Part shown: positions 1 through 64,000 of the stretch, piece after piece | Layout: each line of letters begins with the position of its first letter | Position numbering within the stretch: position 1 is the stretch's first letter | DNA from: Sphaerolaimus hirsutus | Lineage: Eukaryota; Nematoda; Chromadorea; Monhysterida; Sphaerolaimidae | DNA: 64,000 nt | Assembly: GCA_964036195.1 (NCBI GenBank) | Contig: OZ038453.1 | Coordinates: forward strand, 4,169,469 to 4,233,468 | Direction: 5' to 3' | Notes under the pieces: generated by a model | Seen by the model: only the letters and a program-made list of their open reading frames with translations | Databases searched by the model: none | Told to the model about the DNA's origin: nothing | Translations under genes and position numbers: made by a program

Positions 1-296
1 ACAATTTTGTGCAGAGCACTACAACCACTAGAAAACATGGCGAACTCGGTCAGCCCATGTAGCGGCGTCGATCGTGCGATGCAGTGCTCTGACGGGGTAC
101 TGCGCAGCCCACTGCAGGGCTGTGCATGCCATGCAGTCCCCGTTGCCGTCGAAAAGCCGTCGCAATGTCTGAGAAAGTTTGCCCAAATTTAGTTCACAAC
201 ATACATAGTAGTTTACGTTCCGTGAATTATTGTTGCATTTGTTTGTCTAAAATTTTGTGGGGTGGTGTTTTTCCCATCGTAAAAACGCTCTTACAA
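1..296 (-). repeat. 3' LTR of the gypsy element (partial, cut by window start)
   Basis: Bases 1-296 repeat 16123-16418 almost exactly. Similarity stops after the shared ...CGCTCTTACA, which is the TGTAAGAGCG start of the LTR on the minus strand. Only the first 296 bp of this LTR lie in the window. Confidence 0.9.
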
Positions 297-889
297 CCCA
301 CCAGCCATTGCGGTTTACCTCCTGGCTAAACTATTGAGGTGTGACCGGTGATTATTTTTACGATCGCATGCACAAAATTTTTCGTTAAATATAAAAGTTG
401 TTCATCTTTTCGAAATTTTCAAAAGTGGTTATTTGCATGCAAAATGGCTTGCGTGTATTTCACAGTCGAAAATCAGATTCCGAAACGTGGCTGGCAGTTA
501 CAAAAATGCAATAATAAGCTGAGAACGGTATGGGAGTTAATCAACTGCCCTGCCTTTTGCAGTCGGGACTTTATAGCGGAATTGCCGATTGGGTTCTGGA
601 GGTATTTCCATTTTCAAAATTATTTTACTCTTTTCAAATTTACAAAAACTTTGTTTTTTATTCAGAAAAGTGCCAATTTTGGACGGTCAACTGGGGGCGG
701 CGGTTACGTTCGTCAACTCGGGGGGACAAAACTCGGCCATTCGGTGCCGCAGCGAACGTCTTGGAAACTATTTGGTGTGTGATTTCGAGATACTTAGTTA
801 ATTGTTTTGTTTGTTTCACTGTTGGTTATAGTTTCCATTACGTTATCAGTTTCCAAAAAACTTTCAAAACAAAAATGTCCTGGGTTTAC
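297..889 (-). other. Non-coding stretch between helicase ORF and 3' LTR
   Basis: About 590 bp follow the helicase stop before the LTR. No convincing ORF on the minus strand and no strong polypurine tract is seen; the bases next to the LTR are only loosely purine-rich (GGCTGGTGGGT on the minus strand). The stretch probably serves as 3' untranslated sequence. Confidence 0.5.
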
Positions 890-3800
890 TCAAACTCCCT
901 CGTCAGTGCCCTCCATCGGCACGTCTTCTTCGGTAGCAACCTCGGGCTGCATGTCGTCCTCTTTAGCCGGCGCTGGCGCAGCGACCGCCACGGGTTCGTC
1001 GGGCTCGATGTCGCCGTTGGGGGCTAGCAGCGCCTCCTCTTCCGGTGCGGAGAATGTGGCGTCGTCGCCATCGCCATCGGAGGTGCTGGCGATGTCCTCG
1101 ACCTCGTCCGTGGGGTCGTACGGCAGCGGCTCGTCCGCCGGCTGGGGCGCGTTTTGTACGTCCACGGGCTCGTCCATATTGACGTCCGGCTGGGCGAGCT
1201 CAGTCTGGGCGGCTTCGTCGTCATCGTCGTACTGGTGCTCGGGGCAGTGGGCCTGTGGCCTCCAGTCGGGCGACCAGGTCCATATCCTGGGTCCCCAGAT
1301 TTTCTCTGCGTGATACTGGTAAAGACCAGCCGAAGCGAATTCATACGAAAAGAAAATGTGGAAAAAGTCAGACCACAACAAGGTCTCCACGTTGGCCACT
1401 ACGACTCTGGCGCAACGCGAGCGGGAGGTGGCCACGTTTCCACGTTCCAGCTGGGCCACGAAGCCGACTCGAGTGGTCTGCTGAGAATACTGGGTGGTCA
1501 ACCTGTCGCGCGCGGGCAGCTCGCTGCTGCGCACGCACGACACGATGGTCACCTCAGCTTCTCTAGCTTGCGCTTTGTCGGCGGTGAGCACTCGAGTCGC
1601 CCAGAATTCTCGCCCGTAGTGCTTCAACGAAGGGTCGGTTGCCAATTTGTCGATCAGCGCGCGCTGCTGCGCCGCATAAAAAGTGACCACCAAAATGGCA
1701 TCCGCCCGACTCAGGTCACTCCAGGGCACGCCGCCCTGGTTCGCCAATTCCACAAAATGTTTAACCAACTGCACTACGATGAGCTGTTCGGGTACGTTGA
1801 CGGTCGACGTGCCCTCCTTGGTTTCCAGCCCGGTGTGGTTGATGACCGTGGACAGCGGAATCGGGACGTGGTCGCCCGGCATGCGCGGCAAGTTGTCATC
1901 CCTGCACGGCGATTTCTGATGATAGGGGCGGAGCCGGCCTTCGTACGCCGCGTGCAAATTGGCATTGATCAGCTGGGGGTGCCCGCGGAAAACCGTTTCC
2001 AGCCGCAGCAGGGGGCACATTTTGGACGCTGTGAGTCCATCAATCAAAGATGGAGAGGGATTAAGGAAGGGTTCAACCCATCGCTGGGTCTGAACTTTGC
2101 GGGTAAGTTGCTTGCTGTCTCCGAACAGCAAGACTAAGCCGTTGTGGGGGAGCGACACGGGGTTCAACGCTGTGACCATGGAAATGTTCGTGGCGAGCGA
2201 CGCCTCGTCCACTATCATGGCACAGTACCTGATGTGCTTGATGCGCACATCATGTGTCGAATCGACAGTCACGTGGATCTGTCCTGGCTGCAACAAATCC
2301 AGAACGTACTTGTGCAGCTTGACGGTGCCCTTGGCGTACCTCCGGGCGGCCCGGCGCAGCACGCGGCCCCAGTCTGTGTCCTCGAGGTCCGGGTCGTTCA
2401 CATCGACGCCCGTGCGACCCGCTACGACCTCGTCGTTGTCGTCGTCCCATTCTTCATCGTCGTCTTCGCCAGTGACGACTAGGTGCGGCACCTTCTCCAT
2501 TAGCGCCTTCATCACCTGCTGGGGGGTTTGGTTGGGACCTGCGACGATGGAGTGCACGGTCTCGTACTCAGTTTTCACCGCCCAGTACTGGTCTACCAGC
2601 TCTATCCACTGGGCGTCGATCCGCGCGACCGAGAAAGGGGTGTCCTGCGCTATTTTGTGCAGCGCGGGCAGGTCGTCTACAGCGAGGTCGCTGTAGACCT
2701 CCTGGGTTTCCAACAGGGGGCTCAGCACCCTTACAGCGAACGCCGCTCTCAATTTCAAATATTCGACGTACCCGGGCTCTTGCAGCATGTCCTTAACTTG
2801 TGCGGCGGGCAGTTCGGACCACTGCTTGCGGCCCAGCAGCAGGCGGCGCACGGCATCGTGCACGCCGTCGCAGCCGGTGCGCTGCATGTTTTGCACAGCG
2901 CGCCTAGCGCTCTCGTCCGTCGCCGAGTTGACGGTGCACGTGACGATGGTGGAGTGGTATTTGGCGTTGGAAGTGATGTCGGAGGAAAGGGTGGAATTAC
3001 TGTCTGGGAATGGGCGACCATTAAACTGGTTGAAGTACAACGAGCACATGTACGCCACCTGGTTCTGCACAGTGGTCTTGCCAGTGCCGAACGGGGAGTC
3101 GCACATGAGCAACAGCGGCCACGCCAGCTTCAAGGCGGCTAAAACGGCCGCCAGGGTTTTCGCCTGGCCGCCCAGCGGCTTGAACTCGCCGGGCTTACTC
3201 ATCAGCAGCGCTTCGGACGTGCCCTGACGGATTTCGTCTTCTAGGGGCGCGGCCGTGGCGCGGATGTGCGACCACTGGGTGAACGTGTCGGACAACCGAT
3301 CATCATACACAATGGCAATGGCGATCTGGTCACCCAGTTTTAGGACATTGCCCGAGCGTATGTTGGACGGTCTCCAACCTTCGTTCAGGCGCTCGATAGC
3401 GCCTTGCAAAGAACGCATGGTTCGCACATAGTTGGGCGACTCATTGGTGGTGCGCACCATGTAGTCGCCGTTCTCGAGCTCGGACGGGAGCGCCGCCTGG
3501 CTCAACTTCAAGTCCAAATTGCCCACAATTACAGCCCGCTCCGGACTTACCTCTAAGGTGGCCACTCGCAGTTGCAACTTTGGCTGCGTCGGGTCGGGCC
3601 TGTCGTCGTCGGGCATCGCCCTGGTCAACGTCAGCACCGACATCGGTCCGGCGCCGACCAGCAGCTGGGGTAGAGCGTTGATTTGCGCATTCGCGCGTCT
3701 CTGCTGCTCGTCCATCTGCTCTTGCTCGTCGTTGACGGCGTCGGCCAGGTCCGGCCTGTTGATCGTGATGCACGCCTTGGTGCCTGCGTCGGTCGCTTCC

Positions 3801-4894
3801 CACTCAATTAGCGCGCGCACCGCCGTGGCGCGTGCCGCTCGGAAACGCAACAAAGACTCGTGGTACATGTATGCTGCGGCCAGCATCACGTACTTGGTGC
3901 GCAGGTGCGGCGGGTGCACCCGGTTTAATTCCACCTCGTGGGGGTCGTGGAAGTAAAAATCTTCCAGCGCCGATTTTTCGAGCAAGAAAACGCCATACGC
4001 ATGTGCGTAATAGACGTTGTCAAACACGTCGTTGTTCAGGTCGTGAAACTCGACGTGTGCAATCCCCAACATACCTGCACTCGGGATCGGGTTGCCGGGC
4101 ATGGTGTATTCGCGGTGCGCAAACGCCAAGCGCTCCGGGCCGCAATCGTTGCGCTCGCCCGCGCCCAACTCCGGCAGCTCCTTGTAGCGACGGGGCGTGA
4201 ACGCCACTCGCAGCCGCAGCGAACGCCAGTTCGTTGAGTAGCGCTGGTAGCCGACCTCGTCGCGCTGCGCGTCGTACTCATGGTCGGCCGGGGCGCGTCC
4301 CTGTACGGTTACGACGACGGGCACTGCCACCAATAGGGGGCTAGCGCTTTTGTTCATGTCCAATTTGATGTCAAATAACTCCCAGTAGTCGGGTTTAGCA
4401 GTGCAACGCTGCACATACCTGGCCGTGAACTTCATACCGTGTCTGACGAGCGGCAAGTGCAGCTCCGGGCCGTACTTCTCGTTGATGTTGGCGTACTGAG
4501 CCACCACGACCGACGTGCGGCGGTCGCGGGCGCCGCGCGCGATGTTGGTCGAGTAAGTGAAGAACGGGTACACGTTGTCGGCGCCGTTCCATTCGTCGTT
4601 CTCGGCCAGCTCGGCCAGCGTGTCGTCGTGAAGTCGCACGTGGGCTTGGTAGTATTCCCGGTCTGCAGTGTCGTGTCTCCAATAGACACGGTCCACCCAG
4701 CCGGCGAACATCCGCTTCGCGTAGACGGGCGGCGGGGGCCGCTGGTTCTCACCCCACTGGTGATCCACCTTGGGGGGCGGTATGGTGGCGCCCGGTTCGC
4801 CACGTTGGGTGGTGGCTTTCGTGAAGCCCGAGCCCGCGGCGCTGGCCCGCCGGCCATTGTGCTGCCGTTTGGCGCCCATGCTCCTTCCGGCCAT
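890..4894 (-). CDS. Upf1-like superfamily 1 helicase encoded by the gypsy element
   Basis: A 1334-residue ORF occupies the position where env usually sits. Walker A is at about residue 600 (GTGKTT preceded by DSPF). Motif II (VDEAS) is near 895 and motif III (GDSKQL) near 923, followed by an FRGHP motif. Motif V is near 1107 (QAREAE followed by VSCVRSS) and motif VI near 1150 (ERGNVATSRSR). This set and spacing match the Upf1-like SF1B RNA/DNA helicases rather than Pif1/Helitron helicases. The first ~580 residues match no family I recognise. The last ~140 residues are highly acidic. The ORF starts 262 bp after the pol stop, so it is probably translated from a spliced or subgenomic RNA. All core motifs look intact, unlike RT in the same element. 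A role in protecting element RNA from nonsense-mediated decay or in RNP remodelling is inference only. Confidence 0.88.
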   Translation of the reverse strand: MAGRSMGAKRQHNGRRASAAGSGFTKATTQRGEPGATIPPPKVDHQWGENQRPPPPVYAKRMFAGWVDRVYWRHDTADREYYQAHVRLHDDTLAELAENDEWNGADNVYPFFTYSTNIARGARDRRTSVVVAQYANINEKYGPELHLPLVRHGMKFTARYVQRCTAKPDYWELFDIKLDMNKSASPLLVAVPVVVTVQGRAPADHEYDAQRDEVGYQRYSTNWRSLRLRVAFTPRRYKELPELGAGERNDCGPERLAFAHREYTMPGNPIPSAGMLGIAHVEFHDLNNDVFDNVYYAHAYGVFLLEKSALEDFYFHDPHEVELNRVHPPHLRTKYVMLAAAYMYHESLLRFRAARATAVRALIEWEATDAGTKACITINRPDLADAVNDEQEQMDEQQRRANAQINALPQLLVGAGPMSVLTLTRAMPDDDRPDPTQPKLQLRVATLEVSPERAVIVGNLDLKLSQAALPSELENGDYMVRTTNESPNYVRTMRSLQGAIERLNEGWRPSNIRSGNVLKLGDQIAIAIVYDDRLSDTFTQWSHIRATAAPLEDEIRQGTSEALLMSKPGEFKPLGGQAKTLAAVLAALKLAWPLLLMCDSPFGTGKTTVQNQVAYMCSLYFNQFNGRPFPDSNSTLSSDITSNAKYHSTIVTCTVNSATDESARRAVQNMQRTGCDGVHDAVRRLLLGRKQWSELPAAQVKDMLQEPGYVEYLKLRAAFAVRVLSPLLETQEVYSDLAVDDLPALHKIAQDTPFSVARIDAQWIELVDQYWAVKTEYETVHSIVAGPNQTPQQVMKALMEKVPHLVVTGEDDDEEWDDDNDEVVAGRTGVDVNDPDLEDTDWGRVLRRAARRYAKGTVKLHKYVLDLLQPGQIHVTVDSTHDVRIKHIRYCAMIVDEASLATNISMVTALNPVSLPHNGLVLLFGDSKQLTRKVQTQRWVEPFLNPSPSLIDGLTASKMCPLLRLETVFRGHPQLINANLHAAYEGRLRPYHQKSPCRDDNLPRMPGDHVPIPLSTVINHTGLETKEGTSTVNVPEQLIVVQLVKHFVELANQGGVPWSDLSRADAILVVTFYAAQQRALIDKLATDPSLKHYGREFWATRVLTADKAQAREAEVTIVSCVRSSELPARDRLTTQYSQQTTRVGFVAQLERGNVATSRSRCARVVVANVETLLWSDFFHIFFSYEFASAGLYQYHAEKIWGPRIWTWSPDWRPQAHCPEHQYDDDDEAAQTELAQPDVNMDEPVDVQNAPQPADEPLPYDPTDEVEDIASTSDGDGDDATFSAPEEEALLAPNGDIEPDEPVAVAAPAPAKEDDMQPEVATEEDVPMEGTDEGV

Positions 4895-5156
4895 ATTACG
4901 TTTTTAAGTTTTAAGGAAGAGTGCAATTAATCACAATCAATCACCGGCACTGCAGTGGACTCTCGGAGCCCACTAGTGTACCAGCGAATTTACAACCGCA
5001 CTCACACGCACACGAACACGCAGTCACACGCACTTGGGATCACAAGTTTGTCAAACTTACGTGATGAGGGAATTATTCAAATTACGGGAACACAATTAAT
5101 TAATTTGTTCAGTGGCTACGTCGATAGCCACTTAAGGGCTTTACCGCAATGAGAGT
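4895..5156 (-). other. Spacer between pol and helicase ORFs
   Basis: A 262-bp non-coding gap of mixed composition. It must hold any signal for separate expression of the helicase, such as a splice acceptor or internal start, but I see no clear one. Confidence 0.4.
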
Positions 5157-7940
5157 CTAAGTAGGGCCGAGATTCTGCGTGCAGGTGGGGATAATGTTTT
5201 CGAGCGTTGGTTTACAGCGATCCGCATGCACTACATAAATCTTATCATTAGTATCATTATAAATAGTTACAAGCGGATGAGCATAGCGAATGCATTCGTA
5301 GGGGCCTAAAAAGAAAGCAGCAAATTTTTTACAAGGGCCGGTCTGATCGGTCAAGCGCGGAGTGAAAATACGAACCGCTTGGCCCGGCTTCAAATTCAAA
5401 TGGCGGGCGCGGCGATTGGCGTAGTATTGCTCTTTCAATTGAGCATTCCTAAGCGCGGTATGCGCCGCATTGCGCGCCGCCGAGAGATGCTGCGCGAGCT
5501 CGGTAGGTTCACCGTGCTTATCTGTCGACTCGGGTAGCATTGCGCCAGACGCGGGGGGCGTCAACATTCTTTCCCAGAGCGACGCGGCTGGGCGCCCAAA
5601 CAAAAGTGCGTATGGCGTGGTGCCCATGGCCGGGTGTTTCGAGGTATTATACGCGTGCACCGCAGCGCCTAAGTGGTAATCCCAATCGGAATGAGTTTGG
5701 TTCACGTAATGGGACACGATTTCCATCAGAACACCGTTTCGGCGCTCCACCATTCCGTTGCCTTTTGGCATATACGCAAATGAGCGATGCTGAAGGGTAT
5801 TGAAATACAATAACAATCTTTTAAATGCCCCTTCAACGAAGCTTGGCGCGTTATCGCTCAAAATGGCGCCGGGTACGCTAAATATGGGAAGAATGTGTAG
5901 TAAGAATGCAAATGCTACAGTATCCTGCCGGATATCGGGTACCGGAACAGCGATACCAAATCGCGTGCACTGGTCAACGAAAACCAACACGTGTTTATGC
6001 CCGCGCCGCGTGCGTGGCAGCGGGCCAACGGCGTCGACTGCGATGACATCGCCGGGAGATCGCGCGATTTTCCGGCACGCCATCAAAGTCTGCATCGACT
6101 GCCTGAGTCCTTTTCGCGCACAACACAAAGGGCACGTGGCGACCCAATGCGCGCTTTCGGGGCGCATATTTGGGAACCACGCGAATTCCTGTAATCTTTC
6201 GAAAGTTTTCATTATTCCCAAATGTCCCGCTGTAGGGTGATTGTGTGCTAGTTCGAATACTAGCGGGCACAGTGAGGCTGGAATACACACAGGATCATAC
6301 AACTTGATCCCCGGTACTATTGAAGCCTCAGCCCTTTTTCGCATGATTCCATATTGATCAATGAAAAACGGTGGCACACACTGTCCAGGTGCATCCTTAC
6401 AAACTTCCATCAAATTCACTATATACGCTTCTTGCATTTGCAAGCGTTTCAATTCAATTATGGGGACAAACGGGGGCAAAACGTGATCAGTGTGAAAACC
6501 GTTGACGCGCACTTCGGTAGCCGTGGGGCCACCAGCCATTGTTTGTGGACCTACGGTAGTAAGCCCGGTAATTGGCTCCACCCCATTGTTCGCCGGCTGT
6601 CGCGTGTCCATTGTCCCAGGGTTGTGGTCACGCGCCGCAGACTCCGCCCTCGCACGCGCGCGTGTCCTCATTGGTTCCTTGATGGGCGCGCGTCTGGAAA
6701 CAGTAGCTACCGTATCCCACGGGTCGATTGCGGTCTGCGTCGCGACAGTTTTATTGTGTGATATTTTAATGAGTGCAAATTGCTCAAATGCTTCGTCAAG
6801 TTCTAATTTCTCGTCGAAAGTTATTGGCGCATCGCGCCTTCGGGACAGAGCATCTGCGAGCTCATTGCATTTTCCTTTCAAATGCTTAAATGTAATTTGA
6901 TACGGGGCAATGGCCAATGCGAACTTATGCAATGCGGCGTGTGGTGTAGCCTCCAAATTGGGGTTCTTCACCCAAGGGATACTTTTGGCATCAGTCCACA
7001 CTTCAAAGGGGCGCCCCGCCAAGTAGCAATGCCAATTTCGGACGCTCTCAAAAATTGCGTAAGCCTCTAGAGTGATGGCGGGCCATCTGCTCTGAACCTC
7101 AGTCAACTTCCGGCTGTAGAACGCGCACGCATGCAGTCCAGATTTTTCGTCGGCTCGCTGCACCAGCACTCCAGCGACCGCAATTTGTGACGCGTCTGTA
7201 ATTACGATGAACGTTTTATTTGGGTTCGGGTATTGCAAACAGGGGCTGTGTAATAATATTTCTTTTAATTGGAAGAAGGCTCTCAGAGCCTCAGGATTGT
7301 CGTTGAGATCTACCGGCGCATTTCCATCGTAGTTCTCGCGCGGACCGGTGCGCGTCAAATTCGATAGCGGCACTGCTATCTCGGCGCATCTGTGTATCAT
7401 GCGTCTGAAAAATCCCACTGCACCCAAAAACCCTTTGACTTCCTTGACAGTTTTTGGGAGGGGCCATTCTGAGATAATATTACGTTTGTCCATGGGAATG
7501 CAAATGCCCTCGCGGCCGATCATGAAGCCCAGAAATTTTACCGCGGTAATGCGTGCGAAGAAACATTTACGGGGACTAATTTTGAAGTTGTTTTTGATCA
7601 ATCGATCCAAAATTTGGCCAATGTCACTTAAATGGGTTTTCCAGTCCTGACTGTAAATTAGCAAGTTGTCAATGTACAATAGCACATTGCGATGAATCAG
7701 TCCCGCCATTGCAAGCTCAAAACACCTTTGTGCCAAACTCGGTGAGCATTTTAATCCCATAGGTAATCTCTTTAATTGGAATTGACCAAAAATATTACGG
7801 AACGAAGTGATGTGTCTGTCGTCGGGATGCAGTGCAATATTATAGAAAGCCTGGTTAATATCGGCGCTGCTAAAAAAACTTGCAGTTGCTGAGTGCATCC
7901 ACGGTGTCATCCAGCCTCGGCAATGGGAATTGCGGCGCAT
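5157..7940 (-). CDS. pol: Pol 3' part: RT (second half), RNase H, integrase
   Basis: The ORF continues RT from the fingers/palm onward. The active-site box reads YIDN at residues 89-92 (usual YxDD). RNase H shows TDAS near 246, a catalytic Glu in LEAYAI, TDAK, and ADALSRR near 361. Integrase has an H-H-C-C zinc module at about 565-610, the D-D-E core (AVDAVGP near 632, LSDNAPSF near 695, MVERRN near 729) and a GPY motif near 877. The first ~20 residues overlap the upstream ORF and are probably not real pol sequence. The true reading enters this frame from the 7870-14376 ORF at a T7 run (about 7872-7878). RNase H and integrase residues look intact. The second catalytic Asp of RT is Asn (AAC, one G-to-A change from GAC). 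Confidence 0.9.
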   Translation of the reverse strand: MRRNSHCRGWMTPWMHSATASFFSSADINQAFYNIALHPDDRHITSFRNIFGQFQLKRLPMGLKCSPSLAQRCFELAMAGLIHRNVLLYIDNLLIYSQDWKTHLSDIGQILDRLIKNNFKISPRKCFFARITAVKFLGFMIGREGICIPMDKRNIISEWPLPKTVKEVKGFLGAVGFFRRMIHRCAEIAVPLSNLTRTGPRENYDGNAPVDLNDNPEALRAFFQLKEILLHSPCLQYPNPNKTFIVITDASQIAVAGVLVQRADEKSGLHACAFYSRKLTEVQSRWPAITLEAYAIFESVRNWHCYLAGRPFEVWTDAKSIPWVKNPNLEATPHAALHKFALAIAPYQITFKHLKGKCNELADALSRRRDAPITFDEKLELDEAFEQFALIKISHNKTVATQTAIDPWDTVATVSRRAPIKEPMRTRARARAESAARDHNPGTMDTRQPANNGVEPITGLTTVGPQTMAGGPTATEVRVNGFHTDHVLPPFVPIIELKRLQMQEAYIVNLMEVCKDAPGQCVPPFFIDQYGIMRKRAEASIVPGIKLYDPVCIPASLCPLVFELAHNHPTAGHLGIMKTFERLQEFAWFPNMRPESAHWVATCPLCCARKGLRQSMQTLMACRKIARSPGDVIAVDAVGPLPRTRRGHKHVLVFVDQCTRFGIAVPVPDIRQDTVAFAFLLHILPIFSVPGAILSDNAPSFVEGAFKRLLLYFNTLQHRSFAYMPKGNGMVERRNGVLMEIVSHYVNQTHSDWDYHLGAAVHAYNTSKHPAMGTTPYALLFGRPAASLWERMLTPPASGAMLPESTDKHGEPTELAQHLSAARNAAHTALRNAQLKEQYYANRRARHLNLKPGQAVRIFTPRLTDQTGPCKKFAAFFLGPYECIRYAHPLVTIYNDTNDKIYVVHADRCKPTLENIIPTCTQNLGPT

Positions 7941-10900
7941 GCAAAACCAAATTTAATCGCCTGTAATCAATGACCATGCGTTTAGAACCATCAGGTTTAG
8001 AAACGACTAGTGTGGGAGCGCAGTATGGGCTTGTACTTGTTTCAATTATGTCGTGTTCAATTAGACAGCGCAGGTGCTTTTCTAAGTATTGTTGGTCATC
8101 CAGGCTCAACCGATACATGCGGCACGCAATCGGTTTTCGATCGGTTAATTGTAGCCGATAATCAACCAATTCGCTGTACCCTATGTCGTACTTGTGTCTC
8201 GCAAAGGCGCCTTTGTGCTTCAAAAGTACGGCTGCAAGTTCCTTGCGCTCATTTTCCGACAATGTTTGGGGCACAGAAAATTCCATTTTGTGTCCATCTG
8301 GACATTTCACATGCAATGGCTCACCTAATTGGTCTTCAATTACCTTTTCTGGAACGCTTGAAGAAACCGGCTCTGTCGCTTCATTGGCGCGGCACTGCCG
8401 TATCCATTCCTCAGGGGGGTCGCTGGCTTTGACTTTCAAAACACAGTCGACGGGCTCAACCAAACCGATTTTTTGTTCCATCTGCAAGGTAACCGGTTGA
8501 TCACGCACGTTTGCAACCCTCATTAGAAACACTTCGTCACTTGTTTCATATGCTGCAGATGCGGCAACTACCCCATCCTTCAGGTTTACGGATTCCAGCC
8601 CAGTGACAGTAAATGTGTGATAGCTAACTGGAGCTGATAGGCGCACCGGCACCATTGCTTCATGCCTTGCCTTGATTTCGGTAGCCGCTGTGACTAATGC
8701 AAATACTGCACGAATCTGCACGTCCGGCTTGTGGTTATCAAATGGAATGCTGACGCCTACTGAGGGGATTTTTAAGAGGCGCGCGGGCATATCAATTATC
8801 ATGTGCCGCAGCACATCCGCGCCCAAAATTAAATTGTCAACCAGGCCATCGATGGCTTGAAAAACGATACGAAATGTGTGTCCCCCAATGTCAATGGGCA
8901 TTTCCAACTGACCAATTATCATTAGTTTGGAATCCGCTGCGCATCGCATGTGGGAAATGGGAGAAGTTTCTTCAACGGCGTCGTGTCCATGCCGATGCTC
9001 CTGGAACACATCTCTGCTGCACAGCGAGCGCATGGCGCCAGTGTCCAGCAAGCATCTGTGGTACATGATGCCGTCCATGCACACGGGCACCGCAGGACTG
9101 TAATAGACATGCACAGGCCCGTTCCGCCTCGCGACGACAGACTTTATATTTTCCTGTTCATCTTTTGATAGCGTAATCATTCTAATTCTATCCACTGGTG
9201 GGCTCATGGAAATTTCCGCCATTTCTAATTGGTGATTATATTCAATTGATGGGAACATCTGTACCGTTACCGTGTCATCTGATGCGTACTCGGACGCACC
9301 TGTTGTCGGATTCAACACGGTCAGTCGGCCGTCATAACTTTTCATAAAGCTACGCTTACCTGTGTCTCTGTGTCGGGTAATTAGCGGCCTTGACTTCTGT
9401 TGCAGTCGTCGGCGCGCACGTTCAATTAGCGTCGTAGCTGCCGGGGGCGCGGCGGCTAACAAAGCTGCTAATAAATACTGGCAGGTCACTATGGCGCACA
9501 CCAGGTAAATCCATATCTGCAGCCATGACCTCAAGGCGTCAAAATCCCAAAATCCCACGCTTACCATTGACCTGGCCATTAATCGATGCGATTGTAAACT
9601 GCCATCAACTGCATGCGTCGGCATTCCATGCACGCGTCGCACAATCGCGTATGAGTGCCACACGGTGTTCAGCGTGGTGGTCGGCAGCAGCTCAGACAAA
9701 TTGTACATTGTCGTTGCGGCAAAGATCTGGTGGTGTACGTCCGTCGGTCGTTCGAGCTGCCACCTGTGAGGGAAACTGTGGGTGTTGTAAACGGGGATAT
9801 GTTCCAGGGCGCCTTTCTCAGGTAAGTACTTATACCACTGCCCATGCAATTTCAACACACGGTTGTGGCGATTCGTGCACGTTCCCATAACCGGCTGGAA
9901 CAGAAGGGCATTTGTAATTGTATCCAAATGCAAGGTCACGTTCTGTCCATGTAATTTCATTCGTATTGGGACCGTGGCGTGGCACGCGCCTTTACCTGTT
10001 TCGGTGCCCAACTGATAAGTCTTTACCGCAAAGCACTTATGCACTAGAAATCCGTCTGGCGCCGCCTTGGCCAATATCTCATTGTCGCGCATGTACCAGC
10101 GCGCTGTGGTCGTCGGGTGCTCGGTCATAGCTAAGCGGAGAAGTTCCTGAAAATGTTGCACATGCCTACAAGTAGACACGGCCTGTGCACGCATTGTTTG
10201 CTCAGATGTCTCGTACACCGCTTGCATCGCTGCGGCCAAGTGACCGGTGTCCACTACGCCAAACCCGGGGCGTGCTGCGCAACGCTTTTCCCGCACATAC
10301 CTAATTGGGGGGATTTCGAACGGTGCTACAACAATATCCTGGTCTGATTTCCATAATTTTTTACCACATGAAATGATTTCTTCTTTTACTCGAAATGACA
10401 ATGCCAAAGTGTGATCACGCGCGAGCCAAATATCTTGTCTAATTAGCCCAGCTATTTCTTGCCATTTCTCATAGGGGCATTCAGCCTTTGGATTTGGTTT
10501 CCAGACTAATTGGCTACCGTCGGGCAGGGTACAGGTGCCCTCCTCGTAATTACACTTTGACACCTCTCCTAGCGTACTTTGCATGACCTTGGCGCCGTAG
10601 CGCATGCGTACATCTCCCTTAAACAACCCACACTGCGGGGTCTTGGTAATTAACCAGCTGCAACAGTACAGCCCGTGCCCCGAATAACTTACGTTTGTCG
10701 GGTATTGAGTGTCCCATGCATTGCTCAGCTCGTCCACTGGCTGAAGCGCGCCGTCGTTGCACTTATGGTACTTCATCATGCTCTCACACTCCGAGGGATC
10801 TACCGCACGCGGCTGCGAGTCAAAATGTTCCAAAGTGACGTCACCCCAAAAGTTCTGGTATGTATGAGCAGACCGCGTGGCCGCTACACATCGATATGCG

Positions 10901-13900
10901 GTGGCACGATACTCTACCATATTGCGTTTGTAAATGGTGAGTTTCAGGGGAACCGGCTTAGTCAAAGACACAGCTGAATCGACTAACGCGGTGCAGTTAG
11001 GCAAGTCGGGGTAGGTGTACAAGTCGTAGTGATCGGTCAGGTCGCTGCACAGCAGTGGCGTGTCCGGCATCGTCGAGGCCGCCGCCAAAGGAATCAAGCT
11101 CAGGCACGCCATCACCGCGGCGATGGTGAACACTGTAAACAAGGCGCCAAAGACTTGATTATTATACGGTGGTTCAGAATAAGCTCGCTGGCGAGGTACT
11201 GCGGACGTTTTGTCTCTAAATTCGGCCATTTTGTCAACGCATGTGCTCGAGAATGTACGCGGGGACAAAATCACAGGGGGCTCATTTAGGAATGGGTCCA
11301 ATGGGGCGTCACGCAAAACCCTCCACTCGATTCTAGTAAGCGTATCATTGTGGTCGTCATGCGGGCGACAGTCTGGGAGCACCACACAATCTTCATCCTT
11401 CAGATCATGCATTGCAGTGTGCCGCAGGTAATCTAACCAACTGGTACGAAATAGAATTGACGAGGCTTCGCGTTGATACGCCCAGTGGCTAATCCACTGT
11501 TCTCGATCTACCATGAGCGCGTGCATTTTGCACTGAAGGCTAGCTACAGGTTGCTCCTCCATCTCCTCCTCTTCAGGAGCTTCCGGTTCCAGCCCTTGCA
11601 ATGACAATATTTGATCATGATGGAAGAGAATTCTAGCGTAAGACGGCGATGACTCGGTCACGGCCTTGTAAGTGCATTCACCCACCTGTGTCACTGTCGT
11701 CGGGTTCAGCAGTGGCACGCTGCTGCTCTGGCCTTGCTGCGATTCCAACGGCCGTTGCGCCGGTTGTGGCTGCGGGTGCCATCCTATGGCCGCGGGCTGC
11801 TGGCTCTGGACATACACAGGCTGCATCATCTGCGAGGAAGGCACGGTCATAGGTTGACTTAATTGCATCGGTACCCATCCTCCTGGATACCCAAAGTTTT
11901 GTGGATATTGTCCTCCCTGTCCACGGCCTCGCCCTCGGCCGCCACCTCTACCGCGCGCACGGAAGTCGCCTCCGCGGCCACGCTGATTGCTATCGTTGCC
12001 AGCAGATGGCTCGGGAGGGGGCTTATTTGGACATTGGTAGCGGAAGTGATCAGGAGATCCACATTCCCAACATCCATTTTCAAACCTTTTGGGCGGTAAC
12101 TCACGCCTCGGGTGCGGCGCACCCATCATCTTAGCTTCCTGGGCGTCGAGTTTTTTCTGCCGTTCGTCGAGCGCCCGCTCCTTGGCCTTGAGCTTCGCAT
12201 TCTCGGCACTCTCGGCCTCCATCGACTGGACCGAGGGGTGCAGGTTCATGGCCATGATGCGCTCCATGACCTGATTCGACGTCTCGGCGACGATCTCGCC
12301 GGCCGACTTCGCATGTTCCTTCTGAACGGTTTCAAGATTTTTGTAACTTTCTTGCATGCGCGCATTATCAACTAATTCCTTCCAACTTATATTGGCGTGC
12401 ACTGCCAGGTTGCGCCTAATGTCCTTATCCAACCCCTGGTGAAACTTAGTGATGCACATGCCTTCCCTTTGGGCGGAGTGCAGCATTGGGTACGCGCGTT
12501 TTAAAGCACGTTCCAACCTAGTTGCCCAATCCAGCACAGATTCAGTGGGACTTTGAGTTGATTCGATAAACTCGCGCTGTGCATGATGCTGAGCGTTTGG
12601 ATTTGCAAACAATTCTTCCAAACGATCCATCATGGCTTTGTAATCAAGTGCGCGCAGTTCCCGCCTTCTAGCTACGAAAATAGAATTGGCATTCTTTTGT
12701 AAAAAGATAGGCAGCAACTTTTGCCTAGAACGCATTGAAACACCTAGCGCATCACACAAAATGTCCCACTTATGTCTCCAGTCCTTGAAACTCTTGTCAG
12801 CCCTTCCGGTGAATGCATCGCACTGCGTAGCCAGGGCGGTCAGCGTAGCAGCCGTGCCGTGCGGCACCTGGTGCTGCGCCAGGTAGTCTGGATCCGTAGG
12901 ATTAGGTGCGGGTGAAATCGATCCTGACGATCCTGGGGAGGAGGGGCCCGGCTGTCCCGCCAAATTGATTACGCTGGTAGCTGGTTGCGCCGTGGCGTTT
13001 GCAGGCGCAGGTGCCGCTCCACTGCCGCCCGCTGATCCGCTTACACTCGCCGGCGGGGGTACAGTCTGCGCGGTTGTGTTCCCAGGGGCCGTTCCCGCGC
13101 CTAAAGTAGCATTAGCTGCCAATGCTATAGGTGCAATTAATCCCCTATTAGAACAAAACGCCAAAAATTGAGTGGTGGCCTGCTCCAGCGCGCTAGGGTT
13201 ACCTACGCTGGTGTACATACTCAGGCCTAGTCTTATGGCCTGTAGCTTATTTTTATCTGCTGTGGAAGCATTGACTGAAATCGCCGCTGGTCCCGCGCGA
13301 CTAAGTTCCCCAGACCACTGGTGCAATAGTTGTATCATGCCCGGGAAGGTCCAACCTTCTCTAGTGTACCCAGTGGTTTCCCTGCCCGGGTCCGCCGCGG
13401 TCGCCGCCGTCAGGATCTGGCCCGGCGTCACTTGGTTGGCCGCCGCCAGGGTAGTCGTCACCGTTGTGAGCGTGGCCGGCGCGGTCGTCACACTCGAACC
13501 TGGGGGCGGAGTGCTAGTCATTCTACTTTGATTTATGGGAGACGGTCCTACGATTCTACGCCGTGCTCTATTCGAAGAGACACAGCTTTCAATCGAGCCT
13601 TGCGCAGATGCAAGCTCACGTGGTGTGGAAGAACTTCGCGGGGCACTTAATTGAAGCTCCCCCAATGAATTTTCCGCCTCTTCGAGCTCTTCGGCTAACG
13701 AGGGAAATTCAATATTTATATCTGGGATCGCTACTGGGGTGTCAATTAGATTTACGGAAGTCTCACCACTTCTACGCTGGTATGCAGACGAACTCACGGG
13801 CTCGTCTTCACCAGCGTACCCTGCTGAATCAGCCTGTGACCCAGACCCTGTCGACACCGGGGAGCTACGGCCGCTTTTTCCCCACGGTCGTCGAAATAAA

Positions 13901-14376
13901 CCCCACTTACTTGATTTCCGCTGCTCTCGCCCGGGCTCAGCACTTACTGGCCTGTCGGGTCGCAGGAGCGGACTATCTGGTGGGCGTTCTGTTTCTGTGC
14001 CTCCACTGGACGCTCGTCGAGCCGCCCCAGTCGGTAGCGCACCTGGCGCGCAAGCCGGCGTATCCCAACGGCTGCCGCCTGTTCCTGCACGTGCAATTCC
14101 AAATTGCAGCACTGGCTGGACGACGGGAGTGCTATCCTCTGTGCGTCTGGTCCAAGTCGCTGCTTCCTGTGCGCGCTCGGCTTCCGCTTCCGCTTCCTGC
14201 GCACCTGCTTCAGCTCTTACCTGTTCAACCTCAGCGTCCTGCGCGTCCGCAGTCTGCTGTGCCCTGCGCAAAGCCGCTTCTCGGCGCGTGCGCTTCTGTA
14301 GCTGTTCTGCAGCTCTCCACACTTCCTCAACTGACCCTGGGATCGACGCTGGCCCTCCTGACCGCAGCGTTTCCAC
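7870..14376 (-). CDS. gag-pol: Gag - envelope-like glycoprotein - protease - RT (first half) polyprotein
   Basis: One uninterrupted 2168-codon ORF. Residues ~27-75 are Ala/Glu/Arg-rich, coiled-coil-like. Residues ~515-690 are a retrotransposon Gag capsid domain. A CCHC zinc knuckle (CWECGSPDHFRYQC) lies at 767-782, followed by an RG-rich stretch to ~830. A hydrophobic signal/anchor segment begins near 1074. A Cys-rich ectodomain with N-glycosylation sites runs to ~1615, a second membrane segment spans ~1617-1645, and a basic stretch follows. The aspartic protease motif DTGA is near 1777 and RT starts near 2055. Gag-env-PR-RT order is not the usual gag-pol-env. Topologically it works: two membrane passes would leave Gag and Pol cytosolic and the glycoprotein lumenal. 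Alternatively the env part could be removed or used by splicing. The ORF ends inside RT at an in-frame TAG after a T7 run. Confidence 0.85.
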   Translation of the reverse strand: METLRSGGPASIPGSVEEVWRAAEQLQKRTRREAALRRAQQTADAQDAEVEQVRAEAGAQEAEAEAERAQEAATWTRRTEDSTPVVQPVLQFGIARAGTGGSRWDTPACAPGALPTGAARRASSGGTETERPPDSPLLRPDRPVSAEPGREQRKSSKWGLFRRPWGKSGRSSPVSTGSGSQADSAGYAGEDEPVSSSAYQRRSGETSVNLIDTPVAIPDINIEFPSLAEELEEAENSLGELQLSAPRSSSTPRELASAQGSIESCVSSNRARRRIVGPSPINQSRMTSTPPPGSSVTTAPATLTTVTTTLAAANQVTPGQILTAATAADPGRETTGYTREGWTFPGMIQLLHQWSGELSRAGPAAISVNASTADKNKLQAIRLGLSMYTSVGNPSALEQATTQFLAFCSNRGLIAPIALAANATLGAGTAPGNTTAQTVPPPASVSGSAGGSGAAPAPANATAQPATSVINLAGQPGPSSPGSSGSISPAPNPTDPDYLAQHQVPHGTAATLTALATQCDAFTGRADKSFKDWRHKWDILCDALGVSMRSRQKLLPIFLQKNANSIFVARRRELRALDYKAMMDRLEELFANPNAQHHAQREFIESTQSPTESVLDWATRLERALKRAYPMLHSAQREGMCITKFHQGLDKDIRRNLAVHANISWKELVDNARMQESYKNLETVQKEHAKSAGEIVAETSNQVMERIMAMNLHPSVQSMEAESAENAKLKAKERALDERQKKLDAQEAKMMGAPHPRRELPPKRFENGCWECGSPDHFRYQCPNKPPPEPSAGNDSNQRGRGGDFRARGRGGGRGRGRGQGGQYPQNFGYPGGWVPMQLSQPMTVPSSQMMQPVYVQSQQPAAIGWHPQPQPAQRPLESQQGQSSSVPLLNPTTVTQVGECTYKAVTESSPSYARILFHHDQILSLQGLEPEAPEEEEMEEQPVASLQCKMHALMVDREQWISHWAYQREASSILFRTSWLDYLRHTAMHDLKDEDCVVLPDCRPHDDHNDTLTRIEWRVLRDAPLDPFLNEPPVILSPRTFSSTCVDKMAEFRDKTSAVPRQRAYSEPPYNNQVFGALFTVFTIAAVMACLSLIPLAAASTMPDTPLLCSDLTDHYDLYTYPDLPNCTALVDSAVSLTKPVPLKLTIYKRNMVEYRATAYRCVAATRSAHTYQNFWGDVTLEHFDSQPRAVDPSECESMMKYHKCNDGALQPVDELSNAWDTQYPTNVSYSGHGLYCCSWLITKTPQCGLFKGDVRMRYGAKVMQSTLGEVSKCNYEEGTCTLPDGSQLVWKPNPKAECPYEKWQEIAGLIRQDIWLARDHTLALSFRVKEEIISCGKKLWKSDQDIVVAPFEIPPIRYVREKRCAARPGFGVVDTGHLAAAMQAVYETSEQTMRAQAVSTCRHVQHFQELLRLAMTEHPTTTARWYMRDNEILAKAAPDGFLVHKCFAVKTYQLGTETGKGACHATVPIRMKLHGQNVTLHLDTITNALLFQPVMGTCTNRHNRVLKLHGQWYKYLPEKGALEHIPVYNTHSFPHRWQLERPTDVHHQIFAATTMYNLSELLPTTTLNTVWHSYAIVRRVHGMPTHAVDGSLQSHRLMARSMVSVGFWDFDALRSWLQIWIYLVCAIVTCQYLLAALLAAAPPAATTLIERARRRLQQKSRPLITRHRDTGKRSFMKSYDGRLTVLNPTTGASEYASDDTVTVQMFPSIEYNHQLEMAEISMSPPVDRIRMITLSKDEQENIKSVVARRNGPVHVYYSPAVPVCMDGIMYHRCLLDTGAMRSLCSRDVFQEHRHGHDAVEETSPISHMRCAADSKLMIIGQLEMPIDIGGHTFRIVFQAIDGLVDNLILGADVLRHMIIDMPARLLKIPSVGVSIPFDNHKPDVQIRAVFALVTAATEIKARHEAMVPVRLSAPVSYHTFTVTGLESVNLKDGVVAASAAYETSDEVFLMRVANVRDQPVTLQMEQKIGLVEPVDCVLKVKASDPPEEWIRQCRANEATEPVSSSVPEKVIEDQLGEPLHVKCPDGHKMEFSVPQTLSENERKELAAVLLKHKGAFARHKYDIGYSELVDYRLQLTDRKPIACRMYRLSLDDQQYLEKHLRCLIEHDIIETSTSPYCAPTLVVSKPDGSKRMVIDYRRLNLVLHAPQFPLPRLDDTVDALSNCKFF

Positions 14377-14464
14377 CCGGCGCGACAGATCGTTTGTTAC
14401 TTATCACTTAACGGCTTGGCGTTGATCAGGCGCCGCACCGTTCACTGAAGTGAATTAAGCAAAC

Positions 14465-14482
14465 CACTCGCGTCTGCTACCA
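14465..14482 (-). promoter_or_regulatory. Candidate primer-binding site (tRNA-iMet-like)
   Basis: The plus strand reads TCTGCTACCA at 14473-14482, identical to the 3' terminus of eukaryotic initiator Met tRNA. Matching weakens further upstream. It lies about 90 bp before the Gag start, as expected for a PBS, with three bases between it and a TG that could be the LTR end. Confidence 0.55.
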
Positions 14483-14485
14483 AGT

Positions 14486-16418
14486 TGTCATGAATCCGTG
14501 TATTCAGCTGTTTTTCAACTACACGATTCACGAGGTTTCTTTTACCGCACTTTTCCCTCTATTCCCACCTCACCGGCCGCTTGCCGCTGCAGTGCACTGC
14601 ACTGGGCCCGGAGGTCCAGGTTATAAATGCGTGTTGTAAATTTTAAGGAAACGTGTCCGAAGACGGTAGGTTTTTCAGAACGTGCGATGAACCACTCGGT
14701 GGCTCACGCTGTTCCGTTTCCCGCAGCACGCACGGCACTCACACTCAGCATAAGCAGCGCGGTAATTAGAGCAGTTGTTAATTAGCTAACTAAGGGAAAT
14801 CAGTTAGTACTTAGTGCCAATACAAAAGGGGGGCCAAGTTGGGTTGAGAAGAGAGTTTATTTTTTAGGGTGATGGAAGAACAGTAGCGGCAGAGTAGAAG
14901 CAAATCAGCTTACGTCGCATCGACGAAGTTGCGGGAAAAAACAATTTCAGCTACTTATAAGGCAATCAAGACTACCATAATCGACTTGAATAAAAAGCTA
15001 AAAAAGACATAAAATTGCGAGGTTACAAAATCACTTTCAAATCACATAAGCTCTGATGTAAGCACTTAGTAAAATCGTACGTAACACAGCTGCTTATGAA
15101 AAGAGTACAACTTAATATTAGCTAATAAAAGTAATTAAAAGCTTCATGCAACATGGGGCTTAACCTATAATTTACAAGTTCACTTGATACGACAATTACT
15201 CACTTCCATAATTACCTACAAATTCCTACTTAATATAAGACAACTTAAAACAGAGAACAGTGCAGTGCAACGCATATTTACTAAAACGGAATGAACAAAG
15301 TATGTACAAAGGCAATTACGGCATCATGATCCAACACAGCAATTTAAGCTAATCAATAATTAGGCAGCCAACACAAGCTTACAACTAATGTTAATTAATT
15401 AAGATACAGAACGATTAATTAGGCACGTGGGAATGAAAGGCACTGGCGTAACACGCTATGTACAACAGTTTCTACATGTCACATGGAAACTTTGTTTGGG
15501 GGTTTTGTATTCATAAGTTACGGTAGCTAGAAAATGCTCGCAGGCGCGAAATGCTTATCACCTCCTACCCCGCGACCCACTATTGTGACTATCCGGTCAG
15601 CTAGCGCCCGTGAGAAAGGTTTCAGCCCGATGGCCACACCCTTCCGAGCGCGAGGAGATATTTATGCTAGGGCGGCGGAAAAGTATTTTTTGGACTGCGA
15701 CTTGTCACTTGGGGCGTTGTCGGAAGCTGTTCCTACCACCCACCGATACTAGATGACGCACGACAATCTAGTCAACATGGGGAGGAACGCAGAACAGTGC
15801 TTTTGTATTTTTTTTGAGTGAAATTCATTGTTCCTGGCTTCCGGTCGCCACCTACCTATCAGCCGTCAGTCTCCGCCTCTGCCCAAAGATAAGTAAAGGG
15901 TAGAATGTGCTTTAGACCGCCCAGAGAGTCACAACAGTGTGCCGGCGAGCCCAAAGGCGGCCACACGCCGCGCCGCGGCATTTCAAAGTGAAAAATGTGA
16001 AATTCCCCTCTCACCTTATGCCATGTGGAATGCAGTTACACCTAAGTTAGACATAACCTAGCTAAATTGACTTAAATAGATTTGGCGCACGAAAACAGTA
16101 ATTAAAATTGGGGGGTAAGGAAACAATTTTGTGCAGAGCACTACAACCACTAGAAAACATGGCGAACTCGGTCAGCCCATGTAGCGGCGTCGATCTTGCG
16201 ATGCAGTGCTCTGACGGGGTACTGCGCAGCCCACTGCAGGGCTGTGCATGCCATGCAGTCCCCGTTGCCGTCGAAAAGCCGTCGCAATGTCTGAGAAAGT
16301 TTGCCCAAATTTAGTTCACAACATACATAGTAGTTTACGTTCCGTGAATTATTGTTGCATTTGTTTGTCTAAAATTTTGTGGGGTGGTGTTTTTCCCATC
16401 GTAAAAACGCTCTTACAT
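14486..16418 (-). repeat. 5' LTR of the gypsy element (left limit inferred)
   Basis: The right end (16418) is fixed by the repeat with 1-296. The left end is inferred from the candidate PBS and a plus-strand TGTCA at 14486, which pairs roughly with the TGTAA start. Only 16123-16418 can be verified against the other LTR. The rest of the stretch holds no credible gene. Confidence 0.6.
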
Positions 16419-18018
16419 ATTGTTGGCTGCGGATGGTGCCGCCTATTTGACCATTTGCACGTGTGAACGATCATCAGTTTTTTACGTTTTCCCTAGTACC
16501 CGGGTATTTTGGTCAGGAAAACGTAACAAAACGTAATGGTATTTTTGGAAAACGTAAACGTAAACGTAAGTATAAATACCCGAATAACCGGGTATTTCGG
16601 GTAAACGTAAATACGTTTTTCCAACTCTGGTGTGCAGCACTCTTTTAGCACACATACCTATGCTTATTTAATTTCATGCTGCCACTAAATCAAATGCTTC
16701 TGGTGTAATCCACCAGGACAACTTTGAGTGGTGGTTGTGTTCAGAGATTTGTGCATCATGGAATCAGTTTTGCAGTTTTTGCAGAATACAGTTAGGTAGA
16801 TACAAATTTTATCAGTCAGTTTCATCACCTAAAGTATCTATAGGTATCAAACAAAACATAGTATAGCACTAGGGTTCAAACGGGATCCCGATCCTGGATC
16901 CCGTGAAATTCTGGGATTTAGCAGTCCCGATCCCGATCCCAAAAATTTTCAAATCTCGATCCCGATCCTGAGATTTTCAACTCCCAAGTCCGGGATCCCG
17001 ATCCTGGAAAACTTAGTGGAAATAAAAAAAAGTAAAAAAATGACATTTTTGCATGCAAAAATGTGAACACAAAGCCCCAGCATCCATTTTATGCCAATTT
17101 TCTGGCATCCAACAGTGTTTTGAGACCTTTATGAACAACTGTGGATGCCAGAACATTGGCCAAAATCTCTATCCCAAGACTAGTGATGGAATGGCGCCAT
17201 GGCGCTGGCGCCATTCCATCACTACACCCTAGTCCTGGTAAATGTAGAATGGAGCATTATGAATGTTTACCATGGACAGCAAAAAATAACGGCGGTTTAA
17301 CAACGACAACTCAAGCGGCGGTTTTCAGCGCTTGGAATATTTAATTTGACAGTAACAAATGTCACTAAGCATCACATTGCACGATCAATGTACTGGAAAC
17401 CGTTCTCCATTATTGTAAGGGTCTATTGACTATTGTCTATTGACAGTGTGTCTATTGTATTGTCTATTGTAGTGTCTATTGTATTGTCTATTGACATTGT
17501 ATTGTCTATTGAGAGTGTGAAGCCTATCTCGCGCGGCGACGGTTTGAACTGGAAATCACTGCACCCAAAACAAACGTGCCTCCTCCTCGAACACCGGCCC
17601 CTGAGAATCTGGCTCGCCCTGTATTCTCTGTGAGGTTGTCTCGATTGGAACTTGGAATTAACTTGTACAACAAGTACTTACACAGAAGTTCTGTGTAAGT
17701 TACATGCAAAGCAAAGCTGTTGAAAGTGCTGAACTTTTTCCATGTGAATGTAAATGTGAATTTTTTGTTTCTACTCACCCCTGAGTACAGAAAACATATT
17801 ATTTTTTACTTTCACTCTGTGTAAAAAGTGAAAAATACTTTTTGTAGAGAAAACGTAAAACATGTTTTTTGTTCACTTGATAAGTGTTTGTTTGGAATTT
17901 CATATACCATTCTTCCCCTATTTCCCCCTTCCTCAATAACCCCCCTTGAGTTATTCAAGGGGGGTTATTCGAGGATATACGGTAATTATAAGCAGCATCA
18001 AGCCAGCAGCTAGCAGTT
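16419..18018. other. Non-coding flank with simple repeats and MITE remnants
   Basis: No supported exon. Contents: a remnant ending in TTTTCCAACTCTGG (16470-16630) related to the CAGAGTTG hAT-like family; GGGATCCCGATCC-type repeats (16868-17012), flanked at 16870 by a motif whose inverse appears near 37295; a 44-bp mini-palindrome with TAGTGATGG ends (17181-17224); TGTCTATTG microsatellite (about 17405-17515); and a GTTATTCGAGG...TACGGTA MITE end (17938-17990). Confidence 0.6.
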
Positions 18019-18060
18019 ATGAGTGCAACGATGCTGTGGTTTGGCGTGATGTCCGCCCTG

Positions 18061-18246
18061 GTGCCAATCCCAGACCCTGTAAAATGTCCTGTAAAATGTC
18101 AAGCATAGGTGTGAAAAATCATGTGAAATGCCCTGCAAAAAAGCAACCGAGTTGCCATTTTGCTGGGCATTTTACATGACTATTGACGCTTTGCATGACA
18201 TTTCACATTTTACACGACATTTCACAGGGTCCGGGACTGCCGCCCG
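18061..18246. repeat. Introner-like TIR element 1 (in SDR gene)
   Basis: Begins GTGCCAATCCCAGACCCTG directly after coding sequence and ends ACAGGGTCCGGGACTG, the inverted counterpart. The interior is made of CCTGTAAAATG / CATTTTACAGG repeats. It begins with GT like an intron but lacks an AG at the flush end. Confidence 0.7.
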
Positions 18247-18370
18247 GCCGCGCTGCTGTACTACGGGCTGCCCGCGCTGCTCGTGTTCGTCTGCGTGCGC
18301 GAGCTGCTCAGCAAAATCACCCTGCCCAACTTGGCCGGCCGGCCGGTCTTAATCACCCGCTGCGACTCGG

Positions 18371-19309
18371 GTGCCGGTCCCGGACCCTGTATATGACCCT
18401 GTAAAGTGTAAAAGACCCTGTTAAGTGTAAAAGACCCTGTAAAGTGTAAAAGACCCTGTAAAGTGTAAAAGATCTTGTAAAGTGTAAATGACAGTGTAAA
18501 GTGTAATAGAGCCTGTAAAGTGTAAATGACACTGTATAGTGTAAGAGACCCTGAAAAGTGTAATATACCCTGCAAAGTGTAAATGACTTTGTAAAGTGTA
18601 AGAGACCCTGTAAAGGGTAAATGACAGTTTAAACTGTAAAAGAACCTGTAAAGTGTTAAATGTGTTGTAAAACGCCCTGTAAAGTGTAAGAGACCCTGAA
18701 AAGTGTAATAGACACTGTAAAGGGTAAATGACCCTGTAAAGTGTAAGCGACCCTGAAAAGTGTAATAGACCCTGTAAAGTGTAAATGACAGTGTAAAGTG
18801 TAAATATACCTGTAAAGTGTTAAACGTCGTGTAAAAGAACCTGTAAAGTGTTAAATGTCGTGTCCAAGACCCTGTAAAGTGTAAGAGACCCTGAAAAGTG
18901 TAATAGACTCTGTAAAGTGTAAATGACTGTGTAAAGCATAAAAGAACCTGTAAAGTGTTAAACAACTTGTAAAAGACCTTGTAAAGTAGCATGTTTATCA
19001 AAAAACATAAGAGTTGCATATGATACATGAAGATTTGGATACACATGACACTTTACATGACGTTTGACACTTTACGTGGTTTATTACATGAAACATGAGA
19101 TTTCAGTTTCTTTTACACTTTGCAGGGTCTTTGACAGTACAGGGCATTTTACATGACACATGACATTTTACAGGGTTTTTGACATTTTACAGGGCATTTT
19201 ACATGACACAAAATATTATTAGGGTCCTTGACACTTTACAGGGTCTTTGACATTTTACACGGTATTTTACAATTTACAGGGTCTTTTACAGAGTTTGGGA
19301 CTGCCCCTG
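18371..19309. repeat. Introner-like TIR element 2 (in SDR gene)
   Basis: Same family: starts GTGCCGGTCCCGGACCCTG and ends CAGAGTTTGGGACTGCCCC. The left ~600 bp are tandem ACCCTGTAAAGTGTAAAAG units (18385-18990). The right part carries the inverse (TTTACAGGGTC), making a fold-back. It bisects the SDR glycine motif. Confidence 0.75.
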
Positions 19310-19573
19310 GCTTCGGATATTTGCTTGCGTTGCGATGTCTCGCAAATGGGATGCCCGTGTTCGCCACCTGTGTCACTACGGAGGTTTGTTCGAGTGGACA
19401 AGTAAAAAGTTTAAAGCCAAGTAAAACTTTTCTATAAGTGATAAGTGAAGTTCCTTCCAACTAAAAAGTTAAAAACAAAAAAGTTTATAGGCAAACGACA
19501 GGTGACAAGAAAACGCTAGTAACCTTCTACACGTTCTAGTTACCGTATCACCTCTCACTCCTCAATTTACATG

Positions 19574-19891
19574 TAAACAGGGTGCACGCCAGGTCCGCCA
19601 CCCAAATTCTGAGTCGGTGCCGGACGCCATATCTCCAGTTGTAGTGGGGGAATTTATTCGAAATTTTGAGGGCATATACTCGAAACCCACCCACTACTAT
19701 ATACGGGCTGGGGAAGGTCGGCGACCCACACTCAGGTGGGTCGCCGACCTTCCCCAGCCCGTATATAGTAGTGGGTGGGTTTCGAGTATCTGCCCTCAAA
19801 ATTTCGAATAAATCACCCCACTACAACTGGAGATATGGCGTCCGGCAACGACTCAGAATTTGGGTGGCGGACCTGGCGTGCACCCTGTTTA
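19574..19891. repeat. Near-perfect fold-back palindrome
   Basis: Two ~155-bp arms (starting TAAACAGGGTGCACGCC and ending in its inverse) meet near 19733 with only a few spacer bases. No coding capacity. 19384-19573 to its left shows no feature. Confidence 0.85.
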
Positions 19892-20082
19892 TTTTTACGT
19901 GTTACTTCTCACTTATCTCACTTTTTTTGTGCCTAGGTATCCATTGCGGAATTGGCAACAGTCGTGTTTGCAAGGCAGTGTATATTTCACAGTATCAAAA
20001 CACTTTTCATTAATTATTAAAATAAATACTATTGACTCAAAATATATATTGTAATTTGTAATCATTTTTCAGAAACAAGGGC

Positions 20083-20240
20083 AGTCAGAAGCCCTGTAAA
20101 GTGTAAAGTAAAGTGTCAAATGTAAAGTCAAATGCAAAGTCAAATGTCAAAAGTAAAGTAAAGTGTCAAATGTAAAGTCAAATGGAAAGTCAAATGTCAG
20201 ATGTAAAGTAACTCTCAAATGTAAAGTAAAGTGTCAATTG
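20083..20240. repeat. GTAAAGTCAAATG-type tandem repeat
   Basis: Short units built from GTAAAGT, CAAATGT and AAAGTGTC, resembling the left half of the introner-like family. Confidence 0.6.
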
Positions 20241-20360
20241 TGTATCCAAACCTTTTTTTTGTATCCAAATCTTATGTTTTTTTGTATCCAAATCAGTTAT
20301 GTTTTACCTTTCCGTTGCTGTTTTCCGGCAGCCAAAAATTTTTTACCCTTCCGTTTTCTG

Positions 20361-21179
20361 CAAAGTTGTTAAAAGGTATGTACGTTTACTCGAAAAATAT
20401 GCGTACGCGAGTACGCGGTAAATACGTTTACATATACTTTTTAAAAAAGTAATATACTCACGTGTACGCGTACATTTTTGAAGCATACGCGTAAAGAAAA
20501 CGTATTTCTATGAAGTCAATGTGGGACATATTTATAAGGTGACTACACTGCAATGTACTCTTTTTCCTCGAAATACCCCTCGAAATTGTTTCATAGTGTT
20601 AATTTTGAGGGGGGGGGGGTTAAACAAGGGTATATCGAGGGGGATTTATTACTTCGCCAGAATGTTTTGGAACTAGCAGTGCTAATTCGTTGTTTGTCAT
20701 GTACGCTGAGGTAGAAAATATTCACCATGTACAAGAGTATACCTATGTATTTATAGAGTTACCTATATAAGTATGTAGGTATTTATGTAAATATAGATGG
20801 TATATAAACCCTGTTCTAACGCAACGTCATTGTTTTAACGTGTGTTCTGCATTTCACAGAACACAAACTGAAGGTTTTGTTATTTACGTTCTTTTTACAC
20901 TCAATTTGGAGGGGGGGGGGGTTCGACGGGGGTCTATTCGGTAATTTGTAGTGGCCATTTTGAGTGGGGTACTTCAAAAACGTACCCAGCTCTACATATT
21001 CTATGAAGAAAAGTGCTCGCTTTTGCAATTTACTGGGAATAAATTTTGTACTCGCATTTATGCGTACGTACGAGTAAAAGAAAAGTATTTTACGTTTTCT
21101 ATACTTTTTGATGAGTAAAATAAAAATACTTTACGTTTACATATACTTTTTAAAAAGTTCAGTAATTCTAACAACTCTG
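20361..21179. mobile_element. hAT-like MITE (CAGAGTTG family), copy 1
   Basis: Ends CAAAGTTGTTA and TAACAACTCTG. The 8-bp target duplication GTTTTCTG is present on both sides (20353-20360, 21180-21187). TIR type and 8-bp duplication fit the hAT superfamily. No transposase ORF. Confidence 0.85.
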
Positions 21180-21187
21180 GTTTTCTG

Positions 21188-21915
21188 TTTTCCGGCAGCT
21201 GAAAATTTGTTACCTTTCCTTTTCCATTTTTCCAGGCCATTTTTCCATTTTCTGGCTCAATTTTCAGTTTTCTGGCATTTTTCCATTATATTTTCCAATC
21301 TGTATTTATCTTTTTCCACTATGGTGTTATTAACTACCAGGTTCTTGTGTTGTTCACCATTTTTATCTGTATCCAAATCTGTAAAAAACACAAAGTAATT
21401 TTGGACACGTACTTAGCAGTCCGCTGAGTATACTTTTTACTGTTCAGTTACATCAAAGTTCACTCTTGCTCAATTCCTATTGTTGTTGTAGTGTATTTTT
21501 GCTACCTTTTGATGATTTTTTTGTTGGTTCAGTTAAGCTTGAACTACAAGTGAAGTTACTGGCATGATCCATAGTTTCAGAATGTACAGCTACCACAATC
21601 AAATCCAAACAGGCAAACCGGCATGCAGGTTATCCTTCTGCAAATTTGCCCATTTCCGTGCAAATTTCACTTATTTTTTTTTCCGTTTCCGTGAAAATTT
21701 CGCTTTCCGTTTTCTGTTTTCCGGCATTTCATTTTTCCATTTTCCGTTTTCCGGCCAATAAATTTTTTTACCTTTCCGTTTTCCGTTTTCCTCTGAGTGA
21801 AATTTTTTTACCTTTCCGTTTTCCGTTTTCCGGCAGAAATTCAGATTTTACCTTTCCGTTTTCCGTAAAGTGTAAAAATTTTTACTTTTCCGTTTTCCGT
21901 AAAAAAATTTTTTGA
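21188..21915. repeat. TTTCCGTTTTCCGGCA pyrimidine-rich repeat region
   Basis: Imperfect repeats of CCTTTCCGTTTTCCGGCA (mainly 21640-21905, also 21190-21290). Related sequence lies at 20305-20360 and in a Kazal intron at 63050-63130. No gene seen. Confidence 0.7.
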
Positions 21916-21924
21916 CACCCTACC

Positions 21925-22207
21925 CCCCCCCCCCCCTCAAAATGCTAACCCCAAAATCCCCTATGCTGGCACCAGACTGTCCGGGAGGGGCACATACGTA
22001 TGTGCCCCTGCATGTGCCCCCTATGTATGTTCCCCATATTTGGGAACATACATGCGATAAAAAGAATGTATGTTTCCAGCTTTGGGCACATGCAACTTTT
22101 GAAAACAATGCATGTGCCCGCGCTTGGAAACATACACGCATGTATGTTCCCCATGATTTTGGGCACATACATTTCAGAAAAACGTGTATGTTTCCAGTTC
22201 GGGGAAC
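21925..22207. repeat. Palindromic TATGTGCCC / TATGTTTCC repeats
   Basis: Interleaved inverted motifs around GCACATAC, GGGGAACATAC and GGAAACATAC. The left edge has the AAAATGCTAACCCCAAAATC motif that also ends the fold-back at 54866-56106. Confidence 0.6.
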
Positions 22208-22215
22208 ATACAGAC

Positions 22216-23365
22216 TAGTGATGGAAAAAGCGCCAGGCTTCCGGCGCCAAGCGCCAAAAGCGCCATGGCGCTTTTCTGATGCTGGCGCCAAGCGCCAATG
22301 GCGCCAGAGCAAAATGGCGCCAAGCGCCAAAAGCGCCATGGCGCTTTTCTGAACCTCAGCGCCAAGCGCCAATGGCGCCAGAGGGTAATGGCGCCAAGCG
22401 CCAATAGCGCCAGCGCCAAAAAATTTGTTCCGCAATTTGATGGTAGAAAAATGAGTGCATAACTGTGTGAACTTTTGCCCATCAAAACAACCACTACAAT
22501 GTTAAAAAATGTTTAAATGCCCAGAGATATATTTTTCAGTCAAACATCATGACTGGGGAACTTTCAACGGGGAGATCTTTGTTTCTCACAGCTAAAAGCT
22601 GGAGTGATTTAAGGGGCGTATATAGCCATAAACAGTTGAAAATAGGTGATAATACACGCTAAAGATGATGATTTTGAAGTCTGAAAAATCACGATAGTGA
22701 TTTTTAAGGTGAATACTATAAAAAGTATGAAAATCAGCATTTTTTTGTGAAAATTGGGGCAAAATTTCTCTAATAATCGGTCCGTATCTGGTCGCAGGTT
22801 GATTGGGGGGCTCGAGGGATAGTAGCCTAAAATTATGTTTCAAGTTAGATAGATAGCTGAGCGGCCCTGGGGGTGGATAGATAACTGCAGCATTTAAGGG
22901 TAACTCACCCGTCCCCCCTCCAACCCCCGCCAGACTGAGCCCCTGATTTAGACACAGAAAGAATTGGGAGCAAAGCATAAAAGGGGATTTATCGCCAGCA
23001 CATTTTAACACCTTTGCTTTTATTCGATGTAGGTACCTATATAAAGGCTGCCCTAAAATTAACTTATATTTATTCATTTGTCCTCAAAATTGATCAACTG
23101 GAATGGCGATTTCACCGTATTATAACAATTTCATATACTCATGGTTGGCGCTTTTTTGGCGCCATTTAAAATGCCGGCGCCAGGCGCCAATAGCGCCACC
23201 GGAAAATGGCGCCAAGCGCCAAAAGCGCCATGGCGCTTTCACAGACTCCAGCGCCAAGCGCCAATGGCGCCAGAGCGTTTTAGCGCCAAGCGCCAAAAGC
23301 GCCATGGCGCTTTTTGCTTTGGCGCTAGCGCCAGGCGCCAGCGCCATGGCGCTTTTCCATCACTA
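22216..23365. mobile_element. hAT-like MITE with GCGCCA-rich palindromic ends, copy 1
   Basis: TIR TAGTGATGGAAAA...TTTTCCATCACTA, with 8-bp target duplication ATACAGAC at 22208-22215 and 23366-23373. The arms consist of GCGCCAAGCGCCAAAAGCGCCATGGCGC-type repeats; the middle (22440-23130) is unrelated non-coding sequence. Long ORFs here are translations of the repeat. Confidence 0.88.
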
Positions 23366-23373
23366 ATACAGAC

Positions 23374-24290
23374 TGTTTAAAAATTGTATGTGCCCATGTT
23401 TGGAAACATACACAATTATGATTGTAAGTCAATACATTTGCTAGTTTGATACACCATGAAACAAAACCAACTTTTGATCGGGGTAGAGGGAAAAGGTTCA
23501 AACTTTCACGCTATGTTAACACAATTTAGTGGACACGCAATTCAAAAGTGCCTACACATACTAGTTCAGTATCGAATTAAAAAAAAATTTGAGACTTTTT
23601 TAGCTTTGAAAGTACAATACAGTGATTATCGGCATGAGTTGTTTTAAAACTTCAGTAAATATAGTTGACAGACGCCTCATTCCGGTAAACTCAAATGCGT
23701 TCAAAACTGATTTACAAGTTTTTCGGAATTTACAATTTTACAAGAGCTGGCGCCATTGAGAGTTTGATTGCGGTAGCCTGCGGGAACAAGTTTAGAATCT
23801 GGCCGCAAACACAAAGGTGCCGCTGAGTTGCCACATATTAACGAATGTTTTCAAATGTTCAATTTTTTCGACCTTTGGACTCTTTGTTTTGCCGTTGTTA
23901 GTGAACATGCCGCAGCCACTGTGACCATATGCATTGAGTACTGTTGCACTGGTCTGGTCGCAGTAGCTGCGGCATGTTTACAGAGCTGGCAACTCAGCGG
24001 CCCCTTTGTGTTTGCCGCCAGGTCGCCCCTGCGCTGTGAACTTGTTTGGGCAGCAAGCACGCAGATATTTTATGTATGTGACAACAACATAATTACAGGG
24101 CGGCTCTGTCTCAAAGAATTTTTTTGTTTATATTGGTTTAATGAAAAAAATTATAATTAGAATGAAACTTAATAGTTGAGCTAAATTTTTTATTCTTGCC
24201 ATATTTTAAACTTGAAACATTGAAACTGAAACTTAACAATGAAACATATTAAAAATGATGTGAAAAAATGCAGACTAAGTACAATTAGAC
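23374..24290. other. Non-coding region with an inverted repeat
   Basis: No gene supported. An inverted repeat pairs 23803-23835 (containing CGCTGAGTTGCCA) with 23985-24020 (TGGCAACTCAGCG), so the apparent 110-codon ORF across it is not convincing. Confidence 0.5.
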
Positions 24291-24506
24291 TGTTTGCATT
24301 TGACATTTTACAGGGCATTTTACACGAATTTAGAGACTTTGCATGGCTTTTGACATTTTACATAAATTTAGTAATTTTCCATGACATTTTCCAGGGTATT
24401 TTATGTGTATTTACAGACTTCACATGACATTTGACATTTTACAGGGCATTTTTCATGAATTTAGAGATTTTACATGACATTCGACATTTTGCAGTGTTTG
24501 GGAGTG
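24291..24506. repeat. Half-copy of the introner-like TIR family
   Basis: Repeats of GACATTTTACAGGGCATTTTACA ending GTGTTTGGGAGTGG, matching the right half of the family seen at 18061 and 60972. No left half is adjacent. Confidence 0.6.
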
Positions 24507-24514
24507 GCCATTAG

Positions 24515-25848
24515 TAGTGATGGAAAAAGCGCCAGGCTTTTAGCGCCAAGCGCCAAAAGCGCCATGGCGCTTTTCCTAGCCGCAGCGCCAAGCGCAATTG
24601 GCGCCAGAGCAAAATAGCGCCAAGCGCCAAAAGCGCCATGGCGCTTTTCTGAACCTCAGCGCCAAGCGCCAATGGCGCCAGAGGGTAATGGCGCCAAGCG
24701 CCAATAGCGCCAGCACCAAGAAATTTTCTTGAATTCGTTTTTAGAACAATGAGTGCATAGCAGTGACGTACCGCTGATGTTGATGTAGTCGATTTTATGT
24801 CCATTTTAAATGCCGGCGCCAGGCGCCAACAGCGCCACAAGGAAATGGCGCCAAGCGCCAAAAGTGCCATGGCGCTTTTTCAGACCCCGGCGCCACCCCG
24901 GCGCCAAGCGCCAATGGCGCCGGAGCCTTTTTTAGCGCCAAGCGCCAAAAGCGCCATGGGCAGGGTTGGCAAAATCTCAGAAAAAAAATAAAAATAAAAT
25001 AAAAATAAAATGGAAAATTGAAGAATAAAATAAAATAAAATAAAATGGAAAATTAATAAAATAAAAATACAATTTTACTAAAATTCGAATTTTTGTAAAA
25101 TTTTAGTAAAATTGTACAAAAATTCGAATTTTTGTACAATTTTACTAAAATTTTACAAAAACTCGAGTGTCTGTAAAATTCTACAAATTTGTTTCTATCC
25201 TGTTGCGTAAGATTCTTGCTGCCAGTTTGCAGAACTGGTGCCTTGTTGTTGCTTTCATTGTTGGGATTGAAAAATATTTAAATATAATTTCTCCTTAAAA
25301 GTCACTAATTTATGTGATTTTCTTCCCATTTTCTTCCTTCCATACCTTTAAAAAGCCTATGTATTGAACCCCGCAAGCCCCCCCCCCCACAAAAACAACA
25401 ACAAATTTTTAGCTATCTTTCCCTCAGGAGGAGTAATTAGCTACATAAATCCGGGCCCTGTGAGGGTCATAATTCGAGATATTATACCTATGTCGCAACC
25501 GTCACATGTCTACATAAAAATTTTTTGTATTCATCTGCATGCTTGTAGTGTGCACAATGTTTTATGGCCTTGCATCCAAGATTCCGATTTTTTGTAAAAA
25601 TTTTGTAAAATATTTGTAAAATTTTTGTAAAATGGTTTCATTTTATTTTATTAATGACATTTCAGAATAAAATTAAATAAAATAAAATGAAACATGAATA
25701 AAATAAAAATAAAATACAATTTTAATAAAAATAAAATACAATTTTAGTAAAAAGAATTTTACTAAAACCAACCATGGCCATGGGCCATGGCGCTTTTTGC
25801 TTTGGCGCTAGCACCAGGCGCCAGCGCCATGGCGCTTTTCCATCACTG
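24515..25848. mobile_element. hAT-like GCGCCA MITE, copy 2
   Basis: TAGTGATGGAAAAAGCGCC at the left and GGCGCTTTTCCATCACT at the right, with target duplication GCCATTAG on both sides (24507-24514, 25849-25856). The middle contains AT-rich AAAATAAAAT and AAAATTTTAGT repeats (24980-25180, 25590-25760). Confidence 0.85.
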
Positions 25849-26094
25849 GCCATTAGAATGCAGAGAAAAACAACGATAAGGCAGCAGTGAATTGGCAGAG
25901 CTCTGCAGGAAATCCAGCCTGGCACCACTTTCTCTGGCGCCGGCGCCAACTTTTTGAATGGCGTCATAGTGCTGTTGGCGCCTGGCACCATTTTTCCTGG
26001 CTCTTTTCCAACAATAACAGTAGCATCACGTGCCCGGCCGACCTCCTCCCCCAAAATGCTACCCCCAAAATCCCCCATGACCGGCCTTCACCGG

Positions 26095-26745
26095 CCTTCT
26101 TCTGGCTAATGGCAAAAGCTAGTGGTCTGGTTAATGCACCACTCTTATGGCAGATGCACTGGCCTTATGGCTATTGCACTGGCTTTATGGCTAATGCACC
26201 AGCCTTATGTTGAATGCACTGGCCTTATGGCTAATGCAGCAGCCTCATGGCTGATGCACTGGCCTTATGGCAAATGTACCAGCCGTATGGCTAATGCACT
26301 GGCCTTATGGCTAATACACTGGCCTTATGTCTAATGCACTGGCCTTGTGGCTGATACACTGGCCTTATGTCTAATGCACTGGCCTTGTGGCTAATGCAGC
26401 AGCCTTATGGCAAATGTACCAGCCGTATGGCTAATGCACTGGCCTTATGGCTAATACACTGGCATTATGTCTAATGCACTGGCCTTATGGCTAATACACT
26501 GGCCTTATGTCTAATGCACTGGCCTTGTGGCTAATACACTGGCCTTATGTCTAATGCACTGGCCTTATGGTTAATGCACCAGCCTTATGGCAAATGTACC
26601 AGCCGTATGGCTAATGCACTGGCCTAATGGCTAATACACTGGCCTTATGTCTAATGCACTTGCCTTGTGGCTAATACACTGGCCTTATGTCTAATGCACT
26701 GGCCTTGTGGCTAATACACTGGCCTTGTGGCTAATGCACCATGCC
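26095..26745. repeat. 20-bp minisatellite, copy A
   Basis: About 32 imperfect units of CTGGCCTTATGGCTAATGCA. The array recurs in shorter form at 58565-58895. Confidence 0.9.
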
Positions 26746-26782
26746 TTGTAAAGTCAGCAGAAATTACGAAGCGTGATGAAGA

Positions 26783-27593
26783 CAGAGTTGTTAAAAGGTA
26801 CGTACGTTTACTCGAAAAATACGCGTACGCGAGTACGCGGTAAATACGTTTACATATATTTTTAAAAAAAGTAATGTACTCACATGTACGCGTACATTTT
26901 TGAGGCATACGCGTAAAGAAAATGTATTTCTGTGAATTCAATTTGGCACACATTTATAAGGTGACTACGCTACAATTTACTATATTTCCTCGAAATACCC
27001 CTGGGAGTGATTGTTTTATAGTGCAAATTTTGAGGGGAGTTAAACAAGGGCGGGTATTTCGAGGGGTTTTTTTATTTCGCCAGAATTTTTCAGAACTCTC
27101 AGCACTAATTCGTTCTTTGTAACATACGCTGAGGTAGAAAAATGCAACAACAAGGTTCATGTATAAGAGTATTTTTATTGACTTACATATATATGTATGT
27201 AAAAATAGATGGTATATACTCTGTTCTAACGTGACTTGGTCATTGTTTAAACATATGTTCTGCATTTCACAGAACACAAACTGAATGTTTAAATATTTAC
27301 GTTCCATTTACGTTCAATTTGGGGGGGGGGGGCTTTCAACAGGGGGTCAATTATTTAATTCGTAGCTCCATTTTGAGGGTTGTATTTCAAAAACGTACCC
27401 AGTTCTACATATTCTATGAAGAACAGTGCTCGCTTTTGCATTTTAATAGGAAAAAAATTTTGTACTCACATTTACGCGTGCGTAGGAGTAAAAAATAAGT
27501 ATTTTACGTTTTTGATACTTTGTGGTGAGTAAAAAATAAATACTTTACGTTTACATATACTTTTAAAAAAGTTCAGTAATTCTAACAACTCTG
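26783..27593. mobile_element. hAT-like MITE (CAGAGTTG family), copy 2
   Basis: CAGAGTTGTTAAAAGG...TAACAACTCTG with 8-bp duplication GATGAAGA (26775-26782, 27594-27601). The paralogous site near 58935 lacks the insert and has a single GATGAAGA. Confidence 0.92.
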
Positions 27594-27601
27594 GATGAAG
27601 A

Positions 27602-28302
27602 GCCCCAGCTGGTGAAAAGGGTCATTGTAAAGTCAGCAGAAATAAACTAAATTATTTATTGTGAAGAAATAAGTGTGAATGAAATAAGGACAAATAACAA
27701 TAATAATGTGGTAATAAAGAGAATGCATTTTTTAAATGTTATGCATTAAACTACTCATTCACACTAAAATAAGAATGAAAACACAAAGGCAAATCTGTGA
27801 GCGTGCAATAAGAATAAATGTGCAGCATGTGCCTTTTTGTTCACTGCAGCATTGTTAAAAGTCTCCAATTTTTTTCAAGGTATGTGTATGCATGAAGTAT
27901 TTTTGTTGTTACTCACCCCAAGTACAGATAGTGTACAGTAAAAAATATTTACTTTTACTCATAAGAGTAAAATACTTTTTCCCAGAAAGTGTAAATGCAA
28001 GTAGTCTTTCTCAGGAGATTACATTTCAAGAAGCAAGTACAATTACAGTTTCTTTCTGGAAATAGCATTATGAATGTTTACCCTTGACAACAAAAAATGT
28101 ATTTTCTTTCTATTAACAAGTATTGTTTATTCAAAGCAGGAGTCTCGGATGGCAAAAATAGAGTTTCTGTACTCGCAAAAATTTCTCTGGTGTATCCAAG
28201 TACTATCAAAAAGCAAGCATATATGTGAGTACAGATACTTTTTTCAAAGTATGCACATGTGTACTTACTCGGTACTCAAGTATGCATACGTTTTGAGTAA
28301 AA
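27602..28302. other. Non-coding part of duplicated locus
   Basis: Matches 58940-59650. No exon supported. Contains TACTC/GAGTA-rich stretches but no clear transposon ends. Confidence 0.5.
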
Positions 28303-28310
28303 GTAGATAC

Positions 28311-28915
28311 CAGAGTTGTTAAAAGGTACGTACGTTTACTTGAAAAATACGCGTACGCGAGTACGCGGTAAATACATTTACATATACTTTTCAAAAAAAA
28401 CCGTACGCACTTGTACGCGTACACTTTCAATGCGTACGCGTACGGAAAATGTATTTATGAAAGTTCAATGTGGGACATATTTATAAAGTAACTACACTGC
28501 TATGTATTTACAGGAGTGGTTCCATCGAATATTTTAGATATGCGGGGGGGCGCCTTTAAAAATTTCAAAATTCACAACCAAATCGAAATGGTTGTGGAGA
28601 CAATGGATGTGGTAAACGAGTTGGGAGAACGATGATTTTTATCTCCTAGAAAAAAGAGACCTTGAAAACTATATAATCTGTCATTTGCTTATAGAAAAAC
28701 ATACGTTCTGCTGTACACGTATGAAAAAGTGCCCACTTGACACATTCTATGAAGAAAAGTAGTCGTTTCTTCACTCACAAAAAAGTACCCACATTTACGC
28801 GTACGTACAAGTAAAAAAAAAGTATTTTACGTTTTCTATACTTTGTGGTGAGTAAAAAAAAAAACTTTACGTTTACATATACTTTTGAAAAAGTTCAGTA
28901 ATTCTAACAACTCTG
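28311..28915. mobile_element. hAT-like MITE (CAGAGTTG family), copy 3
   Basis: CAGAGTTGTTA...TAACAACTCTG flanked by GTAGATAC at 28303-28310 and 28916-28923. The paralogous locus (59645-59665) is an empty site with one GTAGATAC. Confidence 0.92.
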
Positions 28916-28923
28916 GTAGATAC

Positions 28924-29066
28924 ACATTAACAACTGTGGTTCACTGGGCGGCATATTTTCCAACAAAAGTACACTGTGCCAGCTCAGGGTATAAAAGAAA
29001 TGGACAATTTCACCAATTTCATTTCCTTGAGGAGCAATTATTCGAAATGGACTATTAAAAAATGAA
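28924..29066 (+). pseudogene. Kazal-gene promoter and broken first exon (fragment)
   Basis: Matches the promoter and start of the Kazal gene at 59665-59825, including TATAAAAG (28990-28997) and the ATG context at 29046. The reading frame meets TAA after a few codons and similarity ends there, just upstream of the M4-propeptide gene. Confidence 0.75.
28990..28997 (+). promoter_or_regulatory. TATA box (duplicated Kazal promoter, may serve the M4-propeptide gene)
   Basis: TATAAAAG in the same context (CTCAGGGTATAAAAGAAATGG) as upstream of both other Kazal first exons. It lies 175 bp before the ATG of the M4-propeptide gene; use by that gene is inference. Confidence 0.55.
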
Positions 29067-29164
29067 CTTTTAAACCCGCCGGACATCATACATAATTCAT
29101 GCACACAATTTTCGCTTGTCACTTCCAGCGCTTGCCTACAGTTCATCTTGAATACTGATAAAGG

Positions 29165-31230
29165 ATGAATCGTTCGTTTTTGGTTATCTCCGCCGCACTG
29201 GCGCTGTTGTTGTGCTCGGTGGACACGAAGAAGCTGACGGCCAAGATGGACACGTTGGACAAGCACGGCGAACCGAACCAGAAAGTGAAGAAAATGGTCG
29301 ATGCGATGCGCCAAAATGGCCGAGCCGAGTCGCCAACCGATGAACACGGTGCAATTTCAGTTAAAAGTTCTCTATTTTGTCTGTAAATTGCGGTCATCTA
29401 CAAATTTATTCACATAAAGGCAACTCGTTGAAGTTGGTGCGAAAAGGCAAAGGCAAGGAAATGATAGTTGAACAGCATTTTCAGGGCATAAAGATTTTTG
29501 GATCGAGGATACTTGATGACGTCATCGAGGTTGTTTTTCAAACTCTTCGCTTTTACTGATGTTCTCTGTTGCAGGTTTTTTTTTTAATTACTGGTATTTT
29601 TGTAAAGCGTAAACGTAAAAGTAAATACCTTCTATCAATTCAGAGTATTTGCTCTAAAACGTACGGTATTTTAAAATACCCAAGAAAGCGTAAAATAACA
29701 ATATGTTTAAGGAAATGCTCCAACTGTTTAAAAATTTTACAGAAAACGAATGATTTTACAATATATTTGCCTATTTTATAATACTCACATTTACTCAGGA
29801 GTAAAAGTAAAAAAAAATGTACTTTACGTTTTCTGTACTCAGCGGTGAGTAAAAATAAATACTTTACGTTTACGTTTACTCTCAAAAAGTTCAGTACTCT
29901 TAACAACTCTGCCATATACCAAACATTTTATAAAAACTTCAGGGCCGTGTAATTAAAGTGAAAGACGGCAGAGGCAGTGACGCTGCAACCGTAACGATTG
30001 ATGTCCCACCACAAACCTTGCAGGTATTTTTCTCCATTTCTGTGACGCCATTTTATTTATAGGTATACTCGGCGGACCGCATGCTATGCATTTTTCTGAA
30101 GGAAACACTCCATCATGACGCCATCATTAATAAAATAAAAATAATTCCAGCAAAAAAGGAAGAACAAAACATGACGGAAAAACATTCCTCGTTTGTACGC
30201 GACTCTGCTTTTTTCTTTTTTTTAAATATTTTTCTTTTTGTGAAAGTGCACACATAAGTATCCAGCTCTGGCGTTATCGCCCAAGACATAAATAATTTTG
30301 GGCGCATACTCTGCGGTCAGCCGAGTATATAATACGTTAAATTCGAGTCTATTTCAGACTGGCGAGTTCGTCGAAGGACTGGACGTGGATTTCCCCGATC
30401 TGAACAAGGATCAACTGATGAAGCTCACCGTAGAAATGGAGATAAAGCTTCGCACGGAATACAAAAATCTCGGTTTCAAAATCTCCGATGTGGAAGCCGA
30501 GCCAGTGGTCTGGATTGACAGGCAGCGAAATGACGGAACAGTGCGAAAATTGATCATTCTACCGTATTACCTCGAATTATCCCCCCCCCCCCTTGAATTA
30601 ACCCCCCCCCCTCGAATTAACCCCCCCCCCCCTCAAAATGGGCTGGGGAAATAATAAACCCCCCCCCTCGAAATACCCCCCCTCCGGAATGATGTACATC
30701 ATGTATGCAATGTACATGATGTATTTATTACTACTTATTTGCATCGCAGCTACTTTTATACGCTCATTTGTGTACAGATATACATCTATATCCCCAATAT
30801 AACCTGTATTCTCACATTTATTACCGTTTTTGTGTAAGAAATAGCGTATTCTTTACTATGAATTCCACGAAATTTTCTGGCGAAATAATAAAACCCCCCC
30901 TCGAATAAACCCCCCCCTCGAATTAACCCCCCTCAAATTTTGCTGGCGAAATAATAAACCCCCATGGGGGTATTTCGAGGTAATACGGTAATTTCAAAAT
31001 GGCACAGTTCCAAAATTGCCATACACCCTTCACAGCTGGGCATTTACGTGTCGCTTTTCGCCTACAAGGAAAATGAACAAAGCAAACCGACGGTGGTCTA
31101 CGATCAAAGCGGGGAGGAGGTCGCCCGCTGGGACGACTACCAGAAAGGTGCGAAGTGGGAATGGAGAGAGACGCCAAAACTTTGGCGCTGGTGGAGGAGT
31201 GTCCTGGCGATACTGACATTTTTCCTGTAA
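29165..31230 (+). CDS. Secreted M4-peptidase propeptide-like protein (FTP + PepSY, no catalytic domain)
   Basis: Five exons join in phase: 29165-29348, 29420-29529, 29943-30023, 30358-30540, 31036-31230, giving about 250 residues. Residues 1-20 are a signal peptide (MNRSFLVISAALALLLCS). Exons 2-3 carry an FTP-like pattern (QHFQGIKIFGSRILDD...GRVIKVKDG). Exons 4-5 carry a PepSY-like pattern (EPVVWIDRQ...IYVSLFAYKE...VVYDQSGEEVARWD). This is the layout of thermolysin-family (M4) proregions, which act as intramolecular chaperones and inhibitors. No HExxH catalytic exon is seen downstream in the window. As read, the protein ends in a hydrophobic tail. A GTGCGA donor at 31148 (phase 1) could instead splice to an unseen catalytic exon. 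Intron 4 contains a MITE. Introns begin GTGCAA, GTTGTT, GTATTT and GTGCGA. The exon model is well supported by phases; the function is inferred from family resemblance. Confidence 0.75.
30560..30990. mobile_element. Tc1/mariner-like MITE in intron 4 of the M4-propeptide gene
   Basis: Ends TACCGTATTACCTCGA and its inverse (TCGAGGTAATACGGTA), with TA at both tips as the likely target duplication. The interior is C-rich with CCTCGAATTAACCC units. Removing it leaves an intron of about 64 bp. Confidence 0.8.
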
Positions 31231-31654
31231 AATTATGCTACAGTTTGAAAGAAAAATTTCCAACGAGCTGATGGGGGCCCCACACACTAGTTGACATTTG
31301 GTTTTTCCTATCAAAAATGTCATCTCGATGTCAACTGAAAAAGCGCACATTGGTTCCAATTGACATTCAGAATTTTTAGTAACAATAATTCGCCATTTGC
31401 ACTTTCGTCAACTGAAAAAGTGACACAGAAATGTCAACTAAAGTGCACACGCACAAAAAAAGTGTCCAGAAACGTGACAATGTGGCCACACAAGCTAGTT
31501 TTCATGGTTCCAATTTGAAAACTCATTCAAAAACTAAATGGACACTTCCACCATCCCGTAAATGACCATTTAGACTTAGCGCACTAGTATTAGGATGCAG
31601 TTAGTTATTGCAGTGTAGAAAATGTTGAATATTTTTTTACTTGGTACTCATGCG
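31231..31654. other. Non-coding stretch
   Basis: Contains an imperfect inverted arrangement of GTCAACTGAAAAAG / TTGACATT motifs (31290-31450). No gene supported. Confidence 0.4.
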
Positions 31655-33463
31655 CAGAGTTGTTAAAAGGTACGTACGTTTACTCGAAAAATACGCGTAC
31701 GCGAGTACGCGGTAAATACATTTACATATACTTTTCAAAAAAATACCGTACGCACTTGTACGCGTACACTTTCAAAGCGTACGCGTACGGAAAATGTATT
31801 TATGAAAATTCAATGTGGGACATTTTTATAAAGTAACTACGCTGCTATGTATTAGGTTGTAAACTAATGAACTGTCTTTTTTCGCCAACTCATACAAATA
31901 TACATTTGTGCTTTCCATTGTGTTGTACGTTGACCGATTTTGATGCCATTTGAGTTTATTGTGGTTTGGGGTCTGGGCTATGATGAAATGTTTTTGTTTG
32001 CTCAAATAATCCCCCGGTCCCGAGATAAGGGGGGTCTATAAAAAGGTGGTCATTTTACGTGGCCAATATGCACATTGACTTTGAAGCTTAATAACTCAGC
32101 CATTTCTGGGCCGATTCGGATCGTTCAACACTTAAAATAACCAGGACAATCCGCAGATTCAATTTTTGTGGTCGAGTTAGTGATGTCTTAATCCCGTATG
32201 CCGATTTGACCCGGTTTTTGAACATGAAAAATAATCGTAATTATAATTTTTCAAACGATTTTTTTGAAGTTGCTATCATATACTATAGACAAAAAGAATA
32301 AATCTGGCCCAAAAATTATTTCAATATCTCTCTCCAGTCAAAAGTTATATCACTTTAAACATTCGCCTCCCAACAATAAATAGAAAAATCTGCATGACGA
32401 GCAAATGCATGTGACTTCAGAAATCCATATCTCGGCCATTTCTCAGCCAATTTCCACCAATGAACACTTAAAATGATCAGAAAAACCTGTAAGTTTCATT
32501 TTTATGCTCAGGTTATCTGTATTCATCGTTCTTGATTAGTTATTTACATGTATGGGAGACGGAAGTTTAAAGTTCTATTACTTTTGATTGGAAAGAGACA
32601 TTGAAATAATTTTTTTGGTATATGAATCCCCAGTGTCTAAAGTAACTGATAGCATGTTTAGAAAAATTTATTTTTGGTGTTGTAAAACTGGGTCAAATCG
32701 GCATACGTAATTTAGACATCACTAATCCGACCACAAAAATGGAATCTACTGGTCGTGCTGATCATTTTAAGTGTCAAACGATCCAAATTGGCCCAGAAAT
32801 GGCTGAGTGAGTAAGGTTCAAAGTGAATGTGTAGATCGGCCATGCAAAATGACCCCCTTTTTTAGACCCCCCTTATCTCGGGACTGGGGGATTATTTGAG
32901 GAAACAAAAACATTTCCTCATAGCCCAGACCCCAAACCCCAACATACTCAAATGGCATCAAAATCGGTCAATGTACAAAAGAATGTGGGATGCACAAATG
33001 TATATCTGTATGAAATCGAAAAAAGACACTTCATTAGTTTACAACCTAATATTTACAGAAGTGGTTCCATTGAATATTTTAGATATGCGGGGGTATTGCC
33101 TTTAAAAATTTCAAAATTCGCAACCAAATCGAAATGGTTGTGGAGATAATGGATGTGGTAAACGAGTCATGAGAACGATGATTTTTATCTCCTAGAAAAA
33201 AGAGACCTTGAAAACTATATAATCTGTCATTTGCTTATAGAAAAACATACGTTGTGCTGTACACGTATGAAAAAGTGCCCACTTTTACACATTCTATGAA
33301 GAAAAGTAGTCGTTTCTACACTCACAAAAAAGTACCCACATTTACGCGTACGTACGAGTAAAGAAAAAGTATTTTACATTTTCTATACTTTGTGGTGAGT
33401 AAAAAAAAAATACTTTACATTTACATATACTTTTAAAAAAGTTCAGTAATTCTAACAACTCTG
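31655..33463. mobile_element. hAT-like MITE (CAGAGTTG family), copy 4, chimeric and carrying a nested element
   Basis: TIRs CAGAGTTGTTA and TAACAACTCTG are intact, but the flanks differ: left 8 bp CTCATGCG, right GTAGATAC, the latter being the flank of copy 3. The right part plus ~150 bp beyond it nearly duplicates 28500-29060, so this looks like a product of recombination between copies. Confidence 0.8.
31853..33049. mobile_element. Mariner-type fold-back element nested in the hAT MITE
   Basis: TIR TAGGTTGTAAACTAATGAA with its inverse at 33030-33048. The two halves form a long imperfect palindrome (for example AGATAAGGGGGGTCTA at 32023 and its inverse near 32866). The corresponding site in copy 3 (about 28497-28510) is empty. 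No transposase ORF. Confidence 0.82.
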
Positions 33464-33537
33464 GTAGATACACATTAACAACTGTGGTTCACTGGGCGAC
33501 ATATTTTCCAACAAAATTACACTGTGCCAGCTCAGGG

Positions 33538-33545
33538 TATAAAAG
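33538..33545 (+). promoter_or_regulatory. TATA box of Kazal copy A
   Basis: TATAAAAG, 50 bp before the copy A start codon and in the same context as the other two copies. Confidence 0.7.
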
Positions 33546-33775
33546 AAATGGACAATTTCACCAATTTCATTTCCTTGAGGAGCAATTATTCGAAATGGAC
33601 TATAAAAAAATTATTTTCATCTTTTTCATTGTGAGTGTTGCCGCTGTGCACGGTGAGCTGCCTCAATGTTGTCGTCAACTGAAAAATACACATAGGTACA
33701 AGGTACAAAGGTACCAAAATATTTGCCAGAAATACCACAGGTCAAACTAAACACTGTGCTGTAATCCTGATATAA

Positions 33776-33943
33776 TCCAGCAACATTACACCTTAGAATG
33801 AAATCTACCATATCCAATCTGAATAAAAGAACAAAAATTTCACCATATTTATCAAAGCAATTTGATGAATGAAATTTTTTTAATGTTTCTTTTATTCATG
33901 TGGAATATGGCAGATTTCATTGTTAGGTGTAATGTTGCTGGAG
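33776..33943. repeat. Inverted repeat in intron of Kazal copy A
   Basis: CCAGCAACATTACACC at the left pairs with GGTGTAATGTTGCTGG at the right; arms of about 40 bp and a non-coding middle. Confidence 0.7.
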
Positions 33944-35559
33944 TAACCAATGTATGTTGGCACAAAGAAAGTTGTTCTTGCACAGTGGTTTGCCCTGTCA
34001 AATACTGTACCAAAATAGTGTTGTTCAAAAAAATACCTAATGTTTACATTTCATTTGATTTAGGCCCCGTTTACACGGATTTTTGGTGACGACAGAAAAT
34101 TTGTGTCGTCACAGACATTTTTCTGATGAAAATAGCAAATTTCATGTGTGTGACGATAAATCGGCCTTGTTAAATCCTCGACAAATCGGCCTCGATGTCA
34201 CCGACAAGTATAAATTTGTATATTGAACCTAATTTTGCACCAAAAAAAACATTTTTAATTTAATAATGTGATGATATTGTTCACACCGATTTTTTGCTTC
34301 ATTGTGGCACATGTTGTCTGGTATTTTTGAAGGCTTCTTTGAAATATCTGTGGTGCATTGTCATCACAAAAAAACACGTTCACAGCTTGTGATGACAATA
34401 TCATCACAGACTTTTTCGCGGAGTTGAAATTTGTCGGACTTTTTGTCGGTAGCCCCGGTAGCGAGGCCGCCGTGTCGGTGCCCACAAACAAACTGCGAAT
34501 CGCTGGAGTCAACTTTCATTTGCAGTATCTTGGTCATTTCTCACCCGATCTTGACTGTTCAGCACTCAAAATGATCAGGCAAATGTAAGGATACCATTTT
34601 TGTGTTCAGATTTGTGATATGTATTAATGGAAAAGCGGCACGATGATGCCATTCAAAATTGGAAATAATGCACATTGATATTAATTATCTATTACGCAAT
34701 AGCGATTTTGAAGGTGAAAATGTGTAAAGTCCTGGAAAATTTCGAAAATTGGTGCTTTGAGCAAAAATTATGGCAAACTTTCTCAAAGATCGTTCCAGCT
34801 TGGTAGATATCCTGCTTTTTTTTTGGGGGGGGGGCGTTCAGGTGATAGTAGCCAAGTGAAATTGAAGTGAAGTGGAGTGAAGGGAAGTGAAGTTGGAAGT
34901 GAAGTCGGTGAAGTGAATGTAATGAAATGCTCATTGAGTGATCAAATAAGCATAGAAAAGAAGTTTAATATGGTGGAAGTGAATACATTGTGGAGTGATG
35001 ATTCATATTTACTTAAGGAAGAATCTGGGACAACATTGGCTGGATATTTTATACTACAGTACATGGGTTCAGTATGCCCGCCCCCCCCAAATGCTCCAGC
35101 TATCTATCAGCGGGTGCTCAGCTGCGTCAGCCAAAAAAATAGAAACAGCTATAGACATAACAAGTCGACAAAAAACGGATATTTTTGACAGAAATCACCA
35201 CTTATAATGCTATCCCATGGCTCTACAGCCATTAATGCTATCCTATGGCTATATATAACATCATAAAGTACTGTCACCTGTCTGATATACCTGTATATGT
35301 TGACTCATAACCATATCTGGGACCTTTAAAAATGGTTTTTTTTAAATGTCTTTTTTTTAATGTCTTTTTTTTAAACAGGGTCTTGAAAAAATGTTTTTTT
35401 CCATCTATACCCTGAACCCCCCCCAAATTGCCCAGCTATCTATCTATTTACATCTGGATCTGGAGCGATTTTTGAGAAATTTTACCCAAACTTTCACTCA
35501 AAATCGCTACTTTTCATACCGTTTTATAGATTTCCACCTACAAAATCGCTAGTTCATGT

Positions 35560-35760
35560 GTTTTATTGGAGCCTGTGCTCCGTGTGTATACCCACTCTGC
35601 AGGTAGACAAGCACTGCAGTATACCCGGTCCGCAGGTATGCCCGGCCCGTAGGTAACTGATGCTACCTGCAGGCCAGGCATACGTGCAGACTGGGTATAC
35701 TTCCATGCGGTGCGGATCTACCTGTGGAGCGGGTATACATATGGAATAGGCCTGACCCAT
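35560..35760. repeat. GC-rich repeats of TATACCCGGTCCGCAGGTA type
   Basis: Degenerate direct and inverted copies of a GTATACCC...GCAGGTA motif. No coding signal. Confidence 0.45.
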
Positions 35761-36097
35761 TTTATTGCCTATGTTATTTCGTGCACAATATGTGCTTACA
35801 TACCTATTTTGAACTATTTATCTCCTTTTCCTTCCTTCTATACCTCAAAAATTCCTACATATTGATTTTGCAATGATTTAAAGTGTTGATCAATCCAAAT
35901 TGGCCCAGAAGTGGGCAAGCTAGTGTTGGAAAAAAATTTTTTAATGCCTTGATATTTTTTGAAAAATCAATATTTTTTAAATTAATTTTTTTTACATTGA
36001 AATCAGATTTTTTAAATGGTCCAAATGGGGGGTATAGAGCAAAAACCTGTGTATTTATGTTAAGTGTCACATAAAGTAGTGTGATGTCTATTAAGCT

Positions 36098-36592
36098 GGA
36101 GTTACAGCTCAGCATAAAATAACGACATAAAATGACGTTGTAAAATTAATTTAAATGAGTGTTGATGATGCTACATATCTCCAATTTTTTATGGATAATA
36201 TGGATGAATGTATCAATACCTTAGGTGTGACCAATACTGAGTGTTATCAGCCACAGCTAGAACAAATTGAAAAATACATTTTTTTGCATTTTACATCATA
36301 ATTTTATGTCAGGGAATGGATTTTACATTTTATGTCTATGGTTGCATGAAATTGTTGACTTAAGATGTACTATTAGTTCCCTGACATCAAATGATGACAT
36401 AAAATGCAAAAAAAAAAAATTTAAATTCGTTCTAGCTGTGGCTGATAACACTCAGTAATGGTCACAATAAAGGTATTGATATATATATTATCCATAAAAA
36501 ATGGAGAAGTGTAGCATCATCCACACTCATTTAAATTAATTTTATGACATCATTTTACATCATCATTTTACACTGAGCTGTAACTCCAGCTA
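36098..36592. repeat. Fold-back MITE-like element
   Basis: AGCTGGAGTTACAGCTCAG at the left and its inverse at 36568-36591. The arms continue as ACATAAAATG-rich inverted halves meeting near 36345. Confidence 0.8.
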
Positions 36593-37154
36593 TATGGTCA
36601 TATCATGACTGTGGAGCAATTGAATAGCATTATAAATGTGGGTTTCTGTCAAAAATATCCATTCTTAGGTCAACTAGTTACACACATAGCCTTTTGTTGA
36701 ACATTTGTGACTTTGTGACAAATCAATTTCAGCATGAAATAGTCCTTAAATAGGTTTATTAGAGCAGGCTCACACATGACAATGATGTTTCACACTGTAA
36801 AGTATGTGGGAGCACATTGGCTGGATATAATGTACTACACTAAAATATCACAGCTTATATATCACACAATAGCATGGGTGGAAATTTTACACTAAAAATG
36901 CCTGAAAACCATGAAAAACAAGCCCCAATGTTGATGTGCATGTGAAATTGCGCACTTGCCACAAAAAATTGCAAAATACCTAGTGCATGTCTACCCCTTT
37001 TGATTTTTTGAAAATAAAATCAGTTTCCACCCTGTGATAAAAAAAAATCAGATAAAAAAAAGCCAGTTAAAAAAATCACATGCCAACCCTAGGCAAGCTA
37101 TTAAATTTCAAAGTCTATGTGCAGATCAGCCATGCAAAATGACCACTGGGGGTC

Positions 37155-37305
37155 ACACTATTGGAGAGACCGGGACCGGACTATTGTCGGGACCGGGACC
37201 GGGACCGGGACTGGGGCGTCCGGACCGGGACCGGGACCAGGACCGCCCCAGTCCCGACTTTTGGCCAAACCATGTACCGGGACCGCGGTCCCGTTTGAAC
37301 CCTAA
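37155..37305. repeat. GGGACC simple repeat
   Basis: GACCGGGACCGGGACC units ending in TCCCGTTTGAACCCTA, the inverse of the motif flanking the GGGATCCC repeat near 16870. Confidence 0.75.
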
Positions 37306-38235
37306 CGTGGTACAGTACAGTAAATTTTAAATTGTCAGAAATGTATCAAAACCGGACTACAGACAATTTTTACTTCATAAATTGTCACCAAATTCAATTT
37401 GATAATGGACTTTAGAACAGAATAACAGTGTGGTGACATAAAATTACATTACCCACAATGCAGGGGCTCAATATATAAGCTTTTTCAAGGTGTAGAAGGA
37501 AGAAAAGCAAGAAAATCGGTAAAAGTGGGTGAAAAATTGCTATGTAGTAGAAAAGTAGGTATATAATGGCACACAGTAAAAAATAGCTGAAAATAAGCCA
37601 TACAACATGATTGCAATTTAGGAAAAATATATCATGTGGAAGGGCTGAAAATCAGTGAAAACAATGTTGTGAAAATTGCGCACTTGTGCGCAAAAAATTG
37701 CAGAACACCACATAAATTGTCATCAATATATTGAAAAAATTGAGGTAAATCTGAGTAAAATTTACCACATAAAATGCAGTAAATGAGTGTGGTATGCAGT
37801 ACAGTATGATAAATTTTGGAAAATGCGGTACGGGGTACAGTACAGTAAATTTCTAAAAGTGCGGTAAACAGTATGGTATGGTAAATTTCACAAAAATGTG
37901 GTACGGTACAGTAAATTCTGCCACCCTAGTCATAATAGTGACAGAGTTTTTGGTGAGACTAGTCATAGAAAAGCACCATGGCACTGGTGCTAGCACCAAA
38001 GCAAAAAGCACCATGGCACTTTTGGTGCTTGACATTATACTGCTGTGGCGCCATTGATGCTTGGTGCCACACCCATGAAAAGTGCCATGGCACTTTTGGT
38101 GCTTGGCACTATTTTTGCCTGGCACCAGGAACAAAACCCCTGGTGCTGGCACTTGGTGCTAGTGCCAAAGCAAAAAGCGCCATGGCACTTCTGGTGCTTG
38201 GCGCCATTAGCGCTTGGTGCTGGGGTTCAGAAAAC

Positions 38236-39655
38236 CAGGGTTGTTGGAATTACTTTTTTTAAAGTGTACGTTAATGTAAAGTATTTTTTTACTCACCACA
38301 AAGTATAAAAAATGTAAAATACTTTTTTACTCAAACGTACACATAAATGTGAGTACAAATTTTTTTCCCAGGAAACTAAAAAGCAACTGACTTTCTTATT
38401 TTTGAAAACTGTGATCATTAATATTCAACTGGACCACTTCTGTAAAAACCATATTTCCCCAAAATACCCCCCCCCCCTCAAAATGGTCACTACAAATTAG
38501 TAGGCCCCCCCTGCTAGGGTGGCAGAATTTACTGTACCATACCCTACCATGCCGCATTTTTGGAAAATTTACCATACTGTACCTTATACTGCACTTTCGA
38601 GATTGATGGTACTGTACCGTTTATTGCAAATATATTTATTTACCATACCGTATTATTTACCGCTAAATAGAAAATTTACCATACTGTACGGTTTACCGCA
38701 AGGCCATAACATCTGCAACCCTCCCCCTGCCCCCTCAAAATACACCCCCCAAATTGAGTTTAAATGGAACATGCTAAAATGATGACTGAATCACGTTAGA
38801 ACATTGTTTATACCATCTACATACTTATATCAGTCTACAGAAGCTTATATTTACATGCCAGTTATTGTTGCTATCTTCTACCTCAGCATACGGTAAAAAC
38901 AACAAATAAATTCTGGGGAGTTCCAACAAATTCTGGCGAAATAATACCCCCCACAAAATAATCCCCCTTGTCTGACCCCCTCAAAATTTCCACAATCAAG
39001 CAGGCACACCAGGGGGGGTATTTCAAAGAAATACTGTGCATAGCAGTGTAGTCATATTATGCCTACTGTATTTCCTTGAAATACCCCCCCCCTTGAAATA
39101 CCCCCCCTCGTTTGACCTCCCCCCTCTCGGGACCACTATGAAACAATCACCCCCCCCCCAAATTGAGTGTAAAGAGAATGTACATGACAAATACTACAGT
39201 TTGTGTTCTGCTTAGTGCAGAACACACGTTCAAACAATGTCGGAATCACGTTAGAACAGTGTTTATACCATCTACGTACTAATATTAGTCTACAGGAGTC
39301 TTTACATGTCAGTTATTGATGCATTTTTCTACCCCAGCGCACATCACAAACAACGATTTTGTACTAGGATTTCAAAAAAGTTCTGGGAAATAATAACCCC
39401 CCCTTGAAATACCCCCCCCCCTCGTTGAACCTCCCCCCCTCTCGATAGCACTATGAAACAATCACCCCCGGGGGGTATTTCAAGGAAATACAGTAAATAT
39501 GTTCCACATTAAATTTTTTTAAATACATTTTCTTTCCACGTAAGCTTTAAAAGTGTACACATACATGCAAGTACATTACTTTTAAAGTATATGTAAACAT
39601 ATTTACCGCGTACTCGCATTTATCGAGTAAACGTACGTACCTTTTAACAACTGTG
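38236..39655. mobile_element. hAT-like MITE (CAGAGTTG family), inverted copy 5
   Basis: CAGGGTTGTTGGAATTAC...CCTTTTAACAACTGTG, flanked by CAGAAAAC on both sides (38228-38235, 39656-39663). It contains C-rich Tc-like MITEs (about 38449-39037 and 39064-39495). Confidence 0.8.
39064..39495. mobile_element. Tc1/mariner-like C-rich MITE
   Basis: TACTGTATTTCCTTGAAATA with its inverse at 39472-39495 and TA at the tips. Same family as 30560-30990 and 42661-43110. Confidence 0.75.
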
Positions 39656-40105
39656 CAGAAAACCACCATAGCACTTTTGGCACCTGATGCCAAAGTCCTG
39701 GCACTTTTTCCATCACTAGGTAAGACAAATTGTCGTCACAAAAAAAACACGTTCACAGCTTTTGCTGACTTTTGACCACTTTGTGGTCTTGGTCCATGTT
39801 GTGCGTGACGACAATTTGTAATTGTCACTCTTGCAAAATGTGAAAATCAATTTTTTTTCAATTTGTCGGCGATCGTTTTTTGACCTCCGACAACTTCGGC
39901 GACAACAAAAGGAATCAATGGTCTATAACTCTTTAACGACCAAGCTGATATAATTGAAATCTGCCATGCTTATACACCCAAGTACGATATTTTCTCAACC
40001 AATTTTTCACAAAAATATGGAACTTTACACGCGACTTATGGAGCTTTTTAAAGTGTCATTTTTGTGTTTTGTCGTCACCCAAAAATCCGTGTAAACGCTG
40101 CCTTA

Positions 40106-41440
40106 TGAAAAGAGGATAAAAAAATATCACATTTATAGGCAGAGGTTATCATGAAAAATATAAAAAGTCTGAAGTAGATTTTCGACTGAAACATGTATTT
40201 GACATGTAAACTGTACTTGGCAAATAATTGTATGGTCAAAGACCTCCAACAATTAAAGCCAAGAATTGACACCAATACCTACAACTATACTATTTACTTT
40301 TTATGTTTCAATGAAATTTCATTTTCCCAGTGGCAGAAAACTATTTTGCTTTACTTGTTTTGTTTTGTTTTGTATTTCCAACAGTTTCAACCTTTCACTT
40401 TTCTGATTTCTTGTACAATGATTGTTGATATTCATTGACATGATTATTCAAGTAAACTGGTGGAAAATATAAATAAGAAAATCACTTAATTGTATTTAAC
40501 AAATCCCACATGCAAGGTGTTAGGCTTTCATCTTGTGTGAGGGTGCCCCAACGTATTTACTGTATAACCCTAGGGGGCACCCCCCTCAGGCCACCCTTGG
40601 TGCAGAAAAAAATTTTTTCACATTTTTTCTGGAAAATATAAATCAGAATTCCATAAATTTTTTCATTCCCGATGAAATTTGAATTTTCAATACATTTTTT
40701 TCTGGATATTTGAAACCAAAAAGTTATTTTACTTTGGTAGGTTTAAAGTATGGGCAACTTTTCTACACCCTCTGAACCAACAGAAACCCAATGATGGCAT
40801 TATTGATCAAACCTAAATTTTTTTTAGAAAAACAGGTTTAAAAAAGTGGACAATCCACTATCCCAAGCTATTCATGGAGCACATGGGGACCAGAATTGGC
40901 TTGCTCAGTGTCAGGGGGAACAGATGGCTGCTCCTGGGGCCCATTTTTGCTTTCAAGTATTTTTTATAGTTAATGATAAAAATAGCCCCGTGTAATGAGT
41001 GCACTCATGTGACAGCATGTCTGACACCTCCAGTGCCGTGACACAAAAAATTAATACTTGTGCCCATTCAATGTGGGCATTAATTATCTGATAAAAACCT
41101 AGGTATATGGGTCAATGGGAAATTTGCCCTGTATCTACTGTGACTTGGCCAGGCAAATAAGTTGGTCATACCCAAAAAATTGAAAATCACAGTTTTTTTC
41201 AATTTCAACCACGATTTTGGTAATAAAAAAAGTAAAAATCATTGTTGACATGGTTTTGTTGCCCATGCCTGCTTGTTGGGCACAACTTTTGTGGGGGTAA
41301 GTGGATCAGGGGCCAAAATATGCTCCCAACTTACAAGCAGTCAGAAGATGGCTGTGGGCAAACCATAAGTAATTTTTATTTTTCTGAAACTGCACCATCA
41401 CAAGTGTATTCATCACTTGTGTTTGCAGCACACAATTTCT
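40106..41440. other. Non-coding part of duplicated locus (intron of Kazal copy A)
   Basis: 40785-41430 matches 59895-60555. Short ORFs here are in intronic position relative to the intact gene and have no support as exons. Confidence 0.5.
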
Positions 41441-41640
41441 CTTTTCCAGGAATTTCCAAGAACTGATTCCATACCCTGGAAAGATGGAGCGAAGGAACCC
41501 AGTGATTCTTAACCCCATTGATTGTTCATTTTTCAAGTGTGAAAATACTGTTTTACTTTGAGTCACTGAATAATGTGCACACAACACACTGATTATACTT
41601 TAACAAATAGAATATTGAAAACTCATTGATCAGTTTTGAA

Positions 41641-42041
41641 TACCCTAAATCCTCGAATAAGACCCCAGGGGAGTTATTTTTTCCTCACACATTTTACAGG
41701 GGGGGGGGGGGGTTTCAAGGGGGGAGTTATTCGAGTGGGGGGTTAATTTTTCCTCAGAAAACTTGAACTTAATTTATTGTATGGAGCCAGAATGTAAACT
41801 CATGCGATTCTAATATTTAACTGTACAACAAATACAAAAAGATGTGTATACACTGCATACACACCATTTATCTGCTGTCGCTGCTATAGGCTAATATTCT
41901 CTTGTATTTTTGTTTGTATTGTTTTCATATAGAGGGGGAGTTATTCACGAGGGGGGAGTTATTCGTGGGGAGTTATTTTTTCCTCACCTCGCCAACATGG
42001 GGGAGTTATTCGAGGGGGGTCTTATTCGAGGATTTGCGGTA
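41641..42041. mobile_element. C-rich TA-flanked MITE, copy A
   Basis: TACCCTAAATCCTCGAATAA at the left, the inverse TTATTCGAGGATTTGCGGTA at the right, TA tips. The same insertion is present at 63341-63732, so it predates the duplication. Confidence 0.8.
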
Positions 42042-42299
42042 CATGAGTTTAATTTTTTATATCCTTATCAACTGCAGTTAACAGGCACTACCATCTGGTA
42101 AACTGAAGCTAGTAAAGTTGTTGTAAACTCATAAGGCTGATTTTTGAGTTGTTAAAACATTGGTTGTTGTCAAAAGTTGCCATTTTTGTTTACTCAAATA
42201 AAACAATATGTGCTGCAACAGTTGAGTAAATGCCAAATGACCCTTCACACACTAGTATTCTACCAAAATTTCAAAAAAAATTTTTCTAAAAAACAGCTT

Positions 42300-43620
42300 T
42301 AATGCATTTGTGTTGACTGAAATCCATTGATCCATCGACCCAGCAGCTGTAAACAACAAACACCGCATGGCAACAGCGCTCATAGCGCAACTGCGTGTGC
42401 TCATTGGGCCACAATCACCGCATGGCAACCGCGGCACACGCACACTGGACTGACCGTAGGCGCCCGCCAAAGCTGGTGCCACAGCGCCGCCAGCGCATGA
42501 GCGGCCAACGCGCTCGCGTCTGACTGGCGCCATTCCTGCCGCGCGGCCGAATCCACTCCCACGCTATTTTTTTGTAAAACCAGTAAATATTTTATAACCA
42601 TAATAAACAACTCACTTGAAAAATCACCACTGATAGCATTGACAGATACCGCTTATAAAATACCGTATTTCCTCGAAATACCCCCCCCCCTCGAAGTACC
42701 CCCCCCTCGAAATACCCCCCTCAAAATGGACACTATGAACTTATAAACCCCCCCCTCGAAATACCCCCCCAAATTTAGTGTATAGAGAACGTAAATGACA
42801 AAGGCTGCGGTTTGTCATCCGGGCAATGCAGAACACACGTTAAAAACGATGACTCTGTTATGTTAGAACAGTGTTTGTACGTCTACACACTTATAAATGT
42901 CTTTAGAGTCTTATAAATGGCGATTTTTGTTGCATTTTTTGACGTCTGCGTACGTTTCAGACGACATTTTAGTACTGGGATTTCAAAAAATTTCTGGCGA
43001 AATAATAATCCCCCCCCCCTCGAAATACCCCCCCCCCTCGTTTAACCCCCCCTCAAAATTCTCACTCTGAAAAAATAAACCCCCCGGGGGTATTTCGAGG
43101 AAATACGGTAGACATATCGAATTACACACAAATATATTTACACTCTCAGCAGACAAATCGGCAAAAACACCACCCACAAAAAAAACACAACAAATGATAT
43201 GAAAAGTAATGTAATTATGCCTGGTATTGTCGTCGCAGAACAATGCATGTGCAGGCAAATTTGTACGCATGTCGCGATAATCTGATATCCACTGCATACG
43301 TGCAGCGCAATTTATTTCAGCATTTTTGCACCCGAAAAACACATGTGGTGCGCTGATATACTGCCCCCCCCCCCGCGCCGCAGTACGGCTGGCGTCTATT
43401 TGTCTACTGCAACTTTGGGCGACTGCGGCAGAATGTAGACATGTGCTGTGCCATTGGCGCCGGCTGGGCGGGCACCCCGTGGCAGCGGCATGCATGTGCG
43501 CGTGTCGCGGTTGCCATGCGGTGATTGTTGCCCAATGAGCACGCGCAGTTGCGCTATGAGCGCTGTTGCCATGCGGTGTTTGTTGCCTAGCGGTTATTCG
43601 CCGATCCATCCACAGTGTGT
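42300..43620. repeat. Large inverted repeat around a MITE
   Basis: 42364-42440 (CCGCATGGCAACAGCGCTC...) recurs inverted at 43500-43578. The GC-rich arms, which differ from the AT-rich surroundings, enclose the MITE at 42661-43110. Confidence 0.75.
42661..43110. mobile_element. Tc1/mariner-like C-rich MITE
   Basis: TACCGTATTTCCTCGAAATA and its inverse at 43091-43110, TA tips, 450 bp, C-tracts inside. Confidence 0.85.
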
Positions 43621-43714
43621 CATACCTTTCCAGCGAGGATGTTCACAGGGAAAATGCAGCTCTCTGACAACTTGCTTCCAACTAGCTGACAATGCCTTGT
43701 TTACACTTGGCGGT

Positions 43715-44080
43715 GAGTTGTCAGCTAGTGGAACCGAGTTGAAAGCGAGTTGTCAGTGAGTGGGAGCTAAGGGGAAGCGAGTTGTCAGCGAGTGGCACCG
43801 AGTTGGAAGCGAGTTGTCAGCGAGTGGCAGCGAGGTGGAAGCGAGTTGTCAGCGAGTGGCAGCGAGGTGGAATCGAGTTGTCAGCGAGTGGCAGCGAGGG
43901 GGAAGCGAGTTGTCAGCCAGTGGCACCGAGTTGGAAGCGAGTTGTCAGCGAGTGGCAGCGAGGGGGAAGCGAGTTGTCAGCCAGAGGCACCGAGTTGGAA
44001 GTGAGTTGTCAGTGTGTGGGAGCGAGGGGGAAGCGAGTTGTCAGCGAGAAGCAGCGAGGTGGAATCGAGTTGTCAGCGGT
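43715..44080 (+). repeat. 32-bp minisatellite
   Basis: About 11 units of GAGTTGTCAGCGAGTGGCA plus C/G-rich remainder, period 32 bp. All three forward frames stay open because the unit lacks stops; not evidence for a gene. 44081-44450 is non-coding. Confidence 0.85.
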
Positions 44081-44450
44081 ACTTTCAGAAGCATAAAAAA
44101 TAATGTGCAGCTGCAGATCAGTACTTTTAAAAGAACAATTTTAGAAAAAGTGTGTAGATCGGTACTTTGTAAGATACAAACGCTAAAAAAGCTTGTAGAT
44201 CGGTACTTTTAAAATTCCGGTAATTGAATTTTGCCATTTTTGGCACTTTTCGACCACCAATATATCAAAATGTATTTTCACACCCCCTACTTTTTATTAT
44301 TTTTTTTGAAGTGCTTTCCTATGGGGACCCCAAATATGTCCTTAACTCAAAAGTGAAAAATTTGTAGATTGGTACTTTTAGAAGCACACCCTTCATTTTC
44401 AGATGGCGCCTTGGCTTGGCGCCATCGGCACCTGGCACCATTTTGTCTTG

Positions 44451-45770
44451 TGCTGAAGCCACCGAAGTCAGCTTCTTCTACCACCGAATCCGGTAACTCC
44501 AAGACCGTAGTGAGAAACGGCCTTTAGAGTGGTTGATTTCCCATTGTAGCTGAACGTCCACTTGTCGACAGCCAAGTTGAGTTTATTTCATGGTTGCGTG
44601 TTGAAAGGGGGTTTCGAGATTGTTTCAGGTACTTTATTTCGATCAGATATAGCTTGATACAAAAGCGCAAAGCCTAGCGAGCTTCCTAGTCGAAGTTTCT
44701 ATTGCTAGCTTATTTTGAAGACTTGGGGTGGGTCCGCAGACTGAAGTAAAAACTTCCAAAGTAGCTAAGACACGGAAATTATGTATAAAACACAGCTACA
44801 GTAATTTCCTAAATTCAAATGCACAAATAAAACATAAATGCAATAATAAGACACATTTAGCCGAAACAGTTGGCTTATTCTACGCGTGCAAACATTCAAA
44901 TCATTATGGTAAAGAATTACCAGGTACAAATTGGGCTAATGGAAAAACTATTAATCTTGAGAGGCGCAAAGTCATCAAACTCGGCCGATTTACTAATCTG
45001 TTTAAATTTGTCAGAAAACATTAATGCACATTGGAACTAATAAAATAGGGTTTGGAAATTGTAAATAGTAGTGCAAATGTTCCTAATGACACAAATAAAA
45101 TAGAGTATATTCAACACAATAATAGTAATCACTTCCTGGAAACGTGTACTTTATAATTGACAAATTGGGACTTATTTGAGGTAAATAGGTATATTGATTG
45201 AGCAGGGTTTATAACATATTTAATTCGAGCAGGGTTTGTAATATAACTGATAAGTAGAATAGGGTATTTACTATAAATGTCCAAGTAAATAGTAAACAGT
45301 GAGCAGGGTTTAATAATTATGCCTACACGAAGGCTTCGTATCGTAAATGCTAGTTGTACACAGGGCACTATTTCTCTATTAGGACGCTGGCCTAAGTAAG
45401 TACGTTGCACATAAATATTTACAAGATTTGACTTTCTCAAATTGCAAGTAAACCATGTAAATGTATATATAATAATGATCAGAATATTACGGCGAGTTGA
45501 ATGAGCCTAATTTCATATTCATAAACCTAATAATAACTTATTTGACCTTTTAACCTAAATATTCCACATAAACATATCAATAACTCATAATACACTTTCC
45601 TAATTGAATATTCTCCATGGATAAATAATATAGTGCAGGAAATACAATTTGCGTGGTAAATTAATATAGTGCATAAAATGTAAAATAGTGCAAATAGGTA
45701 AATGGACAAATATGAGCCTAATTATCAATTCTCTGTATTTCTTTATCCATACATTTTGCCACGGTCAGCA
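44451..45770 (-). repeat. 3' LTR of BEL element
   Basis: 1320 bp, TGCTGA...TCAGCA ends, matches 57011-58330 throughout. Small ORFs inside are shared by both LTRs and not supported as genes. Confidence 0.95.
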
Positions 45771-45814
45771 CACTCCGGGCGGAAGAGTTGCTGCACCCCG
45801 TTGTTGCAGCAACG

Positions 45815-48800
45815 TCACATGTTGGTGGTGGTGGGCGCCAACGTGATGAGTGGCGTTTCCACAGTCGCCTCAGTGGTGAACGTGGTCGTGCGCAAAGTCG
45901 TGGGCGTGCGTGAAGTCGCAGGTTCGGTTGCTGGTGATGCCAACGCCGACCTAGCCTGATCATGAAGTAGGTAGTTGCCCGTGTTGCTTCCTGCGCGTTC
46001 GCGTGCAGTGAATTTGCGGATATCAGGCATGTGAACACTATCTCTGTTCCTGGCTCTGACTTGTCCCTCATCAGCTGAACTTTCATCTGGCTGAACATAT
46101 GCTGATAGTGACTTTGCCATTCTGTCCTCTGTTTCTGCTCTTCTGGCAAATCTGATGGACTGTGTTGAATTGGATCTGGCTCTCCTCTTGATTGCTGGTC
46201 TCAACTCTGTCTTGCGTACTTTCCTCTGTGGATAATTGGTCTCTTTCTGAGTTGATTTCTTGATAGTATATCTGACGGCTCTGAAGCATAGCCATATGCA
46301 TTTGAACGGACACACTATGCATTTCCATATGCATGTGTACACACATGGTGGAATCACTGGCTTTCCTGTGGCAATTCTCCAATTGTACCACAGGTATCCT
46401 GCAGCTACGATTCCAGCTATCAGGATTGTGATCCCCAGCAGCATTGCGATTGTGTTGATGATCACTTGAAAGGGTCCTTTCAGCATTCCTCCCATAAAGT
46501 TGGTGTACCCTTTTGATACTCCAGATATATAGTGACCATATGCCTTGCCAATTCCTGCTGCTGTCTGTCCAATTCCTGCTCCAATGCCTTCTTTTGAATT
46601 TCTGATCACTCTGGGATCCAATGACATATCTGCTGTGTAATCGATCAATTGGTTCTGCACATGCTCTAGATTCTGTAATCTCTGAATCTGGCCTCTGACA
46701 TCCATGAAATTGGTCGCTCTGTTGACAATGTTGGTGAACAGGTGAGGCGCATCAAACGTGAAGGCCTGCCACTGTCCTTTCCATGTCATTTCAATTGGCG
46801 TCTCTGTGACGTGCACCATTCCATGTGCGGACTTCCATTGTCCATGTTCATTTCTGTACAGGTGCAGTGTAGTGTGGCTGCAGTTCTCTTCTGGTGATTT
46901 CTCCACCAAGTCTCTGCTGCCTGGGCTCTTGAACCACAAGGGCCCGTCTTTGTCCAATCTCATTGGTGTGTACTTGTAACACGTCTCTCCCACTTTTCCT
47001 GTCTGATAAATTATGTATGGATGCACTTCCTTGCATTCCCAAAACATAATTGCTTCTCCAGCCCATTCTGCATGAACATCCTGTCTTCCCAGCATGGCTC
47101 GAATTCCCAATGTTGGATCGATGCGGAAAAGCTGAGTCAACATGTCCAGCTGGATCTTGCAAAGTTGACATAACTGATGCCATACAATCGCAAATTGCGC
47201 TTGAGTCATCTCTCTGACTACATGTTGCAGGAATTGAAATTTGGAGTTTCTGTCGTCCAATCTGGCATACAATGTTCCACTGATTGTCGACTCTTTTGCC
47301 TCCACTATTTTTCCTGGCATTGCCCATTCCACAGGCACATCTTCTTTTCTGTCAAACTGGATGAATACACCTCCTTGATCAGTGTAGTATGTGTCTCCCA
47401 GAACACATTCTGAGCCAATTGGCCTCTTTGTCTTGTTACTGTGAAAGTATGCTGCTTGTAACTTTGACACAATAATTGTTTGGCCAGATATTTCTGCTTT
47501 GAATCTGCCAATTCTCTCATATGCACATTGATGCTTGAAATTCTCCGTATCCCACACTGTGATTCCATAATTGTGGTCTCTGCAATGTCCCATCATGGCT
47601 CTGCACTGGCTGAAATCTTGCAAGTCGCTGATTACAGTCTTTCCATCGAGTGAAGCCACAGTTCCTTCTTCCATGTAGAAGTTACTGACGACATTTTCTT
47701 TGTCATGACAACACCATGAATATTCCACATTCAAGGTTTGATTAGTTGTCCACACTCTGGGCTCTATTTCCACCAAAGGTGTTCCTCTGAACATCTTGTG
47801 AATTCTTGCATAGTTACAGGCTACCACGCCAACTTGCTGGTATTTCTCAAAATTGCCTGTAATGCCTTTCGCTCCCCAGAAACTGGTGTGCATGATGATT
47901 TCTTTGATTCTGATGTAGCATCTGTATGCTTTCTCTTTCTGTGGAATCTGTCTCTGTGCGTAAAGTGTAATTTTCATTGCCTTGACAAAATTCCTTGGTG
48001 AGATATGGCACTGCACTTCTTCAGGAACTGTAAGCGCATGTCCATGTCTTCCACTGGTGCAAATCTGATACTTCTGGCTTTGTGAATTGATCACCTGCTC
48101 CACAGGATGATCCTTGATTGCATCCTTGAATCTCTCATAAGTTTGCATTTCTCTGACGGATTTTGGTGGCCATTCTGAAGGCAAAGGCGGCAATCCATGA
48201 CACGCTGCCAATGATGGTGGCCTTACTGTCGAGGTTTCTAGAACGTATGTTCTGGAAAATACTTCGCTGTAAGCCTTGCCGGCTTCTCTCAGCGTTGCTG
48301 ACTCTGACACGCCTGTCAGCATCAACACCATGCACAGCATTCCAATCACCAGACTGCTGGTGGTTGCTGTGGCTTTCCCTGTTGCACTCCTCAGGACTCT
48401 ATCTGATGCTGAGTTCCTCTGAGCAGGGTCTGGTACAGGGTCTCTGTCTGAATTCTGATTTCTGACATGTTTCTGGACAATTGCTGGGTCCAGTAAATCC
48501 ACTTTGACTGTTACTGCTGTCTCTGGGATATCCATTGTCTTTGAATTGATGTCCAGTGGATACAATTGATTGAGTGGTCTGCTGACCACATTTCTGTTGG
48601 CAGTTCTGACTTTTGCTGAGCGAATCTGTCCATCTTTGCTGGGCTCTAACTGCTCGATGCGACCCATCTTCCATGCACCTCTAGGCATGTTCTCTTCATA
48701 AATCAGCACAACTTCATTAACTTTGGGTTCTTGAGTCGCTGTCAATCTGCCATGTTTGTGTGTCACCTGAGTCCTTTCCCTCAGGCTCGGGATATACTCT

Positions 48801-50143
48801 TGATGCCACAAGTCCCAGAACTCATCCAAAGTTTGCTGGGTTGTCTCCCAATATTTATGCAGTATTGCTGCATTATCCACTCTGGGCACAAATTCTCCGT
48901 CTTTGTCTGTATCAAACTGTGGTGCTCCAATCTGACCTTCCCCTGTCAGGAAGTCTTTCGGTGTCAGCACTCTGAGACTCTTCACATCGCCATATATGTA
49001 AGAGATCGGCCTGCTGTTGATTACTGCTTCCACTTCTGGCAGAAGCGTCAACAATTCTTGCAGGGTTAACATTCTGTGCCCCACAGCTGCCTTGAAATGT
49101 TTCTTGGTGATGCCCACCATTCTCTCATAGACTCCTCCTTGCCATGGTGCCATAGGAGTCGTCATGTTCCACTGGATTTGTTGCTGTGAGCAGTACATCT
49201 GTACTGCTCCACTTTTGACCATTTCTGACCATTCTTTTCCAGTATTAATGGCTTTGTCAGTGCTTGAGCTGAGCACTTTCTCTGTCAACTTGAATTGCAT
49301 TGCATTGTTTGAAATCACTGCTTCAGGCTTTCCGCGCCTGGCGATGAATCTCCTGACTGCATTCAGGAATTCCTGTGCTGTCATGTCCAGCACACTTTCC
49401 AGGTGAACTGCACGTGTCACCATACATGTGAACAAACAGATCCACATTTTCCTGTGATCTTTGTCCACTTTGTACCAAACTGGTCCCAAATAATCCAAGC
49501 CCGTGTACTGGAACGGTCTGGCTCTCTGAACTCTGGTTTCTGGTAAATCTGGCATTGGTGGAAGCTGGTACGGCTTCGCTCCCAATTTCTTACAGGTTGG
49601 GCAGGTTCTCGTCACATTGTAGATCACCCGTCTGCCTTGTGTAATCCAGTACTTTTGTCTGATTGCTGCTAGCGTGTGTTGCACTCCTGCGTGCATCAAC
49701 TTCTCATGCTGGTCTCTGACAATCAGCTGAGTCACTGTAGCCGTTGCTGGCAACAGTATGAGTGGCACTGTGACTTCCTGTGGGTCAGTATGCTCCATTC
49801 TGCCGTGGCACTTCAGGATTCCATCCTGATGCATCTGCACATTGAGCCATTTGATCAACTGCTGGTCTGCAGCTGCTTTCTTGCCATTCTGGCTGCCCTT
49901 GCTGTGGCCTGTTGCCAGAATCTCTGCCACTCTTTTGTAATGATTCTGTTGCGTCACTTTGATCCAATATTTCAACGCAATCTCCCTTTCTTCAATACTG
50001 ATAATTCCCTGTGGTTTCATTGTACCACAGATACTTTCCATGATTTCTGACAACACATTCTGACTATCGTTTTTGCTGCGCTTTTTGTGCATCTGCCGCA
50101 CAAATCTCATCACGTATACTGTTGCATCCAGTAACTTTGTCAA
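45815..50143 (-). CDS. Integrase - envelope-like glycoprotein (single 1442-codon ORF)
   Basis: Residues ~141-190 form the integrase zinc module and ~205-370 the core (YTGLDYLGPV near 209; SNNA near 275 where SDNA is usual; VYERM near 338). From ~594 a signal-peptide-like segment (LVIGMLCMVLMLTGVSES) opens a Cys-rich ectodomain with N-glycosylation sites. A membrane anchor lies at ~1224-1252, followed by a Cys-rich, then basic and Thr-rich tail. The pattern YRC, FWG, a CC/W pair and C-x-YE recurs in the gypsy element's glycoprotein. Both resemble class III-type glycoproteins captured from negative-strand RNA viruses (chuvirus-like is my best guess). The AUG at 50143 is not the biological start; pol would enter from upstream, across a TGA at 50147. 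The integrase Asp-to-Asn change probably disables it. The env part shows no break. Confidence 0.88.
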   Translation of the reverse strand: MTKLLDATVYVMRFVRQMHKKRSKNDSQNVLSEIMESICGTMKPQGIISIEEREIALKYWIKVTQQNHYKRVAEILATGHSKGSQNGKKAAADQQLIKWLNVQMHQDGILKCHGRMEHTDPQEVTVPLILLPATATVTQLIVRDQHEKLMHAGVQHTLAAIRQKYWITQGRRVIYNVTRTCPTCKKLGAKPYQLPPMPDLPETRVQRARPFQYTGLDYLGPVWYKVDKDHRKMWICLFTCMVTRAVHLESVLDMTAQEFLNAVRRFIARRGKPEAVISNNAMQFKLTEKVLSSSTDKAINTGKEWSEMVKSGAVQMYCSQQQIQWNMTTPMAPWQGGVYERMVGITKKHFKAAVGHRMLTLQELLTLLPEVEAVINSRPISYIYGDVKSLRVLTPKDFLTGEGQIGAPQFDTDKDGEFVPRVDNAAILHKYWETTQQTLDEFWDLWHQEYIPSLRERTQVTHKHGRLTATQEPKVNEVVLIYEENMPRGAWKMGRIEQLEPSKDGQIRSAKVRTANRNVVSRPLNQLYPLDINSKTMDIPETAVTVKVDLLDPAIVQKHVRNQNSDRDPVPDPAQRNSASDRVLRSATGKATATTSSLVIGMLCMVLMLTGVSESATLREAGKAYSEVFSRTYVLETSTVRPPSLAACHGLPPLPSEWPPKSVREMQTYERFKDAIKDHPVEQVINSQSQKYQICTSGRHGHALTVPEEVQCHISPRNFVKAMKITLYAQRQIPQKEKAYRCYIRIKEIIMHTSFWGAKGITGNFEKYQQVGVVACNYARIHKMFRGTPLVEIEPRVWTTNQTLNVEYSWCCHDKENVVSNFYMEEGTVASLDGKTVISDLQDFSQCRAMMGHCRDHNYGITVWDTENFKHQCAYERIGRFKAEISGQTIIVSKLQAAYFHSNKTKRPIGSECVLGDTYYTDQGGVFIQFDRKEDVPVEWAMPGKIVEAKESTISGTLYARLDDRNSKFQFLQHVVREMTQAQFAIVWHQLCQLCKIQLDMLTQLFRIDPTLGIRAMLGRQDVHAEWAGEAIMFWECKEVHPYIIYQTGKVGETCYKYTPMRLDKDGPLWFKSPGSRDLVEKSPEENCSHTTLHLYRNEHGQWKSAHGMVHVTETPIEMTWKGQWQAFTFDAPHLFTNIVNRATNFMDVRGQIQRLQNLEHVQNQLIDYTADMSLDPRVIRNSKEGIGAGIGQTAAGIGKAYGHYISGVSKGYTNFMGGMLKGPFQVIINTIAMLLGITILIAGIVAAGYLWYNWRIATGKPVIPPCVYTCIWKCIVCPFKCIWLCFRAVRYTIKKSTQKETNYPQRKVRKTELRPAIKRRARSNSTQSIRFARRAETEDRMAKSLSAYVQPDESSADEGQVRARNRDSVHMPDIRKFTARERAGSNTGNYLLHDQARSALASPATEPATSRTPTTLRTTTFTTEATVETPLITLAPTTTNM

Positions 50144-50146
50144 TGA

Positions 50147-52889
50147 TCAGAATCTTTGTATCTCAATTCCCAATGGGTTGCTTTGCTTGCTTTCATCAGC
50201 TTGCTCCTTGCTTGCATCTGGGTCACTGACCACTTGCTGCATGGCACCCAGGTAAATTGGACTGGCTTTTGGGAACTTGAGCTCTTCTTTCTTGATTTCT
50301 GCCATTACTTCTGGCGTGACTGGCTCCACTTTCGGCTCTGGCCACTCTCCAGTCATTAGCCATTATGGCCCCTTCCACCACAGGTTACTGCCTTCCAACT
50401 CTGACATATTCATGCCTCTTGTGGCCATGTCAGCTGGGTTTTCCAGTCCTGCTATGTGTCTGATGTGCACGTTTTCTGTCTCACTCTGAATCTTCTTGAT
50501 TTCATCCAATCTGTTCTTGACAAAACATGCCAGTGGCTTCGCAGTTGTCAGCCACTTCAGACAACAGGTTGAATCTGACCATACGACTGTTTGACTGAAT
50601 TTGACGTCCTTGAGCTCTTTATGAATAAATTTCGACATTCTGCTGCCGATCAACATTGCTAACAATTCCAGCCGTGGAATTGTCACTTCTGGTTTCTTTG
50701 GAGCGAGTCTCAATCTGGAGTACAGCAGGCTTGACGTGCCGCTGTCATTCTCTATTTTCTGGCATATGTATGCCGCTGCGCTGTATGCCATTGCTGAGGC
50801 ATCAACAAAAATGTGCAGTTGTGCATCTGCACCACTCTGGTAATTCAAATTTCTGTTGAACCTGATCTGTCCAACTTTGAGCAATTCTGTCTCCAATTGC
50901 TGCCAAATTGCTGTCTGTTCCTCAGACAGGGGTGTGTCCCATTCTTTGGCACTTGGTCCTGAATGCCATAACGTCTGCAAAAGTCTCTTTGCTGGCAGTA
51001 GGACAGGACTGACAAGTCCCATTGGATCAAAACATCCCGCAGTCACCTTTGCAACTGTCCTTTTCGTGGGAAGTTTGATTTTCTGGTCAGTTTCTGATAA
51101 TTGTGATTGCTGAACTGTCTTTGGCGTTTTCAGCCACATCTGGTCGCTCTCTGTGTCCCATTTCATTCCTAGGACTGTTGTGACAATTTCCTTGGCCACA
51201 TCTGACTCTGCCAATTGCCAAGTGAAGTTCTTGTTGCTGCTGTTCCACTCTCTCAGATTCATCTGTGCCTCTGTGAACAGCATTTTGGATTCCTGGTACA
51301 ATTCGATTGCTTTCTGCTCTGTGTCCACACTGAGGATCAAATTATCCACATACAGATTTTCATCGATCAATTTTGCATTCTCTGTGCCAGCTTGATTCAA
51401 GTGGTATCTGACTGTCAGCGCCAGCAGCGCTGGGCTGCAGATTATACCAAATGGCACTCTGGCAAATCTGTAAATCTGAATGTTGTCCTCCATGGATGGT
51501 TTTGTGGGATCTTTGTACCACAGATTGTCACATCTCTGTCACTGTCCTGCAGACTGATCTGCAGAAATGCTTTCTCTATGTCTGCGATTTCATGCAATCG
51601 GAATCGCATCAGCATCCCTACCAGCTGTGGTAGTATCACTGGACCGCGGTACATGCACTCATTCAAGCTTGGCATGCCTGGCGGCTTTTCTGAGGCATCA
51701 TATACCTCTGACCTTTGTGGTAGTTTTCTCTGGCGTTATCACTGGTTGATGAGGCAAAATATGGAACTTTCTGCCATCCATAATATCCTCTTGCACTTTC
51801 TCAATCACTCCTTGCTCCTCTTGTGCTTTCATGATTGCCTGAATTTTCTCCAATAATTCTGGATCTCTCTTGAGCCTATTGGTGAGGTACCTGAACCTCT
51901 TGAACGCCATTGCTTTGTTATCTGGGAGTTCATGCAAATTCGGCTTGTACATTAACTTTACAGAGTACCGTCCATCTGGGTTTCTCTGTACACTCTCATT
52001 GAATTGCTTGATGGCCTCATCATCCTCGACGAGGTCCGGCTGGTCCATTATGCCAATGGTATCCAGTCTATCCATGTCTTTGACATTTGGTACAGGAGCA
52101 ATTGACAACGGTGCTTCCTCGTACCACTTTTCTCTCTGAATTTGATGCACAATTGTGTTGACCACCACCGGATATGCACCATCCGTGGTCCATTGATTTC
52201 TATTGCTTGTCAGCTGCCCACCTCCCATCAGTAATCCCAATTCCGATGGAATTACATACAATCCTGACGGAAGTCTGGTGGTGCTGGTGTTTCTGGACAT
52301 CAAGTCCCAGAAATAATTCAAGCCCACAATAATATCTGGCTTGAACTTGCACTCTGTCCCTTTTTCCTTGGGAATTCTGTCTGCAAAGTAACTCTCATCC
52401 GGGAAGTACTTCTGCAGGTACTTTTCGTCCTGTTCTGACACAGGCACTTTGACTTGTTCTGTGGTCAACGTCGGGACCACATCAGCCACCATATCAACTT
52501 TCTGGCCATTTCTGAGCTGCATTCTGAATTCCACTTGCTGTACCACTTTATAGTTTTTCATTTCCAAATGTGTACACCTGGATGTGGTGTTCACCTGTAC
52601 TCTTCAAATTGAGTTTCTTGGCCACTTTCTCTGACATGTACGTTCCCTGGGATCCTGTGTCCAGGAATGCTTGGATTTGTAGCGGTGGCTGTTCAAGCTC
52701 CATCTCTGTATCCATTTCTGAAGCCTCAATCACTGTTCTGGCTGTCATCAGCATTGACATATTCCTGTTTACCGACAGGTTCACTGATGTATTCTGTTGC
52801 TTTGTATTTGGTTCTGTAACCACTGTGCTGGATATGGTTTCTGTCTCCACCATTTCTGGTCCAGCTTCTTCCACAGTGACACAATTCAC
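50147..52889 (-). pseudogene. pol: BEL protease - RT - RNase H region, broken
   Basis: Read right to left: an aspartic protease motif (FLDTGSQGTYMSEKV) near 52650, a continuation to 51698 (PDIIVGLNYFW; SGLYVIPSELGLLMGG), RT (MYRGPVILPQLVG; DIEKAFLQISL; PFGIICSP; LYVDNLI), then RNase H-like sequence (FVDASAMAYSAA; WSDSTCCLKW; ENPADMATRG). Breaks: frame changes near 52560, 51700 and 51510, an in-frame TAA at about 50363 and a TGA at 50147. Pieces are 52548-52889, 51698-52594, 51442-51675, 50363-51493 and 50147-50356. YVDN may be natural in some BEL/Pao lineages. Domain calls are firm; the copy cannot make active Pol. Confidence 0.88.
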
Positions 52890-52919
52890 TGTGGCTTTTC
52901 TCTGTTGGCTCTGTGCTGG

Positions 52920-53312
52920 TCAACCGACTGTCGACACAGACTTTCTGCCATTGTTTGCTGATTGCTGGCCATTCTGTTCACCATTTGCTCTGAATGCTGG
53001 AATTTGCCATCCAGCGTTTCCATTGCCATTGTCACCAAATTTCTCTGGGCACACTGCACTGTGGTGCCTATTGGACTTGCAATAGAAACAATTTCTCGTA
53101 AATTGACACTGAGCCATGTAATGCCCTTTCTGCAGGCATCTCAGGCATCGCTCTGCCTTTGACAAAATCATTCTCCTTTCTCTGGCAGTTTTGAACTTTG
53201 GACACTTATCATTGAAGTGTAATTGCTGTGTGTCATTGCAAAACACACACAGCCTCCCAGGATTCATGAATCCAACTTGCGGTGCACTCTGACCATTCTG
53301 GATCACAGACAT
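52920..53312 (-). pseudogene. gag: BEL nucleocapsid-type zinc-finger segment
   Basis: Contains Cys/His knuckles (CLRCLQKGHYMAQC and CFYCKSNRHHSAVC) typical of BEL/Pao Gag C-termini. It is in the same frame as the upstream Gag ORF, separated by a TAG at 53427, and ends at an in-frame TGA (52920) before the protease segment. Confidence 0.85.
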
Positions 53313-53426
53313 GCTCCCTGTGCTGGTCCTAGGGTTCTCTGGCCCTCTGAATCGATTCCCATTGCCTTGGAACCGATTATTGAATTGCTGTGCGCGTGGA
53401 TTATTCCCGAATCCCTGGCGCGGTTG

Positions 53427-54497
53427 CTAAACTGGTGCATCAGTGTTCTGTGCATGCTGTACAGCCTCACTGAGCGCTAGCTTGCCAAACAGCTTTCTGA
53501 ATTTCTCCACCGTCAAGGCTTCCTCAGTTCCCTGTTCCTTCTGGATTTCTCTGAGGACCTCTGGTGGCACTTTCTGTTGCAGCTGGCTCAACAGCATTGG
53601 ATGCTCCACTGATTCACCCAGTGACTCCAACTGCTGGAGCAGCCTTTCAATTGCATCAAACAAAATTCTCATGTCCTGACAGGTATTCCTGGCCTGTTGC
53701 AGCTTCATGATATTACTCATCAGCGTGTTTCTGACCACAACTGGCTGGTCATATCTCTTCTTGAGCATTGCAATTGCGGGTGCATAATTTTCTGCGGTCA
53801 CACTCAATCCACTGATCATGCCAAATGCTGAGCCTTTCAGCAAACTCCTCAAGTATGAGAACTTGGAAACGTCTTCCAAATCTGCCCGATTGTGAATGTG
53901 GGATTCAAACATTTGCCACCATGATCGAAATTTGACAATTTCCCCAGAAAACTGTTCAACTTCCAGTTTCTGTAATTTGACGCTCTTTGCTGTAGTTGCA
54001 TTGGTTGAACTGGCTCCTGGTGCAGCTCCCTGAGCTGTCAGTGCCATCTGGGCAGCCATCTGCTGTATGAATGCTGTGTTGACTTCATACATGGTACTTC
54101 TGCTCAGTTGCTGGATCATGTCTTGCAACTCCTCGATGTACACATTCATGGCTGCAATTTTCTGTGTCACCAAGTCTGACATATTTGCATATTCATCATA
54201 TGAGTCTTGGTACATTTTTTGTTCTTGCTCCATTTGATTGGAATCGTCAATGTCCTTGACGATATCTCTCCATGCGTCAAATTGAGTTCTCACTGTAGTC
54301 ATTGCACCCTCCAACTTTGCACCTTCCTGTTTGACAGATGCAATCACCCTTCTCATTTCTGTTCTCTTCTCATCCTTTGATGACTCCGCATATATTTCCG
54401 GGTTATACTTGACATATTCTCTTGACCATCTGCTCTCCACCCTGTGCTTTGCTGGGCCCAGGGTCTTTCTGATATGACCCGTTGGTGAAGGCACCAT
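53427..54497 (-). CDS. gag: BEL Gag (N-terminal and capsid part)
   Basis: 356 residues beginning MVPSPTGHIRKTLG. The second half (FSGEIVKFRSWWQMFESHIH; YDQPVVVRNTLM) matches the DUF1759-type capsid region of BEL/Pao Gag. A predicted coiled coil lies near residues 90-140. It ends at TAG followed by CAA, in frame with the zinc-finger segment. It could be a premature stop or, less likely, a readthrough site. Confidence 0.85.
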   Translation of the reverse strand: MVPSPTGHIRKTLGPAKHRVESRWSREYVKYNPEIYAESSKDEKRTEMRRVIASVKQEGAKLEGAMTTVRTQFDAWRDIVKDIDDSNQMEQEQKMYQDSYDEYANMSDLVTQKIAAMNVYIEELQDMIQQLSRSTMYEVNTAFIQQMAAQMALTAQGAAPGASSTNATTAKSVKLQKLEVEQFSGEIVKFRSWWQMFESHIHNRADLEDVSKFSYLRSLLKGSAFGMISGLSVTAENYAPAIAMLKKRYDQPVVVRNTLMSNIMKLQQARNTCQDMRILFDAIERLLQQLESLGESVEHPMLLSQLQQKVPPEVLREIQKEQGTEEALTVEKFRKLFGKLALSEAVQHAQNTDAPV

Positions 54498-54865
54498 TTT
54501 TGCTGATGAAGTTTTCTTTCACTGTTTCTCTTTATAGTGCGTCTCCTGTGACGCTTGTGACGCTTCCTTGTGCCTTCTTGTGCACTTCTCTGTGCACCAC
54601 GGATTTGTTGTGCCACGCACAATACCAATGCAGTCCTACAGGCCCCTGACGTGTTTTATCACGCGTTGACCTTTACTGCACTGGCACCAGGTGTGTTCCT
54701 AAAGCCCCTGACGTGATTGTTTACACGCGTTGACTTCAACACACCGGTCAAATCCACCTGGACAATAAACAATTTATTTGCCCAGCAGTGTGCGCCCAAA
54801 GAGGGTCCGTACACACTAGTGTGCGCCCGAAGTGGGTCCGTACACACTTTTCTGAGCGCTCTGGC

Positions 54866-56106
54866 CATAGCGGATTTTGGGGTTAGCATTTTGGGGGGGG
54901 GGGTCAGCCGGTCAGCACGCGTTAATAACTCGGGAACCGCTTGGCGAAAAATGTTGAAATTTGGATATGTTATGGTTTCAGGTCGGGGCTAGTATCAAGT
55001 CCGACGATTTGTTTCTACGACCCCTCAGACCGGAGATAGGGGGGTCTATAAAAACACTGTAATTTGCGTTTTTTTGGGTGTCGCCAAGAACATGCAAACT
55101 TTGAACATCAATAGCTAGGTCATTTGTGAACCGATTTTAGTCATTAAAATGTTAAAATGATCACAAATGTTCGGAGAGTTTATTTCTGAGGTCAAATCGG
55201 AGATACACATTTGTTTATATATCGATTTAGCCTGATTTCGAAATGCTAAATTTCCGCCAAAGTTTGCTTTTTGAACATGCTATCCTATTTTCCTGATCGA
55301 GAGAAACCCAATGAAACAAAAATGAGATCGATATCTCTCTCCGATCAAAAGTTATAGCACTTCAAACTTTCGCGTCCCATCCATGTAAATAACCGCATGA
55401 AGGTCAATGCATTCAAATCAAAACTCCATATCTCGACCATTTCTAAGCCGATTTTTACCAATACCATACAAATGGAACTTTCAGGTTATTCTGATCATTT
55501 TAAATATTCATTGGGTAAAATCGGCTGAGAAATGGTCGAGATATGGAGTTTTGAATTTGAACGCATTGACCTTCATGCGGTTATTTACATGGATGGGACG
55601 CGAAAGTTTGAAGTGCTATAACTTTTGATCGGAGAGAGATATCGATCTCATTTTTGTTTCATTGGGTTTCTCTCGATCAGGAGAATAGGATAGTATGTTC
55701 AAAAAGCAAACTTTTGCGGAAATTTTGCATTTCGAAATCGGGCTAAATCGATATATAAACAAATGTGTATCTCCGATTTGACCTCAGAAATGAACTCTCC
55801 GTACATTTGTGATCATTTTAACATTTTAATGACTAAAATCGGTTCACAAATGACCGAGCTATTGATGTTCAAAGTTTGCATGTTCTTGGTGACACCCAAA
55901 AAAACGCAAATTACAGTGTTTTTATAGACCCCCCCTATCTCCGGTCTGGGGGGTCGTAGAAAAAGATCGTCGGACTTGATACTAGCCCCGACCTGAAACC
56001 ATAAAATATCCAAATTTCAACATTTTTTGCCAAGCGGTTCCCGAGTTATTAACGCGTGCTGACCGGCTGACCCCCCCCCAAAATGCTAACCCCAAAATCC
56101 GCTATG
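54866..56106. mobile_element. hAT-like fold-back element inside the BEL leader
   Basis: TIR CATAGCGGATTTTGGGG... with arms of about 600 bp that pair almost completely. The 8-bp duplication GCTCTGGC flanks it at 54858-54865 and 56107-56114. No transposase. Confidence 0.92.
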
Positions 56107-56990
56107 GCTCTGGCGCTCTTTCTGGCACGCCTGTGTGCCCCGTGACCACGCCGGCCACTTGCTTCCTGAGCGGCTCCTGTGCCGCTGTGCGCACTGCGCT
56201 GCGCTTGCCGTGTCGCCTGTGACACGTTTCTGTGCACTCTGGTGCACTTTTTGATTCTGGGCAGTGTTTCTGTACACTGCTCTGCAATTGCGCCTGTGCA
56301 ATGCAGAATTCTGGCACTTTTGTGCTGTCTGATCTGATGGTACCGAGCAGGCACAGCGTGTATATTTGATGGGAGCTCCGCAAAGCCCCTACACGCTACC
56401 AAGTATCCTAATACTTGGTTTTCAAATCCACTCTCTGTCAGCTACAGCCCTCTGTCAGCTACAGCCCTTTGTACACTGATACCCCTACTTTTGCACTTCC
56501 GAGGTATGAGTCCACCCTAACCCAGTGGAGCGAGGGACCTCCGTGAATGCCCAAAAAACAGCCCTTTGACTAGCGTGGCTCTGTGGCAATCCTGTCTCCG
56601 TCAGGTCACCCTCCCTTGGCATAGGAAGGACGTGCGAGCAGTCACTGGCGTCCGGATGTCCAGGAGCGTCCAGCGAAAGTTTGACCACCGTCCGACAATG
56701 ACTCCTTGTCAAATGCCGGTGCCGCCCAGCGTCTAGCACCTTGCCAGAACACTGGTGAAAGCTGCCTGAAATCCTGACAGGCTTGTCAGAACTTCAGTGT
56801 CCTCCGCGCATGAGCGTAGAACCGCTCCCAGGATGTAGACAGGAGTGCCGTGACTTTGGCACAATGCTGTCTGCAAATCAACAGCCAACGCTCAGCCAAG
56901 GCCAATTGATGTTCAGCAGGACTTTTTAAGTTCTGCCAACTGCCGCACAATGTTCATTCCGGCTTGGTGATAGCACAATGTCATGCAATC

Positions 56991-57008
56991 ACCCTGCTCG
57001 CTGCGCCA
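56991..57008 (-). promoter_or_regulatory. Primer-binding site (tRNA-Ser-like)
   Basis: The plus strand reads ACCCTGCTCGCTGCGCCA, two bases from the LTR end: a tRNA 3' end with discriminator G before CCA, which fits tRNA-Ser. Position and length are as expected for an LTR-element PBS. Confidence 0.85.
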
Positions 57009-57010
57009 TG

Positions 57011-58330
57011 TGCTGAAGCCACCGATCTCAGCGTCTTCTACCACCGAATCCGGTAACTCCAAGACCGTAGTGAGAAACGGCCTTTAGAGTGGTTAATTTC
57101 CCGTTGTAGCCGAACGTCCACTTGTCGACAGCCAAGTTGAGTTTATTTCGTGGTTGCGTGTTGAAAGGGGGTTTCGAGATTGTTTCAGGTACTTTATTTC
57201 GATCAGATACAGCTTGATACAAAAGCGCAAAGCCTAGCGAGCTTCCTAGTCAAAGTTTCTATCGCTAGCTTATTTTGAAGACTTGGGGTAGGTCCGCAGA
57301 CTGAAGTAAAAACTTCCAAAGTAGCTAAGACACGGAAATTATGTATAAAACACAGCTACAGTAATTTCCTAAATTCAAATGCACAAATAAAACATAAATG
57401 CAATAATAAGACACATTTAGCCGAAACAGTTGGCTTATTCTACGCATGCAAACATTCAAATCATTATGGTAAATAAATACCAGGTACAAATTGGGCTAAT
57501 GGAAAAACTATTAATCTTGAGAGGCGCAAAGTCAGCAAACTTGGCCGATTTACTAATCTGTTTCAATTTGTCAGAAAACATTGACGCACATTTGAACTAA
57601 TAAAATAGGGTTTGGAAATTGTAAATAGTAGTGCAAATGTTCCTAATGACACAAATAAAATAGAGTATATTCAACACAATAATAGTAATCACTTCCTGGA
57701 AACGTGTACTTTATAATTGACAAATTGGGACTTATTTGAGGTAAATAGGTATATTAATTGAGCAGGGTTTATTACATATTTAATTCGAGCAGGGTTTGTA
57801 ATATAACTGATAAGTAGAATAGGGTATTTACTATAAATGTCCAAGTAAATAATAAACAGTGAGCAGGGTTTAATTATTATGCCTACGCAAAGGCTTCGTA
57901 TCGTAAATGCTAGTTGTACACAGGGCACTATTTCTCTATTAGGACGCTGGCCTAAGTAAGTACGTTGCGCATAAATATTTACAAGATTTGACTTTCTCAA
58001 ATTGCAAGTAAACCATGTAAATGTATATATAATAATGATCAGAAAATTACGGCAAGTTGAATGAGCCTAATTTCATATTCATAAACCTAATAATAACTTA
58101 TTTGACCTTTTAACCTAAATATTCCACATAAACATATCAATAACTCATAATACACTTTCCTAATTGAATATTCTCCATGGATAAATAATATAGTGCAGGA
58201 AATACAATTTGCGTGGTAAATTAATATAGTGCATAAAATGTAAAATAGTGCAAATAGGTAAATGGACAAATATGAGCCTAATTATCAATTCTCTGTATTT
58301 CTTTATCCATACATTTCGCCATGGTCAGCA
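57011..58330 (-). repeat. 5' LTR of BEL element
   Basis: 1320 bp, TGCTGA...TCAGCA ends, near-identical to 44451-45770. Confidence 0.95.
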
Positions 58331-58564
58331 CAGTCTGGCGCTGGCGCCAATTTTGTGAACAGCGCCTTGGCGCCATTGGCGCCTGGCACCACTTTCTCTG
58401 GCGCCGGCGCCAACTTTTTGAATAGCGTCATAGTGCTATTGGCGCCTGGCGCCATTTTTCCTGGCTCTTTTCCAACAATAACAGTAGCATCATGCACCCG
58501 GCTGACCTCCTCCCCTAAAATGCTACCCCCAAAATCCCCCATGACCGGCCTTCACCGGCCTTCT

Positions 58565-58895
58565 TCTGGCTAATGGCAAAAGCTAGTGGTCTGGTTAATG
58601 CACCACTCTTATGGCAGATGCACCAACCTTATGGCTATTGCACTGGCTTTATGGCTAATGCATCGGCCTTATGGCTAATGCACCAGCCTTATGTTTAATG
58701 CACTGGCCCTATGGCTAATGCAGCAGCCTCATGGCTAATGCACTGGCCTTATGGCTAATGCACCAGCCTTATGGCAAATGTACCAGCCATGTAGCTAATG
58801 CACTGGCCTTATGGCTAATGCACTGGCCTTATGTCTAATGCACTGGCCTTGTGGCTAATGCAGCAGCCTTATGGCTAATGCACCATGCCTTGTAA
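58565..58895. repeat. 20-bp minisatellite, copy B
   Basis: About 16 units of CTGGCCTTATGGCTAATGCA, a shorter allele-like version of 26095-26745. Confidence 0.9.
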
Positions 58896-59727
58896 ATTAG
58901 CCATAAGGTCAGCAGAAATTATGAAGTGTGATGAAGAGCCCCAGCTGGTGAAAAGGGTCATTGTAAAGTCAGCAGAAATAAACTAAATTATTTATTGTGA
59001 AGAAATAAGTGTGAATGAAATAAAGACAAATAATAATAATAATGTGGTAATAAAGAAAATGCATTTTTTGAATGTTATGCATTTAACGACTCATTCACAC
59101 TAAAATAAGAATGAAAACACAATAAGAATGCAAATCTGTGAGCATGCAATAAGAATAAATGTGCAGCATGTGTCTTTATGTTCACCGCAGCGTTGTTAAA
59201 AGTCCCCAACTTTTTTCGAGGTATGTGTATGCATGAAGTATTTTTGTTGTTACTCACCCCCAAGTACAGATAGTGTACAGTAAAAAATATATTTACTTTT
59301 ACTCACAAGTAAATAAGAGTAAAATACTTTTTCCCAGAAAGTGTAAATGCAAGTAGTTTTTCTCAGGAGATTACATTTCAAGAAGCAAGTACAATTACAG
59401 TTTCTTTCTGGAAATAGCATTATGAATGTTTACCCTTGACAACAGAAATGTATTTTCTTTCTATCAACAAGTATTGTTTATTCAAAGCAGGAGTCTCGGA
59501 TGGCAAAAATAGAGTTTCTGTACTCACAAAAATTTCTCTGGTGTATCCAAGTACTATCAAAAAGCAAGCATATAGGTGAGTACAGATACTTTTTTCAAAG
59601 TATGCACATGTGTACTTACTCGGTACTCAAGTATGCATACTTTTTGAGTAAAAGTAGATACACATTGACAACTGTGGTTCACTGGGCAACATATTTTCCA
59701 ACAAAAGTACACTGTGCCAGCTCAGGG

Positions 59728-59735
59728 TATAAAAG
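59728..59735 (+). promoter_or_regulatory. TATA box of the Kazal gene
   Basis: TATAAAAG, 75 bp before the ATG. The context is conserved in three copies within the window. Confidence 0.75.
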
Positions 59736-59809
59736 AAATGGACAATTTCATCAATTTCATTTCCTTGATATTTCATCAATTTCATTTCCTTGAGGAGCAA
59801 CAGTTCGAA

Positions 59810-62800
59810 ATGGACTATAAAAAAATTATTTTAATCTTTTTCATTGTGAGTGTTGCCGCTGTGCACGGTGAGCTGCCTCAATGTTGTCTTCAACCAACAG
59901 AAACCCAATGATGGCATTATTGATCAAACTTAAAAAATTTTTAGAAAAACATAGGTTTAGAAAAGTGGACCATCCACTATCCCAAGCTATTCATGGAGCA
60001 CATGGGGACCAGAATTGGCTTGCTCAGTGTCAGGGGAACAGATGGCTGCTCCTGGGGCCCATTTTTGCTTTCAAGTATTTTTTATAGTTAATGATAAAAA
60101 TAGCCCCGTGTAATGAGTGCACTCATGTGACAGCATGTCTGACACCTCCAGTGCCGTGACACAAAAAAATTAATACTTGTGCCCATTCAATGTGGGCATT
60201 AATTATCTGATAAAAACCTAGGTATATGGGTCAATGGGAAATTTGCCCTGTATCTAGTGTGACTTGGCCAGACAAATAAGTAAGTCACACCCAAAAAATT
60301 TAAAATCACAGTTTTTTTTCAATTTCAACCACAATTTTGGTAATAAAAAAAGTAAAAATCATTGTTGACATGGTTTTGTTGCCCATGCCTGCTTGTTGGG
60401 CACAACTTTTGTTTGAGTGAGTGGATCAGGGGCCAAAATATGCTCCCAACTTACGAGCAGTCAGAAGATGGCTGTGGGCAAACCATAAGTAATTTTTATT
60501 TTTCTGAAACGGCACCATCACAAGTGTATTCATCACTTGTGTTTGCAGCACACAAGAAATTGCCTGCACACCTTACTGCAACTGTATTTTGTGTGGTTTT
60601 TTGAAAATTCTCATATCAATTTTCCAGGACAAAAATTGAAGAAAAAAACATTCATCAATCTGTAGCAGCAGAACAGGGGGGTGCCATGGGGTGCCACTTG
60701 GCATGTATGTAGGCAAATGTTGTGGGCACCCCCACAAAAACTTGCAGCCATATCGGGCTGCACGTTCCCGTGTGAGATTGTTTTGAAAAATAAGATACTC
60801 GATTTCTCATTTAAATGTTCCACCAGTTTATATTTATATACATGATTCATTTCCAAAAATAGCAACAACCATTTGGCCAACTAAAATACTCCCAACAAAT
60901 AACAGCATGGAGAAGACCGAGGACAACAACACCGAATCCCTGCGGATGCCCCAAAGATCGCAGTCCAGGCGGTGCCACTCCCAGACCCTGTAAAATGTCA
61001 TGTGTCATAAAAAATAGCCTGTAAAATTTCATTTCTCATGTAAAATACCCTGTACTCTGTCAAATGTCAGGTTAAGGACCCTGTAAAGTGGCATGTGTAT
61101 CCAAACCTTATTCTATCGTGTCCAAATATTATGTTTTTGTTTCGAAATCTTATTTTTTGACATAAGATGTGGATACAAGAACATAATATTTGGATACGAT
61201 AAAATCAGATTTGGATACACATGACACTTTACCTGACATTTGGCAGTTTACAGGGTGTTTTAAATGACATACGACAATGTACAGGGTCTTTTACACTTTA
61301 CAGGGTTTTTTGCAGGGTCTGGGAGTGCCCGTAGTGTGTGGTAGCGATGACAATCATTATAAAAGTGAATGCTACCTGAAGTGTGAGAACTCAATGAAGG
61401 GCACACATGTTGAAGTGAAAAACAGTGGCGATTGTGCTTGGGGAGGTGAGTAAAAATTGTATAGAGTAAAGGTGCTCAGCAGACATGAAATTAGTCAGTT
61501 TTCCTTTTTTATGTACGAGTGAGATATGTCTCAAATTCGAATTTGAACAGACCGACTCCATTCGATTCACAGTTTATTTAAATCGATTAAACTTTCAAAT
61601 GTGAAAAATCAATGAATTAAGCACGGATATAAATATACAGAGTCAGAAAGCTAGATTTCTCGCTCAAACAGTGCTGACAAATTCCTACGGAAAAGTACGA
61701 ATGTTATAGATACCTGTATGTGAACTCGGCACGCATAATGTTACATATTTTACAAATTAGGTGAAAGATGCAGGATTTACGTTTGTGTCGCTCATTATGG
61801 CTGTGGCATGCAATGAACTGTCTGGAAATGATCGCAAATGTGTCAACTAGTGTGTGGGCCGCCATTTGCGATCATACGGTCGATTTATAGCATCCTGCAG
61901 CCATAATCAATGACACAAACATAAAACCAGCATTTTTCACTTTTATTTGTCTGAAACGCAAGGCAACTTGGATGTGGGCCAAGTTCACATGTGACCCGAT
62001 CGTTAGTTTATAACACACTCGTACAAAAATACCTTAGACCATCGACCTCAATAATGTCCGCCGGGTTAAACATTGAAACTTTTTTCACTTGTCAACTGCA
62101 TGGTAATTTGCAAAATTTGTTGCGACATTTCCGTGATTGATAAAATGTCTAGCTTATATACCCTGGCAGAAACCTTTTACATATGTCGCCCAGGGCAAGT
62201 ACGTAGCCAGGGGGGGGGGGGGACAAAAAAAATGTGCTAGAAATGGCACTTCCAGAATACTATTTTGTGGTAGTTTGAAAAAGTTTGAAAAATACAGCCC
62301 TTTTGGCACCAATGCCAACGACAGTGGCGCAATGGGGTCACGCGGACGAATGGCGCCAGCGCCATGACGGCATTCCCTTACCGCATAGGCAAAATTTTAG
62401 GGGGGGGGGGGCCCCGCCGCCCCCCCCCCGTACGCCTGGCTCCGTATACAATCCCCCCCCGCTCAAAAATCCTGGCTACGACCCTGGCCCAGGGCGCTCA
62501 ATGCATTCCAACGTTATTAGTACTGGGAGTGAAAAGAATTTCAGGCGAAATAATACCCCCTTGAACTACCCACCCTCGAAATACCCCCCTCAAAATTCTC
62601 ACTCTGAAAAAATAAACCCCCGGTATCCGGAAATGGAAAAACCTCTCCCGACAGCCCAATGTGCCTGTGCACACTTAATTTCGCACTTTCACACGAAATT
62701 TCAAAAACTCACAAATCAGCTTAGAACACATTTGAGTTTGACGCAATGAGGTGGCCATCAACTACAGTTGACGGAGATTTAAAATGTCTCGTTGTGGGAA

Positions 62801-63166
62801 ACTCAAACAAGTTCAAAGCTCATTTATGAGTTTTCAAAATTTCGTGTGAAAACTAGTGGGCACAACGCCAATATTTACAATTTCAGTCCACTGCGCATGT
62901 CCCAGGATGTATCAACCAGTGTGCGGCACTGATAATCGAGATTATCAGAAATGCCATCTGGATTGTAAGAACCGTGTGAGTGGTACAAACATTGGAATTA
63001 AACACAATGGTCATTGTAAAACCACAGGTGTGTTGGGATTTGGGTGTAAACTTTCCGTTTTCCGTTTTCCGTTTCCACTTTCAGGAGGCAATTTTTCCAC
63101 CCTTTCTGTTTTGCGTTTTCCGGCAGCTGAAAAAATTTCTCTTTTCCAGGAATTTCCAAGAACTGA
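59810..63166 (+). CDS. Secreted two-domain Kazal-type serine protease inhibitor
   Basis: Exons 59810-59867, 60906-60971, 61335-61445, 62887-63027 and 63150-63166 join with phase-1 junctions throughout to give 130 residues plus TGA. Exon 1 is a signal peptide (MDYKKIILIFFIVSVAAVH). Kazal domain 1 has six Cys (CGCPKDRSPGVCGSD...ECYLKC...GDC) and is split after PG by a transposon-derived intron. Kazal domain 2 (CACPRMYQPVCGTD...KCHLDC...GHC) is in one exon. The C1-x-C2 spacing is of the short invertebrate type. Presumed P1 residues are Lys and Arg, suggesting trypsin-like targets. Splice sites are GT-AG at every intron, with acceptors AACAG, CCGTAG, TTTCAG and TTTTCCAG. A TATA box lies upstream. 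The terminal exon adds only a few residues (ISKN). High confidence in family and model; the exon 2 acceptor is the least certain. Confidence 0.88.
60972..61334 (+). repeat. Introner-like TIR element forming an intron inside Kazal domain 1
   Basis: Starts GTGCCACTCCCAGACCCTG and ends CAGGGTCTGGGAGTGCCCGTAG. The TIR begins at the donor GT and the acceptor TAG lies a few bases past the other TIR. The interior is CCTGTAAAATGTC-type repeats with their inverse. Splicing restores the Kazal reading frame exactly. Confidence 0.85.
61446..62886 (+). other. Intron between Kazal exons, with G/C-tract repeats
   Basis: No exon supported. 62203-62490 has GTAGCCAGG with a G12 tract and the inverse CCTGGCTAC with C-tracts, a fold-back-like unit. 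62555-62640 is a fragment of the C-rich Tc-like MITE family. Confidence 0.6.
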
Positions 63167-63340
63167 TTCTGTACCCTGGAAAGATGGAGCGAAGGAACCC
63201 AGTGATTCTTAACCCCATTGATTGTTCATTTTTCAAGTGTGAAAATACTGTTTTACTTTGAGTCACTGAATAATGTGCACACAACACACTGTTTATACTT
63301 CAACAAATAGAATATTGAAAACTCATTGATCAGTTTTGAA

Positions 63341-63732
63341 TACCCTAAATCCTCGAATAAGACCCCAGGGGAGTTATTTTTTCCTCACACATTTTACAGG
63401 GGGGGTATTCAAGGGGGAGTTATTCGAGGGGGGTTAATTTTTCCTCAGAAAACTTGGACTTGATTCATTGTATGGAGCCAGTATGTAAACTCATGCGATT
63501 CTAATATTTAACTGTACAACAAACACAAAAAGATGTGTATACACTGCATACACACCATTTATCTGCTGTCGCTGCTATAGGCTAATATTCTTTTGTATTT
63601 TTGTTTGTATTGTTTTCATTTAGAGGGGGAGTTATTCACGAGGGGGGAGTTATTCGTGGGGTGTTATTTTTTCCTCACCTCACCAACAGGGGGGAGTTAT
63701 TCGAGGGGGGTCTTATTTGAGGATTTGCGGTA
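63341..63732. mobile_element. C-rich TA-flanked MITE, copy B
   Basis: Same ends and same position relative to the Kazal last exon as 41641-42041. 63733-64000 continues the duplicated non-coding flank. Confidence 0.8.
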
Positions 63733-64000
63733 CATGAGTTTAATTTTTTATATCCTTATCAACTGCAGTTAACAGGCACTACCATCTGGTAAACTGAAGC
63801 TAGTAAAGTTGTTGTAAACTCATAAGGCTGATTTTTGAGTTGTTAAAATATTGGTTGTTGGCAAAAGTTGCCATTTTTGTTTACTCAAATAAAACAATAT
63901 GTGCTGCAACAGTTGAGTAAATGCCAAATGACCCTTCACACACTAGTATTCTACCAAAATTTCCAAAAAAATTTTTCTAAAAAAACAGCTTGAATGCATT

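Follow-up and report, generated by a model that had tools for sequence, protein, structure and literature searches.

A Ty3/gypsy element of the nematode Sphaerolaimus hirsutus carrying its own UPF1-like helicase gene

The element and its genes

We analysed a 64,000-nucleotide stretch of Sphaerolaimus hirsutus DNA, referred to here as the window, in order to characterize a retroelement predicted to encode a helicase. The element is a Ty3/gypsy element of 18,054 bp that lies on the minus strand, mostly inside the window (Table 1). Its gene order is gag–envelope–protease–RT–RNase H–integrase, followed by a separate helicase ORF and the 3' LTR, and its internal part measures about 14.2 kb. The LTRs, of about 1.93 kb each, run TGTAAGAG...CATGACA and show 8 mismatches over 1932 positions; the 3' LTR is partly outside the window. 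A target duplication of 4 bp, AATA, flanks the element, and such 4-bp duplications were found in both copies tested. The TG...CA LTRs, the target duplication, the PBS-like stretch, and the PR-RT-RNase H-IN order are hallmarks of Ty3/gypsy elements (Metaviridae), and the closest solved structure for pol is Ty3 Gag-Pol (E = 5.1e-55). Judged by its sequence, this is a young, high-copy, envelope-bearing Ty3/gypsy element. Inspection by eye revealed no clear polypurine tract in the non-coding tail, and the window contains no tRNA genes. An LTR of 295 bp was ruled out, as was a "tandem truncated copy" following a second copy of the element (copy 2): the direct repeat continues to give an LTR of 1.93 kb, which takes in most of the "leader". 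When the "leader", the integrase-helicase gap, and the tail were compared for likeness, nothing rose above shuffled sequences.

Table 1 Features of the Ty3/gypsy element and a neighbouring element, in window positions unless stated otherwise
Feature	Position	Strand	Remark
3' LTR, remainder	contig 4167832-4169468		about 1.64 kb, before window start
3' LTR, first part	1..295	-	TGTAAGAG...
Non-coding tail	296..889	-	helicase stop to 3' LTR
UPF1-like SF1 helicase ORF	890..4894	-	1334 codons
Gap	4895..5156	-	integrase stop to helicase ATG, 262 nt
Second pol ORF	5157..7940	-	RT C-terminal part, RNase H, integrase
Shift site	7869..7881	-	AAG TTT TTT TAG C; zero-frame stop, downstream RT in +1 frame
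First ORF	7870..14376	-	gag, envelope-like glycoprotein, protease, RT N-terminal part
Envelope-like region	9442..11160	-	in frame, between gag and protease
PBS-like stretch	14464..14482	-	TGGTAGCAGACGCGAGTGG; judged by eye; 3 nt past 5' LTR
5' LTR	14486..16417	-	1932 bp, TG...CA
Pao/BEL element	45.8-54.5 kb

The first ORF begins with 285 codons that lack an ATG. Its gag portion contains a PNMA-like region (residues 524-628) and a CCHC motif (768-784), both below Pfam cut-offs, and its protease (1773-1858; E = 0.011, below cut-off) includes an LLDTGA motif at 1776. The envelope-like part, which corrects the first reading of the element, has hydrophobic segments near residues 1073-1104 and 1618-1645 and matches the family Monjiviricetes_fusion (PF24664) over residues 1268-1545 (E = 1.1e-6; 27.4 bits, cut-off 27). 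Among 7998 protein-database candidates scored against the Env-RT part, 23 matched, and a Pfam scan (E up to 0.1) of four of these matches (P0002, P0003, P0011, P0012) detected no envelope domain. The second pol ORF contains the C-terminal part of RT (18-141), RNase H (216-344), and an integrase composed of H2C2 (553-610) and an rve core (628-720) that just missed its cut-off (32.0 versus 32.6 bits). Viral contigs scanned with the helicase, gag-env, and pol yielded no confirmed relative.

The window also holds a Pao/BEL element. Elements of the Tas/BEL type carry a gB-like envelope. This one has an envelope of the same family as the gypsy element (PF24664, E = 4.8e-12; 26% identity between the two, E = 7.7e-7), but it belongs to another pol superfamily, places the envelope after integrase, and contains no helicase match by tblastn.

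Identity and conservation of the helicase ORF

The original prediction placed the helicase ORF downstream of integrase and inside the LTRs, and we confirmed this position: the integrase ORF ends at 5157 and the 3' LTR is reached from 295. In 300 shuffles of the ORF, the longest stop-free run on one strand was 368 codons. The protein matches AAA_12 strongly (E = 5e-22; 78.9 bits, cut-off 27) and AAA_11 below the same cut-off (E = 5.4e-5; 23.5 bits). Its best relatives among solved structures are human UPF1 chains (E = 2.2e-4, or 1.2e-6 with a family profile), and its Pfam and PDB matches as a whole are of the AAA_12/UPF1/NAM7/SEN1 types. Motifs I, Ia, Ib, II, III, IV, V, and VI, named by eye against a UPF1 alignment, are present in order; they include SPFGTGKTT at residue 600, IVDEAS at 894, FGDSKQL at 924, KAQAREAE at 1107, and RGNVATSRSR at 1151, with further strings at 652, 874, and 964. 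These motif strings, the AAA_12 match, and the UPF1 structures bear out the claim that the element has its own UPF1-like SF1 helicase with a full motif set, and the protein is predicted to function as a helicase.

The helicase core spans about residues 575-1185 and is preceded by an N-terminal region to which no domain was assigned and followed by an acidic C-terminal tail. A Pfam search of the 570 residues that precede motif I returned no family at E up to 10, PDB offered nothing for residues 30-545 within the same E limit, and sequence profiles recognised no zinc-binding CH domain ahead of the core. Against the 8000 protein-database candidates sharing most words, the core gave one match, a plant helicase (E = 2e-4), and the N-terminal part gave none at E up to 10. 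A search of phages with the core returned no match, and PHROGs returned one weak family of unknown function. Single-sequence structure prediction of the core reached a pLDDT of 34 and was used in no fold search.

Two results dispose of the concern that the helicase might be peculiar to this locus or an artefact of assembly. Among 617 genomic candidates, all 35 copies scored carry the helicase open, at full length, and without stops; and in 12/12 other copies examined, all 480 nt of the integrase-gap-helicase junction align, which excludes an assembly join at 4895-5156. Other copies have the helicase between integrase and the 3' LTR, as seen in small pieces of the 12 further copies and in copy 2, which was read throughout and has a gap of 259 nt. 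In one copy of a sister family, the two open frames are about 0.2 kb apart.

A comparison of substitution rates, suggested at the outset, revealed purifying selection in one copy pair. Between the window copy and copy 2, 89 helicase codons differ, 70 synonymously and 19 nonsynonymously, whereas 500 neutral simulations gave a mean of 57.8 nonsynonymous changes and a minimum of 45. No new stop has arisen, which alone is weak evidence because 6.6% of simulations were also stop-free, and the only indel, of 9 nt, is in frame. The helicase dN/dS is 0.108 and 0.064 in two parts of the gene; for its neighbours in the same pair it is 0.054 (pol), 0.054 (gag-env), and 0.08 (gag). These comparisons indicate that the helicase is kept under selection as a working gene.

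In the sister copy, the helicase is 44-46% identical and retains its motifs, and the unassigned N-terminal region is also kept; identity in pol is higher, at 68-74%. GC at third positions is 0.78 in the helicase versus 0.53-0.54 in pol and gag-env, and it is raised in the sister helicase too (0.65 versus 0.45). The distribution indicates that the element lineage had already gained a UPF1-class SF1 helicase when it diverged into two or more families.

A stop codon and frame change inside RT

A second, independent oddity of the element is a stop codon combined with a frame change in RT, situated at residues K-F/Y-F|S ahead of DINQAF. In a search that allowed any base at one position, the sequence UUU_UAG_C splits RT in 15/15 copies, namely the window copy, copy 2, 12 further copies, and one sister copy in which the site differs by one base; both frames were read in three of them. 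Because the site is the same across the 15 copies, a dead-copy mutation or sequencing error was ruled out. A conserved shift-prone codon before the stop and a retained change of frame are the sequence features of a programmed +1 frameshift, and dN/dS is low on either side of the site in one copy pair. No stimulatory RNA structure was evident past the site: three foldings gave -17.7, -16.0, and -14.7 kcal/mol, where shuffled sequences averaged -13.2, -13.2, and -14.2 (SD about 3). From a single RNA, such a site is predicted to yield both a shorter Gag-Env-PR protein and a complete Pol. Past the UAG, about 7.6 kb of RNA precede the 3' LTR, a length that would likely trigger UPF1-dependent decay.

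Related elements and possible roles of the helicase

The original prediction knew of no family with such a gene. This stands for UPF1-type helicases in Ty3/gypsy elements, of which we found none in the searches described here, but not for SF1 helicases in retroelements at large: in the available text of PMC5563155 and PMC6338049, SF1 helicases with motifs I-VI kept occur in proteins of TRAS/Jockey LINEs of insects and in Ty1/Copia pieces. Those helicases are of viral (virga-like) type and occur as fusions with LINE ORFs or Copia pieces, whereas ours is of UPF1 type, a separate ORF, and part of complete LTR elements with integrase; its AAA_12/UPF1/NAM7/SEN1 matches in Pfam and PDB point away from the viral type of TRAS elements. 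The authors likened the TRAS arrangement to Upf1, and an RNA quality-control role or silencing suppression has already been speculated for the insect LINE and Copia helicases (PMC5563155, PMC6338049). By layout, the element resembles the giant Ty3/gypsy Burro of planarians, described in the accessible part of PMC6431247 as very long (internal part up to 25 kb), with gypsy-type pol, extra coding capacity, and an envelope that sits in frame between gag and protease and is akin to mononegavirus-type fusion proteins. It differs from Burro in its 1.93-kb LTR and internal part of about 14.2 kb, in the separate UPF1-type helicase ORF after integrase, and in having no BIR, BCL2, ankyrin, or MATH domains by Pfam scan. 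For a Dugesia tigrina element, the same text names a midasin-like AAA ATPase region and no helicase. The Vesta and Juno LTR elements of bdelloid rotifers also possess an extra enzyme ORF (ORF3), but this encodes a GDSL esterase or DEDDy exonuclease; in the available text of PMC5408684, "helicase" occurs once, within a reference title.

The host itself encodes UPF1, an enzyme that participates in the destruction of faulty and long-3'-UTR RNAs, acts on long 3' UTRs, and meets UPF2 through its CH domain. Two host UPF1 exons (L066 and L067, recognised by eye from aligned UPF1 chains) share the motor domain family and motif order of the element helicase, with 24-25% identity over 152-158 aligned residues; the host gene looks intron-split, whereas the element ORF is a single piece. 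This comparison took account of 147 of the 148 element-type rows.

Our leading interpretation, which we hold tentatively and at a little under an even chance, is that a shorter element mRNA gives rise to the helicase as a protein of its own, which acts on the element's long RNA to escape surveillance. As a UPF1-type motor with no CH domain recognisable by profiles, it might strip UPF1 or other host proteins from this RNA, or take their place, and so allow it to be translated and packaged. Escape would be expected because ribosomes translating the first ORF should regularly terminate at the UAG inside RT, leaving a long 3' UTR of the kind that UPF1 targets; this argument is weaker if the +1 shift is very efficient. 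The remoteness of the core from host UPF1 and the AAA_11 score below cut-off appear to count against this role. Since UPF1-type motors also act on DNA, in transcription, and in antiviral roles, RNA decay is only one option. That the lineage uses the motor and the stop-codon +1 shift inside RT, on this reading the sole route to pol, as one anti-surveillance strategy for an 18-kb RNA is somewhat doubtful; if true, helicase and shift site would be two halves of a single strategy. Whether retroelements counter the decay pathway, or recruit it, by means of their own enzyme becomes directly testable in a lineage that encodes a UPF1-class motor, spreads it, and retains it under selection, and a well-kept gene in many copies allows a test of whether an element steers the RNA quality control of the cell.

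A motor for replication or packaging would account for the data equally well. Nidovirus helicases serve very long RNA genomes, and a factor that unwinds structured RNA or RNA-DNA hybrids for RT, or drives RNP or capsid assembly, would suit the unusually long template, the conserved and selected motor motifs, and the presence of helicase and pol together in each copy examined. We nevertheless regard this as rather unlikely, since the helicase is unfused to pol and less conserved than pol between families, and the accessible part of PMC6431247 names no helicase for Burro or Ogre, two other gypsy elements of great length. Lower conservation would fit host conflict, as expected if the helicase suppresses small-RNA silencing, either by unwinding double-stranded RNA of the element or by dislodging Argonaute complexes. 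Suppression was proposed for the insect LINE helicases, which gave weak activity in a plant system (available text of PMC5563155 and PMC6338049), but their virga-like origin is unlike the AAA_12/UPF1 affinity seen here and makes this role distinctly unlikely. A role in the nucleus, or at integration or transcription, like that of SEN1/senataxin, in which the helicase would resolve R-loops or steer termination on the long transcript of the element, is improbable: the sole protein-database match of the core among the 8000 candidates is a plant helicase that we take to be SEN1-like, and 8ftm, presumably a SEN1-type protein, scores beside UPF1 (1.5e-6 versus 1.2e-6), but UPF1 scores equally well. 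Finally, chance capture of a host gene as a passenger is highly improbable: the raised third-position GC resembles that of a gene of other origin, but the sister copy shares this rise together with the helicase and its motifs, the protein is not closely related to host UPF1, and the purifying selection in one copy pair, the 35 open copies, and the sister-family data largely refute this reading.

Structure of the element and neighbouring features

The Ty3/gypsy element under study is 18,054 bp long (C4:4167832-4185885 on contig OZ038453.1, minus strand of the window) in the S. hirsutus assembly (762 contigs, 348,482,957 bases). The window itself spans C4:4169469-4233468, with most of the element's 3' LTR lying before its start. 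An initial reading of the LTR as 295 bp was wrong, as short stretches of the same genome show the direct repeat continuing. Comparison of the two LTRs over 1932 positions gives eight differences, seven in the outer part and one in the window part. The element is flanked by a 4-bp duplication, AATA, and a stretch resembling a primer-binding site (TGGTAGCAGACGCGAGTGG) lies three bases downstream of the 5' LTR.

Features of the element, in window coordinates
Feature	Position	Strand	Basis
5' LTR, 1932 bp	16417 (TGTAAGAG) to 14486 (CATGACA)	-	short stretches of the same genome compared
First ORF: gag, envelope-like glycoprotein, protease, first part of RT	14376..7870	-	Pfam/motifs
Envelope-like glycoprotein, in frame in the gag-protease interval of a Ty3/gypsy element	9442-11160
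Zero-frame UAG and frame change at UUU_UAG_C inside the RT palm	7869-7881	-	read in copies
Second ORF: remainder of RT, RNase H, integrase	7940..5157	-	Pfam
Third ORF: helicase, 1334 codons	4894..890	-	AAA_12

In the first ORF, the PNMA-like and CCHC matches of gag are both below their Pfam cut-offs, and the protease is a weak match (E 0.011) with an LLDTGA motif. The best solved-structure match of RT plus RNase H is Ty3 (5.1e-55). The integrase rve match is slightly below its cut-off. The envelope-like glycoprotein contains two hydrophobic segments and matches Monjiviricetes_fusion (1.1e-6, 27.4 bits vs a cut-off of 27). It also resembles the envelope of a Pao/BEL element at 45.8-54.5 kb of the window (E 7.7e-7), in which the match to this same family, PF24664, reaches 4.8e-12. 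Excerpts on Burro of planarians present it as the first case of an envelope in frame in the gag-to-pol interval (PMC6431247).

The Pao/BEL element itself (window 45815-54497) carries DUF1759, Peptidase_A17 and DUF5641, with the PF24664 envelope after integrase, and this one window holds one envelope type with two pol superfamilies. The first 285 codons of the gag ORF (window 13522-14376) are open yet without an ATG, a stretch kept in the second copy described below; a spliced leader or a non-AUG start may be used. Elsewhere in the window are a palindrome at 54854-56118 (94% match to its own reverse complement), a second with 97% complementary arms (19574-19729/19736-19891) and a degenerate tandem repeat array of 19-nt units (18146-19290). 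An Ig-domain exon was seen at another host locus, L026 (1.1e-7).

The helicase ORF in other copies

The helicase contains eight motif strings in the correct order and matches AAA_12 (5e-22); matches to AAA_11 (5.4e-5) and to the NCBIfam IGHMBP2 family (1.1e-9) fall below their cut-offs, the latter far below. Matching solved structures are, in order, human UPF1, 8ftm ('5'-3' RNA helicase-like protein', which we take to be SEN1), yeast NAM7, SMUBP-2 and SEN1. Profile searches of three further regions, the 570 residues upstream of motif I, the Ia-Ib insertion and the C-terminal tail, found no known domain. When the best 8000 protein-database candidates by common words were scored in each search, the core gave a single match, a plant helicase (2e-4), and the N-terminal part gave none.

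Two relatives turned up when 23 stretches of 10 kb (19 + 4) were sampled blind. Copy 2 (C4:3,006,698-3,024,727), read across three adjoining stretches, has LTRs identical over 1920 bp, a 4-bp duplication (TTTC) and a helicase in the same place at 98.2-98.5% identity. The sister copy (~C4:0.993-1.004 Mb), a diverged relative from another family of the same lineage, is 68-74% identical in pol, 51-53% in gag-env and 44-46% in the helicase, which retains its motifs and is disrupted by a frame break; a BEL element appears to be inserted in its gag (L019:4229, C4:1.004 Mb).

In a genome-wide helicase search, the best 35 of 617 candidates were scored, and all 35 cover residues 1-1334 at 98-100% identity with no stop. 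Because these are the best-scoring copies, damaged ones may exist among the remaining candidates. Twelve of the 35, picked for spread over contigs and with weaker scores included, were sampled by small stretches. All 12 align over 480/480 nt of the integrase-gap-helicase junction (93-99% identity) and over 915-923 of the 925 nt from helicase end to 3' LTR (96-99%). An AAA_12 search, with 150 of 454 candidates scored, gave 148 rows spanning profile positions 4-194 (one 5-194) at 89.7-97.8 bits, a range that includes the sister copy (93.3) and lies above the window helicase protein (78.9). By profile span and score as a group, we take these as probable sister-type copies. Among the 147 of them tallied, 98 have an open frame of at least 1300 residues; in 86 it spans 1325-1340, and the others are shorter or longer.

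Selection and the split reverse transcriptase

Selection was judged on one pair, the window copy vs copy 2; ratios of the far pair, with dS saturated or undefined, were left out. Helicase dN/dS is 0.108 (residues 1-597) and 0.064 (598-1334); pol and gag-env 426-2168 are both at 0.054 and gag 1-424 at 0.08. Its 89 single-change codons comprise 70 synonymous and 19 nonsynonymous changes with no new stops, whereas under neutrality (500 simulations) nonsynonymous changes averaged 57.8 (minimum 45) and stops 2.7, with 6.6% of runs stop-free. The only helicase indel is 9 nt; those in non-coding parts are 1, 2, 3, 4 and 10 nt.

The first frame ends AAG TTT TTT TAG C and RT resumes in the +1 frame, with no residue of the K-(F/Y)-F-S...D motif lost. 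Three copies were read in both frames, namely that of the window, copy 2 and the sister copy, the last with AAG TAT TTT TAG C. With one position free, the string occurs in 12/12 further copies (15/15 in total, including the sister copy), and the window copy and copy 2 show purifying selection on both sides. We read this as a putative programmed +1 shift at UUU_UAG_C; alternatively, the split may reflect slippage in transcription. A single search of the open-access (PMC) literature returned no paper on a shift within RT.

Possible role and origin of the helicase

Judged from its sequence, the ORF is an intact gene for a UPF1-class motor, kept under selection by an element that is young and present in many copies. 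In none of the excerpts from the open-access literature (PMC5408684, a bdelloid paper checked for helicases; PMC5563155, PMC6431247, PMC10084718, PMC6338049, PMC7264820, PMC5009743) does a complete LTR element carry an ORF for a UPF1-type helicase.

The helicase would be expressed separately, because it has its own ATG 262 nt past the integrase stop; the ORF ends 594 nt short of the 3' LTR. It would act on the element RNA and may interfere with UPF1-dependent decay of that RNA, since ~7.6 kb lies between the zero-frame stop (7870) and the 3' LTR. As rival roles, the helicase could drive replication or packaging, suppress silencing, or serve a SEN1-like nuclear function.

The helicase has a third-position GC of 0.78, with pol at 0.53 and gag-env at 0.54; it ranges over 0.70-0.84 along the helicase gene, with a sharp border. 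The sister copy differs in the same direction (0.65 vs 0.45), so this is an old or a maintained bias, which alone is no sign of recent foreign gain. The two AAA_12 rows unlike the other 148, L066 (C14:4125000-4125650) and L067 (C65:85900-86800), were recognised by eye as UPF1-like host exons. The L067 match is interrupted by stops, as by an intron, and one of the two places is on a 90-kb unplaced contig, which may represent another haplotype. These host UPF1 exons are 24-25% identical to the element helicase over 152-158 residues, and the latter is therefore no recent copy of host UPF1.
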